Shown here: positions 1 through 43,417 of the stretch, piece by piece | Numbering within the stretch: the stretch's first letter is position 1 | How the letters are laid out: the number at the start of each line of letters is the position of its first letter | Assembly: GCA_902796855.1 (NCBI GenBank) | Contig: CADBQN010000083.1 | Location: forward strand, 1 to 43,417 | Origin: an uncultured Bacillota bacterium | GTDB lineage: Bacteria; Bacillota; Dehalobacteriia; UBA7702 | Direction: 5' to 3' | Length of the DNA: 43,417 nt | Made by a program: the position numbers and the translations under genes | The notes under the pieces: model-generated | The model's input: only the letters and a program-made list of their open reading frames with translations | The model's database searches: none | What the model was told of the DNA's origin: nothing

Positions 1-893
1 CCTCCGCCACGGCCCAGGCCACTGCGTCGCTGTACCATTCCCCGCCGTTGCCGACATCAAGGAAGGGATTGTTCGTATACTGGAACGGCGGTTCCCCCGC
101 GGCGCGGTAGAGGAAAGCCACGCACTGCGCCCTGGTGCAGGGGGCGTCCGGGGAAAAGGTGGGCCAGAAGCGATTGCCGTCGGTACCGGCGGTCACTTTC
201 GCCGCCACGGCCCAATAGACCGGCTGATAGAAATACTGATTGAATTTCACGTCGACGAAGCGGCGGAAGGGAAAACTTTGCCGCGTCGCTTCCTGTTCAA
301 ATTCGGCAAAGCCAAAATCGGCGACGGTACAATCGAGGGACAGGAGGCGATCCATGATGAGGTCGGCGCCGTAGAGCGCGTCGGCGACACTGATGTTCGC
401 CGCCGTTTCCAAAAAGTCCTGATTGTCCGAGGCGCCTGTGTAGTCACCGACGAACCGTTCCGTGCCCGCGAAGGTATAGAGCGGCGCGTAAACCGCCGTT
501 TCCAGCACATCCACATCGCTTTCGTAATTATCAAATTCATAGTGATAAAAAACGCGGATGTCATACGTCGCTCCCTTCGGGTCGAATCCCCGGGGGATTT
601 CGATGGACGTATGCATAAGGACGTTTTTATAATACTGCATGGTACCGATGGTGATCCGATCCTCGGAGCGGTCATATTCAATGTAGGCGTGATCCTGCTC
701 GCTCGTGCCGTAATAGAAGGAGCAGGAATCAAAGGTGGTATCCTCCGGCAGTTCATCAATGAAGGGATCGGCAAGCTTCGCGGCGACGGCGTCAAAAGCG
801 GAAGACGAATCCCCCTCCGCGGCGGCGACAGGCATGGCGAAGGCAAAAAGCAGCAGCATCACAAAAACGCCCGGTATCACTCTTTTTATCACG
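1..893 (-). CDS. Secreted SLH-domain protein (C-terminus cut by window edge)
   Basis: Read on the minus strand from a GTG at 893, preceded by GAGGTGG seven bases upstream. The frame is open to base 1, so the C-terminus is missing. The first 25 or so residues are a signal peptide: a Lys/Arg start, a Leu/Phe-rich core and an AAA cleavage region. The middle (about 30-215) is unfamiliar and rich in Tyr, Phe and Asp. From about 220 there is an S-layer homology domain with the typical pattern YWAVAAKVTAG, FSPDAPCTRAQCVAFLYRAAG, then FLDVG and WYSDAVAWAVAE. SLH domains bind pyruvylated cell-wall polymer, so the product should be exported and held on the surface. The substrate-binding or enzymatic role of the middle part is unknown. 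A second SLH protein, a protease, lies at 15.5 kb. Confidence 0.75.
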
Positions 894-1023
894 GTGACCA
901 CCTCTCTCTCGGTTTTTCGGAGGGAGCGTTTCGATTTCCTCCCTCAGGAAAAATATACCATATTTCCCCTTTTTTCACAAGAGAGAGACCGTGTTGGTTT
1001 CGGTGACCGTTTCGTGTTCCCGC

Positions 1024-1860
1024 TCACTCCAAGTCGTCGGAGATCTCCGCCGACAGCGTGCCGTCTTCCCGATAGCCGTAGTTCATCATCCGCATACAGT
1101 CGCCGTAGCGGTCGGAGCTGTTGAGCGCCACGGCCAGCAGCCGTTTGCCGTCTTTCTCCGCGGCGGCGATCAGGCATTTCCCCGCCATGCTGGTGGTGCC
1201 GGTTTTCAGCCCCGTCGCTCCCTCGTAGGCGTTCAGGAATTGGTTGATATTGTTGACCGTCAGCGTTTTTTCCGGGGAGAGCCAGCGAAGCTCATGGGAG
1301 CGGGCGGCGGCCAAAGGCGCGAGACGCTCGTCATCCATATAGGCCGTGCCGAGGACGGCGAGGTCGTAGGCGGTGGTCTTCTGATCCTCATCGGAATAGC
1401 CGTTGACGTTGACGGAAGTGGTGCGGACGGCTCCGAGGGCCCAGGCCTTTGCGTCCATCAAAGCGGCATAAAGCGGGATATCGCCGATGAGCCCCTCGGC
1501 GACGGCCACCGCCGCGTCGTTGGCGGAATAGAGCATCATGCCGTAAAAGAGGTCTTCGGCCCGGAGCACGTCGCCGGCTTTCAGCCCCAAAAGCTGACCG
1601 TTGTAGACCGTTTCCGTCAGCGGGCCGACGGCGATTTCATCATCAAAGGCGAGATAGGGCGACGCCGTCAGCAGATTCAGCACTTTGATCAGACTTGCCG
1701 GCGCCATCGGGCGCTGGCCCTCCTTCTCCCAGAGGATCGTGTGAGCGTCCATGTCGTAAAGCAGCGCGGCGTCGGCCTTCACTTCCGGCGGCGCTTCCGC
1801 CGCGGCGGGCGCGGACCAAAACAGCACCGGCAACAGGAGCGTCCAGAGTAATTTTTTCAT
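1024..1860 (-). CDS. dacA: D-alanyl-D-alanine carboxypeptidase, PBP5/DacA-type (peptidase S11)
   Basis: A 278-residue serine-type D,D-carboxypeptidase that trims the terminal D-Ala from peptidoglycan stem peptides outside the membrane. A signal peptide covers residues 1-21. All three penicillin-binding motifs are visible: SLIK (Ser56, Lys59), SAN (112-114) and KTGT (219-222). The ATG follows AGGGGAGG at good spacing. The protein is shorter than classical DacA (about 380-440 residues) because it ends soon after the catalytic domain. The C-terminal beta domain and amphipathic anchor are absent, so it is probably secreted or loosely attached, as in DacF/DacB-like short forms. The family call is firm. 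The exact paralogue (DacA, DacF or DacB) cannot be fixed. Confidence 0.88.
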   Translation of the reverse strand: MKKLLWTLLLPVLFWSAPAAAEAPPEVKADAALLYDMDAHTILWEKEGQRPMAPASLIKVLNLLTASPYLAFDDEIAVGPLTETVYNGQLLGLKAGDVLRAEDLFYGMMLYSANDAAVAVAEGLIGDIPLYAALMDAKAWALGAVRTTSVNVNGYSDEDQKTTAYDLAVLGTAYMDDERLAPLAAARSHELRWLSPEKTLTVNNINQFLNAYEGATGLKTGTTSMAGKCLIAAAEKDGKRLLAVALNSSDRYGDCMRMMNYGYREDGTLSAEISDDLE

Positions 1861-1912
1861 AAGCTACCTCCCCTTTCAAATATAGCGAACGATGAGGGGG
1901 CTTATGAATAAA

Positions 1913-1934
1913 GCCGCGGCCCTGAGACCGCGGC
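1913..1934 (-). terminator. Probable intrinsic terminator after the P-type ATPase gene
   Basis: GCCGCGG and CCGCGGC pair around an 8-base loop just past the stop codon of the minus-strand ATPase gene. On that strand the stem is followed by CTTTATT, a weak U tract, so termination may be partial and could allow read-through into the carboxypeptidase gene. Confidence 0.45.
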
Positions 1935-1938
1935 GATC

Positions 1939-4029
1939 TTATCTTTTCAGCAGTTTCGTCATGCTGCCGAGACTCAGCAGCAGCGTTGAAGAATTATGGA
2001 GCAGGGCGGACAGCGCCGGCGGCAGAATTCCCAGCGCCCCGAAAAAGATCAGCGCGCCGTTAAAGGTCATGACAAAACGATAATTGCCGCGGATCCGGCG
2101 CATCAGTCCGTCGGCGAGTTCTTTCAAAAGGACCAGTTCATAAAGATCCTCGGCGCTGATGGTGATATCCGCCACTTCCCGGGCAATGGCGGCGCCGGTG
2201 CCGACGGCGACGCTGACATCGGCGTAAGACAGCGCCGGCGCGTCGTTGATGCCGTCGCCGATCATAACGACGGTTCGTCCCGCGGCCTGTTCCGAGCGAA
2301 TGTAGGCGGCCTTATCCTCGGGGAGCACCTCACCGCGGAAATCATCGACGCCGACTTCACCGGCAATGACTTTGGCCGTATGCGCGCTGTCGCCGGTGAG
2401 CATCACCGTTTTTTCAAATCCGGCGGTTTTTAAGGCTGCGATGACCGCTTTCGCTTCGGGCCGCAGCGGATCGGCGACACAGATTACCGCCGAAAGTACG
2501 CCGCCGATGGCGAGATAGAGCAGAGAAAAATGATCCGGCAGCGCGGCAAAGCGCTCCCGATCCGTGTCGGCAACGGAGACGCCTTCGTCCTCAAAGACAA
2601 AGTGATAACTGCCGATGATGACTTTCTCGCCATTGATGTCGGAAGCGATGCCATGAGCGACGATGTAGTCCACTTCGCTGTGCATTTCCTCGTGGTCGAT
2701 GCCCCGTTCCTTGGCGGCGCGCACCACAGCGTTGGCCATGGAATGGGGAAAATGCTCTTCCAGGCAGGCCGCGACGCGGAGCATCTCCCGTTCGTCCTGA
2801 CCGTTGAAAGGGATCACCTCCGCCACCGTCGGACAGGCCCGCGTCAGCGTTCCGGTCTTATCAAAGATGATCGTTTTGCCCTGAGCGATTTTTTCCAGGT
2901 ATTTGCCGCCTTTCACCGTGATCCGATGGCGTCCCGCCTCTCCCATGGCCGAAAGAACGCTCAGCGGCATGGAGAGCTTGAGCGCGCAGGAAAAATCGAC
3001 CATCAGCACGGAAACGGCCTTTGTCACGTCCCGGGTCAGCAGATACGTCAGAGCGCTCCCGCCCAAGGACCAGGGGACGAGCCGATCCGCCAGATGACCG
3101 GCGCGGTTTTCCGCGTCGGACTTGAGCTTTTCCGAATCCTCGATCATCCGGACGATGCGGTCGTATTTGTTTTCACCGTATCGCTCCGTGACCCGAATGA
3201 CACAGCGGCCCTCCTCGACGACGCTGCCGGCGAAAACGGCCCCGCCGACGCGTTTCGCCGCCGGAGCCGATTCGCCCGTCAGCGAGGACTGGTTGACGGT
3301 CACGTCGCCTTCCTCGACAACGCCGTCGAGGGGAATCATGGAACCGGAAGAGACGACGACACGGTCGCCGACGGCAATTTTTGAAACCGGGACGAGGACA
3401 TCGCCGCCGTCTGCCGTCCGCAGCCAAACTTTTTCCACATGCAGCGCCATGCTCTTCGCCAAATCCTCAACGGATTTTTTATAAGTCCAGCAGTCGAGAT
3501 AATCTCCTAATTTCAGCAGGAAGAGCACGGACTCAGCGGTGCTGAAATCCCGGGTCAGCAGCGAGACGGAAATGGCGATGCCGTCGAGCAGGTCGACGGT
3601 GATCTCCCCTTTCAGCAGACAGCGCAGCGCCCTGAAAGCATAGGGCACCGCCCGGAGCAGCGTATAGACACGGCGGAGCGGCAGCGGCAGAAAGAGGCGC
3701 CGGGCGTAACGGTATATCACGTGAAAGAGGATCTTTTCCTTATATTCCCGGTTCAGCGCCCGGCTGTTATGGGAAATCAGCTCTGTTTCCCGTTCCGCTT
3801 TGGCGTAGGAAAAAGCGGCGAGAGCCCGGCGGACGGCATCCATATTGAGAACGCCGTTCTCTCCGTAGATCATGACGCCCAAGGTGCGCTCATGGACGAC
3901 GACGCGGCCGACGCCGTCGACCTTTTTCAGAGAGGCTTCCAAAAGATCGGCTTCTCTCAGGCTCATGCGGCGGACCGCCGCCTTCAGACGCATCATTCCC
4001 CGGGAAACATGCATCACTTGAAATTTCAT
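1939..4029 (-). CDS. fezB: P1B-type metal-transporting ATPase, FezB-like (ferrosome-associated)
   Basis: A 696-residue P-type ATPase. I chose the ATG at 4029 because GGAG lies six bases before it; an in-frame TTG at 4041 has no such site. The N-terminus (about 1-80) is a metal-binding-fold domain without CxxC but rich in Arg (HVSRG, RLK, VRRMS). Visible motifs are TGES (251-254), DKTGT with phosphorylated Asp390, an HFPHS loop, and GDGIND (591-596). The membrane metal site reads SCALK (347-351) instead of CPC, SPC or CPH, so this is not a standard copper or zinc exporter. From my knowledge of the family, this combination together with an upstream small GxxxG protein fits the P1B-6 ATPases called FezB, which load iron into ferrosome granules. 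Substrate iron is an inference. Confidence 0.75.
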   Translation of the reverse strand: MKFQVMHVSRGMMRLKAAVRRMSLREADLLEASLKKVDGVGRVVVHERTLGVMIYGENGVLNMDAVRRALAAFSYAKAERETELISHNSRALNREYKEKILFHVIYRYARRLFLPLPLRRVYTLLRAVPYAFRALRCLLKGEITVDLLDGIAISVSLLTRDFSTAESVLFLLKLGDYLDCWTYKKSVEDLAKSMALHVEKVWLRTADGGDVLVPVSKIAVGDRVVVSSGSMIPLDGVVEEGDVTVNQSSLTGESAPAAKRVGGAVFAGSVVEEGRCVIRVTERYGENKYDRIVRMIEDSEKLKSDAENRAGHLADRLVPWSLGGSALTYLLTRDVTKAVSVLMVDFSCALKLSMPLSVLSAMGEAGRHRITVKGGKYLEKIAQGKTIIFDKTGTLTRACPTVAEVIPFNGQDEREMLRVAACLEEHFPHSMANAVVRAAKERGIDHEEMHSEVDYIVAHGIASDINGEKVIIGSYHFVFEDEGVSVADTDRERFAALPDHFSLLYLAIGGVLSAVICVADPLRPEAKAVIAALKTAGFEKTVMLTGDSAHTAKVIAGEVGVDDFRGEVLPEDKAAYIRSEQAAGRTVVMIGDGINDAPALSYADVSVAVGTGAAIAREVADITISAEDLYELVLLKELADGLMRRIRGNYRFVMTFNGALIFFGALGILPPALSALLHNSSTLLLSLGSMTKLLKR

Positions 4030-4044
4030 TGTCTTCTCCAAAAC

Positions 4045-4068
4045 GCGGGCTGACCATCGTCAACCCGC
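4045..4068 (-). promoter_or_regulatory. Hairpin between fezA-like and fezB-like genes
   Basis: GCGGGTTGAC and GTCAGCCCGC (minus strand) form a 10-bp stem with one G-U pair around a four-base loop, followed by GTTTT and then the ribosome binding site of the ATPase gene. It resembles a weak terminator or RNA-processing hairpin that could keep ATPase levels below those of the small upstream protein. Confidence 0.45.
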
Positions 4069-4083
4069 ACATCGTGTTTTTTC

Positions 4084-4377
4084 TTATTCCGCTTCGGCGG
4101 CTTCGGCGATATCCTCGCAAAGGGACTCGTCCTCAACGAAAACGGCTTCTTCTTCCCTGGCGCGCTCCTCGTTGATCGCTTTGGCGTCGGCCAGGATATC
4201 GGCGCAGTTTTCCTGTACTTTTTCCACGTCTCCCATGATCCGCTCTTTGCAGCGGAGGGCAGCGGCGGCGGTGTGGGTGTAAACTTTTTTCGCGTCCCGG
4301 CTGCCAAGGAGCTTCACGGCGACGGGCCCGGCAATCGTACCGCCGATAAACAGGGCGGCTTTACAGTAAAGATGCAT
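4084..4377 (-). CDS. fezA: Small GxxxG membrane protein, FezA-like (DUF6110-type)
   Basis: A 97-residue protein with one N-terminal membrane segment (about residues 6-25) that contains a GxxxG pattern (Gly13 to Gly17), the usual helix-packing motif. It is followed by a charged, helical, Glu/Asp/Ala-rich tail (about 40-97) with segments such as DVEKVQENCADILADAKAIN. The ATG is preceded by GGGAGG. It sits 54 bases upstream of the P1B-6-like ATPase on the same strand. From family knowledge, small proteins of this shape (DUF6110) accompany FezB in Clostridia, where FezA helps form membrane-bound iron granules. The family assignment is by pattern memory, not by search. If wrong, it is simply a small membrane protein paired with a metal pump. 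Confidence 0.65.
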   Translation of the reverse strand: MHLYCKAALFIGGTIAGPVAVKLLGSRDAKKVYTHTAAAALRCKERIMGDVEKVQENCADILADAKAINEERAREEEAVFVEDESLCEDIAEAAEAE

Positions 4378-4418
4378 CAGAAATACCTCCCGAAATCATT
4401 TTGCTTTGTTTGAGACAA

Positions 4419-4448
4419 GGGAAACAGAGTTTCCCTGTTCAAATTGTA
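4419..4448 (-). promoter_or_regulatory. Candidate promoter and operator of the fezAB-like unit
   Basis: On the minus strand a TACAAT -10 element lies at 4448-4443. Immediately downstream, where transcription should begin, GGGAAAC-AGA-GTTTCCC (4419-4435) is a perfect 7-bp inverted repeat, with flanking ACA/TGT extending it. A palindrome placed over the start site is the normal layout for a repressor operator. No good -35 hexamer is seen. The regulator gene is not recognised in this window. Confidence 0.45.
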
Positions 4449-4518
4449 ACACGGTTTTTTCGAGTTACCTATACACAACCGGCGGAAATCCCTCTTTTGC
4501 CGACATCGTTCCCAATCA

Positions 4519-4560
4519 AAAAGAGCGTTCTCCGTACAAAGGAAAACGCTCTTTCTTTTT
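4519..4560. terminator. Bidirectional intrinsic terminator
   Basis: AAGAGCGTTCTCC pairs with GGAAAACGCTCTT, leaving a short loop. It is followed by a long T run on the plus strand and by TTTTT on the minus strand. It sits just past the stop codon of the minus-strand gene at 4569-6332 and should end that transcript before the fezAB-like unit. Confidence 0.8.
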
Positions 4561-4568
4561 TTTTGCAA

Positions 4569-6332
4569 TCAATAAATCAGATCCCCGAACCTGCCGCTGT
4601 TCGTCGACTGGGTGATACGGAACCGGGGCAGATAGAACCGGGACCATTCGTCGGTGATGCGCTCCGCGTCCTCTGTAAAAGCGGAGGTAAAATCGTTGGC
4701 TTTCAGCGTATCAACGAGGAAATCGGAAAATTCGCCATAGGGGTAGACAAAGAATTCCCTGTTTTCGCTCTCGATGCCGTTATCAAGGGCCGCCTTGGCC
4801 GAAGCGACGTCCTCTTTGACCCGCTCTTCGTATTCTTCCTCGCTTTCCTCACCGGTGGGCGCGGCGAGGAGCGCGGCGTTATCGCCGTAGCGATTTGAAT
4901 CGTAGCTGACGGCGCCGATCTCAAAACCGCTTTCGCTGACCATTTCGTTGATTTCCGCGAAGGTGAGATAGGGGAAGCGGCAGCCGTCGTCAAACTCATC
5001 GAGCTGATCCTGAGCGCCGTCGACGCCGGCAGCGACGCCGTCGGCGTAGACGGAACGTTCTTCCGTCAGTTTGACTGACGCCGCGATGTTGGCTTTAAAA
5101 CCGTATTCTTTCAGCACGGGATAAGCCTGGCGATAGGTGGATTCGTAACCGTTGACAAAGAGGATGATAACGCTGTTCACCGGCGGCATCACGCCGGAAT
5201 CGAGGTAATCGAGGCATTCGGAGACGGTGATCGGATTGCATCCGGAATCGGCGAGAATTTCCATTTCGTCCCGGAACTGATCGAGGGAGATCACGTCTTC
5301 ATCACCGTAGAACGGCCCCCTCACCGTTTCGTTGTACCACTCGGATTTTTCCACCTCAATCTGCTTTACGCCGGTGGGATCGTTGGGATCCGGCTGCATT
5401 TCTTTGGTCTTCTTCTCTTTTTTCACGACTTTGGAGATGTTGTCGCTGTTGGGGGTGATGTAGTAATAGGAAAGCACCGGCACGGTCGCGGCGGCTTCGT
5501 ATTCCCCCTCGACGGTGATGGTCTTGGAGACGGTCTCCGACCAGTTGCCGCGATAGTCCTTGACGGAATAGGCGATGGTCACCTCGCCGCTTTCAAAATA
5601 CCAGTCGGCCTTGTTTTCCCATTTTTCCTCTACGATCTCATAGCCCTGGGGAGAGCTGTTGTCCACGGTAAAGGCGATCTTTTCCCCAACGTTATAGGTA
5701 TCCTTATCGGTGGTAAAGGACGCCGTCGGCGGCTGATCCTTGCCGGAGGATTTCGCGAAGATATCCAATCGTTTGCTCGGCGAGGAATACGTAACGCCGT
5801 AATTGAGCCCCTCAAAGAAATCGCGGACGGGGACGTAGACGACGCCGTCCTTTTCCATGACGGGCGCGGACAGCGTGACCCGTTTAAAGAGGGAGGCTTT
5901 CATCGCGTCGCTGCCCACGGTCACTTTGGCGCGCTTGCCGATGTTCTTGAATTTCACCGTGCCCTTATCCTTGTCGTACACCGCCGTGCCGCCCAGCGCG
6001 GCGGCGGCGCCGTCGACGGGAAGATAAGAAACGCCGTCTTCCTGGAAGTATACGCCGTCCATCGTAAAGGAGTCGTTCTCTGTTTTTCCCTCGTCACTGC
6101 CGGTGAAGAACCAGGCGTGAACCGGGACGGAGGTGCTGACCGTGCCGGAGACAGTCTTTGTTCCCCCGGAGGAAAAACCGACGATGCCGATGATGACGAC
6201 CATACAGAGGGCGACGGCACTGATGACGATCGCCGCCAGGGAGCCGATGAGCACTTTCGGGTTCCTGCTCTCGGCGTTTTTCGGCAGGCGGCGCCGTTTT
6301 TCATAAGATCTGCGATTGGAATGTAGTTTCAT
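4569..6332 (-). CDS. Membrane-anchored protein with copper-amine-oxidase-N-like and degenerate NodB (polysaccharide deacetylase) domains
   Basis: A 587-residue protein. A basic N-terminus (1-26) precedes one membrane helix (about 27-52), so the rest lies outside the cell. Residues about 90-193 match the copper amine oxidase N-terminal-like stalk domain (two copies of the V-YxPVRDF-type strand pattern). About 200-275 is a PKD-like beta domain (PPTASFTTDKDTYNVGE). About 283-580 follows the NodB polysaccharide deacetylase fold (VIILFVNGYESTYRQAYPVL, YGFKANIA, LTFAEINEM). However, the catalytic TFDDG motif is replaced by FVNGYES (392-398), and the metal-binding HS/THxxH region reads VSYDSNRYG (about 475-483) with no His. 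I infer a non-catalytic wall-binding or scaffold protein. The start uses AAAGAGG six bases upstream. Confidence 0.75.
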   Translation of the reverse strand: MKLHSNRRSYEKRRRLPKNAESRNPKVLIGSLAAIVISAVALCMVVIIGIVGFSSGGTKTVSGTVSTSVPVHAWFFTGSDEGKTENDSFTMDGVYFQEDGVSYLPVDGAAAALGGTAVYDKDKGTVKFKNIGKRAKVTVGSDAMKASLFKRVTLSAPVMEKDGVVYVPVRDFFEGLNYGVTYSSPSKRLDIFAKSSGKDQPPTASFTTDKDTYNVGEKIAFTVDNSSPQGYEIVEEKWENKADWYFESGEVTIAYSVKDYRGNWSETVSKTITVEGEYEAAATVPVLSYYYITPNSDNISKVVKKEKKTKEMQPDPNDPTGVKQIEVEKSEWYNETVRGPFYGDEDVISLDQFRDEMEILADSGCNPITVSECLDYLDSGVMPPVNSVIILFVNGYESTYRQAYPVLKEYGFKANIAASVKLTEERSVYADGVAAGVDGAQDQLDEFDDGCRFPYLTFAEINEMVSESGFEIGAVSYDSNRYGDNAALLAAPTGEESEEEYEERVKEDVASAKAALDNGIESENREFFVYPYGEFSDFLVDTLKANDFTSAFTEDAERITDEWSRFYLPRFRITQSTNSGRFGDLIY

Positions 6333-6510
6333 TTCATACCTCTTTTGCTGTTTTCAGCGCGGCGCGTTCCTCTGTTTTTGTCTGCTGACGCCGCTGTATA
6401 AGAACAATTCGCTTATAAATCTGATATACCAACTCATATTTTATCACAACCGCAGGCAAATGCCAATATCTATCGCGAAAAAAATCAAAGACCGCGAAAA
6501 AAACTTTTTC

Positions 6511-6539
6511 TTGACAATCAACCCGGCCATCGTTATAAT
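6511..6539 (+). promoter_or_regulatory. Perfect sigma-A promoter
   Basis: TTGACA (6511-6516) and TATAAT (6534-6539) are separated by exactly 17 bases, matching the consensus at all 12 positions. Transcription should start near 6546. Such a strong promoter with no gene directly behind it points to an abundant small RNA or a controlled leader. Confidence 0.85.
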
Positions 6540-6545
6540 AAGGCT

Positions 6546-6728
6546 GAAGTAAGAGGGAAAATGTATTTCCCGCCGGTTCGCAGGAAAAGACTGCCGCCGC
6601 CGAAAAACGCGCGGACTCTCCGCTCTGACCGTACGGCCGGAAACAAGAGATCAGGAACTGCAATGTATTGAGTATAAGGAAATGCTTTTAAGTGTTATGG
6701 AAGCACGCTGTTTTCAGCGTGCTTTTTT
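6546..6728 (+). ncRNA. Unidentified small RNA or leader RNA, about 180 nt
   Basis: The segment is bounded by a consensus promoter and a textbook terminator, contains no convincing coding frame, and is rich in local hairpins: GGGAAA-ATGTA-TTTCCC (6555-6571), GCAG-GAAAAGA-CTGC and CCGTACGG. Its size would fit a 6S-type RNA or an attenuator leader for the ABC importer that starts 276 bases after the terminator. I compared it mentally with cobalamin, glycine, c-di-GMP, lysine, SAM, ZTP and T-box consensus elements and found no match. TGCTT about 15 bases before the terminator can pair with AAGCA in its left arm, so a competing fold is possible. Confidence 0.55.
6702..6728 (+). terminator. Intrinsic terminator of the small or leader RNA
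   Basis: AGCACGCTG and CAGCGTGCT form a perfect 9-bp stem with a TTTT loop, followed by TTTTTT. Confidence 0.88.
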
Positions 6729-7004
6729 GTTTTATTTTCCAACAGTGATTACCCCGGAAAGGAGGCAGAACATCCCGCCCGCGCTTCGCAAAAAACCGGG
6801 CGGCACATCCCAAAGAGACCGGCGGCCGCAGACACATACGGCGCGCCCCGGCAAAAAACAACACACCCGCCGGCACGGCGCCTCTTTTCGATGTTACGAC
6901 GACGGGAGGCGGACCGCCGGACGCCGGACGCGGCAGGGCCGCGCGGCGAGTACGAGAAAAAAGGAAGCAAAGAGTCAAGAAAAAGGTTTTAACAGGAGAA
7001 AAAA
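6729..7004 (+). other. GC-rich leader between the terminator and the importer gene
   Basis: No convincing gene. The stretch is unusually rich in CGCC/GGCG words and contains GGAAAGGAGG (about 6767-6776), which looks like a ribosome binding site but has no good reading frame after it. It ends with AACAGGAG just before the start of the binding-protein gene. It may be the untranslated leader of the importer operon. No separate promoter could be identified in it. Confidence 0.4.
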
Positions 7005-8612
7005 ATGAAAAAAGTATTGAAAACCCTGCTGGTCACCGCCGTCGCCTGTGCCCTGCCCTTCGCCTTCGCGGCCTGCGGCAGCGGCGATTCCGGCAGTGAC
7101 AGCGACACCACCGACACAAGTTCCGTCGTCATTACGATGGACCCCGAATCCGAACCCGCTGCCGGCTTCGACCCGATCATGGGCTGGGCCGCCGGGGAAC
7201 ACACCCACGATCCCCTCTTCCAAAGCACTCTGCTGATAACGGAAGACGACATCACCATCGGCTATGACGCCGCGACGGAATATGCTATTTCCGATGACGG
7301 CCTCACCTGGACCTTTAAGATCCGCGACGACATCACCTACACCGACGGCGAACCTCTCGTCGCCTCCGACGTCGCATTTACCTACAACGAAGCCATGAAG
7401 CAGGCCACGGAAACCGACCTTTCCATGCTGGACAACGTTGAGGCGCCCGACGACACCACCGTCGTCTTTCATCTCAACAAACCCTATTCCGCGTTCTGTT
7501 ACGTCGCCGCCGTTGTCGGTATCGTCCCCGAACACGCCTACGACGAAAACTACGGCGAAAACCCCGTCGGTTCCGGCCGCTACATTCTGAAACAGTGGAA
7601 CAAGGGCGAACAGCTCATTCTCGAAGCCAATCCCGATTATTACGGCGAAGAGCCCGCCATCAGCAAAGTCACCGTCGTTTTCATGGATGAGGAAGCCTCC
7701 TACGCCGCCGCCAAAAGCGGTCAGGTCGATCTGGCCTATACCGAACCGGCTTATTCCCAGTCTCCCGTCAAGGGATACGAACTCATCGCCTTTGATTCCG
7801 TCGATATCCGCGGCATCAACATGCCCTGCGTTCCCTCGGGCGCCGAAACCCCCAAAGACAAAGACGGCATCAGCTATCCCGCCGGCAACGACGTCACCTG
7901 TGAACGCGCCATCCGGCAGGCCCTGGCTTACGCCATCGACCGGGACGCCATTGTTGAGGACGTCCTCTACGGCTACGGCACCCCCGCTTACAGCGACTGC
8001 CTCGGCGAACCCTGGGACAACCCCGACATGATCGTCCAATACGATCCCGAAAAGGCGAAATCCATCATGGAAGACGACGGCTGGACCTTAAACGATGAGG
8101 GCATCTACGAAAAAGACGGCAAAACCGCCGAATTCGAGCTGCTCTACATGGCCAACAATTCCGCCCGCACCGGTATTGCCATGGCCGTTGTCGAAATGGC
8201 CAAAAAAGTCGGCATTGCCATTACGCCCGTCGGTAAAAGCTGGGATGAGATTTCCTCGCTCTATTATGAAACGCCCCACGTTTTCGGCGCCGGGATGCAC
8301 TCTCCTTCCGGCGTCATCAGCCACTATTACAGCGACACGGATACCGTGAACGGCGCCATGTACAGCAACGAGGAAGTAAACGCCGAAATCGAAAAAGCCC
8401 TCGCCGCCGACAGCGTCGAAGCGTCGTATCCCTACTGGATCTCCGCCCAGAATCAGGTCAGCCCCGATAACGACAGTCCCTGGATCTGGATCTGCGAAAT
8501 TCAGCACCTCTACTTCGCCAAAGACGGCCTGAACGTCGTCGACCATAAGATCCATCCTCACGGCTACGGCTGGACCATCTTAAACAACGTCCACAATTGG
8601 TCCTGGGACTGA
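7005..8612 (+). CDS. ABC importer substrate-binding lipoprotein, family 5 (peptide/nickel type)
   Basis: A 535-residue extracytoplasmic binding protein. It has a lipoprotein signal peptide with the lipobox FAAC (lipidated Cys24) and a Ser/Gly/Asp-rich tether. The body shows family 5 (DppA/OppA/NikA) features: YAISDDGLTWTFKIRDDI..TDGEPLVASDVAFTY near 87-130, NPVGSGRYILKQW, and RQALAYAIDRDAI. It should capture a small ligand and hand it to the permeases encoded just downstream. The ligand cannot be decided between di/oligopeptides and a nickel or metal chelate. A peptide role would suit the aminopeptidase encoded next to the operon. The ATG follows AGGAG at good spacing. Confidence 0.85.
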   Translation: MKKVLKTLLVTAVACALPFAFAACGSGDSGSDSDTTDTSSVVITMDPESEPAAGFDPIMGWAAGEHTHDPLFQSTLLITEDDITIGYDAATEYAISDDGLTWTFKIRDDITYTDGEPLVASDVAFTYNEAMKQATETDLSMLDNVEAPDDTTVVFHLNKPYSAFCYVAAVVGIVPEHAYDENYGENPVGSGRYILKQWNKGEQLILEANPDYYGEEPAISKVTVVFMDEEASYAAAKSGQVDLAYTEPAYSQSPVKGYELIAFDSVDIRGINMPCVPSGAETPKDKDGISYPAGNDVTCERAIRQALAYAIDRDAIVEDVLYGYGTPAYSDCLGEPWDNPDMIVQYDPEKAKSIMEDDGWTLNDEGIYEKDGKTAEFELLYMANNSARTGIAMAVVEMAKKVGIAITPVGKSWDEISSLYYETPHVFGAGMHSPSGVISHYYSDTDTVNGAMYSNEEVNAEIEKALAADSVEASYPYWISAQNQVSPDNDSPWIWICEIQHLYFAKDGLNVVDHKIHPHGYGWTILNNVHNWSWD

Positions 8613-8918
8613 CCAAAGCGAAGCAAAAATGACAGGCGTGAAAAGACGCCCTTTCGGCAAAGGACAAAAGAACGCGGCGAACCGTTTTTCCTCCATCAGC
8701 TCACGACGAGAAGTGAAATGAATCTCCCTTCATCTTGACGCGCCGCCTCCTTCAGCCCATAAAGGTTTCTTTTCACGTTTTCCAAGAGAGAGAAGGACGT
8801 CTCCCACAGCGGCCCGAAATCAAGGCCAGGATGAAAAACAGCGTTTCATCACCGCCGGGAGGCGTCCGCCCTCTCTCCATCGACTCAAAAAACACCCACC
8901 AAAACGGAGCGATATCAT
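8613..8918 (+). other. Spacer between binding-protein and permease genes, with hairpin
   Basis: No gene seen. A short hairpin GGCGT-GAAAAG-ACGCC (8635-8650) followed by CTTTC lies just after the stop codon. This is the usual position for a partial terminator or RNA-stabilising stem that keeps the binding protein more abundant than the membrane parts. The remainder shows no promoter of good quality. GGAG sits nine bases before the permease ATG. Confidence 0.5.
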
Positions 8919-9914
8919 ATGGGAATTCAGATCGGAAAATTCATCGGCGTCAACATCGCCAAAGCTGTTTTGCTCATCATCGCCATCAGTGTCGTTTGTT
9001 TTATTCTCGTCTCGGCCTCTCCGGTGGATCCCGTCCGGGCCTACGTCGGCGAAGTCGGCATGGCGAATATGAGCCAAGAAGCTTTGCAGCAACTCAACGA
9101 CTATTTTGGCGTCAACACCCCCTTCTGGGAACGTTATTTCAACTGGCTCGGGGATTTCGTCCGCGGCGACATGGGCCAGTCCCTCATCTACCGACAGCCC
9201 GTCGCTGACGTCATCGGCGTCAAATTCATCAACTCCATGGCACTGATGATTACCGCCTGGATCATCTCCGGTATCCTCGGTTTCATCCTGGGGATCATCG
9301 CCGGAATGCGCCGGGGAAGCGCCGCGGACAAGCTGATTAAAGGCTACTCCCTGCTCCTCGCCAGCACGCCCTCGTTCTGGCTGGCGCTGATCATGCTGAT
9401 GATCTTTGCCGTGTGGCTGCAGTGGCTGCCCATCGGGCTCAGCGTCCCCATCGGTGTAGACGCCTCCGAGGTATCCATCTTTGACACGGCGCGTCACCTG
9501 ATTCTGCCGGCGCTGACGCTGAGCGTCATCGGCGTCGCCAACATCGCGCTGCATACCAGGGAAAAAGTCATCGACGTCATGGAAGCTGATTACATCGTTT
9601 ACGCCAGGGCCTGCGGCGAAAGCACAAGGCAGATCCTAAAGAACCATGGCTTACGAAATATCCTGCTCCCCGCCATTACCCTGCAGTTCGCCTCCTTCAG
9701 TGAAATTTTCGGCGGCAGTGTTTTGGTGGAACAGGTCTTTTCCTACCCCGGCCTGGGGAACGCCGCCGTTTCCGCCGGTCTTTCCGGCGATGTGCCGATG
9801 TTGCTGGGCATCGCCGTCATCAGCGCCGCTCTCGTTTTCACCGGCAACCTCATCGCCAACATTCTCTACGGTGTCATCGACCCGAGGATAAGGAGGTCTA
9901 TGCTTCATGAATGA
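8919..9914 (+). CDS. ABC importer permease, DppB/OppB/NikB type
   Basis: A 331-residue inner membrane permease of the binding-protein-dependent family. The N-terminal helix (about 8-30) carries the family signature ISVVCFILVSASPVDPVRAYVG. There are five further hydrophobic segments, and the cytoplasmic EAA loop that docks on the ATPase reads YIVYARACGESTRQILKNHG near 225-245. It pairs with the next gene product to form the channel. The stop codon overlaps the start of that gene, so the two are translationally coupled. Its last codons contain AAGGAGG, the ribosome binding site of the next gene. Confidence 0.87.
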   Translation: MGIQIGKFIGVNIAKAVLLIIAISVVCFILVSASPVDPVRAYVGEVGMANMSQEALQQLNDYFGVNTPFWERYFNWLGDFVRGDMGQSLIYRQPVADVIGVKFINSMALMITAWIISGILGFILGIIAGMRRGSAADKLIKGYSLLLASTPSFWLALIMLMIFAVWLQWLPIGLSVPIGVDASEVSIFDTARHLILPALTLSVIGVANIALHTREKVIDVMEADYIVYARACGESTRQILKNHGLRNILLPAITLQFASFSEIFGGSVLVEQVFSYPGLGNAAVSAGLSGDVPMLLGIAVISAALVFTGNLIANILYGVIDPRIRRSMLHE

Positions 9915-10773
9915 CGTTCACGCCGTCCCCGTTCTGCAAAGGGCGAAAAAGGCCCGGTTCAGCCTGAGAAAAAGAACCATCGCCGTGCTCGTCCTCACCG
10001 TCGGGTTCTTGCTGACCATCACCGTCGCCGGGGTCCTCTGCGGCGACGCGGCCGTCACGACGGATTTCACGCAGAAAAATTTCGCGCCCTCCTTCGCCGA
10101 TCCCTTCGGCACCGACTGGCTCGGCCGCGACATGCTGGCCAGAACGCTCCGCGGCCTCTCCATCAGCATTTTCATTGGCCTCGGCGCTTCAACGGTCAGC
10201 GCCGTCATCGCCCTGATTCTGGGGACGATGGCGGCGACGCTGGGCAGCAAGGTCGACGCCGTCATTACGTGGCTTGTCGACCTGCTGATGGGGATCCCCC
10301 ATCTGCTGCTGCTGATCCTCATCTCATTCGCTCTCGGCAAAGGCACCGTCGGCGTCATCGTCGCCGTGGCTTTGAGTCACTGGCCCAGCCTGACGCGGGT
10401 GCTGCGCGGGGAGATTCTACAGATCAAAGAAGAGGACTACGTAAAAATCGCGCGGAAGATGGGACAATCCCGCTGGCAGATTGCCGTAAAACACATTTTG
10501 CCCCACATTTTTCCCCAGTTCCTCGTCGGTTTGATCCTTCTCTTCCCCCACGCCATTCTCCACGAAGCCTCCATCACCTTTTTAGGCTTCGGTCTGCCGC
10601 CGGAACAGCCCGGCATCGGCAACATCCTCTCGGAGAGCATGAGCTACCTGTCGATGGGCATGTGGTGGCTGGCCGTTTTCCCCGGCGTCGCGCTGCTGCT
10701 CACGGTCATTCTCTTTGACACTGCCGGCGGCAATCTCCGCAAACTGATCGATCCGTTCAGCGCCCAGGATTAA
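9907..10773 (+). CDS. ABC importer permease, DppC/OppC/NikC type
   Basis: A 288-residue second permease. The N-terminal helix (about 22-46) is followed by the periplasmic-side motif HPFGTDxLGRDxLxR, here DPFGTDWLGRDMLARTLRG (about 67-86), which defines the DppC/OppC group. The EAA loop is DYVKIARKMGQSRWQIAVKH near 178-197. The start ATG lies inside the end of the preceding permease gene (8-base overlap) behind AAGGAGG, so both should be made in equal amounts. Confidence 0.88.
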   Translation: MNDVHAVPVLQRAKKARFSLRKRTIAVLVLTVGFLLTITVAGVLCGDAAVTTDFTQKNFAPSFADPFGTDWLGRDMLARTLRGLSISIFIGLGASTVSAVIALILGTMAATLGSKVDAVITWLVDLLMGIPHLLLLILISFALGKGTVGVIVAVALSHWPSLTRVLRGEILQIKEEDYVKIARKMGQSRWQIAVKHILPHIFPQFLVGLILLFPHAILHEASITFLGFGLPPEQPGIGNILSESMSYLSMGMWWLAVFPGVALLLTVILFDTAGGNLRKLIDPFSAQD

Positions 10774-10784
10774 GGAGGTCCCGT

Positions 10785-11762
10785 ATGGAAAAAACAAAAG
10801 AAATACTGAACATCGAAGACCTCTGCATTTCCTTTGAACAGTACGAAAAAGGTCTCCGCCGCGTGGAGCTCAACGTTATCACCAATCTCAGCGTCAATGT
10901 AGGAGAAGGCGAAATCGTCGCCGTCGTCGGTTCCAGCGGTTCAGGGAAAAGTTTGCTGGCCCACGCCGTACTGGGCCTGCTGCCCAAAAACGCCAATGTC
11001 CGCGGCCGCGTTTCCTTCCGGGGAGAACTGCTGACGGCGGAACGCATCCGCGAGCTCCGGGGCAAAGAAATCTGTCTCGTTCCGCAAAGCGTCAGCTATC
11101 TGGATCCGCTGATGAAAGTCGGAGCCCAGGTGCGTCACAGCCGCGGCGACGAGGATTCAATCAAAAGACAGGAACGTCTCTTCGGCGATTACTCCCTCAA
11201 ACAGAAAACCGCCGGACTGTATCCTTTTGAGCTTTCCGGTGGCATGGCCCGGCGGATCCTGCTGGCCTCGGCGCTGATGGAAAGCCCCAAACTGATCATC
11301 GCCGACGAGCCCACTCCCGGTCTCGATCTGCCCCTGGCCAAAAAGGCCATGGCCGATTTCCGTTCCTTCGCCGATGAGGGGAACGGCGTTCTGCTCATCA
11401 CCCACGATATAGAGCTCGCCCTGGAAGTGGCCGACCGCATCGCCGTTTTCTACGCCGGAACGACGGTGGAGGAAGCCCTGGTCAGCGACTTTGAAAGGGA
11501 GGAAACGCTGCGCCACCCCTATACCAAGGCGCTGTGGCGGGCCTTTCCCCGCCGGGGGTTTCAGGCGCTGGACGGGGTTCAGCCTTACGTAAAGGACATG
11601 CCCGCGGGCTGTCCCTTCGCTCCCCGCTGCGGTCTGGCCGGTCCGGAATGCGCCGGGGAAATTCCCCTCCGCGCCGCCGCCGGAGGCACCGTCCGCTGTG
11701 TCCGGTTCTCCGGCGGTGAAGAAATAAACGGCGGCAAGGAGGCAAAAAGCAATGAGGCTTGA
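10785..11762 (+). CDS. ABC importer ATPase, DppD/OppD/NikD type
   Basis: A 325-residue nucleotide-binding subunit. Walker A is GSSGSGKS (49-56), the signature is LSGGMARR (about 150), and Walker B ends in LIIADEPT. After about residue 245 it has the C-terminal oligopeptide-transporter extension with the paired cysteine motif CPFAPRCGLAGPEC. The signature reads LSGGMA where LSGGMxQR is usual, a mild deviation. TAAGGAGG precedes the ATG. It forms a heterodimer with the shorter ATPase encoded next, whose gene overlaps the end of this one. Confidence 0.87.
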   Translation: MEKTKEILNIEDLCISFEQYEKGLRRVELNVITNLSVNVGEGEIVAVVGSSGSGKSLLAHAVLGLLPKNANVRGRVSFRGELLTAERIRELRGKEICLVPQSVSYLDPLMKVGAQVRHSRGDEDSIKRQERLFGDYSLKQKTAGLYPFELSGGMARRILLASALMESPKLIIADEPTPGLDLPLAKKAMADFRSFADEGNGVLLITHDIELALEVADRIAVFYAGTTVEEALVSDFEREETLRHPYTKALWRAFPRRGFQALDGVQPYVKDMPAGCPFAPRCGLAGPECAGEIPLRAAAGGTVRCVRFSGGEEINGGKEAKSNEA

Positions 11763-12354
11763 AGCAAAAGACATCACCTTCGGTTACGAAAAAGACAGAC
11801 CCATTCTGAACCGGGTCAGCCTCACCGTCCGGGAAACGGAGCGCGTGGCCCTTTCCGCCCCCAGCGGATTCGGCAAAACCACGCTCTGCCGCCTTTTGGC
11901 CGGTTATGAGGAGCCCTGGTCCGGCCAGATTCTCCTCGACGGCAGACCGCTGCCGAAAAAGGGATACTGCCCGGTGCAAATGATCTGGCAGCATCCGGAA
12001 CGCGCCGTCGATCCCGCGATCCGCATCGGGGATACCCTGGCGCAGTGTCCCGATCTCGACCCCGCCGTCATTGAGGGGCTGGGAATCGAAAAGGACTGGT
12101 ATCACCGTTTTCCCGGAGAGCTTTCCGGCGGAGAAATCCAGCGTTTCTGCATCGCCGCCGCGCTGGGCGGCGGGACCCGATTTCTCATCGCCGATGAAAT
12201 CAGCACCATGCTGGATCTCATCACCCAGAGTCAGATCTGGTGCTTTCTCCTTGCCGAGACGGAGAAAAGAAAGATCGGCATGGCCATTGTTTCCCACAGC
12301 GAGGATTTGACGAACCGCGTCGCCACAAGAATCATCCGCATGGACAGAAGATAA
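11752..12354 (+). CDS. ABC importer ATPase, short DppF/NikE type
   Basis: A 200-residue ATPase domain. Walker A is PSGFGKTT (about 38-45), the signature is LSGGEIQR, and Walker B ends FLIADEIS, so the residue after the catalytic Glu is Ile rather than Pro. It lacks the C-terminal oligopeptide extension, being well under the 310-330 residues of DppF/OppF and closer in length to the shortest NikE-like proteins. The ATG overlaps the end of the preceding ATPase gene, so it is the last member of a five-gene importer operon, which stops at the terminator 27 bases later. Confidence 0.83.
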   Translation: MRLEAKDITFGYEKDRPILNRVSLTVRETERVALSAPSGFGKTTLCRLLAGYEEPWSGQILLDGRPLPKKGYCPVQMIWQHPERAVDPAIRIGDTLAQCPDLDPAVIEGLGIEKDWYHRFPGELSGGEIQRFCIAAALGGGTRFLIADEISTMLDLITQSQIWCFLLAETEKRKIGMAIVSHSEDLTNRVATRIIRMDRR

Positions 12355-12380
12355 AGCCCTCCGCGAACGCTCCCCCCGAG

Positions 12381-12419
12381 CCGCCGAAAACCGCCTGAGC
12401 CGCGGTTTCGGCGGTTTTT
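12381..12419 (+). terminator. Intrinsic terminator of the ABC importer operon
   Basis: CCGCCGAAAACCGC pairs with GCGGTTTCGGCGG (one bulged A), followed by TTTTT. Confidence 0.85.
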
Positions 12420-12428
12420 AAAAACAAT

Positions 12429-12457
12429 GGACTATGAACCTTGTTTTATGGTATAAT
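12429..12457 (+). promoter_or_regulatory. Probable extended -10 promoter for the aminopeptidase gene
   Basis: TATAAT at 12452-12457 is preceded by TGG, giving an extended -10 element. The -35 region is poor. It lies after the importer terminator and about 62 bases before the aminopeptidase start. Confidence 0.55.
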
Positions 12458-12519
12458 ATTTAAGGAAGCGCTGAACGACTCAGCCCTTCCTTTACCAAAA
12501 CTTTGATCGGAGGCACACC

Positions 12520-13644
12520 ATGAAAGACCCCAGAAGTCAAAAATTAGCTCAGTTACTGATTCGATATTCCACTCACCTTCAGCCGGGAGAGAAAGTCCTC
12601 ATCGACTGCATCGGCGACTGCGCCGATCTCTGCAAAGACATCATCGAGGAAGCCTATAAAGCCGGCGGCATTCCCTTTATCAACGTGGAGAACCCCGTTC
12701 TGAACGCCGCCATTCTGAAACAGGCTCCGGAAGAATCCTTCACGACCCAGCGTCAATGGGAAGAACTGCGCATGAAGGAAATGGACGCCTACATCGGCGT
12801 CCGGGCGACGAACAACAGCTACACCCTAAAGAGCGTCCCGCCCCGCCAGCACGAACTCCAGTCGACGCTGCTCTGGGAACCGGTCCACGGCAAAATCCGG
12901 GTGCCGAAAACAAAGTGGGTCATCCTCCGCTATCCCAACGACTCCATGGCCCAGATGGCGGAAATGTCCACGGAAGATTTTGAGGATTATTTCTTCAACG
13001 TCTGCACCGTGGATTACGAAAAGATGTCCCGTTCCATGGATCCTTTAAAGGAACTGATGGAACGGACGGACAAAGTCCGCATCACCGGCCCCGGCACTGA
13101 CCTGACTTTCTCCATCAAGGGGATTCCCGCCGTGAAGTGCGACGGCGAAAAGAACATCCCCGACGGCGAAGTCTACACCGCCCCGGTGAAGGACAGCGTC
13201 AACGGTACCATCCGCTATAACACCCCCTCCCCCTATGACGGATTTGTCTTTAAGGACATGACGCTGACCTTTGAAAACGGAAAGATCGTCCGGGCCGAAT
13301 CCAACGACAGCGCGCGCTGCAACGCCATTTTCGACACCGACGCGGGCAGCCGTTATGTCGGCGAATTCTCCTTCGGGCTCAACCCCCAGATTCACGACGC
13401 CATGGGCGATATCCTCTTTGATGAGAAAATCGCCGGTTCCATCCACTTCACCCCCGGCGCTTCCTACGACGACGCCTTCAACGGCAATGAGAGCGCCGTC
13501 CACTGGGATCTGGTACTGATCCAGACGAAGGAATACGGCGGCGGCGAGATCTGGTTCGACGACGTGCTCATCCGCAAAGACGGCTTCTTCGTCCTTGACG
13601 AGCTCAAGGGGCTGAACCCGCCCGAAACCACGGAAAAAGACTGA
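12520..13644 (+). CDS. M29-family metallo-aminopeptidase
   Basis: A 374-residue cytoplasmic aminopeptidase of the thermophilic aminopeptidase family (AmpS/PepS/AmpT). It removes N-terminal residues from peptides using two metal ions. The expected ligands are visible in order: Glu217 (IPDGEVYTAP), Glu282 (VGEFSFGLNP), His309 (SIHFTPG), His328 (VHWDL) and Asp347 or Asp348 (IWFDDVLI). Length is slightly below the usual 400-410. It has its own promoter but follows the peptide/nickel-type importer directly, which fits breakdown of imported peptides. CGGAGG precedes the ATG. Confidence 0.9.
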   Translation: MKDPRSQKLAQLLIRYSTHLQPGEKVLIDCIGDCADLCKDIIEEAYKAGGIPFINVENPVLNAAILKQAPEESFTTQRQWEELRMKEMDAYIGVRATNNSYTLKSVPPRQHELQSTLLWEPVHGKIRVPKTKWVILRYPNDSMAQMAEMSTEDFEDYFFNVCTVDYEKMSRSMDPLKELMERTDKVRITGPGTDLTFSIKGIPAVKCDGEKNIPDGEVYTAPVKDSVNGTIRYNTPSPYDGFVFKDMTLTFENGKIVRAESNDSARCNAIFDTDAGSRYVGEFSFGLNPQIHDAMGDILFDEKIAGSIHFTPGASYDDAFNGNESAVHWDLVLIQTKEYGGGEIWFDDVLIRKDGFFVLDELKGLNPPETTEKD

Positions 13645-13679
13645 GAGCGCAAATCTCACGAAAGAATGGTTGTGATGAA

Positions 13680-15347
13680 ATGAAAAAAGATACGTCCGTA
13701 AAAATCACCATCGACGGCAAGGAATACATCTTTCCTTACGGAAGCCGCCTCTCCTCCATTTTGGCGTCCTTCGGCGCCATGGAAATTCCCGTCGTCGGCG
13801 CCTTTGTCAACGGCTACGTCCGCGGCCTCTACTACACCATCGTCGTCGACTGCGACCTCGCCTGGATCGACCTGACGACGAATCTCGGCCGCAGCATCTA
13901 CCGAAACAGCCAGCGGCTGATGCTGGTGGCCGCCCACAACAAAATTTTTCCCGAACGCACCCTCTACATCAAACACACGCTGGGCGACGGCAGCTACTGC
14001 GAAAGCCGGGGCAGAAAAAAATTCAGTGACGAGATGCGGCTGGAGCTGAAAGCGGAGATGCAGCGGCTCATCGACGAGGCCGTGCCCATCGAGCACCGCT
14101 CCATCTTTTTGGAAGACGCCAAGGCCCTTTATCACAAGCGCGGCGAACGCATGCAGGAGGAAGTCGTCGCCGCCTCGAGTAAAGACAAGTTCAATTTCTA
14201 CGAAATCGACACCACCGTTGAGGGCTTTCACGGCACCGTCGTCACCAACTGCTCCCTGCTGCCGATCTTCGACCTCACCGCCTTCGACCGCGGCTTTATC
14301 CTGCGGGCGCCGACAGCGGCAAACCCCAATTCCATCGCACCGAACCTGTCCATTCAGCGCATCGGTTCCCTGTTCCTCCATTTTGACCATTGGGCCGAGT
14401 CGCTGAAAATCAGCAACGTCGGCGAGCTGAACCACACCATCCGCCACGGCAGCGTCTCCCAGCTCATCGAGATGGCGGAAACGATGCAGATGCAGAATAT
14501 CTTTGATATCGGCCGGGAGATCATTGACGACATCGAGAATATCCGCGTTCTCCTCATCGCCGGCCCCTCGTCCTCGGGGAAAACGACGTTCTCCCACAAA
14601 CTGAGCATGTTCTTCAAAATCAACGGCATTGAGCCGGTCACGCTGGCCACCGACGACTATTTTGTCGACCGGGAGCACACGCCGGTGGACGAAAACGGCA
14701 ATTACGATTTTGAAGCGCTGGAATGCGTCGATCTGCAGCGCCTTGACGAGGACCTGAAGAGCCTCATCGACGGCAACGTGACGGAAACGCCGATCTTCGA
14801 TTTCATGAAGGGTGAGCGCAAAAAAGAGACCCGCAGAATGAAGATGAACGAGCGTCAGATTCTCGTCATCGAGGGGATCCACTGCCTCAACGAACGCATC
14901 GCCGGCAATATCCCGGCCAAAAACAAACGCCGTCTGTTTATGAGCGTCCTGACCCAGCTGAGCCTCGACCGCTACAACCCCATTTCCAGCACGGACAACC
15001 GGCTGCTGCGGCGGATGACCCGGGATAAGGCTACCCGCAACACCTCTCCGGCGGAAACGATCATGCGCTGGGAATCGGTGCAGCACGGCGAGAACATCAA
15101 CATCACGCCCTACCGGGAAAACGCCGATTTCTTCTGCAACACCTCCCTCATCTACGAAATGGCGGTGCTGAAGCCCTTCATCGAACCGGCGCTGATGGCA
15201 ATCACCCCGGATCAGCAGGCCTACAACGAGGCCAAGCGCCTTTTGGCCATTCTCGATCTGATGCTCCCCATCGACGCGGCGCAGGTACCGCCCAATTCCC
15301 TCCTGCGGGAATTCATCGGCGGCTCCGCTTTTTCCGATCAAATTTAA
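13680..15347 (+). CDS. TGS-like plus uridine kinase-like protein (nucleoside kinase family)
   Basis: A 555-residue protein of a type common in Clostridia. Residues about 5-70 form a TGS/ubiquitin-like domain (VKITIDGKEYIFPYGS). About 75-250 resembles the editing/linker region found in threonyl-tRNA synthetase relatives. From about 288 there is a P-loop kinase domain of the phosphoribulokinase/uridine kinase family with Walker A GPSSSGKT (295-302) and a DDYFVDRE segment that matches the substrate-binding region of uridine kinases. The predicted activity is phosphorylation of a nucleoside or related compound; the real substrate is not known. The ribosome binding site is weak. The gene follows the aminopeptidase by 35 bases and could share its transcript, and a strong terminator follows. 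Confidence 0.8.
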   Translation: MKKDTSVKITIDGKEYIFPYGSRLSSILASFGAMEIPVVGAFVNGYVRGLYYTIVVDCDLAWIDLTTNLGRSIYRNSQRLMLVAAHNKIFPERTLYIKHTLGDGSYCESRGRKKFSDEMRLELKAEMQRLIDEAVPIEHRSIFLEDAKALYHKRGERMQEEVVAASSKDKFNFYEIDTTVEGFHGTVVTNCSLLPIFDLTAFDRGFILRAPTAANPNSIAPNLSIQRIGSLFLHFDHWAESLKISNVGELNHTIRHGSVSQLIEMAETMQMQNIFDIGREIIDDIENIRVLLIAGPSSSGKTTFSHKLSMFFKINGIEPVTLATDDYFVDREHTPVDENGNYDFEALECVDLQRLDEDLKSLIDGNVTETPIFDFMKGERKKETRRMKMNERQILVIEGIHCLNERIAGNIPAKNKRRLFMSVLTQLSLDRYNPISSTDNRLLRRMTRDKATRNTSPAETIMRWESVQHGENINITPYRENADFFCNTSLIYEMAVLKPFIEPALMAITPDQQAYNEAKRLLAILDLMLPIDAAQVPPNSLLREFIGGSAFSDQI

Positions 15348-15357
15348 ATCCATCCGG

Positions 15358-15391
15358 CGCGGCGGTCTTCATGACCGCCGCGTTTTCTTTT
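15358..15391 (+). terminator. Strong intrinsic terminator
   Basis: CGCGGCGGTC and GACCGCCGCG form a perfect 10-bp stem with loop TTCAT, followed by TTTTCTTTT. It ends the kinase-like transcript. Confidence 0.9.
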
Positions 15392-15535
15392 CCCCTCCTC
15401 TCCCCCTTCGCCTGACACAAAAAAGACAGAAAAAAAAGAGGTTTCGCTCTTTATTTCGGCGCGCTTTTATGGTACACTGTTACTATAAACAGCCTGTTAG
15501 CGCATATTATCCGACCGAAGAAGAAGGTTTTTGTC

Positions 15536-18064
15536 ATGAAAAAGCTGCTGATTCCTCTCATCACCGCGATTTGTCTGATCTGCCCCGTCGGCATTGCCGC
15601 CGAGACGGATAACTGTGTCGTCACGCTGAAAGACGGCGCGGCGATCTCCCGGGAAATCGAAAAAGAATACGACCTCATCCCCGTGACCGAAGCAGAGCAC
15701 GGCATCTATACGGCACCGGCGGAAAACGCCGGGGAACTGGAAGATCTTCCCGAAGTCGACGACGTTCGGGAACCGGTCTACTATACCCTTTCCGCTTCCT
15801 TTAACGATCCCTTTCTCGTTCAGGGCAGCCAATGGGCCGTTGACGCCCTGAACATGCCCTACGCCTGGAACCTGCTGAAAACAAAGGACCACGCCACCCC
15901 CACCATCGTCGTCATCGACACCGGCTACGCCTTCGACCACCCCGACGCCGGCAGCGTCAAAGGCGGCAGGGATTACGTCGGCGGCGGGAAGACCTCCTTC
16001 GACTATGAGACCCACGGCACGGAATGCGCCGGCGTCATCGGCGCCGCCGCCGACAACGGTATCGGCATCGCCGGGGTCTACGACGGCTGCCGCATCATCG
16101 TACTCAGCATTTTTGAGCAGAACGCCAACGGCGAGAACATCGCCGAAGACACCAACATCACCGCCGCCGTCTACGACGCCGTCGACGTCTACCACGCCGA
16201 CGTGATCTCCATGAGCTTCGGCGGCGGCTACAGCGCCATTGTGGAAGAAGCTGTCAATTACGCCTATGAAAACGGCGCGATCCTCGTCGCCGCCGCGGGC
16301 AACGCCGGCGTCAAAGATTCCCCCCTGGAATATCCGGCGGCATTCGACCGCGTCATCGGCGTCGCCAACATGAACGCAAGCCTCCGCATCGAACCGACTT
16401 CCACGCGGAACGAATCGGTCTTTATTTCCGCGCCGGGGGCGAACATCGTCACGCTGGTCAACCCGAATTCCGATAAAACGCCGGGAAAACTGTACGGCGG
16501 CGCCAACGGTACGTCCTTAGCGACGCCCTTCGTCTCGGCGCTGGCCGCCATCGCCCGCTCCTATGAACCGGGCCTCGATGCCGACGCGTTCCAAAACGAC
16601 CTCCGCCAGACCGCCACCGACCTGGAAACCCCCGGCTACGACATCCGCTCCGGTTACGGCCTCGTCAATTACGAAGCGCTGCTGGAAAAGGTGATGAGCG
16701 ACACGACAAGCTTCGCCATCGGCAGTGAGGAAGAACTGAGCCAATTCCGCGACGCCGTCAACGGCGGTCTCGACGCGGCCAACGGCTATCTCACCGCCGA
16801 TATCGACGTTCCCGCCGATTTCGCTCCGATTACCGAGGAATACAACGGCACCTTCGACGGCGGCGGCCACACCCTCCGCGGTCTGAAAAAGCCCCTGTTC
16901 GGCATCGTCAGTGAAACCGGCGTCGTCAAAAAAGTCAGCGCCCAAGGGGAAATCAGCGGCGGCGGCCTCATTGCCGAGATCAACCGCGGCAAAATCATGG
17001 ACTGCGTCACCGAGGGCGCCGTCACCGGTCCGGAAGCCGGCGGCGTCTGCGCCGTCAACAGCGGCGGCAGGATCCTCGGCTGTCTGAACCGGGCGGAAGT
17101 CCGCGGCGATCTCGTCGGCGGCATCGCCGCGAAAACGGAAAACGGCGGCAAGATCGGTCAGTGCGGCAATGTCGCCGCGGTGACCTCCCCGCAAAACGGC
17201 GCCGCGGGGATCTGCGCGAAAAGCGCGCGCGGCACCGATATCGTCAACTGCTACAATACCGGCGCCATCAGCGGCACACGGCCCTCCGGCGGCATTGTCG
17301 CCGAAGGCGACGGTTCCGCGCTCCACTGCTTCTACGCCAAGGAAAGCGTCTCCGGCGGGAATTCCGACAGGAACATCATCGCGAAAGACGGCGATTTCAT
17401 GAAGACCCGCGCTTTCCTGCTGATGCTCAACGAAGACCGCCAGTATTTCAACTATGACGAGGCCGACGTCAACGGCGGCTATCCCCTCCCCGGCAGCGAA
17501 GCGGAGATCAAATTCTTCCGCGACGTCTACGGCGGCGACTGGTTCGCCAACGCCGTTTACAGCCTCGGCGCCGACGAGATCGTCTCCGGCCGCGGCAACC
17601 ACTTCTACCACCCCAACGCCACCATCACCCGAGCGGAGTTCATCAAGATCCTCGCCGGGGTCGCCGGAGCCAATCTCTACGACTATGACGGCGCTTCCAA
17701 ATTCAAAGATGTCCCCGCCGACCAGTGGTACACCGAGCCGATCAACTGGGCCGCCGAAAACAACCTGGCTTTTGGGAAAACGGCTGACCAATTCTGTCCC
17801 CACGATAACGTAACCCGGGAAGAAATCTGCTGCTTTTTGATGCGCTACATCCGGGGTTTCGCCCCCGGCGCCGCTGAGGGCAGCGGCGGGAAGGAATTTA
17901 CCGACAGCGGCGATATTTCTCACTGGGCGAGAGAAGACGTCATCGCCCTGACGAAAAGGGGCGTCATCAACGGCTTCCCCGACCGGACGTTCCGCCCCAA
18001 AAAAACGGCGACGAGAGCCGAGGCGGCCATGATGATTGAGCAGATGCGAAAAAGCTTTGATTGA
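15536..18064 (+). CDS. Secreted subtilisin-like serine protease (S8) with GLUG-type repeats and three SLH domains
   Basis: An 842-residue exported protease. Signal peptide about 1-22, propeptide-like region about 25-85, then the S8 catalytic domain with Asp128 (VVIDTGYAFDHP), His160 (YETHGTECAGV), oxyanion Asn257 (AAAGNAG) and Ser328 (NGTSLATPF). Residues about 395-610 contain Gly-rich repeats of the GLUG/beta-helix type (GGLIAEINRG, GGVCAVNSGG, GGIAAKTENGG, AGICAKSARG, GGIVAEGDG). The C-terminus has three SLH domains (about 660-840; FKDVPADQWY, FRPKKTATRAEAAMMIEQM), which should tether the enzyme to the cell wall. All catalytic residues are intact. It probably processes surface proteins or external peptides. 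Confidence 0.92.
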   Translation: MKKLLIPLITAICLICPVGIAAETDNCVVTLKDGAAISREIEKEYDLIPVTEAEHGIYTAPAENAGELEDLPEVDDVREPVYYTLSASFNDPFLVQGSQWAVDALNMPYAWNLLKTKDHATPTIVVIDTGYAFDHPDAGSVKGGRDYVGGGKTSFDYETHGTECAGVIGAAADNGIGIAGVYDGCRIIVLSIFEQNANGENIAEDTNITAAVYDAVDVYHADVISMSFGGGYSAIVEEAVNYAYENGAILVAAAGNAGVKDSPLEYPAAFDRVIGVANMNASLRIEPTSTRNESVFISAPGANIVTLVNPNSDKTPGKLYGGANGTSLATPFVSALAAIARSYEPGLDADAFQNDLRQTATDLETPGYDIRSGYGLVNYEALLEKVMSDTTSFAIGSEEELSQFRDAVNGGLDAANGYLTADIDVPADFAPITEEYNGTFDGGGHTLRGLKKPLFGIVSETGVVKKVSAQGEISGGGLIAEINRGKIMDCVTEGAVTGPEAGGVCAVNSGGRILGCLNRAEVRGDLVGGIAAKTENGGKIGQCGNVAAVTSPQNGAAGICAKSARGTDIVNCYNTGAISGTRPSGGIVAEGDGSALHCFYAKESVSGGNSDRNIIAKDGDFMKTRAFLLMLNEDRQYFNYDEADVNGGYPLPGSEAEIKFFRDVYGGDWFANAVYSLGADEIVSGRGNHFYHPNATITRAEFIKILAGVAGANLYDYDGASKFKDVPADQWYTEPINWAAENNLAFGKTADQFCPHDNVTREEICCFLMRYIRGFAPGAAEGSGGKEFTDSGDISHWAREDVIALTKRGVINGFPDRTFRPKKTATRAEAAMMIEQMRKSFD

Positions 18065-18176
18065 TTCGTCGATTTCTCACTTTTTCTAAAAGAAAAAGAG
18101 GATATCTCTCATTTACGGCGAATTTTTATGTAAGAAAGTTTTTTTAAAACGATTCTTTTAAGGAGGGTGTCATACA

Positions 18177-18359
18177 ATGGCCAACACAGAAAGCAAAAAA
18201 GCGAAAGAAACAACGAAGGAAACGGCGATGTGCGCTTATTACAAAACGGAAAAGAAACCGAACGACGGCGGCGACTGCTATTCCTTCGAACCGGAAAATC
18301 ACGACGCTTATACCTGCATGCCCAGACTTTGCGGCAAATGCTATTACTATAAAAAATAA
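18177..18359 (+). CDS. Small Cys-containing protein of unknown function
   Basis: A 60-residue product with a strong ribosome binding site (AAGGAGGG) before its ATG, which is the main reason to believe it. Residues 1-17 are Lys/Thr/Glu-rich. The rest holds five cysteines (19, 34, 47, 52, 55), with CGKC near the end as in a small zinc or metal knuckle, and many Tyr residues. I do not recognise a family. It lies between the SLH protease and the structured leader of the ammonium transporter gene, and could be on the same transcript as that leader. Confidence 0.6.
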   Translation: MANTESKKAKETTKETAMCAYYKTEKKPNDGGDCYSFEPENHDAYTCMPRLCGKCYYYKK

Positions 18360-18421
18360 GTTCGGAACAAACTGAAAAAGGAAACAAAGCAGCAAATAAA
18401 GTGAAACATCCAGAGAATCGA

Positions 18422-18580
18422 AAAAGACTCAACCTCAAAAAAAAGCGGCGCCGCGCGGCGCGGCGATACAGCGGGAACGCGCTGACCGTATGAAACAAAC
18501 GGTCCCGGCGCGAAAGAGTCTTTTGTCGGCGATCTGAGGCTGTCTGTTGTCGTTGACGAGCAGACAGTCTTTTCTTTTTT
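18422..18580 (+). promoter_or_regulatory. Structured leader upstream of the ammonium transporter gene
   Basis: AAAAGACTC (18422-18430) can pair with GAGTCTTTT (18516-18524), closing a multi-branch fold that holds GCGCCGCGCGGCGC (perfect palindrome), CAGCG-GGAACG-CGCTG and GACCGT-ATGAAACAA-ACGGTC. An intrinsic terminator follows at once. Only 35 bases separate that terminator from the transporter ATG, too few for a separate promoter, so the transporter should be expressed only by reading through it. This layout suggests a riboswitch-like or protein-controlled attenuator. The signal is unknown. Confidence 0.55.
18538..18580 (+). terminator. Intrinsic terminator inside the ammonium transporter leader
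   Basis: GGCTGTCTG pairs with CAGACAGTC (one G-U pair) around a 14-base loop, followed by TTTTCTTTTTT. Confidence 0.8.
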
Positions 18581-18615
18581 AAAAAAAACAGATACGAAAT
18601 TTATGGAGGGCAACA

Positions 18616-19824
18616 ATGAACACCGGTGATATCACCTTTATAATCGTTTCCACCGCCATGGTCTTTTTCATGACGCCGGGGCTGGCGCTGCTTTACGGCG
18701 GCCTCGCCCGGAAAAAGAACGTCATGAGCATGTTCATCCAATGCTTCATCGCCATCGGCGTCGTCACCGTCGTCTGGGCGGTCTGCGGCTTCACCATCGC
18801 CTACGGCAGCGACGTCGCGGGCATCTGCGGCGACTTTTCCTACGCGCTGATGAACAACGTCTCCGTCGAGGCGAATCCCCTGAGCGACAATATCCCCTTT
18901 GTGCTGTTCTTCTGTTTCCAGCTGGCTTTCGCCATCATCACCCCGGCCATCATCGCCGGCGCCGTGGCGGAGCGGTTCTCCTTTAAAGCCTACATCTGGC
19001 TGCTGATCCTCTGGAGCGTCCTGGTCTACGCCCCGGCGGCGCACCAGATTTGGGGCGGCGGCTGGCTCGCCAACGGCCTCGGCGCGCTGGATTTCGCCGG
19101 CGGCATCGTCGTCCATATGTCGGCGGGTTTTTCCTCTCTCGCCGCCGTCATCGCCCTGGGCAACAGAAAGGACCTGGATTACAGACCCTTCAATATGGCT
19201 TACGTCGCCATCGGCACGGCGATCTTATGGGCCGGGTGGTTCTTCTTTAACGGCGGCAGCGCTCTGGCCGCCGACGGCACCGCGGCGCTGGCCATGTCCA
19301 ACTCGTTCCTCGCCAGCGCCACGGCGATGCTGGCCTGGACGCTCATCGCTTATGGCCGTTCCAAATCCGTCACCCTTCTCGACGGACTCCTCGGCGGTCT
19401 CGCCGGGCTCATCGTTGTCACGCCGATGGCCGGTTACGTCGGCCCGCAGACGGCGTTCCTCGTCGGCATTCTCGGCGGCCTGATGAGCTATGGCTGCGTA
19501 CAGTTCCGCACCGCCAGGAACTGGGACGACACAATGGACGTCTGGGCGCTCCACGGCATGAGCGGCCTTTTGGGCATTCTGCTCCTCGGCGTTTTCGCCG
19601 ATCCCGCCCTCACCGGCGGCATTGCCGGACTGCGTTTCGGCGGCGGTTTCGCCCTCCTGGGCAAACAGTGTTTGGCGGCGCTCATCTCCGGCGCCTACTT
19701 CTTCATCATCACCTTCGTTCTCGTCAAGATCCTGATGAAGACATGCGGCGCCCGCGTTTCCGAAGAGCTTGAGGAAGAAGGCTTTGACAGCGGCTATCAT
19801 CACGAAAATCTCTATAACGAATAA
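18616..19824 (+). CDS. amt: Ammonium transporter, Amt family
   Basis: A 402-residue membrane protein with about 11 hydrophobic helices, the size of bacterial Amt channels. Family features: PGLALLYGGL after the first helix, the FSFKAY loop (GAVAERFSF near 115-124), and the twin pore histidines at His167 (IVVHMSAG) and His313 (ALHGMSG). It moves NH3/NH4+ across the membrane. The placement directly upstream of a canonical eutBC pair is notable, because ethanolamine ammonia-lyase releases ammonia. No glnK/PII gene accompanies it. The ATG follows TGGAGGGCAAC. Expression appears to depend on the upstream leader with its terminator. Confidence 0.93.
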   Translation: MNTGDITFIIVSTAMVFFMTPGLALLYGGLARKKNVMSMFIQCFIAIGVVTVVWAVCGFTIAYGSDVAGICGDFSYALMNNVSVEANPLSDNIPFVLFFCFQLAFAIITPAIIAGAVAERFSFKAYIWLLILWSVLVYAPAAHQIWGGGWLANGLGALDFAGGIVVHMSAGFSSLAAVIALGNRKDLDYRPFNMAYVAIGTAILWAGWFFFNGGSALAADGTAALAMSNSFLASATAMLAWTLIAYGRSKSVTLLDGLLGGLAGLIVVTPMAGYVGPQTAFLVGILGGLMSYGCVQFRTARNWDDTMDVWALHGMSGLLGILLLGVFADPALTGGIAGLRFGGGFALLGKQCLAALISGAYFFIITFVLVKILMKTCGARVSEELEEEGFDSGYHHENLYNE

Positions 19825-19840
19825 AGACCGGGATCACAGC

Positions 19841-19886
19841 GGCGCTGAAGGGGATCGTTCCTTCACCGCCGTTCCCCCGTTTTTTC
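19841..19886 (+). terminator. Candidate terminator after amt
   Basis: GGCGCTGAAGG pairs with CCTTCACCGCC (one central mismatch). A TTTTTT run comes only after GTTCCCCCG, so efficiency is uncertain. A second fold, CCGCCG with CGGCGG around the T run, is possible. Confidence 0.45.
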
Positions 19887-20077
19887 GGCGGAAAACGCAA
19901 AGATCCCGCCCGGCGGCGTGTCCGCGAACGGACGTGATCCGGAAAACAAAAAAACAAAATTTTTAAAAAATTTTTCCATTTTTTTAATTAAAAAAGCAGG
20001 AAAAAACATAATAAGGTAGAATATAGAATAGGTAAGTTTTTTCTTTATGACACAGTGTGATTCGCGCCAAACGAATA

Positions 20078-20108
20078 CAAACATAAAAAAACAGACAACT
20101 TATGTTTG
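20078..20108 (+). promoter_or_regulatory. Inverted repeat just upstream of the stand-alone eutB
   Basis: CAAACATAA and TTATGTTTG form a perfect 9-bp stem with a 13-base A/C-rich loop, ending about 28 bases before the eutB ATG. The 19.89-20.08 kb region before it is very A/T-rich (long A and T runs). It could be a regulator binding site or an RNA hairpin in the leader. It has no U tract and does not show the paired hexaloops expected for an EutV (ANTAR) target. Confidence 0.45.
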
Positions 20109-20135
20109 ATTAAGTCAAAAAGAAGAGGTGGAGAG

Positions 20136-21497
20136 ATGCGATTAAGTACTAAATTATTCGGCCACGCCCATCAGTTCCGCGATGTCAAGGACGTGCTGGC
20201 CAAAGCCAACGAAGAAAAATCCGGGGACACCCTGGCGGGGATCGCCGCCCAGAGCGTGGAAGAACGCGTCGCGGCCAAAGCCGTGCTCAGCCAGATGACG
20301 CTGGAAGACCTGTACAACAACCCGGTCATCCCCTACGAACGGGATGAAGTCACTCGAATCATCATCGACGACGTCAACAAAACGATCTTCGACGAAATCA
20401 AAAACTGGACTGTGGAAGCGCTCCGCGAATACATCCTCGATCTGGATGTCACCGGCGCCGATATCCGCCGCATCAGCCGCGGGCTGACCTCGGAAATGGT
20501 CGCCGCCGTCTGCAAACTGATGTCCAACATGGACCTGGTGCTTGCCGCGCAGAAGCTCCGCGTCACGGCCCATTGCCGCACCACCATCGGTGAGGAAGGC
20601 CGCCTCGCTGTCCGCCTGCAGCCGAACCATCCCACCGATGACGTCGACGGTATTTTGGCTTCCCTCCGCGAAGGGATTACCTACGGCATCGGTGACGCCG
20701 TCATCGGCATCAACCCCGTTGAGGACAACCCCGTCGGGACCAAACGTCTCCTCGACGCCGTGGAAGAATACATGCTGAAATATGACCTGCCGGCCCAAAG
20801 CTGCGTCCTCTCGCACGTAACGACCCAGATGAAAGCCATTGAAGACGGCGCTCATACCGGCCTCATCTTCCAGAGCATCGCCGGCACCGAAGCGGCCAAC
20901 ACCGCTTTCGGCATCGAAGGCAAGACCATCGCCGACGCCAGAGCGCTGATGCTCGAACGCGGCATGGCCGAAGGCCCCAACGTCAACTACTTTGAAACCG
21001 GTCAGGGCAGCGAACTTTCCTCCGAAGCCCACGACGGCGCCGACCAGGTCACCCTGGAAGCCCGCTGCTACGGCTTCGCCAAACGCTTCCAGCCCTTCCT
21101 CGTCAACACCGTTGTCGGTTTCATCGGCCCCGAATATCTCTACGACGGCAAACAGGTCGCCCGCGCCGGCCTCGAAGACCACTTCATGGGCAAGCTCACC
21201 GGTGTTCCCATGGGCGTTGACGTCTGCTACACCAACCATATGAAGGCCGACCAGAACGACCTGGAAGACCTCGCCGTTCTGCTGACCACCGCGGGCTGCA
21301 ACTACTTCATGGGCGTTCCCATGGGCGACGATATCATGCTCAATTATCAGACCTCCAGTTACCACGATATCGCTTCTCTGAGAGCGATCTCCAACACCCG
21401 TCCGCTGGCCGAATTTGAATGCTGGATGGAAAAATACGGTTTCATGGAAGACGGCAAGCTGACGAAAAAAGCCGGCGACGCGTCGTCGATTATGTAA
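20136..21497 (+). CDS. eutB: Ethanolamine ammonia-lyase large subunit, canonical copy outside the BMC operon
   Basis: A 453-residue catalytic TIM-barrel subunit of B12-dependent ethanolamine ammonia-lyase (ethanolamine to acetaldehyde plus ammonia). I chose the ATG at 20136 behind AAGAGGTGG; a TTG at 20106 is in frame but lies inside the upstream inverted repeat. Pocket residues known from the E. coli/Salmonella enzyme fall at the same numbers here: Arg160 and Gln162 (VRLQPN), Asn193 (GINPVEDN), Glu287 (YFETGQGSE), Val326 and Asp362 (GVDVCYTNH). It is therefore expected to use ethanolamine. It is roughly 55% identical by eye to the copy at 38.3-39.7 kb. eutC follows after 12 bases. No reactivase gene is adjacent; EutA of the BMC operon may serve both. 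Confidence 0.95.
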   Translation: MRLSTKLFGHAHQFRDVKDVLAKANEEKSGDTLAGIAAQSVEERVAAKAVLSQMTLEDLYNNPVIPYERDEVTRIIIDDVNKTIFDEIKNWTVEALREYILDLDVTGADIRRISRGLTSEMVAAVCKLMSNMDLVLAAQKLRVTAHCRTTIGEEGRLAVRLQPNHPTDDVDGILASLREGITYGIGDAVIGINPVEDNPVGTKRLLDAVEEYMLKYDLPAQSCVLSHVTTQMKAIEDGAHTGLIFQSIAGTEAANTAFGIEGKTIADARALMLERGMAEGPNVNYFETGQGSELSSEAHDGADQVTLEARCYGFAKRFQPFLVNTVVGFIGPEYLYDGKQVARAGLEDHFMGKLTGVPMGVDVCYTNHMKADQNDLEDLAVLLTTAGCNYFMGVPMGDDIMLNYQTSSYHDIASLRAISNTRPLAEFECWMEKYGFMEDGKLTKKAGDASSIM

Positions 21498-21509
21498 GGG
21501 GGTAGTGAT

Positions 21510-22358
21510 ATGAATAATCAGGAAATTCAAAGGATCGTCTCTTCGGTCATGGCGGAAATCAACAAAAAGGCGCCCCTCGGCGCCAACGGCAACACCTCCA
21601 CCGGTGAAGTGCCGGATATTTCCCAGATCGGCAACCCGCTGAACGTGCCGGATCCGGAAAACCGCGGCGCGTATGAAGATATGATGAACGCCACCTCCGC
21701 CCGGATCGGCGTCTGGAGAGCCGGGACCCGTCCCCTCACCCAGACCATGCTGAAATTCCGCGCCGACCACGCCGTCGCGCAGGACGCCGTCATGAGCTAC
21801 GCCGACGAAGCCATCATCAACCGCCTCGGCTTCATCCAGCTGGAATCGAAAGTCGCCGATAAAGACGAATATCTTACCCGTCCCGACCTTGGCCGTGTTC
21901 TCTCCGACGAAAGTATCGCCAAGATGAAGGCGGAAGCCACCCCCGGCGCCCAGATCCAGATCGTCGTCGGCGACGGCCTCAGCGCCAAAGCCATCGACTC
22001 CAACATTGAGGATGTCTTTTCCTCCTGCAAAGCCGGTCTCGAAGCCAAAGGCTACAACCTCGGCAAAGATATCTTTGTGAAGAACGCCCGCGTCGGCATC
22101 GTCAACTGCATCGGCGAAATCCTGAAACCGGAACTGATCCTGCTCTTCATCGGCGAACGCCCCGGTCTCGGCACCGCGGAATCGATGAGCGCATATCTGA
22201 CCTATCAGCCCGTCGCCGCCACCGTCGAAGCCGACCGCACGATGATCTCCAACATCCACAAGGGCGGCATTCCCCCGGTAGAAGCCGGCGCTCAGATCGT
22301 CTCCCTCGTCGAAAAGATCCTCACCCAGAAGACATCCGGTCTTGATTTGGAACTGTAA
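21510..22358 (+). CDS. eutC: Ethanolamine ammonia-lyase small subunit, canonical copy
   Basis: A 282-residue B12-binding partner of the preceding EutB. Conserved features include RIGVWRAGTRPLT, FRADHAVAQDAV, IVVGDGLSAKAID, FIGERPGLGTAESMSAYLTY and PPVEAGAQIV. The N-terminal helix (about residues 3-18, EIQRIVSSVMAEI) is amphipathic and separated from the body by a Gly/Asn-rich linker. It matches the encapsulation peptides that direct EutC into microcompartments, and resembles the tails on PduL, EutE and EutQ encoded at 26-31 kb. This enzyme may therefore be loaded into the same shell although its genes lie 4 kb outside the operon. GGGGG precedes the ATG. Confidence 0.93.
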   Translation: MNNQEIQRIVSSVMAEINKKAPLGANGNTSTGEVPDISQIGNPLNVPDPENRGAYEDMMNATSARIGVWRAGTRPLTQTMLKFRADHAVAQDAVMSYADEAIINRLGFIQLESKVADKDEYLTRPDLGRVLSDESIAKMKAEATPGAQIQIVVGDGLSAKAIDSNIEDVFSSCKAGLEAKGYNLGKDIFVKNARVGIVNCIGEILKPELILLFIGERPGLGTAESMSAYLTYQPVAATVEADRTMISNIHKGGIPPVEAGAQIVSLVEKILTQKTSGLDLEL

Positions 22359-22382
22359 AAGCTCCCTGCCAAGGCAAATACG

Positions 22383-22414
22383 TTCCCTCCATCCCAAAGG
22401 ATGGAGGGAATTTT
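22383..22414 (+). terminator. Intrinsic terminator after the stand-alone eutBC
   Basis: TTCCCTCCATCC and GGATGGAGGGAA form a perfect 12-bp stem with loop CAAA, followed by TTTT. Confidence 0.9.
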
Positions 22415-22437
22415 GCGTCAAAATCAAAAATCAACCG

Positions 22438-22466
22438 TTGTCATCGCGGCGAAAAAAGTGTATAAT
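22438..22466 (+). promoter_or_regulatory. Sigma-A promoter of typA
   Basis: TTGTCA (22438-22443) and TATAAT (22461-22466) with a 17-base spacer, located between the eutBC terminator and the typA start. Confidence 0.8.
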
Positions 22467-22497
22467 ATGTAATTGCGAATAACATGACGAGAAAGAA

Positions 22498-24342
<1,845 letters not shown>

Positions 24343-24360
24343 CGAAAAAAGCCATTGAAA

Positions 24361-24395
24361 AAGCCTTTCGGTGAAATAAACCGAAAGGCTTTTTT
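24361..24395. terminator. Strong bidirectional terminator between typA and the sortase gene
   Basis: AAGCCTTTCGGT and ACCGAAAGGCTT form a 12-bp stem with loop GAAATAA, followed by a T run on the plus strand and by A/T-rich sequence on the minus strand. It serves the convergent typA and sortase transcripts. Confidence 0.9.
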
Positions 24396-24421
24396 GCGTT
24401 TTAAAGGGCGCGGCGCGGCTG

Positions 24422-25099
24422 TTACTCCGTGATCCGTTTTCCCTGGACCACAAAGCGGCTGGCGCGGTTGTTCCGGGAATTACAGGTGGAGAGTGTGACG
24501 ATACGGTCGTTTTCGGTCAGCTCCACGCCGAGATCAATGATGGAAGCGTTCCTGCACTTCTGAGCGAATTCATAAAAATCCCAGGAGTAGTTGAAGTGAT
24601 CGGTATAGACAAAGCTGGCGGAATACGTCTCATAAGCGGCGAAGATCTCGTAGCGGAGCTCGCCCCCTTCCACATAGATGCTGAAGGTCCGGTGGGACTG
24701 GAGGAACGCCGGGTCCTTAAAATCCGGCAGTTTGCCGAACATGGAGCCGTCCCGCATGTGGTGACCGTAGATCAGCGTGTTCTGATCGGAAAAATCCGCC
24801 GCGTTGTAGCAGTTCATAAAGATACTGCCGTTTCGGCTCGGCGAACCGTCATAGGCCGTTTTCAGGTACTTATCGTTGTCCGTACCGCGAACGATGGGAT
24901 AACTGATTGCCGTATCGTCAATCACGAGCCAACCAATGACTTCGGGATTCACCGCTTTCAGCGCGGGGAAATCGACGGAAAAGCCGGTATCATCCTGTTC
25001 CGGAGCGACATAGGCTTCTTCCGCCTCGGAATAGAGGCGGCTGGCCTGATGATAGCCCCAGGCGATGAAAAGAATCTTTCCGGCGCTGAATAGGAACAC
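24422..25099 (-). CDS. srtB: Class B sortase
   Basis: A transpeptidase that links a sorting-signal protein to peptidoglycan. From GTG25099 it has 225 residues: a hydrophobic N-terminal helix (about 1-15), then the sortase fold with catalytic His113 (YGHHM), Cys206 (TLSTC) and Arg215 (NNRASRFVV). The class B inserted helix region is present (FNYSWDFYEFAQKC). The start is uncertain. GTG25099 has no Shine-Dalgarno site, and the frame stays open upstream, encoding a better anchor (KKKSGINKKINLFFIILLSG), but with no ATG, GTG or TTG. An ATC or ATT start at 25165-25160, just at the stop of the preceding gene and behind GAGCAGG, is possible. The likely substrate is encoded immediately upstream. Confidence 0.88.
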   Translation of the reverse strand: MFLFSAGKILFIAWGYHQASRLYSEAEEAYVAPEQDDTGFSVDFPALKAVNPEVIGWLVIDDTAISYPIVRGTDNDKYLKTAYDGSPSRNGSIFMNCYNAADFSDQNTLIYGHHMRDGSMFGKLPDFKDPAFLQSHRTFSIYVEGGELRYEIFAAYETYSASFVYTDHFNYSWDFYEFAQKCRNASIIDLGVELTENDRIVTLSTCNSRNNRASRFVVQGKRITE

Positions 25100-25164
25100 G
25101 CCGGAAAGAAGGATGATGAAAAACAGATTTATTTTTTTATTGATGCCGGATTTCTTTTTAATGA

Positions 25165-26289
25165 TTAAGCCTGCTCTTTCTTTTGGTCATAGGCCAAATA
25201 CGCGATACCGAGAAGGGAAAGGATCGCCATCAGCGTGTAGAGATAGAGATGATCGTTATCCCCTGTCTGCGGAGTCGTGGTAGTGGCATTTGTGGTAGTG
25301 CCGGTGGTGGTGTTCGCGGCCGTCGTGTTGTTGGCCTGCCATACGGCGTAGAGATTGAGATCATCCGTCACTTCGACGGTATCGCCAACTTTATACTTCA
25401 CGGTACCGGCTTTGGCTTCTTCCTCAGAAGTCGCCCAGCCGAGGAACGCGTAGCCGTCTCTCTTCATCAGGGAGTCGGTCATCGTCGCGGCGTTCGCCGT
25501 GGTGGAAGCGAGATTGCCGCCGCCCATGATCGTCGCGGTCTTGTTCGTTTCCGTATATTTCGTGGAGTCGACGGGGACGGTCACGGCGCTGTCCGTGGTT
25601 TCGCTGCCGGTGTTGGCATGGTAGGTCACGGTATTGAAATTCGCTTTCCAAACGGCGTATAACGTGATGGGGCCGGAAATTTTATCGGCGGTGATCTTAT
25701 CCCCTACCTTATATTCGGCTTCGGCGTTAACGGCTCTGGCATCGGTGGCCCAACCGACGAAGGTGTAGTTCGTCGCCGTCAGTGTCTGGTCGACGGTGTA
25801 ATCTTCTTTATACGCAACTTTCGCCGGTTCGGGAACGGTGATCGTTTCCGTCGTATCGCTGAGGTTCTTGTCAAAGGTCACTTTAATGCCCCAGACAGCG
25901 GTGAATTCCAGCGTATCTTTGGCGCCTTTGTCCACAGCCATGTTCAGGGATTTTTCGTCAAAGTTATCGCCGGCGTCAAACATCATGCCGGTCAGACTTT
26001 CCTTCCAGCCGAGGAACTCAAAATTCGTGTCGCTGCAGGTCGGCGCGGCGGCCAGAATATTTTTGTTCAGCTTCGCGTCGGCTTCGGAAAAGGTCTTCAG
26101 CGTCGACTCATCATTCTTCTGAGTGACCGTCACGCCGGCGGGAAGATCTCCGTCTTTATAGACAACAGAATACGTCCCGGTCAGCACCGCGCTCGCTCCG
26201 GCGGAAAATACGCCCAAGACAAGAGCCAAGGCGCAAACGACCACAAGAAGTTTGCTGATTTTGTGTGTTTTGGATTTAAGAATGCTCAT
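25165..26289 (-). CDS. Sortase-anchored surface protein with InlB B-repeat (Flg_new) domains
   Basis: A 374-residue secreted protein. Signal peptide about 1-34. Three or four InlB-type B repeats follow, recognised by their ends FLGW, FTAVWG, FVGWAT, LYAVWKA, FLGWATSEEEA and LYAVWQA. Next come a Thr/Asn-rich spacer, a sorting signal TPQTG (about 339-343), a membrane helix (about 348-367) and a charged tail DQKKEQA. Sortase B encoded next to it should attach it to the wall. The signal differs from the NPQTN motif typical of class B substrates. InlB repeats are often found in adhesins. GAGG precedes the ATG, and a promoter is visible upstream. Confidence 0.88.
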   Translation of the reverse strand: MSILKSKTHKISKLLVVVCALALVLGVFSAGASAVLTGTYSVVYKDGDLPAGVTVTQKNDESTLKTFSEADAKLNKNILAAAPTCSDTNFEFLGWKESLTGMMFDAGDNFDEKSLNMAVDKGAKDTLEFTAVWGIKVTFDKNLSDTTETITVPEPAKVAYKEDYTVDQTLTATNYTFVGWATDARAVNAEAEYKVGDKITADKISGPITLYAVWKANFNTVTYHANTGSETTDSAVTVPVDSTKYTETNKTATIMGGGNLASTTANAATMTDSLMKRDGYAFLGWATSEEEAKAGTVKYKVGDTVEVTDDLNLYAVWQANNTTAANTTTGTTTNATTTTPQTGDNDHLYLYTLMAILSLLGIAYLAYDQKKEQA

Positions 26290-26350
26290 TTTTTCGCCTC
26301 ACAACCGTTTTAGTTTATATAGATTATTAGTCCATCATATATACGGTGCT

Positions 26351-26379
26351 ATTATAACACAGGCCTTTTTAAATTTCAA
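26351..26379 (-). promoter_or_regulatory. Promoter of the surface protein-sortase operon
   Basis: On the minus strand TTGAAA (26379-26374) and TATAAT (26356-26351) are separated by 17 bases, about 60 bases upstream of the surface protein start. Confidence 0.75.
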
Positions 26380-26454
26380 TATCATAATGCGAAAAAAACG
26401 GCTGACTTTCTAAAATTTTTCTTAACAAACCTTCTTTCCCCGACCGGACCGCGG

Positions 26455-26485
26455 AAAAAGGAGAGAGCCGAAGCTCTCTCCTTTT
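26455..26485 (-). terminator. Terminator of the microcompartment operon
   Basis: GGAGAGAGC and GCTCTCTCC form a perfect 9-bp stem with tetraloop, flanked by A and T runs so it works on both strands. It lies 23 bases after the pduL stop codon and closes the 15-kb operon. Confidence 0.9.
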
Positions 26486-26508
26486 CATGTTAAGTCATTT
26501 TTGATTTA

Positions 26509-27171
26509 TCAGCACTTGCCGACGATGCGGACGGTATCGCCGTTGGTCAGGGACGCGGCGTTGGCCTCATCCATATCGACATGCATTTCCAGACGGAATT
26601 TGTCGCTGACACGGATCAGAACTTCCTCAAAGGTCAGGTTGCGTTCGCCGCAGGTCCGAACGTTGACGTGGTCGCCGTTTTTCAGACCGAGGCGCGCGGC
26701 GTCATCGGTGTGCATATGAATATGCTTCAGCGCGATGATGCAGCCTTCGGGAATGTTGATGGAGCCCTTGGGGCCGACAATGGTGATCGGCGCCGAGCCG
26801 GCGAGGTCGCCGGAATCTCTCAGCGGCGGTTTCACGCCGAGCTTAAAGCAGTCGGCAACGGAAACTTCCACCTGGGTCTGCTTTCTGGCGGGGCCGAGAA
26901 GGCGGACCCGTTCGATGGCGCCGCCGGGGCCGACCAGCGTCATCACTTCCTGGCAGGCGAACTGCCCGGGCTGAGATAAATCTTTGAAGTGTGTCATCGT
27001 CGCGCCCTGGCCGAAGAGTTTTTCAAAATCTTCCTGGCTCAGGTGGATGTGACGATTGGAAACGCCGATGGGAACGAGGGCGTCGTCAGTATCAAACTGA
27101 AAACAGCCGTCTTTTCCGCATTGTTCGGCAATGATCTTCGCAACCAATGCCGCGATTTCCTGTTCATTCAT
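26509..27171 (-). CDS. pduL: Phosphate propanoyl/acetyltransferase, PduL type
   Basis: A 220-residue microcompartment phosphotransacylase that converts acyl-CoA plus phosphate to acyl-phosphate and recycles CoA inside the shell. Two PduL beta-barrel domains are visible. The zinc and active-site histidines are His41 and His43 (SNRHIHLS), His150, His152 and His154 (KHIHMHTDD), and His197 (EMHVDM). The first 17 residues (NEQEIAALVAKIIAEQ) form an amphipathic encapsulation peptide followed by a short linker. It is the last gene of the operon and substitutes for EutD, which is absent. Its product feeds EutP and EutQ, both reported acetate kinases in Salmonella. Confidence 0.94.
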   Translation of the reverse strand: MNEQEIAALVAKIIAEQCGKDGCFQFDTDDALVPIGVSNRHIHLSQEDFEKLFGQGATMTHFKDLSQPGQFACQEVMTLVGPGGAIERVRLLGPARKQTQVEVSVADCFKLGVKPPLRDSGDLAGSAPITIVGPKGSINIPEGCIIALKHIHMHTDDAARLGLKNGDHVNVRTCGERNLTFEEVLIRVSDKFRLEMHVDMDEANAASLTNGDTVRIVGKC

Positions 27172-27188
27172 TCGGTTCGCCCCCCTTT

Positions 27189-28670
27189 TTAACGCTGGAT
27201 CTGGGCAAGAACCTGTTTGACGACTTCGGAGATCATTTCAGCGCTGGCGCCGTTGGCGCGAGCGGGCTGAGCCTGAGCCGGCGCGGCGCAGGCGGGAGAG
27301 CTCCCTTCTTCGGGGATGTTGGGTTCACACATACCGTAAGCGAGCTTCTTGACGTTGATCAGATGCATCGGGCTCAGGTTTTCGTCCAGGCTGGAGCCGC
27401 CGCAGGTACCGCAGCCCAGGGTCAGGGACGGTGTGATGTTGGTGGTATAACCGATACCGCCGAGGGAAGAAGGCGTGTTGACCAGGATACGGGAAACGGG
27501 TTTCGCGCCGAATTCCCGGATGATGGCGTCATCCTTGCTGTGAACGGCCAGGCTGTGGCCGATCCCGCCGATGCTCAGCAGGCCCATGGAAAGAGCGCAG
27601 GCGTCGTGCCAGTCTTTGACACAGTAGAAGCCAAGCACGGAGGTGAGTTTTTCATGGGACAGCGGATATTCTTTGCCGTAGCCGTCCATCGGAGCGATGA
27701 GCAGTTTCGTTCCCTGGGGAACGGTAACACCGGCGTGTTCCGCGATGTAGCAGGCGGATTTACCGACAAAGTTGGCGTCCATGCCGTTATCCGGCGTCAT
27801 GATGGTCTTCGCGACCTTCGCGGTTTCTTCCTCGTTCATGATGTAGCAGTTTTCCGCTTTGAGGCAGGCGATAACTTCGTCACGAACGGGCTGATCGGCG
27901 AGGATGTGCTGTTCGGAAGCGCAGATCATGCCATGGTCGAAAGTTTTGCTGACGACGATGTCATGAACGGCTTTTTTGACGTCCGCCGTTCTTTCGATGA
28001 AGGCGGGGACGTTCCCGGCGCCGACGCCGAGAGCCGGTTTCCCGGCGGAATAAGCGGCCTTGACTAGACCGGGGCCGCCGGTGGCGACGATGGCGGCGAC
28101 GTTGTCGTTGTGCATCAGGGCGTCGGCCCCTTCCATGCTGGCTCTGGACAGGCACTGAATGGTGCCGTCGGGAGCGCCGGCGCGGGAGGCGGCGTCAGCG
28201 AGAACCTGTGCGGCGGCGTTGATGCATTTCACGGCCCGGGGATGGGGCGAGAAGATCACGGCGTTGCCGGCCTTCACGGCGCACATGGCGTTGTGGATCA
28301 CAGTGGAAGTCGGATTCGTCGTGGGAATGATCGCCATGATGACCCCGACGGGGCAGGCGATTTCGTATACTTTGTTAACGGGGTCTTCACTGATGTAACC
28401 GGTGGTCTTCATGTCTTTGATGTATTCGTAGACATTTCTCCCCGCGAAAGTATTTTTGATGATTTTGTGTTCGTAAACACCGTATTTTGTTTCATCACAG
28501 GCCATTCTCGCCAGCCATTCGGCATTGGCGTCAACGGCATCAGCCATAGATTTAATGATTTCATCTAATTTCTGCTGAGAAAAGGTGGCCAGGATGTCCT
28601 GGGCTTCCTTGGCTTTGCGGGCCAAGTCTCTTGTTTCCTGGATGATTCTCAGATCAAAATCGAGTGTCAA
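27189..28670 (-). CDS. eutE: CoA-acylating aldehyde dehydrogenase, EutE/PduP type, with C-terminal encapsulation peptide
   Basis: A 493-residue enzyme oxidising the lyase-derived aldehyde to acyl-CoA with NAD+. Catalytic Cys250 (FDHGMICASEQ), cofactor region VATGGPGLVKAAYSAGKPA, and GVGAGNVPAFI are in place. The start is TTG28670 behind AAGGGGG. Unlike typical EutE, whose targeting helix is N-terminal, this protein starts directly with the enzyme. It ends with a Pro/Ala-rich linker (about 455-473) and an amphipathic helix AEMISEVVKQVLAQIQR (477-493), the form of an encapsulation peptide. C-terminal placement is known from other aldehyde dehydrogenase-containing BMCs. Confidence 0.94.
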   Translation of the reverse strand: MTLDFDLRIIQETRDLARKAKEAQDILATFSQQKLDEIIKSMADAVDANAEWLARMACDETKYGVYEHKIIKNTFAGRNVYEYIKDMKTTGYISEDPVNKVYEIACPVGVIMAIIPTTNPTSTVIHNAMCAVKAGNAVIFSPHPRAVKCINAAAQVLADAASRAGAPDGTIQCLSRASMEGADALMHNDNVAAIVATGGPGLVKAAYSAGKPALGVGAGNVPAFIERTADVKKAVHDIVVSKTFDHGMICASEQHILADQPVRDEVIACLKAENCYIMNEEETAKVAKTIMTPDNGMDANFVGKSACYIAEHAGVTVPQGTKLLIAPMDGYGKEYPLSHEKLTSVLGFYCVKDWHDACALSMGLLSIGGIGHSLAVHSKDDAIIREFGAKPVSRILVNTPSSLGGIGYTTNITPSLTLGCGTCGGSSLDENLSPMHLINVKKLAYGMCEPNIPEEGSSPACAAPAQAQPARANGASAEMISEVVKQVLAQIQR

Positions 28671-28762
28671 AGCTATAATCCCCCTTTCTCCAATTGGATC
28701 TTATCGATCTTGGTGACGCTTCCCCGCCGCCCTTTCCGAAAAAACAGCGGCGCGGAAGATAA

Positions 28763-29434
28763 TTATTTCATTTTAGCTTTGGTAATTTCCTGGATCAATA
28801 CCTTTTTGTTGGCAGCGGAAATTTCTCTGCCGACAATGGCGATTCCCTCAGTGGCACGGGCGAGTTTTCGCAGATCCTTGACGGCCATGCCTTCTAATTC
28901 TTTGGCGATATCGACTTCGGAGATCTGGGCCTGTTCCGCGGGGGCTTCCGCTTCGAGGGGAGCTTCGGCGTTTTCCGCTTCGGCTTCCGATTCTTCGGCG
29001 GGTTCGGCTTTTTCTTCCGGTTCCGCCGGTTCTTCGGCTTCCGGCTCATCCGCCGGTTCCGCCGGTTCCTCGGCTTCCGGTTCTTCCGGTTCGGGCGCCG
29101 TTTCTCCGCCGTCGGACGGAGAAACGGGACCGTCGTCGTCATCATCCAATAAAGGTAATGTAGGTAAAATATACTCTACTTCGTGATGGGGTCTGGGAAT
29201 CACGTGCACAGAGATGAGTTCTCCGACTCTCTGCGCGGCGGCGGCACCGGCGTCGGTCGCGGCTTTCACCGCGCCGACATCACCGCGAACCATGACGGTG
29301 ACATAAGCGCCGCCGACATGGACTTTGCCGATCAAAGTGACATTGGCCGCTTTGACCATGGCATCCGCCGCTTCAATGGAGCCAACCAGCCCTTTGGTTT
29401 CGATCATACCCAAAGCAATGTTTTGAGTTGGCAT
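28763..29434 (-). CDS. BMC-H shell protein with acidic linker and C-terminal Rho_N/SAP-like domain
   Basis: A 223-residue shell protein; ATG29434 is preferred over an in-frame TTG at 29443. Residues about 5-91 are a complete BMC hexamer domain (EutM/PduA type), identical residue for residue to the EutM encoded upstream from NIALG to EYILP. Residues 92-170 are an extremely acidic Glu/Pro/Ala linker. Residues about 174-221 form a compact helical domain ([20 protein letters not shown], then [13 protein letters not shown]) that resembles Rho N-terminal or SAP/LEM-like folds, which often bind nucleic acid or proteins. The tail should project from one shell face. EutK in enteric bacteria is a known BMC protein with a helix-turn-helix tail, so this may be an analogue. 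Confidence 0.88.
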
Positions 29435-29472
29435 AGAGTTCAACCCCTTTACAAATTACAGCCTGCGGCAAA

Positions 29473-29757
29473 TTATTCGTTGCCGAGTTTCGGTAAAATG
29501 TATTCGACTTCGTGATGGGGACGGGGGATAACATGGACGGAGATCAGTTCGCCGACTCTCTGGGCGGCAGCGGCACCGGCGTCAGTCGCGGCTTTAACAG
29601 CACCGACATCACCGCGGACCATAACGGTGACATAAGCGCCGCCGACATGGACCTTACCGATGAGCGTTACGTTGGCGGCTTTGACCATGGCATCAGCCGC
29701 TTCGATGGAGCCAACTAAACCTTTGGTTTCGATCATACCTAATGCGATATTTGTCAT
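29473..29757 (-). CDS. eutM: BMC-H shell protein EutM
   Basis: A 94-residue hexameric shell protein that tiles the facets of the microcompartment. Canonical features: [20 protein letters not shown], pore loop region [22 protein letters not shown] and [20 protein letters not shown] precedes the ATG. The 75-base spacer upstream is very A/T-rich with a small inverted repeat TTGAAA/TTTCAA. The gene directly downstream encodes an extended version with the same BMC sequence, so mixed hexamers are possible. Confidence 0.96.
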
Positions 29758-29832
29758 TTTTTATTTCCTCCTGTTTGAAAATAAACTTTCAATTTTTTAA
29801 ATTTTTTAAAATGAAATTTTAATTTTTTAAGC

Positions 29833-30906
29833 TTACTTCAAGCCGCAAGTTTCGGCCCAGTTCGCAGGGTAGGTCACGAAGAAGAACTTCGCTTTGTTGG
29901 GGGTGGTGAAGGTTACGTGGGTATTTGCGGGGATGTAGAAGGAATCACCGGCATGACCTGTAAACCTCTGACCGTTGACGATGAATTCAAGAGTACCGTC
30001 AATCACGTAATCCATTTCATCGTAAGTGAGGGTCCAATCAAGAGAGGAATTATCAAATTCCATGATGCCCGATGTCATGTTGGGGCTTTCCTGGGGATTT
30101 GTAAACTCTTTGATGTAGATCCCGGGGCGGTCGTTGGTGCCGTCATTGAAGACTTCCAACGGAGCGTTCGCCGATTTGATCAGCATGAAACCCGTACCGG
30201 GGTCGATGACCCGGTCAAGATTTCCCTGAGGGCACTCCCCCAGGCCCGCTAAGACCTGCTGAACAATTTGAGCGACGAGCTGAGGATCGACGCCGGCAGC
30301 GGCGGGAGCCGCGGGAGCCGCGGGGGCGGCGGGAGCGATGTTCGCGGCGGAACAAGGCGTTACAGCGGCGGGCACCGCCTGATTCTGAGGCGTGAAGCCA
30401 CCGCAGGAGACAGAAGTGATGGGCTGAATGGGAGAAGGAGCGCCGGCGTTAAAGGGGCTCTGAGCGGTTCTCACCGGATCAACGTTCACCAAAGCTTCCC
30501 GGGCGATGGGATTCGCCTTCGGCCAGGGGGTCGTGTAGGAAGACGGCGTGTTCTGTGTTCTTACGGAGCAGTTCGTTCTGGGGATCACATCCGGCCAGGG
30601 GGAGGTATACAGGGGCTGATCGCTTCTGTAACCGGGGACCGGAGGGCATTTCGTTGCCGGAGAAACCGCGTCGGATTTTACCACCGAGGCGCCGGCAGCG
30701 ACGATGGGAGAGGCGCCGCTGGAAATCGGATAAGAATCGGGATTGCCAACGCCGTAAGGCAGGCGTCCTTTGATGATTTTTACCCCAAATTCAGTGGCCG
30801 CGTCTCTGGCTGCAGGTGTAATGACGGTGTCGTCATCTTGATAGAATTCTTTTTGACCTTGTTCGTACAGACTTCTGATGTCATTTACGGAAATAAGTCG
30901 TTTCAA
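29833..30906 (-). CDS. eutQ: EutQ with long Pro/Ala linker and internal encapsulation-like helix
   Basis: A 357-residue protein (enteric EutQ has about 230). TTG30906 follows AAGGAGG. Residues 1-48 form a small domain (ISVNDIRSLYEQG, TVITPAARDAATEFGVKII) also seen at the start of EutT in this operon. About 50-205 is low-complexity, with two YT(S/T)PWP motifs and a run of Ala-Pro. Residues 207-223 (DPQLVAQIVQQVLAGLG) form an amphipathic helix like an encapsulation peptide. The C-terminal cupin barrel (about 230-352) has the EutQ features MEFDNSSLDWTLTYDEMDYV and GDSFYIPANTHVTF. EutQ is needed during anaerobic ethanolamine growth and shows acetate kinase activity in Salmonella. The linker helix should anchor it to the shell or cargo. 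Confidence 0.9.
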   Translation of the reverse strand: MKRLISVNDIRSLYEQGQKEFYQDDDTVITPAARDAATEFGVKIIKGRLPYGVGNPDSYPISSGASPIVAAGASVVKSDAVSPATKCPPVPGYRSDQPLYTSPWPDVIPRTNCSVRTQNTPSSYTTPWPKANPIAREALVNVDPVRTAQSPFNAGAPSPIQPITSVSCGGFTPQNQAVPAAVTPCSAANIAPAAPAAPAAPAAAGVDPQLVAQIVQQVLAGLGECPQGNLDRVIDPGTGFMLIKSANAPLEVFNDGTNDRPGIYIKEFTNPQESPNMTSGIMEFDNSSLDWTLTYDEMDYVIDGTLEFIVNGQRFTGHAGDSFYIPANTHVTFTTPNKAKFFFVTYPANWAETCGLK

Positions 30907-30951
30907 TTCTCTTTCACCTCCTTGAAATTGTAAAGGGTTAAATATTGAAAT

Positions 30952-31500
30952 TTATAAAATATGGGCTGTAAGTGCTTTGTGCGGCGAAGGGATGACAACG
31001 GATTCTACCAGCATTCCCTTTTCCGCGCAGGTCTCTTTGCCGACGTTCACGGAGGCCGTTACGTCCCCGACATCGCCGGTGAGGGTCACGAAGGACTTGC
31101 CGCCGATCCCGGTACCGACGCGGATCTCAATGAGATCGACTTCGCCGGCTTTCACGGCGGAATCCGCCGCGACGATCAGCGCCGCGATGGAGAAGGACTC
31201 CACAACACCGAGGGCGTCCAACTCTCTGACGTCCGACGCCGAAGAGATCGCTTTTATAACTGAGGGATGGACATTGGGGATGACGAAATCATCCACAACG
31301 GAGTCTCTGCCAACAGTGTTCCCGGCCTGAACCGAGTTATACACCGCCGAGACCTCACCCCAAATCAATACAATGTATTTGCCGGGACAGATCGGACGGG
31401 CGTCCAGCAGCTCAACACGAGACTGTTTGAGCATGGCATCCGCCGCCTCAATCCCTTTGGCATTACTGACAAATTCTACTAAACCGATGGCGTTTATCAT
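30952..31500 (-). CDS. pduT: BMC-T shell protein, PduT-like (putative Fe-S pore)
   Basis: A 182-residue protein with two tandem BMC domains (about 3-85 and 95-178), so three copies form a pseudohexamer. It matches PduT, including the CPGKY motif with Cys38 (PICPGKYIVL), which in PduT helps bind a [4Fe-4S] cluster at the threefold axis. Other matches are VDDFVIPNVHPSV and VVESFSIAALI. The gene overlaps the end of the pduS-like gene by four bases, as expected for a redox pair that moves electrons across the shell. Confidence 0.92.
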   Translation of the reverse strand: MINAIGLVEFVSNAKGIEAADAMLKQSRVELLDARPICPGKYIVLIWGEVSAVYNSVQAGNTVGRDSVVDDFVIPNVHPSVIKAISSASDVRELDALGVVESFSIAALIVAADSAVKAGEVDLIEIRVGTGIGGKSFVTLTGDVGDVTASVNVGKETCAEKGMLVESVVIPSPHKALTAHIL

Positions 31501-32837
31501 CTCCGGGCACCTCCTGCCTTGATCACGATCACGGAGTCCGTAATTTCCGTTACCGTTCCGTCAATGCTCGCGTGGACCGGCGCTCCCAAAGCGTCTGCGG
31601 GAATTTCGCCGATCATGTCGCCGCGCTTCACGCTGTCCCCCACCTGAACGATGGGTTTCGACGGCGCGCCGACGTGCTGTTTCAACGGAATTTTGACCGT
31701 GTCAAAATGGTATTCTTCCTCAATCAGGGGTGCGGCTACATCGTAGCGGGCCAGATCGATCCGGCGAACGATCCTCGAGGAAGGCACTCTCCTATCCTTC
31801 CTGTGCGGATGCACCCTTTGCGGATCGGGTTTATCCAACGGTTTGATTCCCTGAGCCATGAGCTGCCGTTTCACCTGGGCGTTTACCGTGCGGGGCATCA
31901 GATGCGCCGGGCAGGAATACTGCTCGCACATGCCGCATTCGCAGCAGGCAAAGGCCATGCGGAGAACGTCTTCGGCGGCTTCTCCGTATTTCAGCGCCCG
32001 CATGATCCGATGAGGTTCGATCTCGTGGCCCAGCAGGTAGCGGGGGCAGAGATCCGTGCAGTATCTGCATTGGATACAGGCGGACTGCGTCGTTTTGGAG
32101 ATGGCTCGCATGGATTTTCTTCTCATCCGAATCAGATAATGAGATTCAGGTAAAACAATGTAGGCTTTCGCGGCCTTTTTGACGGGTTCGTCCAGATCCT
32201 GAACGAGTCCGCCCATCATCGGGCCGCCGTCAATGACGCCGTAGCCTTTGGCGTCAGTAACGCCGGCCAGGGCGAGGGCTTCGCGAACGGATATGCCTAC
32301 CGGGACTTTGACCGTCACGGGATGGGGAACATGTCCGGTAACGGTGATATACGTTTCCGTTACGGGCTTTCCCTCATCAACGGCAGCGGCCACATTGATC
32401 AGCGTTTCCACGTTGGTCACGACCGCACCGACGTGAATCGGCAATCCGCCCTGAGGTACCTCACGGCCGGTCGCTTCATACAGTGTTACCTGCTCATCAC
32501 CGGCGGGATAGAAGTCATCCAGAATGAATACGGATAATTTTTCGTTATCCGCCACGGCTTCCTGCAACAGCTCTACGGCTTCTTTATGCTTGCCTTTAAT
32601 GGCGATAATCCCTTCTTTGGCACCAGTCTCCTCAACAATGATGGTGAGGCCGCGGATGAGCTTGTCGATGGCGATGATCATCAGCTGCTGATCGACGCGG
32701 ATCAGCGGTTCGCATTCGGCGCCGTTGACGACGACCACTTCCGCCTCAACGTTATACTTAACGTGACTGGGGAACCCGGCGCCGCCGGCGCCGACGATTC
32801 CGGCATTTTTTATCTTTTCAATCACATTGGAAGCCAT
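31497..32837 (-). CDS. pduS: PduS-like flavin/iron-sulfur reductase
   Basis: A 446-residue RnfC/PduS-family protein. It begins with the glycine-rich GIVGAGGAGFPSHVKY nucleotide-binding region. The middle has NGAECEPL and a SLBB-type segment (TVTGHVPHPVTVKVPVGISV). Two cluster motifs follow: Cys254, 257, 260 and 264 (CIQCRYCTDLC), and a second group around Cys298-309 (CCECGMCEQYSCP). The C-terminus is a barrel-sandwich hybrid domain. In propanediol BMCs PduS reduces cobalamin for the adenosyltransferase and partners PduT. Here it could supply EutT with reduced cobalamin or reoxidise NADH made by EutE, which matters because no alcohol dehydrogenase is seen. Confidence 0.92.
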   Translation of the reverse strand: MASNVIEKIKNAGIVGAGGAGFPSHVKYNVEAEVVVVNGAECEPLIRVDQQLMIIAIDKLIRGLTIIVEETGAKEGIIAIKGKHKEAVELLQEAVADNEKLSVFILDDFYPAGDEQVTLYEATGREVPQGGLPIHVGAVVTNVETLINVAAAVDEGKPVTETYITVTGHVPHPVTVKVPVGISVREALALAGVTDAKGYGVIDGGPMMGGLVQDLDEPVKKAAKAYIVLPESHYLIRMRRKSMRAISKTTQSACIQCRYCTDLCPRYLLGHEIEPHRIMRALKYGEAAEDVLRMAFACCECGMCEQYSCPAHLMPRTVNAQVKRQLMAQGIKPLDKPDPQRVHPHRKDRRVPSSRIVRRIDLARYDVAAPLIEEEYHFDTVKIPLKQHVGAPSKPIVQVGDSVKRGDMIGEIPADALGAPVHASIDGTVTEITDSVIVIKAGGARR

Positions 32838-32843
32838 TTCTTA

Positions 32844-33149
32844 CTACTCCTTATGCGGCGAGAAACTCCATTCGTTTTCATCGATGATCCCGACAATCAG
32901 CAGGTCGATGGGAACATTGCTGTCGTACCCCCCGGCCCGACGGGCCGAGGACCCGCCGACGGTGATGACGAGTTCACCGATGCCCGCGCCGATGATATCG
33001 GCAGCGATCTGCACCTTGCCGCCGTTGTTCGCGGGGTTTTCCAGATCCGAAGGAGTATCCAGAATCTGGACGACCATGAGTTTCGCGCTTCGTAAATCTT
33101 CAACTTTTCGGGTTGACCAAATGTTATCGATGACTCGACCTATGCGCAC
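32844..33149 (-). CDS. eutN: BMC-P vertex protein EutN
   Basis: A 101-residue EutN/CcmL/PduN pentamer that caps the shell vertices. It starts with the family sequence MRIGRVIDNIWSTRK (GTG start at 33149) and contains VVQILD, AADIIGAGIGELVI and GGSSARRA. It is the only BMC-P protein in the window, enough for closing the shell. It lies six bases before the pduS-like gene and 18 bases after eutJ. Confidence 0.95.
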   Translation of the reverse strand: MRIGRVIDNIWSTRKVEDLRSAKLMVVQILDTPSDLENPANNGGKVQIAADIIGAGIGELVITVGGSSARRAGGYDSNVPIDLLIVGIIDENEWSFSPHKE

Positions 33150-33167
33150 GTTCCTTCACATCCTCTC

Positions 33168-34028
33168 TTACAGATCGGCGTACAGAGAATCTTCTTTACT
33201 GCCCTCCAGCATACTGCCGAGAGCAATACCCAAAGGCGTGACGAGCATCGGGTTATCCGGTTTGACCACGGTGATGCCCAGCTGCTTTTCCATAACGCCC
33301 TCGACGCCTTCAAAACAGCAGGTACCGCCCACCAGGTAAATCGTATCCACCTTATGTCCCTCAATGGACTTTTTAACGATGGAACCCATCTTTTCAAAGA
33401 CCGGCCGGACAATGGGTAAAAGCCCGCTGTGCTCCGAGGGGTCCTTTTTCAGCTTTTCCGCCTCAAGGAAAGGAATGCCTTTCGCCCCGGCAATGACGAG
33501 ACTGATATGCGTACCGCCGGAGGGTTCGTCGTCCACGCTGATGACTTTGCCGTCTTTCAGCACGGCGATCCCGGTGGTGCCGCCGCCGATATCGACCACG
33601 GCGCCGTCTTCGATGTGAAGAACATTGTTGGCCGCCGTCGGTTCATCCATGGTGTATTCCACTCTGAAGCCGCAGGCTTCGGCGACGTAGCGGATGGCGC
33701 GGCAGTCGCTGACATCGGTTCCCGGCGGATATGCGACACCCGCCAGTTCCAGTTCGGTGCCGATGTTTTTCTCGATCTTCGCTTTGAGCTTTTTCACGAT
33801 CTGCATCGCGCCGTTGTAGTCGACGACCAGACCGTCCTTGACCACTTCGGCAAACTGCATGGCCCCGGCGACCGGGGTACCGTCCTCGTCGACGACCGCC
33901 AGGACAATGTAGGCTGTCCCGAGGTCAACGCCGGTGTACAGTTTTTTTCCTTTTACCGCTTTGAGAGGCTTTCTGAACGTTTTTTCATATGCCTTAATCA
34001 GGTCATTCGCTTGCTTTAATTCCTTCAC
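33168..34028 (-). CDS. eutJ: EutJ, Hsp70-like chaperone
   Basis: A 286-residue ASKHA-fold ATPase. Phosphate-1 loop GVDLGTAYIVLAVVD (about 33-47), then VEYTMDEPTAAN, the phosphate-2 loop DIGGGTTGIAVLKDG, and YLVGGTCCF give the actin/Hsp70 signature without the peptide-binding domain of DnaK. The start is GTG34028 behind GGGGGAAC. Its exact role in Eut microcompartments is not established; folding or assembly of cargo is the usual suggestion. Confidence 0.93.
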   Translation of the reverse strand: MKELKQANDLIKAYEKTFRKPLKAVKGKKLYTGVDLGTAYIVLAVVDEDGTPVAGAMQFAEVVKDGLVVDYNGAMQIVKKLKAKIEKNIGTELELAGVAYPPGTDVSDCRAIRYVAEACGFRVEYTMDEPTAANNVLHIEDGAVVDIGGGTTGIAVLKDGKVISVDDEPSGGTHISLVIAGAKGIPFLEAEKLKKDPSEHSGLLPIVRPVFEKMGSIVKKSIEGHKVDTIYLVGGTCCFEGVEGVMEKQLGITVVKPDNPMLVTPLGIALGSMLEGSKEDSLYADL

Positions 34029-34040
34029 GATGTTCCCCCG

Positions 34041-35129
34041 TCAGGCGCCGTACTGGTACACGCCGCCGAGCAGCTGCAGCATAAAGACGTAAATCAAGCT
34101 GCTGAAGCGGTTCACTGCCTTGAGGATATCATCCCGTTCGGTGGAGCCGTCCTCACGGTAGAAAGCGTGGGCCGCGGCCAGTTCCAGTTCTCTGGACTGG
34201 GCTCTGAGGCGGTTCAGCTGAGCCATGATCTTGCCGTGATGCGGCTGAGGCGTAAAGTGATTGGCGCTGTAGAACTTATTGGGGTAATGCGAACGCTCGC
34301 GGATCTCATCGGAATCCCAGCCGCAGATGTTCATCGGGGCCATCGGTTCCTGCATGACTTCGGCACGCATAATGGTGCGGGAATATTCAAGCAGTTCGTT
34401 GAGATCGCTGGAGAGAGAATTAAATCCCGCCGTTTCCGTGTCGATCACCAATTCCAGGAGCATCGCTTCAAAGCTGTCCAGCTGACCGCGGAAGGCGATG
34501 ATCGGATGGGTTTTGGGAACGAGTTCCGACCCTCTGAGATGGGTCATATGTTCCGGCTTGGAATGATCCGTGTGGGATGTATCCATATTCTGGGCCGTGG
34601 TGTCCCGTTTCTGCCGCGAGGCTTCCATCGGCGTTTGTCCGCCGAAGGACTGCTGAGCGGGCTGCACCGGTTTTACCGGCTGGACCGGTTGTACAGGTTG
34701 AACCGGCTGAACCGGCTGAACCGGTTGTACAGGCTGTATCGGCTGTACGGGCTGCACCGGCTGAATCGGCTGTACCGGCTGAATGGGCTGCACCGGCTGT
34801 ACCGGCGGAGCCGTGGGGACAGTGGCCTGAATGCCCTGATGAACAACGGTGGGATAGCCGCCCTGAGCCTGAGGGCTCCTGGGATCGGCCAGCGGCTGCG
34901 GGGAAGGCGCGATTCTCGGCAGAGCCGGTGTCGGCGCCGCCGCGTTATAGCGGCGGTTCTCCGCGGCCAGGACGCTTTCGGCAACGCCGTCTCTCAGCAC
35001 TTTGATTTTCCGCTCGCTGAGAAACTGGGAGGCCGCCGGCGTCAGCTTCATTCCTGAAGGCAAGTCAAAGGAGGTAAAAGGAGATTTTTTATAAATGTCG
35101 CGCAATTCGGATTCTGTAATTACTTTCAT
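34041..35129 (-). CDS. eutT: Cobalamin adenosyltransferase EutT with Pro-Val-Gln repeat linker
   Basis: A 362-residue ATP:cob(I)alamin adenosyltransferase that makes the coenzyme B12 needed by the lyases. Residues 1-50 form the small N-terminal domain shared with EutQ ([27 protein letters not shown]). Residues 109-159 are about 17 tandem Pro-(Val/Ile)-Gln units, an unusual insert that makes the protein about 100 residues longer than typical EutT. The catalytic part (about 192-362) has [29 protein letters not shown] and the C-terminal helices. The HX11CCX2C metal motif of enteric EutT is absent from the region before the catalytic domain, as I recall for some other Firmicutes EutT. AAGGAGG precedes the ATG. 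Confidence 0.9.
34653..34805 (-). repeat. Tandem 9-bp coding repeat (Pro-Val/Ile-Gln units) inside eutT
   Basis: About 17 copies of a 9-base unit encoding P-V-Q or P-I-Q in tandem. Codons vary slightly between units (for example CCGGTACAG against CCGATACAG-like forms), and one unit has Lys in place of Gln. Such short in-frame repeats can change copy number by slippage without breaking the frame. Confidence 0.9.
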
Positions 35130-35168
35130 TTACCGAACACCTCCTTACAACTCTAAAGAATGATTCGA

Positions 35169-35840
35169 TCAGACTTCAAAGTCATGAGGCGATCTGGCGA
35201 TGGCGACAACGGCGTCACGGAAGGCTTCCGTCGCCGCTTTACAGGCACTCTGGGAACCTGTCAGCAGGGCGCCGGCGTAGTTGGTTTCCGTCGGGGGACC
35301 ATACCACAGCGGCATGGTGACGTCGGCGGCTTTGATCGCGGCATCAACGCCGTAGACGGCTTCGATGGGCGGGGCGATCAGATAAGCCAGAGGCTGTCCT
35401 TCGGGGATGCCTGCGCATTCCGAAAGGTAGCTGCCGGTTCTGGAGATCGTGTGAGCGAAATAGACGACGGAATCATCGTCATTGGCGGAATAGAACCAGG
35501 CTTCCTCGGCCAGATACTGGATGCAGGCGTTCAATCCGGCTTTTGTTTCGGCGGGATTGGGGCCGGCAAGGATGCCGATAAATTCCCCGGCCAGAGGGCC
35601 CGCGGCTCTCATCGCGTTGGGAGCGCCGGCGTAGAGGGATTTCGCGTAGACAACGCGAACTTCGGCTTTTTTCGTTGCTTCATCGATCGCCGTATAGGCG
35701 CAATCATCGATGTCGCAGGTGAACATTGCGATACTTTGTTGATCGTCGGTCATTTTGAGATCACGTCTCAGATCCGGCGCAACATTGGGGATAAATTTGG
35801 TTGCTAAAACATGTGGTTTTACAGGATCTAACAATGCCAT
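35169..35840 (-). CDS. eutL: BMC-T shell protein EutL
   Basis: A 223-residue tandem BMC protein forming a trimeric pseudohexamer with a gated central pore. Matching features include MALLDPVKPHVLATKFIPNV at the start, SIAMFTCDIDDCAYTAIDEAT, YAGAPNAMRAAGPLAGEFIGILAG and the C-terminal NYAGALLTGSQSACKAA. The length fits EutL (about 219). AAGGAGG precedes the ATG. It may let large cofactors or substrates through the shell. Confidence 0.95.
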   Translation of the reverse strand: MALLDPVKPHVLATKFIPNVAPDLRRDLKMTDDQQSIAMFTCDIDDCAYTAIDEATKKAEVRVVYAKSLYAGAPNAMRAAGPLAGEFIGILAGPNPAETKAGLNACIQYLAEEAWFYSANDDDSVVYFAHTISRTGSYLSECAGIPEGQPLAYLIAPPIEAVYGVDAAIKAADVTMPLWYGPPTETNYAGALLTGSQSACKAATEAFRDAVVAIARSPHDFEV

Positions 35841-35853
35841 ATTTTATACCTCC

Positions 35854-37341
35854 TTATTTATTACCTTTTTCAAAAACTAATGTCTTCACCACGACGGGGA
35901 CGACTCTGCCGCCCATGATCGGGCTGCCGATGTCGATGTAATCCCCTTCGTCGACATCAATCTGGTCGACACAGACCAGTTCTATATGATGATCGGATAC
36001 GATATCCAAACATTGACCTAACGCTTTGCCGCAGTCGGCGCCGACGATGACGATGAGCACGCCGCGGTACCTGAGGTAGTTCCGCATCCCCTTATAGAGC
36101 CCTTCCGCCAGATCGCGGATGCAGTTGTACGTCACTTCCGCGGGGCCTTCCAGGGCGATCCCCAGAATCTTGTCGGGGTCTTCGGAGTGGATGCGGTCCA
36201 CGGTATCGCTGACCATTTCGGCGATGACGTCGATATCCCGGGGCATTTCGTCCTTGGGGAACGGCGAGAGCACCTGAACGTTCTTCAGAGGTAGCGTCTG
36301 TTCATTGACGTGAATGGTGCTGCCGCTGATGTTCATGGAGTGGATCCCCGCGCCGATGACGGTGGCACGGATCGTTTCCAGAGGTTTGGCCAGGGTCACC
36401 CCGGCTTCGGCGAACTTTTTGCGGATCGCCCAGCCAAGAACGGGGCCGATATCGCCGTATTGGGTCATCGTGCTGAGCGCCACCGGTTCGTAATCGCTGT
36501 AGACGTAGTCGGCGACGCCGCCGGAAATGACGACCTGATAGACTTCGTAATCATCTTTCAGCGCCGGAGTCATCAGCAGTTCATCCAGGAGCTCACCGGG
36601 ATGGCGATTGACAATGGATTCTACACAGAGCTCCGCCATGCGTTCGGCGATGCGGATCAGCTGTTTCTGCGTGGCCTTGTCGCCGATCATCAGCTCAATG
36701 CCGAGATCGTTCAAAACGCGCTGGGCCGGTTCGGCAATGTAGGTCACGGTATCTCCGCCCTTTTCCAGTTCCACCAGATGGCCGCCGACGTTGATGCAGG
36801 CGGCGTCGATGACGCGTCCGCCGTTGAAAACGCCGATGTTGGCGGTGCCGCCGCCGATGTCGATGTTGGCGAATGCCTTATGGTGTTCCTCGGAATAAGC
36901 CGAAGCGCCGCTGCCGCGGCCGGCTAAAATCGATTCCAGGTTCACACCGGCAGTGGCGACAACAAAGTCGCCGGCGTATTCGGAGACGGCTTCCAAAATA
37001 TTGGCGGCGTTCTCCTTTTTGGCGGTTTCACCGGTGATGATGACGGCGCCGGTCTCCACGTCCCAGGGATTCATACCGGCCTGCCGGTATTCCTCTTCCA
37101 GGATCTTGGCGATTTCATCGGCGTCGATCAGCAGGTGATCGTCGATGGGGGTGAAATGGATGTTGCTTCTGTAAAGAACTTCCCGTTCGGAGATCTCCAT
37201 GTGGGGGATGACCGAAGCCGGGGCGGAATTTCGTACCGTCAAGCGACTAAGAACCAGTTGGGTCGTGGTTGTTCCGATATCAATGCCTACGCTGATGAGT
37301 TTTTGTTCTGCGGAGCTGATGATGAACACCACCCTTCCCAA
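35854..37341 (-). CDS. eutA: Ethanolamine ammonia-lyase reactivase EutA
   Basis: A 495-residue ATPase that releases damaged B12 from the lyase so that fresh adenosylcobalamin can bind. ASKHA nucleotide-binding motifs are seen: SVGIDIGTTTTQLVLSRL near 17-34, ANIDIGGGTANIGVFNGG, and VVISGGVADY. It follows the BMC eutBC by 12 bases. The start is unclear: the open frame reaches back to TTG37341 without a ribosome binding site, two GTG codons lie directly on GGGAAGG, and there is no ATG before the conserved region. It is the only reactivase gene in the window, so it may serve both lyases. Confidence 0.93.
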   Translation of the reverse strand: MGRVVFIISSAEQKLISVGIDIGTTTTQLVLSRLTVRNSAPASVIPHMEISEREVLYRSNIHFTPIDDHLLIDADEIAKILEEEYRQAGMNPWDVETGAVIITGETAKKENAANILEAVSEYAGDFVVATAGVNLESILAGRGSGASAYSEEHHKAFANIDIGGGTANIGVFNGGRVIDAACINVGGHLVELEKGGDTVTYIAEPAQRVLNDLGIELMIGDKATQKQLIRIAERMAELCVESIVNRHPGELLDELLMTPALKDDYEVYQVVISGGVADYVYSDYEPVALSTMTQYGDIGPVLGWAIRKKFAEAGVTLAKPLETIRATVIGAGIHSMNISGSTIHVNEQTLPLKNVQVLSPFPKDEMPRDIDVIAEMVSDTVDRIHSEDPDKILGIALEGPAEVTYNCIRDLAEGLYKGMRNYLRYRGVLIVIVGADCGKALGQCLDIVSDHHIELVCVDQIDVDEGDYIDIGSPIMGGRVVPVVVKTLVFEKGNK

Positions 37342-37353
37342 ATTTCGTTCGGA

Positions 37354-38277
37354 TTATTTCGTCGCTTCGTTCAGTTTCACACCGGTGCACTGATATTTGA
37401 GGATATCCTGGATCAAATCAACGAGCTGGGCGCCGGCTTCCACCGGAGGCGTACCGCCGGCGTAGATGTTGGAGATCAACGTTCTGTCGGCTTCGACGGT
37501 ATCTTTGGTGGGACGGTAAATCAGGTAAGCGCTCATGCTGCTGGCCGTACCAAGGCCGGGTCTTTCACCGATGAGGTTGAGCACGACGTCGCAGCCGAGT
37601 TCCATGCCGACCTGGTCCATGACGCGGACGCGGCCGTTTTTAACGAACACCGGGGTGCCGACGGTGACACCGGCGGCTTCCAAACCCTGTACCAGCGGAG
37701 GCAGGATTTCGGGAATGTTCGCTTCGATGGCGCGGGAGCTGAGACCGTCGGAGATGATGATCTGCACCTGCACCTTCGTGATGGTGGAATGGAAGCGCTG
37801 TTCATGAATCTGCGTATCCTGTTTGCAGATTTCATGAAGCTTCTTCACGCCTTCTTCGGAAAGCTGGGTGCCCCAGTTCGGTTCGCGGAGGAAGTCATCT
37901 TTCGTCGTCGCTCTGGTGGTGATGGTTTCCAGGTTGTTCTTTTTGAGGAAATCATCGGAGACATCGAGGAAAACGGCGTCCATCGCGGCGGCGTGGTCAG
38001 CCTGGAAGCGGAGCCATGTATCGGTGCGCTGTCTCGTACCGCAGCGGCCGAGGCCGATTCTGGCGGTGGTGACCTGTTTCATCGCTTCGACGGCGGCGTA
38101 ATTCTTCGCGTTGGTCAGCGTGGGATGATCGACATCGGGAAGATTGATTACGCCGTCTTCAATGACGGAACCGGCGGTGGTGTTGCCGTAAGCCGCGGGC
38201 GCGGCGCCGCTTTTGCGCAGTTCGGCCAGAACCGATTCTACAATCATTCTTTCCATGTCGTTTTGATAATTAGCCAT
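37354..38277 (-). CDS. eutC: Ethanolamine ammonia-lyase-like small subunit (BMC copy)
   Basis: A 307-residue partner of the divergent EutB encoded just before it. Core motifs are present: ARIGLGRCGTRQRTDTWLRFQADHAAAMDAV, IIISDGLSSRAIEANIPE, LIGERPGLGTASSMSAYLIY and PPVEAGAQLVDL. It is 25 residues longer than the other EutC, mainly in the N-terminal linker and around the IHEQRFHSTI insert (about 145-160). The N-terminal helix (about 5-22, QNDMERMIVESVLAELRK) is a good encapsulation peptide. GAAGGAGAAC precedes the ATG. Confidence 0.93.
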   Translation of the reverse strand: MANYQNDMERMIVESVLAELRKSGAAPAAYGNTTAGSVIEDGVINLPDVDHPTLTNAKNYAAVEAMKQVTTARIGLGRCGTRQRTDTWLRFQADHAAAMDAVFLDVSDDFLKKNNLETITTRATTKDDFLREPNWGTQLSEEGVKKLHEICKQDTQIHEQRFHSTITKVQVQIIISDGLSSRAIEANIPEILPPLVQGLEAAGVTVGTPVFVKNGRVRVMDQVGMELGCDVVLNLIGERPGLGTASSMSAYLIYRPTKDTVEADRTLISNIYAGGTPPVEAGAQLVDLIQDILKYQCTGVKLNEATK

Positions 38278-38295
38278 TATTCGTTCTCCTTCCTC

Positions 38296-39654
38296 TTATT
38301 TTTCAAAGATGGAAGGATCGCCGGCGATTTCGGTCAAGCGACCGTCTTCCATAAGACCCATGTCTTCCATCCATTTTTCAAATTCAGGGGTCGGACGCAG
38401 ACCGAGGATCTCGCGGATCGAGGCGTCGTCATGATACGTCGTATCCTGATAGTTCAGCATGATATCGTCACCGCCGGGAACGCCCATGAAGTAGAAGGAG
38501 CCGGCCATGGCGCAGAGCATGGTACCGTTTTCCTGGTCATTCTGGTCGCATCTCATGTGGTTGGTGTAGCAGGGAGCGATCCCCATGGGCAGACCGTGGA
38601 CCTTGCCCATGAACAGGTCTTCGATGTCGGCGCGGACCACTTCGCGGCCGTCATAAATCGTTTCGGGGCCGATGAAGCCGGAAACGTTGTTGACCATGAA
38701 GGGCTGGAAGTGACGGCCAAAGCCGTAGGTTCTGGCTTCCAGGGTCATTTCGTCAATGCCTTCGTCGCCTTCGAGGGAGACTTCGGAACCCTGACCGGTT
38801 TCAAAATACATGAAGTTGGGGCCAAGGGAGTTGCCGCCCTGACGGCAGGCTTCTCTGGCGTTTTCGAGCAGGTCTTTGGTGATGCCGAAGGCGTCGTTGG
38901 TGGCCTGGGTGCCGGCGATGCTCTGGAAGAAAACGTCGATGGGAGCGCCGAGTTCCTGAGCTTTCATCTGCGTGGTCACGTGGGCGAGGACGCAGGCCTG
39001 GGTCGGGATCTTCCATTCTTCCATGAATTCATGGACGGTTTTCAGCAGATAGGCGGTGTTTTCCGGGTTGTCCTCAACGGGGTTGATACCGATGACGGCG
39101 TCACCGGAACCATAGGTAAACCCTTCCTTCATCGAGGCCATAATCCCATTGACATCGTCGGTGGTGTGGTTGGGCTGGTTCCGGTAGGAAATTCTGCCGG
39201 GGAGACCGATGGTGGTGTTGCAGCGGGCCGGCTGGCGAATTTTAGCGGAAGCGGCAACGAGGTCGAGGTTGGACATGAGCTTCGCGACGCCGGCAATGGC
39301 TTCGGAGGTCATGCCGCGGCCGAGACGGAGCACTTCATCGCCGGTATGGGCGAGAATGTATTCGCGGAGTTCCCCGAGAGTGTAGCCTTTAAATTCGTTG
39401 TAGACATACTGGTTGAGATCATCGTAGATCACGCGGGTCACTTCGTCCTTCTCGTAAGGAATGACCGGGTTTTCATAGATGTCTTCCAGGGTCATGCGGC
39501 TCAGAACGAGACGCGCGGCGACTCTTTCGCTTTGAGATTCCGCCGCAATGCCCTGCCAGGTGTCACCGGCTTTCACTTCATTCGCCTTGGCCAATACCTC
39601 GGCGACGGAGTGAAACTCGAATGTCCTGTTGTACATTTTTGCTTTCAGCTTCAT
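38296..39654 (-). CDS. eutB: Ethanolamine ammonia-lyase-like large subunit with altered active site (BMC copy)
   Basis: A 452-residue B12-dependent lyase of the EutB family, the signature enzyme of this operon. Equivalents of Arg160, Gln162, Asn193, Glu287 and Val326 of characterised EutB are kept at 158, 160, 191, 285 and 324 (two less throughout). However, the Asp362 position is Ala360 (MGIAPCYTNH instead of MG-x-D-x-CYTNH), the residue between the Arg and Gln ligands is Asn instead of Leu (YRNQPN), and the second Val of NTVVG is Ser (NNVSG). Asp362 binds the amino group of ethanolamine, so the substrate may differ. Framework motifs are intact, so this is not a decaying gene. AAGGAG precedes the ATG. 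Confidence 0.92.
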   Translation of the reverse strand: MKLKAKMYNRTFEFHSVAEVLAKANEVKAGDTWQGIAAESQSERVAARLVLSRMTLEDIYENPVIPYEKDEVTRVIYDDLNQYVYNEFKGYTLGELREYILAHTGDEVLRLGRGMTSEAIAGVAKLMSNLDLVAASAKIRQPARCNTTIGLPGRISYRNQPNHTTDDVNGIMASMKEGFTYGSGDAVIGINPVEDNPENTAYLLKTVHEFMEEWKIPTQACVLAHVTTQMKAQELGAPIDVFFQSIAGTQATNDAFGITKDLLENAREACRQGGNSLGPNFMYFETGQGSEVSLEGDEGIDEMTLEARTYGFGRHFQPFMVNNVSGFIGPETIYDGREVVRADIEDLFMGKVHGLPMGIAPCYTNHMRCDQNDQENGTMLCAMAGSFYFMGVPGGDDIMLNYQDTTYHDDASIREILGLRPTPEFEKWMEDMGLMEDGRLTEIAGDPSIFEK

Positions 39655-39729
39655 TCTTTACTCTCCTTAATTTTTTTAAAATTATATTGAATCTTATAAA
39701 TATAATTTCCCTTGTTCACCGTCACCGCG

Positions 39730-40257
39730 TCAGTCGCGGTAGCGGATGCCCTTTTTCAGGGCGTTTTCAATGTATTCTTTCAGTTCGCCGATCCCCTCGC
39801 CGGTCTTGGCGGAGACGCAGAAGATGTGATGGGGATCGGATACGCAGACGTTTCGCAGGATGTTCCGGGAACGCTCGATATCGGCGTTCTCCTCGTCAAT
39901 TTTCGTTACCACACCGATGCTGCGGCGGGGAAAGGCGATGGCGAAGCCCGGCGGGAACTGATTATAAGCGGTGGTGGAATCCTGAAGGAAAAGGATGAGA
40001 TCGGCCTCGAGGGCCGTGGCCAGCAGCGCCCCTTTCATAAAGGGCGTCGCCGTGTATTCGCCCGGCGTATCGATGGCCCTGGAACCGTATTCCATGCTTT
40101 GGGTCTTGTCTTTCTCCATGGAAACGGGGCCGTCCTGATACAGCGCTTTCATCAGCGTCGTTTTCCCGGCGTCCACCGCACCGGCGAGCATAATCCTTCT
40201 GATTTCGCCGTCGGCGTCGGTCACGGTGCCGACGGTGCTGAGCTTCTCTCCTGCCAT
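39730..40257 (-). CDS. eutP: EutP, second tandem copy (P-loop NTPase, acetate kinase family member)
   Basis: A 175-residue small GTPase-like protein. Walker A GAVDAGKT (26-33), DTPGEY (G3) and TKID (G4) are present, and SAKTGEG gives the G5 region. It is about three quarters identical by eye to the copy upstream, differing mainly in the N-terminus and around residues 75-100 and 120-130. EutP has been reported as an acetate kinase in Salmonella, so it could make ATP from the acetyl-phosphate made by PduL. The 75-base spacer to eutB is A/T-rich. Confidence 0.9.
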   Translation of the reverse strand: MAGEKLSTVGTVTDADGEIRRIMLAGAVDAGKTTLMKALYQDGPVSMEKDKTQSMEYGSRAIDTPGEYTATPFMKGALLATALEADLILFLQDSTTAYNQFPPGFAIAFPRRSIGVVTKIDEENADIERSRNILRNVCVSDPHHIFCVSAKTGEGIGELKEYIENALKKGIRYRD

Positions 40258-40333
40258 AAGTTATCTTTCCTCAATAATTCAGCCGCGGTTATAAACGGCG
40301 CTTCGTTCACAACGGCCGTTCGCCTTCGCGCCG

Positions 40334-40873
40334 TCAGACGCGATAGCGGATCCCCTCCTCAAGGGCCTTGTCAATATATTCTCGCAATTCCCTGATGCCT
40401 TCGCCGGTCTTGGCGGAAACACAGAAAATGTGATTGGGATCGGATACGCAGACGTTGCGGATGATATCGACGCCCCGTTTGACGTTGGCGTCGGGGTGGT
40501 CGATTTTCGTCACCACGCCGATGCTCCGGCGGGGAAAGGCGATGGCGAAGCCCGGCGGGAACTGGATGTAGCCGGTGGTGGCATCGTGGAGAAAGAGGAT
40601 GAGGTCCGCCTCGAGGGAGGTGGCCAGCAGAGCGCCTTTGCCGATATAGGGCAGGGCCGTGAACTCGCCGGGCGTGTCGATGGCCTCGGAATCATAATCC
40701 ATGCTCTGGGTCTTGTCCTTCTCCATGGAAACGGGTTCGTCGCGAAAAAGGGCTTTCATCAATGTTGTTTTTCCCGCGTCCACCGCGCCGGTCAGCATGA
40801 TCCGCCGGGACACTCCTTTGGAATCCGTCACGGTGCGGACAGCGCGGAGATTCTCTTCCGCTTTCAGGTTCAT
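40334..40873 (-). CDS. eutP: EutP, first tandem copy (P-loop NTPase, acetate kinase family member)
   Basis: A 179-residue EutP/PduV family protein. Walker A GAVDAGKT (29-36), DTPGEFTALPYIGKGALLAT in the switch region, TKID, and SAKTGEG are conserved. Compared with the second copy it has one more residue after the DTPGE motif and a longer N-terminus. The ribosome binding site is weak (GGAAAGAAC). Two EutP genes in a row is unusual; PduV in propanediol BMCs is a relative that binds the shell, so the two copies may have split kinase and localisation roles. Confidence 0.9.
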   Translation of the reverse strand: MNLKAEENLRAVRTVTDSKGVSRRIMLTGAVDAGKTTLMKALFRDEPVSMEKDKTQSMDYDSEAIDTPGEFTALPYIGKGALLATSLEADLILFLHDATTGYIQFPPGFAIAFPRRSIGVVTKIDHPDANVKRGVDIIRNVCVSDPNHIFCVSAKTGEGIRELREYIDKALEEGIRYRV

Positions 40874-40955
40874 ACTCGTTCTTTCCGTTCCTTCCGCTCT
40901 TTGATGCGCCGGACGCTCCGTCCGTCTATACCCGTCCTCCGCGGCGGCGAAGAGA

Positions 40956-41315
40956 TCAGGACTTCGTCAGCGGAGAGGGAGCATATCCCAATATGTTTTC
41001 GAAATACTCGCTGATGGCTTTCATCGAGGAGATGACACTGGCCACATCACCGGTGACCGTCAGGGCGCCGGTAAAGCGGTCGAGAAAACCGATGCGTACC
41101 TCCCCGGCTTTTGTGGCAATATCGCCGGCGATGATCGCCGACTCACCGGGGGTGATCGTCAGGATGCCGACGGCGCCGTCGTGAGGGACGCCGAGTTTAT
41201 CGTAAACATCGTCAACCGGCTGGGCGATCACGTGAAGGAGGGTGATCTGGCGGCCGGGGACAAACTCCTGAATAATTCGCTGCTTTTCCTCGCCGCTGCC
41301 GCCGTCAAAAACCAT
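40956..41315 (-). CDS. eutS: BMC-H shell protein EutS (bent hexamer)
   Basis: A 119-residue circularly permuted BMC protein, first gene of the operon. The family segment RIIQEFVPGRQITLLHVIAQP starts at about residue 13, after a short extra N-terminus (MVFDGGSGEEKQ). GVPHDGAVGILTITPGESAIIAGDIATKAGEV follows. EutS hexamers are bent and form edges of the shell. AAGGTGGGAGC directly before the ATG supports the start. Confidence 0.95.
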   Translation of the reverse strand: MVFDGGSGEEKQRIIQEFVPGRQITLLHVIAQPVDDVYDKLGVPHDGAVGILTITPGESAIIAGDIATKAGEVRIGFLDRFTGALTVTGDVASVISSMKAISEYFENILGYAPSPLTKS

Positions 41316-41360
41316 GCTCCCACCTTCTTTCCGTCGCAGAATTCTTCGTTGTGTCTTTCC

Positions 41361-41404
41361 TTGATCGCGGCCGCGATTAAGTTGATTTTGAATTATTTTC
41401 TCAA
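41361..41404 (-). promoter_or_regulatory. Candidate promoter and palindromic operator of the BMC operon
   Basis: On the minus strand TTGAGA (41404-41399) and CTTAAT (41381-41376) are spaced by 17 bases, a moderate promoter. Overlapping the -10 element, TTGATCGCGGCCGCGATTAA (41361-41380) contains a perfect 14-bp palindrome, ATCGCGGCCGCGAT, with matching outer T/A bases. This suits a dimeric repressor or activator site. A near direct repeat (AAGTTGATTTTG and AAGTCGATTTTG) lies 30 bases apart at 41379 and 41409. No terminator separates this site from the HAD gene upstream, so read-through from that gene is also possible. Confidence 0.45.
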
Positions 41405-41422
41405 ATATAAGTCGATTTTGAT

Positions 41423-42061
41423 TTATTTATCGCCATCCATAAAACCGTTCCACCATGCCACCAAATCGGCTTTTTCGGTGAAGCAGTAATCGGGATCACC
41501 GTCAAGAACGACTTCCGGCTTTTGCCAGCCCCAGGTAACGCCGAGACGGACGTCGATACCGACCTCGTCGGCCTCGACCATATCCCCTTTCGTGTCACCG
41601 AGGAAAACGGTGCGCTCACCGGGATACCGTTCCATTACGGAGCGGAGCTTTTTGACCTTGCTCGGTTCCTTATCGGCGCCGAGGACGTCTTTAACGCCTT
41701 TTACGTCGTATTCTTTCAGCCGCGATTCCACGGTGGCAGAAACATTGGAGGTGACGATATAAACGGGATAACGCTCGGCGACTTTTTTCAGGAGTTCCAG
41801 CACTTCGGGGAAGGCCGCGATGGGAAAGCGCCCGTCGGTCTTGATCTTCGCGTAGAACGACATGATCGCGTCGGACTGCTCCGCGGTGACACCGAGAGCG
41901 GCAAGCCCCTCGTAGAAGTTGCCTTCGGAAAGTCTGGCCATATCGTCGGCGTTTTTCACGGCGTCAACGCCGACCTCTTGACAAGCTTCGGCAAAATACC
42001 TCGCTTCCGATTCAAGAGAGTCCACCATTACGCCGTCATAGTCGAAAAACACCAGTGCCAT
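41423..42061 (-). CDS. HAD-superfamily phosphatase (phosphoglycolate phosphatase-like)
   Basis: A 212-residue haloacid dehalogenase-type hydrolase. I chose ATG42061 behind AAAGGAG; an ATG at 42094 is in frame but has no ribosome binding site. Motif I is FFDYDGV (catalytic Asp7 and Asp9), motif II is IVTSN, the Lys of motif III lies in SKVKKLR, and motif IV is FLGDTKGDMVEA. A helical cap sits between motifs I and II, so it is a type C1 phosphatase. Substrate unknown. It lies just upstream of the BMC operon on the same strand with a strong promoter, and might act on a phosphorylated precursor of the BMC substrate; this link is only positional. Confidence 0.85.
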   Translation of the reverse strand: MALVFFDYDGVMVDSLESEARYFAEACQEVGVDAVKNADDMARLSEGNFYEGLAALGVTAEQSDAIMSFYAKIKTDGRFPIAAFPEVLELLKKVAERYPVYIVTSNVSATVESRLKEYDVKGVKDVLGADKEPSKVKKLRSVMERYPGERTVFLGDTKGDMVEADEVGIDVRLGVTWGWQKPEVVLDGDPDYCFTEKADLVAWWNGFMDGDK

Positions 42062-42123
42062 TTTGAAGCAATCTCCTTTAAGTCCGAATTTCACCCATTT
42101 TTATCAAAATAAACTACGCTAAT

Positions 42124-42152
42124 ATCATACCTTAAAACAGCCCGTTTGTCAA
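42124..42152 (-). promoter_or_regulatory. Strong sigma-A promoter of the HAD gene
   Basis: On the minus strand TTGACA (42152-42147) and TATGAT (42129-42124) with a 17-base spacer. It could also feed the BMC operon by read-through. Confidence 0.85.
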
Positions 42153-42277
42153 TGCCTTATTTTAACTAAACACCCAGCTCAACCCCGAAATATTAAGTCA
42201 TTTCCGACATTATCCCAGCATAGGGGAGCACGAAAAAAAAGGAGGAATGATGTGTAAAATTTTGACAAAAAAAGGAT

Positions 42278-42299
42278 AAAAAAATCCCTGAAATCAGGG
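42278..42299 (-). terminator. Candidate minus-strand terminator
   Basis: CCCTG and CAGGG pair around a four-base loop, followed on the minus strand by A then a run of seven T. There is no recognised gene immediately upstream on that strand, which hints at an untranslated transcript. Confidence 0.5.
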
Positions 42300-42641
42300 T
42301 AAAAAAATGATGATTTGATGAAAAATTTTCCTCTTTTGGAATGTTTTTCAAAGCGATGATCCCGGCCGTTCCGGAAAAACGCCCCTTTTTTCACAAAAGC
42401 GGCGCGATGCTCCCGCCATCCGATCCGCGCCCTTTTCCGTTCTTTACATCCATCCCTCCCAACCGTTCCGCGGCGGAACGCAAAAAAGCGACCCGAAATC
42501 GTCCGTGCTCCCTCACAATATAAACGGGGGAACGTGCTCCCGGCTCTTCCCGCCGCAACACACCGAAATACAACAGAACAACTGCGGCAGCCCTTTTTTT
42601 GCCGAAGCGCGGCACATGTATTTCGGGAAAAGCAATGAAAA

Positions 42642-42671
42642 AAGCCTTGCCGCGGACGGAGATCCGCGGCA
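42642..42671 (-). terminator. Candidate minus-strand terminator in the gene-free stretch
   Basis: TGCCGCGGA and TCCGCGGCA form a perfect 9-bp stem with a 6-base loop. On the minus strand it is followed by AGGCTTTTTT. Confidence 0.5.
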
Positions 42672-43145
42672 GGAACGATCCGGCGAAAACAGTATTTCCA
42701 TAAATTGGCAGGGAGCTTCCTGCGCTTCGTTTCAGCCGGAAAAGTATCCGTCAAAACCGATTCCGCGCCGAAAGAAAATCGGCGCACGCTCACTCGATCC
42801 GTTTGGATCTGTTTTCCCGATATCCCCGCGGCATTTCCACTCTCCCTTTTCCGCCATTCCATATGCTCCGGCAGCCGCCGTTTCCATGTTCGCGTTCATC
42901 TTCCGCTTCGTCACGTCACAACAGGATTCAATGGATCTCAGCGGCAAAACAAAAGACCGGGGAAACAAACAAATTCACCCCGAACACTGCACGCGTCCAA
43001 AGGGCGAAAAACAGAGCATGGAAAACGCGTCAGACCATAACGGGCGGACGCGCGTGAAATCGCGAGAGGCAGACATTTCCGCCGATAATTGTTCTCCGCA
43101 GCGCTCCGGACCGACGCCGAACCCCCTTCCCGACTTCATCAAAGC

Positions 43146-43178
43146 GTCTTCCCGCCGAATGACGCGCGGCGGGAAGAC
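43146..43178. repeat. Perfect 12-bp inverted repeat
   Basis: GTCTTCCCGCCG and CGGCGGGAAGAC around a 9-base loop (AATGACGCG). There is no T run on either side, so it is not a normal terminator. Its role is unknown. Confidence 0.6.
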
Positions 43179-43211
43179 TCCGAAACGGAACCGATCCCAA
43201 AACATAAAAAC

Positions 43212-43240
43212 AACCCGGAAGAGGGACCATCTTCCGGGTT
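43212..43240. terminator. Terminator after the right-edge gene
   Basis: AACCCGGAAGA and TCTTCCGGGTT form a perfect 11-bp stem with a 7-base loop, with TTGTTTTTATG following on the minus strand. It should end the transcript of the truncated minus-strand gene at the right edge. A second hairpin, ATACGGC-AAAA-GCCGTAT, lies at 43258-43275. Confidence 0.8.
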
Positions 43241-43296
43241 TTAATGATTTAGGATGGATACGGCAAAAGCCGTATACTATGATTTGAGCGAAACGA

Positions 43297-43417
43297 TCAG
43301 CCGGGATAATTCCCGAGGTAAGTGGTAACAGCGTCAAGGCCTTCGCCTTCGCATTTGTAATAAATGTTGACTTCGCCGTCGTCGCCCAGTTCATAGCGGG
43401 ATTCAGCCAACAGGCCG
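43297..43417 (-). CDS. C-terminal fragment of an unidentified protein (cut by window edge)
   Basis: The last 40 codons of a minus-strand gene that begins beyond the window, ending with TGA at 43299-43297. The visible tail (ESRYELGDDGEVNIYYKCEG, then LDAVTTYLGNYPG) is acidic with Tyr and alternating beta-strand character. No family recognised. The terminators directly after the stop codon support it being a true gene end. Confidence 0.55.
   Translation of the reverse strand, partial: GLLAESRYELGDDGEVNIYYKCEGEGLDAVTTYLGNYPG

Follow-up and report, generated by a model that had tools for sequence, protein, structure and literature searches.

Conserved Ala-type EutB proteins in Eut microcompartment operons and their possible role in the breakdown of choline-derived methylated ethanolamines

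Structural work on the E. coli ethanolamine ammonia-lyase EutBC has established that Asp362 of the large subunit contacts the substrate ammonium (PDB 3ABO series); a search limited to the open literature returned no published text on its role. The EUT metabolosome has been catalogued (PMC8217296). For choline, a demethylation route has been described in Eubacterium limosum, where the kinase MthK, an EamA carrier similar to LicB and MttP, the MttB-family protein MthB, which acts on phosphocholine, and MthC and MthA yield dimethylaminoethanol (DMAE) as product (Jiang et al. 2025, PMC12155760). The same study names Ca. Formimonas warabiya as a carrier of choline-demethylation genes. When strain DCMF of this organism grows on choline, each choline yields 3.1 acetate and 1.3 monomethylamine, and neither trimethylamine nor dimethylamine is detected; the strain does not use trimethylamine. 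The route proposed for the monomethylamine runs through glycine betaine and sarcosine reductase (PMC8163858).

We analyzed a window of 43,417 nucleotides (the whole stretch of DNA under study) from an uncultured rumen member of the Dehalobacteriia, a class whose members in our set include DCMF (G010) and Dehalobacterium formicoaceticum (G006). The window encodes the only two EutBs of its 2.1-Mb genome (G000; Table 1). EutB1 is a canonical Asp-type protein, left unmentioned where the first-pass annotation discussed EutB2. The EutB1 and EutC1 genes adjoin one for an Amt-type ammonium transporter and have no shell genes with them; G001-G003 contain close relatives of the pair, at 85% identity or higher. 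EutB2 is part of an operon with a complete Eut microcompartment gene set, comprising shell genes, EutA, EutC, EutE, a phosphotransacylase and EutT. The first-pass annotation of this DNA had described the operon as intact with 17 genes; it is indeed intact, and the number becomes 18 when the leading HAD gene is included. Homologues of this HAD gene adjoin MthB-like genes in six loci of relatives (L102, L110, L265, L267, L270 and L272). No riboswitch or other Rfam element was found in the window at the gathering threshold.

Several further features of the operon were observed. The two EutP-like GTPase genes stand in tandem (39730-40873), and the EutT-like protein (34041-35129) has a long Pro/Gln/Val repeat segment inserted ahead of its conserved domain. 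The adjacent EutM genes (28763-29443 and 29473-29757) share 86% DNA identity over about 260 bases and encode near-identical proteins, the former with a tail rich in Glu, Pro and Ala. A sortase and a repeat-rich surface protein adjoin the operon just downstream (24422-26289).

Table 1. Features of the window, with their positions, strand and the basis of each assignment.
Feature	Positions	Strand	Basis
EutB1, canonical Asp-type, outside the BMC operon	20106..21497	+	alignment
EutC1, partner of EutB1	21510..22358	+	adjoining EutB1
PduL-type phosphotransacylase	26509..27171	-	Pfam PTAC
EutE-type aldehyde dehydrogenase (acetaldehyde to acetyl-CoA)	27189..28670	-	Pfam Aldedh
EutM with long Glu/Pro-rich tail	28763..29443	-	ORF reading, DNA comparison
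EutM shell hexamer	29473..29757	-	ORF reading
EutQ, cupin protein	29833..30906	-	Pfam EutQ
BMC shell trimer, PduT-like	30952..31500	-	ORF reading
PduS/RnfC-like electron-transfer flavoprotein	31497..32837	-	Pfam Complex1_51K, RnfC_N
EutN-type pentameric shell protein	32844..33149	-	ORF reading
EutJ-like chaperone	33168..34028	-	Pfam FtsA/Hsp70-type domains
EutT, corrinoid adenosyltransferase	34041..35129	-	NCBIfam PRK15020 match, below cut-off
EutL shell protein	35169..35840	-	Pfam BMC
EutA, reactivase of B12 lyase	35854..37341	-	Pfam EutA 577 bits
EutC2, small subunit partnering EutB2	37354..38277	-	Pfam EutC 257 bits
EutB2, Ala-type ethanolamine-ammonia-lyase large subunit, 452 aa	38296..39654	-	alignment; Pfam EutB 637 bits; AF2 model
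EutP-like GTPase, copy 2	39730..40257	-	Pfam PduV-EutP
EutP-like GTPase, copy 1	40334..40873	-	homologue of 39730-40257 protein
EutS shell protein	40956..41315	-	resemblance to relatives
HAD-family phosphatase, first gene of operon	41423..42094	-	homologues next to MthB-like genes in relatives
End of small conserved gene, cut by contig edge	43299..43417, approximate	-	80% DNA match to L003

The EutB2 reading frame is intact on the minus strand, and its coordinates in the first-pass annotation were correct. The protein matches PF06751 over its full length (637 bits against a cut-off of 25) and also NF011649 (611 bits, cut-off 554); Ala-type genes pass the latter and would therefore be annotated as ethanolamine ammonia-lyase. 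In an AF2 prediction (pLDDT 89.5; rmsd 1.6 and TM 0.97 to 3abo) the modelled fold is unchanged from that of EutB, the next fold relative being diol dehydratase at a TM of about 0.6. Alignment to the E. coli (3abo) and Listeria (2qez) enzymes and 140 relatives confirmed that R158, Q160, N191, E285 and V324 are retained, so that active-site Arg160, Gln162, Asn193 and Glu287 (E. coli numbering) are all kept. It likewise confirmed that A360 occupies the column of Asp362 and that a Ser lies beside the conserved Val (S325, in the V327 column). The Asn between the Arg and Gln ligands, to which attention had also been drawn, is not diagnostic: it occurs in eight Asp-type proteins as well, mostly from Chloroflexi, and was rejected as a marker.

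To place EutB2 among its relatives, EutBs were gathered from 80 GTDB loci, 100 relatives and 399 genomes of the phylum, which gave 138 proteins once duplicate loci had been removed. Position 362 is Ala in 32 of these and Asp in the remaining 106, which span E. coli, Listeria, Clostridia, Negativicutes, Chloroflexi, Actinobacteria and haloarchaea; a search for a non-acidic residue at 362 within the Asp clade found none among the 106 sampled. Before duplicate removal, all 34 Ala-type rows combined A362 with S/T327 and P/Q363, and every other EutB (106/106) carried both D362 and V327. A maximum-likelihood tree placed all 32 Ala-type EutBs on one side of a single branch (SH-aLRT 100). The separate, conserved clade foreseen in the first-pass annotation thus exists, and BMC surroundings are usual for its members, with EutC2-like genes following most of the Ala-type EutBs.

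Seven positions split the two types without overlap among the 138 proteins. From Asp-type to Ala-type, the changes are V327 to S/T, Y334 to T, G345 (A in two proteins) to D/S/T/N, D362 to A, A/V/C/I363 to P/Q, L379 to G/A/S and C/S/T406 to D, and the corresponding residues of EutB2 are S325, T332, D343, A360, P361, G377 and D404. Five of these positions had gone unmentioned before, including the gained Asp406, which is invariant in Ala-type EutBs and lies close to where the final barrel strand ends. According to the predicted secondary structure, positions 327, 334, 362, 363 and 406 follow barrel strands, on the catalytic face, and 345 and 379 fall in helices; model confidence is low at window residues 395-402. 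Side chains shrink at D362A, Y334T and L379G/A. With the acid relocated and the pocket enlarged, a cationic amine of greater bulk would be a better fit than a neutral diol. Asp406 may take over for the lost acid of Asp362, so that a neutral substrate need not be implied; a neutral diol, as suggested by plain loss of the acid, is weakened as a candidate by this gained residue.

The Ala type often coexists with the Asp type. Both are present in G004, G010, G053, G119, G126, G147, G152 and G171, and they lie in or near one operon in G010, G152, G147, G126, G119 and the Synergistaceae locus L014. The Ala-type protein is the sole EutB in G006, G088 and G099, where its operon comprises a complete Eut microcompartment. 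We subsequently surveyed 261 Bacillales genomes, selected independently of the discriminating positions, and found 15 with an Ala-like EutB, about nine of them already known through the loci and the rest new. All 15 show the same discriminating residues, and all 15 carry a second EutB, about 54% identical to EutB2, which was of the Asp type in the four genomes checked (G618, G430, G644 and G524). A plasmid search for EutB2 relatives gave only matches below 60% identity. Because the clade is conserved and separate, keeps its catalytic residues, usually resides in a BMC context and frequently coexists with canonical EutB, the best reading of these sequences is that Ala-type EutB acts on a different amino alcohol. 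The first-pass annotation had proposed another amino alcohol or a related compound: the former is favored by the clade and the coexistence, while a diol or other uncharged substrate is disfavored by the invariant gained Asp406.

The first-pass annotation had singled out no candidate substrate; the gene neighborhoods of several relatives give a clue, pointing to N-methylated ethanolamines derived from choline. In L102 (G088), L143 (G126) and L110 (G002, a member of the window's genus), a choline-demethylation cluster lies directly upstream of the Ala-type operon in the order choline-kinase-like APH, EamA, a small winged-helix-like gene, an MttB-superfamily gene and HAD, the last running into eutS or eutB. 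G152 has this same gene set inside about 14 kb; MthK-like, EamA and MthB-like genes are partly present next to the Ala-type operon in L145/L272 and L142; and in L270 the MthB gene is followed by MthC- and MthA-type genes and HAD. DCMF (G010) has an Ala-type operon with an Asp-type EutBC beside it, and its mth module is located elsewhere in the genome. The arrangement of these genes, together with the naming of Ca. F. warabiya (PMC12155760), suggests that the cluster is the counterpart of E. limosum mth, and we refer to its genes as MthK-like and MthB-like.

Quantitatively, an MttB-superfamily gene was present at a distance of at most 10 kb in 8 of 31 Ala-type loci versus 1 of 103 Asp-type EutB genes (p = 3e-5), and the genomes differed in any MttB (19/20 Ala-type versus 6/20 Asp-only), in the dimethylamine methyltransferase family (14/20 versus 3/20) and in MthB-like genes (11/20 versus 4/20), p-values and contrasts that overstate independence since the linked genomes are related and most belong to one class and phylum. 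The sole Asp-type EutB with a nearby MttB shares its locus with an Ala-type EutB. MttB proteins of the pyrrolysine type, with an in-frame TAG, form a clade of their own (bootstrap/SH-aLRT 100/100) that is linked to the mth module or a Eut operon in eight genomes (G088, G126, G099, G147, G152, G110, G010 and G006; loci L279, L280, L105, L271, L272, L276, L265 and L266). Because the pyrrolysine MttB characterized so far uses a tertiary amine, DMAE is a possible substrate of this linked clade, although we offer this as a guess.

For the window strain itself the link to choline demethylation is by synteny, with the upstream genes surmised from relatives. The homologue of its edge gene in G002 (frameshifted) sits between the MthB-like gene and HAD, and MthB is therefore expected just past the contig edge. 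No close MthB was found elsewhere in the window genome, which is 98% complete; its nearest MttB has 33% identity to MthB-like proteins, and the closest MthK-like kinase (41%) occurs in isolation. This genome also encodes 18 members of the MttB family and 6 dimethylamine methyltransferases; in many of these genes an in-frame TAG is interpreted as pyrrolysine.

Taken together, we consider the chances about even that Ala-type EutBC is a B12-dependent lyase for choline-derived N-methyl- or N,N-dimethylethanolamine. EutB2/EutC2 would be an adenosylcobalamin-dependent carbon-nitrogen lyase whose amine pocket has been remodelled for an N-methylated ethanolamine through loss of Asp362, gain of Asp406 and reduction of several large side chains. 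Choline would enter via the EamA-type carrier, be phosphorylated by the MthK-like kinase and demethylated by MthB, after which MthK or the HAD phosphatase would release DMAE. A further methyl group may be taken off by the linked pyrrolysine-type MttB, leaving N-methylethanolamine (MMAE). EutB2C2 would act within the microcompartment, converting MMAE or DMAE to methylamine or dimethylamine plus acetaldehyde, which EutE and PduL would turn into acetyl-phosphate. The roles of HAD and the pyrrolysine MttB are those we infer for this pathway. The products of DCMF are consistent with cleavage of N-methylethanolamine to methylamine and acetaldehyde, and also with the betaine/sarcosine-reductase route; by electron count the theoretical acetate yields of the two routes are the same, so stoichiometry cannot decide between them. 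Other points against this reading are the distant MttB and solitary kinase of the window genome, the lack of MttB in Ala-type Bacillales and Synergistaceae, and the mth cluster of three Asp-only genomes.

An unlikely alternative is that EutB2C2 remains an ethanolamine ammonia-lyase that differs in affinity, stereochemistry or regulation, in organisms whose mth genes demethylate choline as far as ethanolamine. None of its other ligands has changed, and the operon's Eut shell, EutE and PduL belong to an acetaldehyde pathway. Moreover, G110, G305 and G390, Asp-only genomes of one family, pair the mth cluster (L171, L274, L275 and L276) with an ordinary Asp-type EutB and may demethylate choline fully to ethanolamine, and the three genomes with the Ala type alone would have no other EutB for this substrate. 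However, unless the ligand has changed, it is difficult to account for seven fixed differences alongside an Asp362 that is constant in the 106 Asp-type proteins of widely different phyla; in addition, both types are retained in many genomes, including all 15 Ala-type Bacillales. The Asp-type EutB accompanying the mth cluster in G110, G305 and G390 belongs to a separate clade, and a GntI-like kinase is found nearby in G110.

It is rather unlikely that the substrate is some other amino alcohol or diol, such as an aminopropanol or 1,2-propanediol, unrelated to choline. This possibility draws on the Ala-type loci of Bacillales, which have no methylamine genes nearby, and on diol dehydratase as next fold relative. 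We found no MttB and no methylamine genes in the Ala-type genomes of Bacillales and Synergistaceae, which means that the reaction, if shared, does not need methyl-group use; nor did the Bacillales Ala-type neighborhoods (HK, EutV, transporters, ALDH, TPP enzyme) give a consistent substrate clue. Against this alternative, a neutral substrate would be hard to reconcile with the invariant Asp406 if that residue is in the pocket, Gln162 and Glu287 are retained, and propanediol-specific genes are absent from the operon. The Ala-type EutB in L108, L146, L147 and L150 is preceded by two APC-type permeases, one of them related to the ethanolamine permease, together with EutV and a histidine kinase, and EutH is interposed in the first three of these loci.

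Choline itself is a quite improbable substrate. On this reading EutB2C2 would release trimethylamine from choline in a B12-dependent lyase reaction, and the linked pyrrolysine MttB would use up the trimethylamine. The pocket changes are mostly from large to small, and a pyrrolysine-type MttB lies near the Ala-type EutB even without MthB in G377 and G318; yet DCMF neither forms detectable trimethylamine from choline nor can use it, and MthK and MthB would be superfluous beside a choline lyase. The broader proposal that Ala-type EutBC, housed in a Eut-type microcompartment and independent of CutC, is a B12-dependent lyase that cleaves methylated ethanolamines and even choline itself we regard as a long shot. 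Finally, that EutB2 is a decaying or inactive copy, as loss of an otherwise universal residue might suggest, is scarcely credible and was already doubted in the first-pass annotation: dN/dS is about 0.03 versus L003 and 0.05 versus L110, indicating strong purifying selection, there are no stops, the ligands are conserved, and identical substitutions recur across distant phyla, including complete operons with the Ala type as only EutB.

Our literature searches found no earlier description of this variant of a known enzyme and metabolosome, among the hits listed no paper linking EutB with MttB and, in the open literature, none on EutB with dimethylethanolamine. If Ala-type EutBC does cleave methylated ethanolamines, some eut operons would encode choline-degradation organelles, an enzyme could be assigned to the further conversion of DMAE, which the 2025 study of choline demethylation (PMC12155760) did not settle, and anaerobes of rumen and groundwater could convert choline to methylamine and acetate, bypassing trimethylamine. 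The seven fixed residues should then switch EutB specificity, which offers a structure-function handle.

Compared with EutBC of E. coli and Listeria, EutB2 is 51-55% identical, has the same fold, shares the Arg/Gln/Asn/Glu/Val active-site residues and has an EutC partner with adjoining EutA and EutT, but it differs by Ala at 362 and six more fixed differences including Asp406, and belongs to a separate clade. The window operon resembles the EUT metabolosome (PMC8217296) in its EutS, L, M and N shell proteins, in EutP, Q, J and T, and in EutE and PduL; unlike it, the operon has an Ala-type signature enzyme and is led by an HAD gene, and in several relatives it is preceded by a choline-demethylation cluster. 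As judged by gene arrangement, the kinase, EamA, MttB-family demethylase, corrinoid protein and methyltransferase of the relatives correspond to MthK-MthB-MthC-MthA of E. limosum; their cluster, however, includes an HAD gene and leads into a Eut-type operon, and DMAE may therefore be degraded further instead of being excreted. Like the microcompartment of the choline trimethylamine-lyase CutC, the system would use a compartmented lyase to release a methylated amine and acetaldehyde, but CutC is a glycyl radical enzyme, whereas EutB2C2 belongs to the B12-dependent EutBC family and its predicted products are methylamine or dimethylamine.
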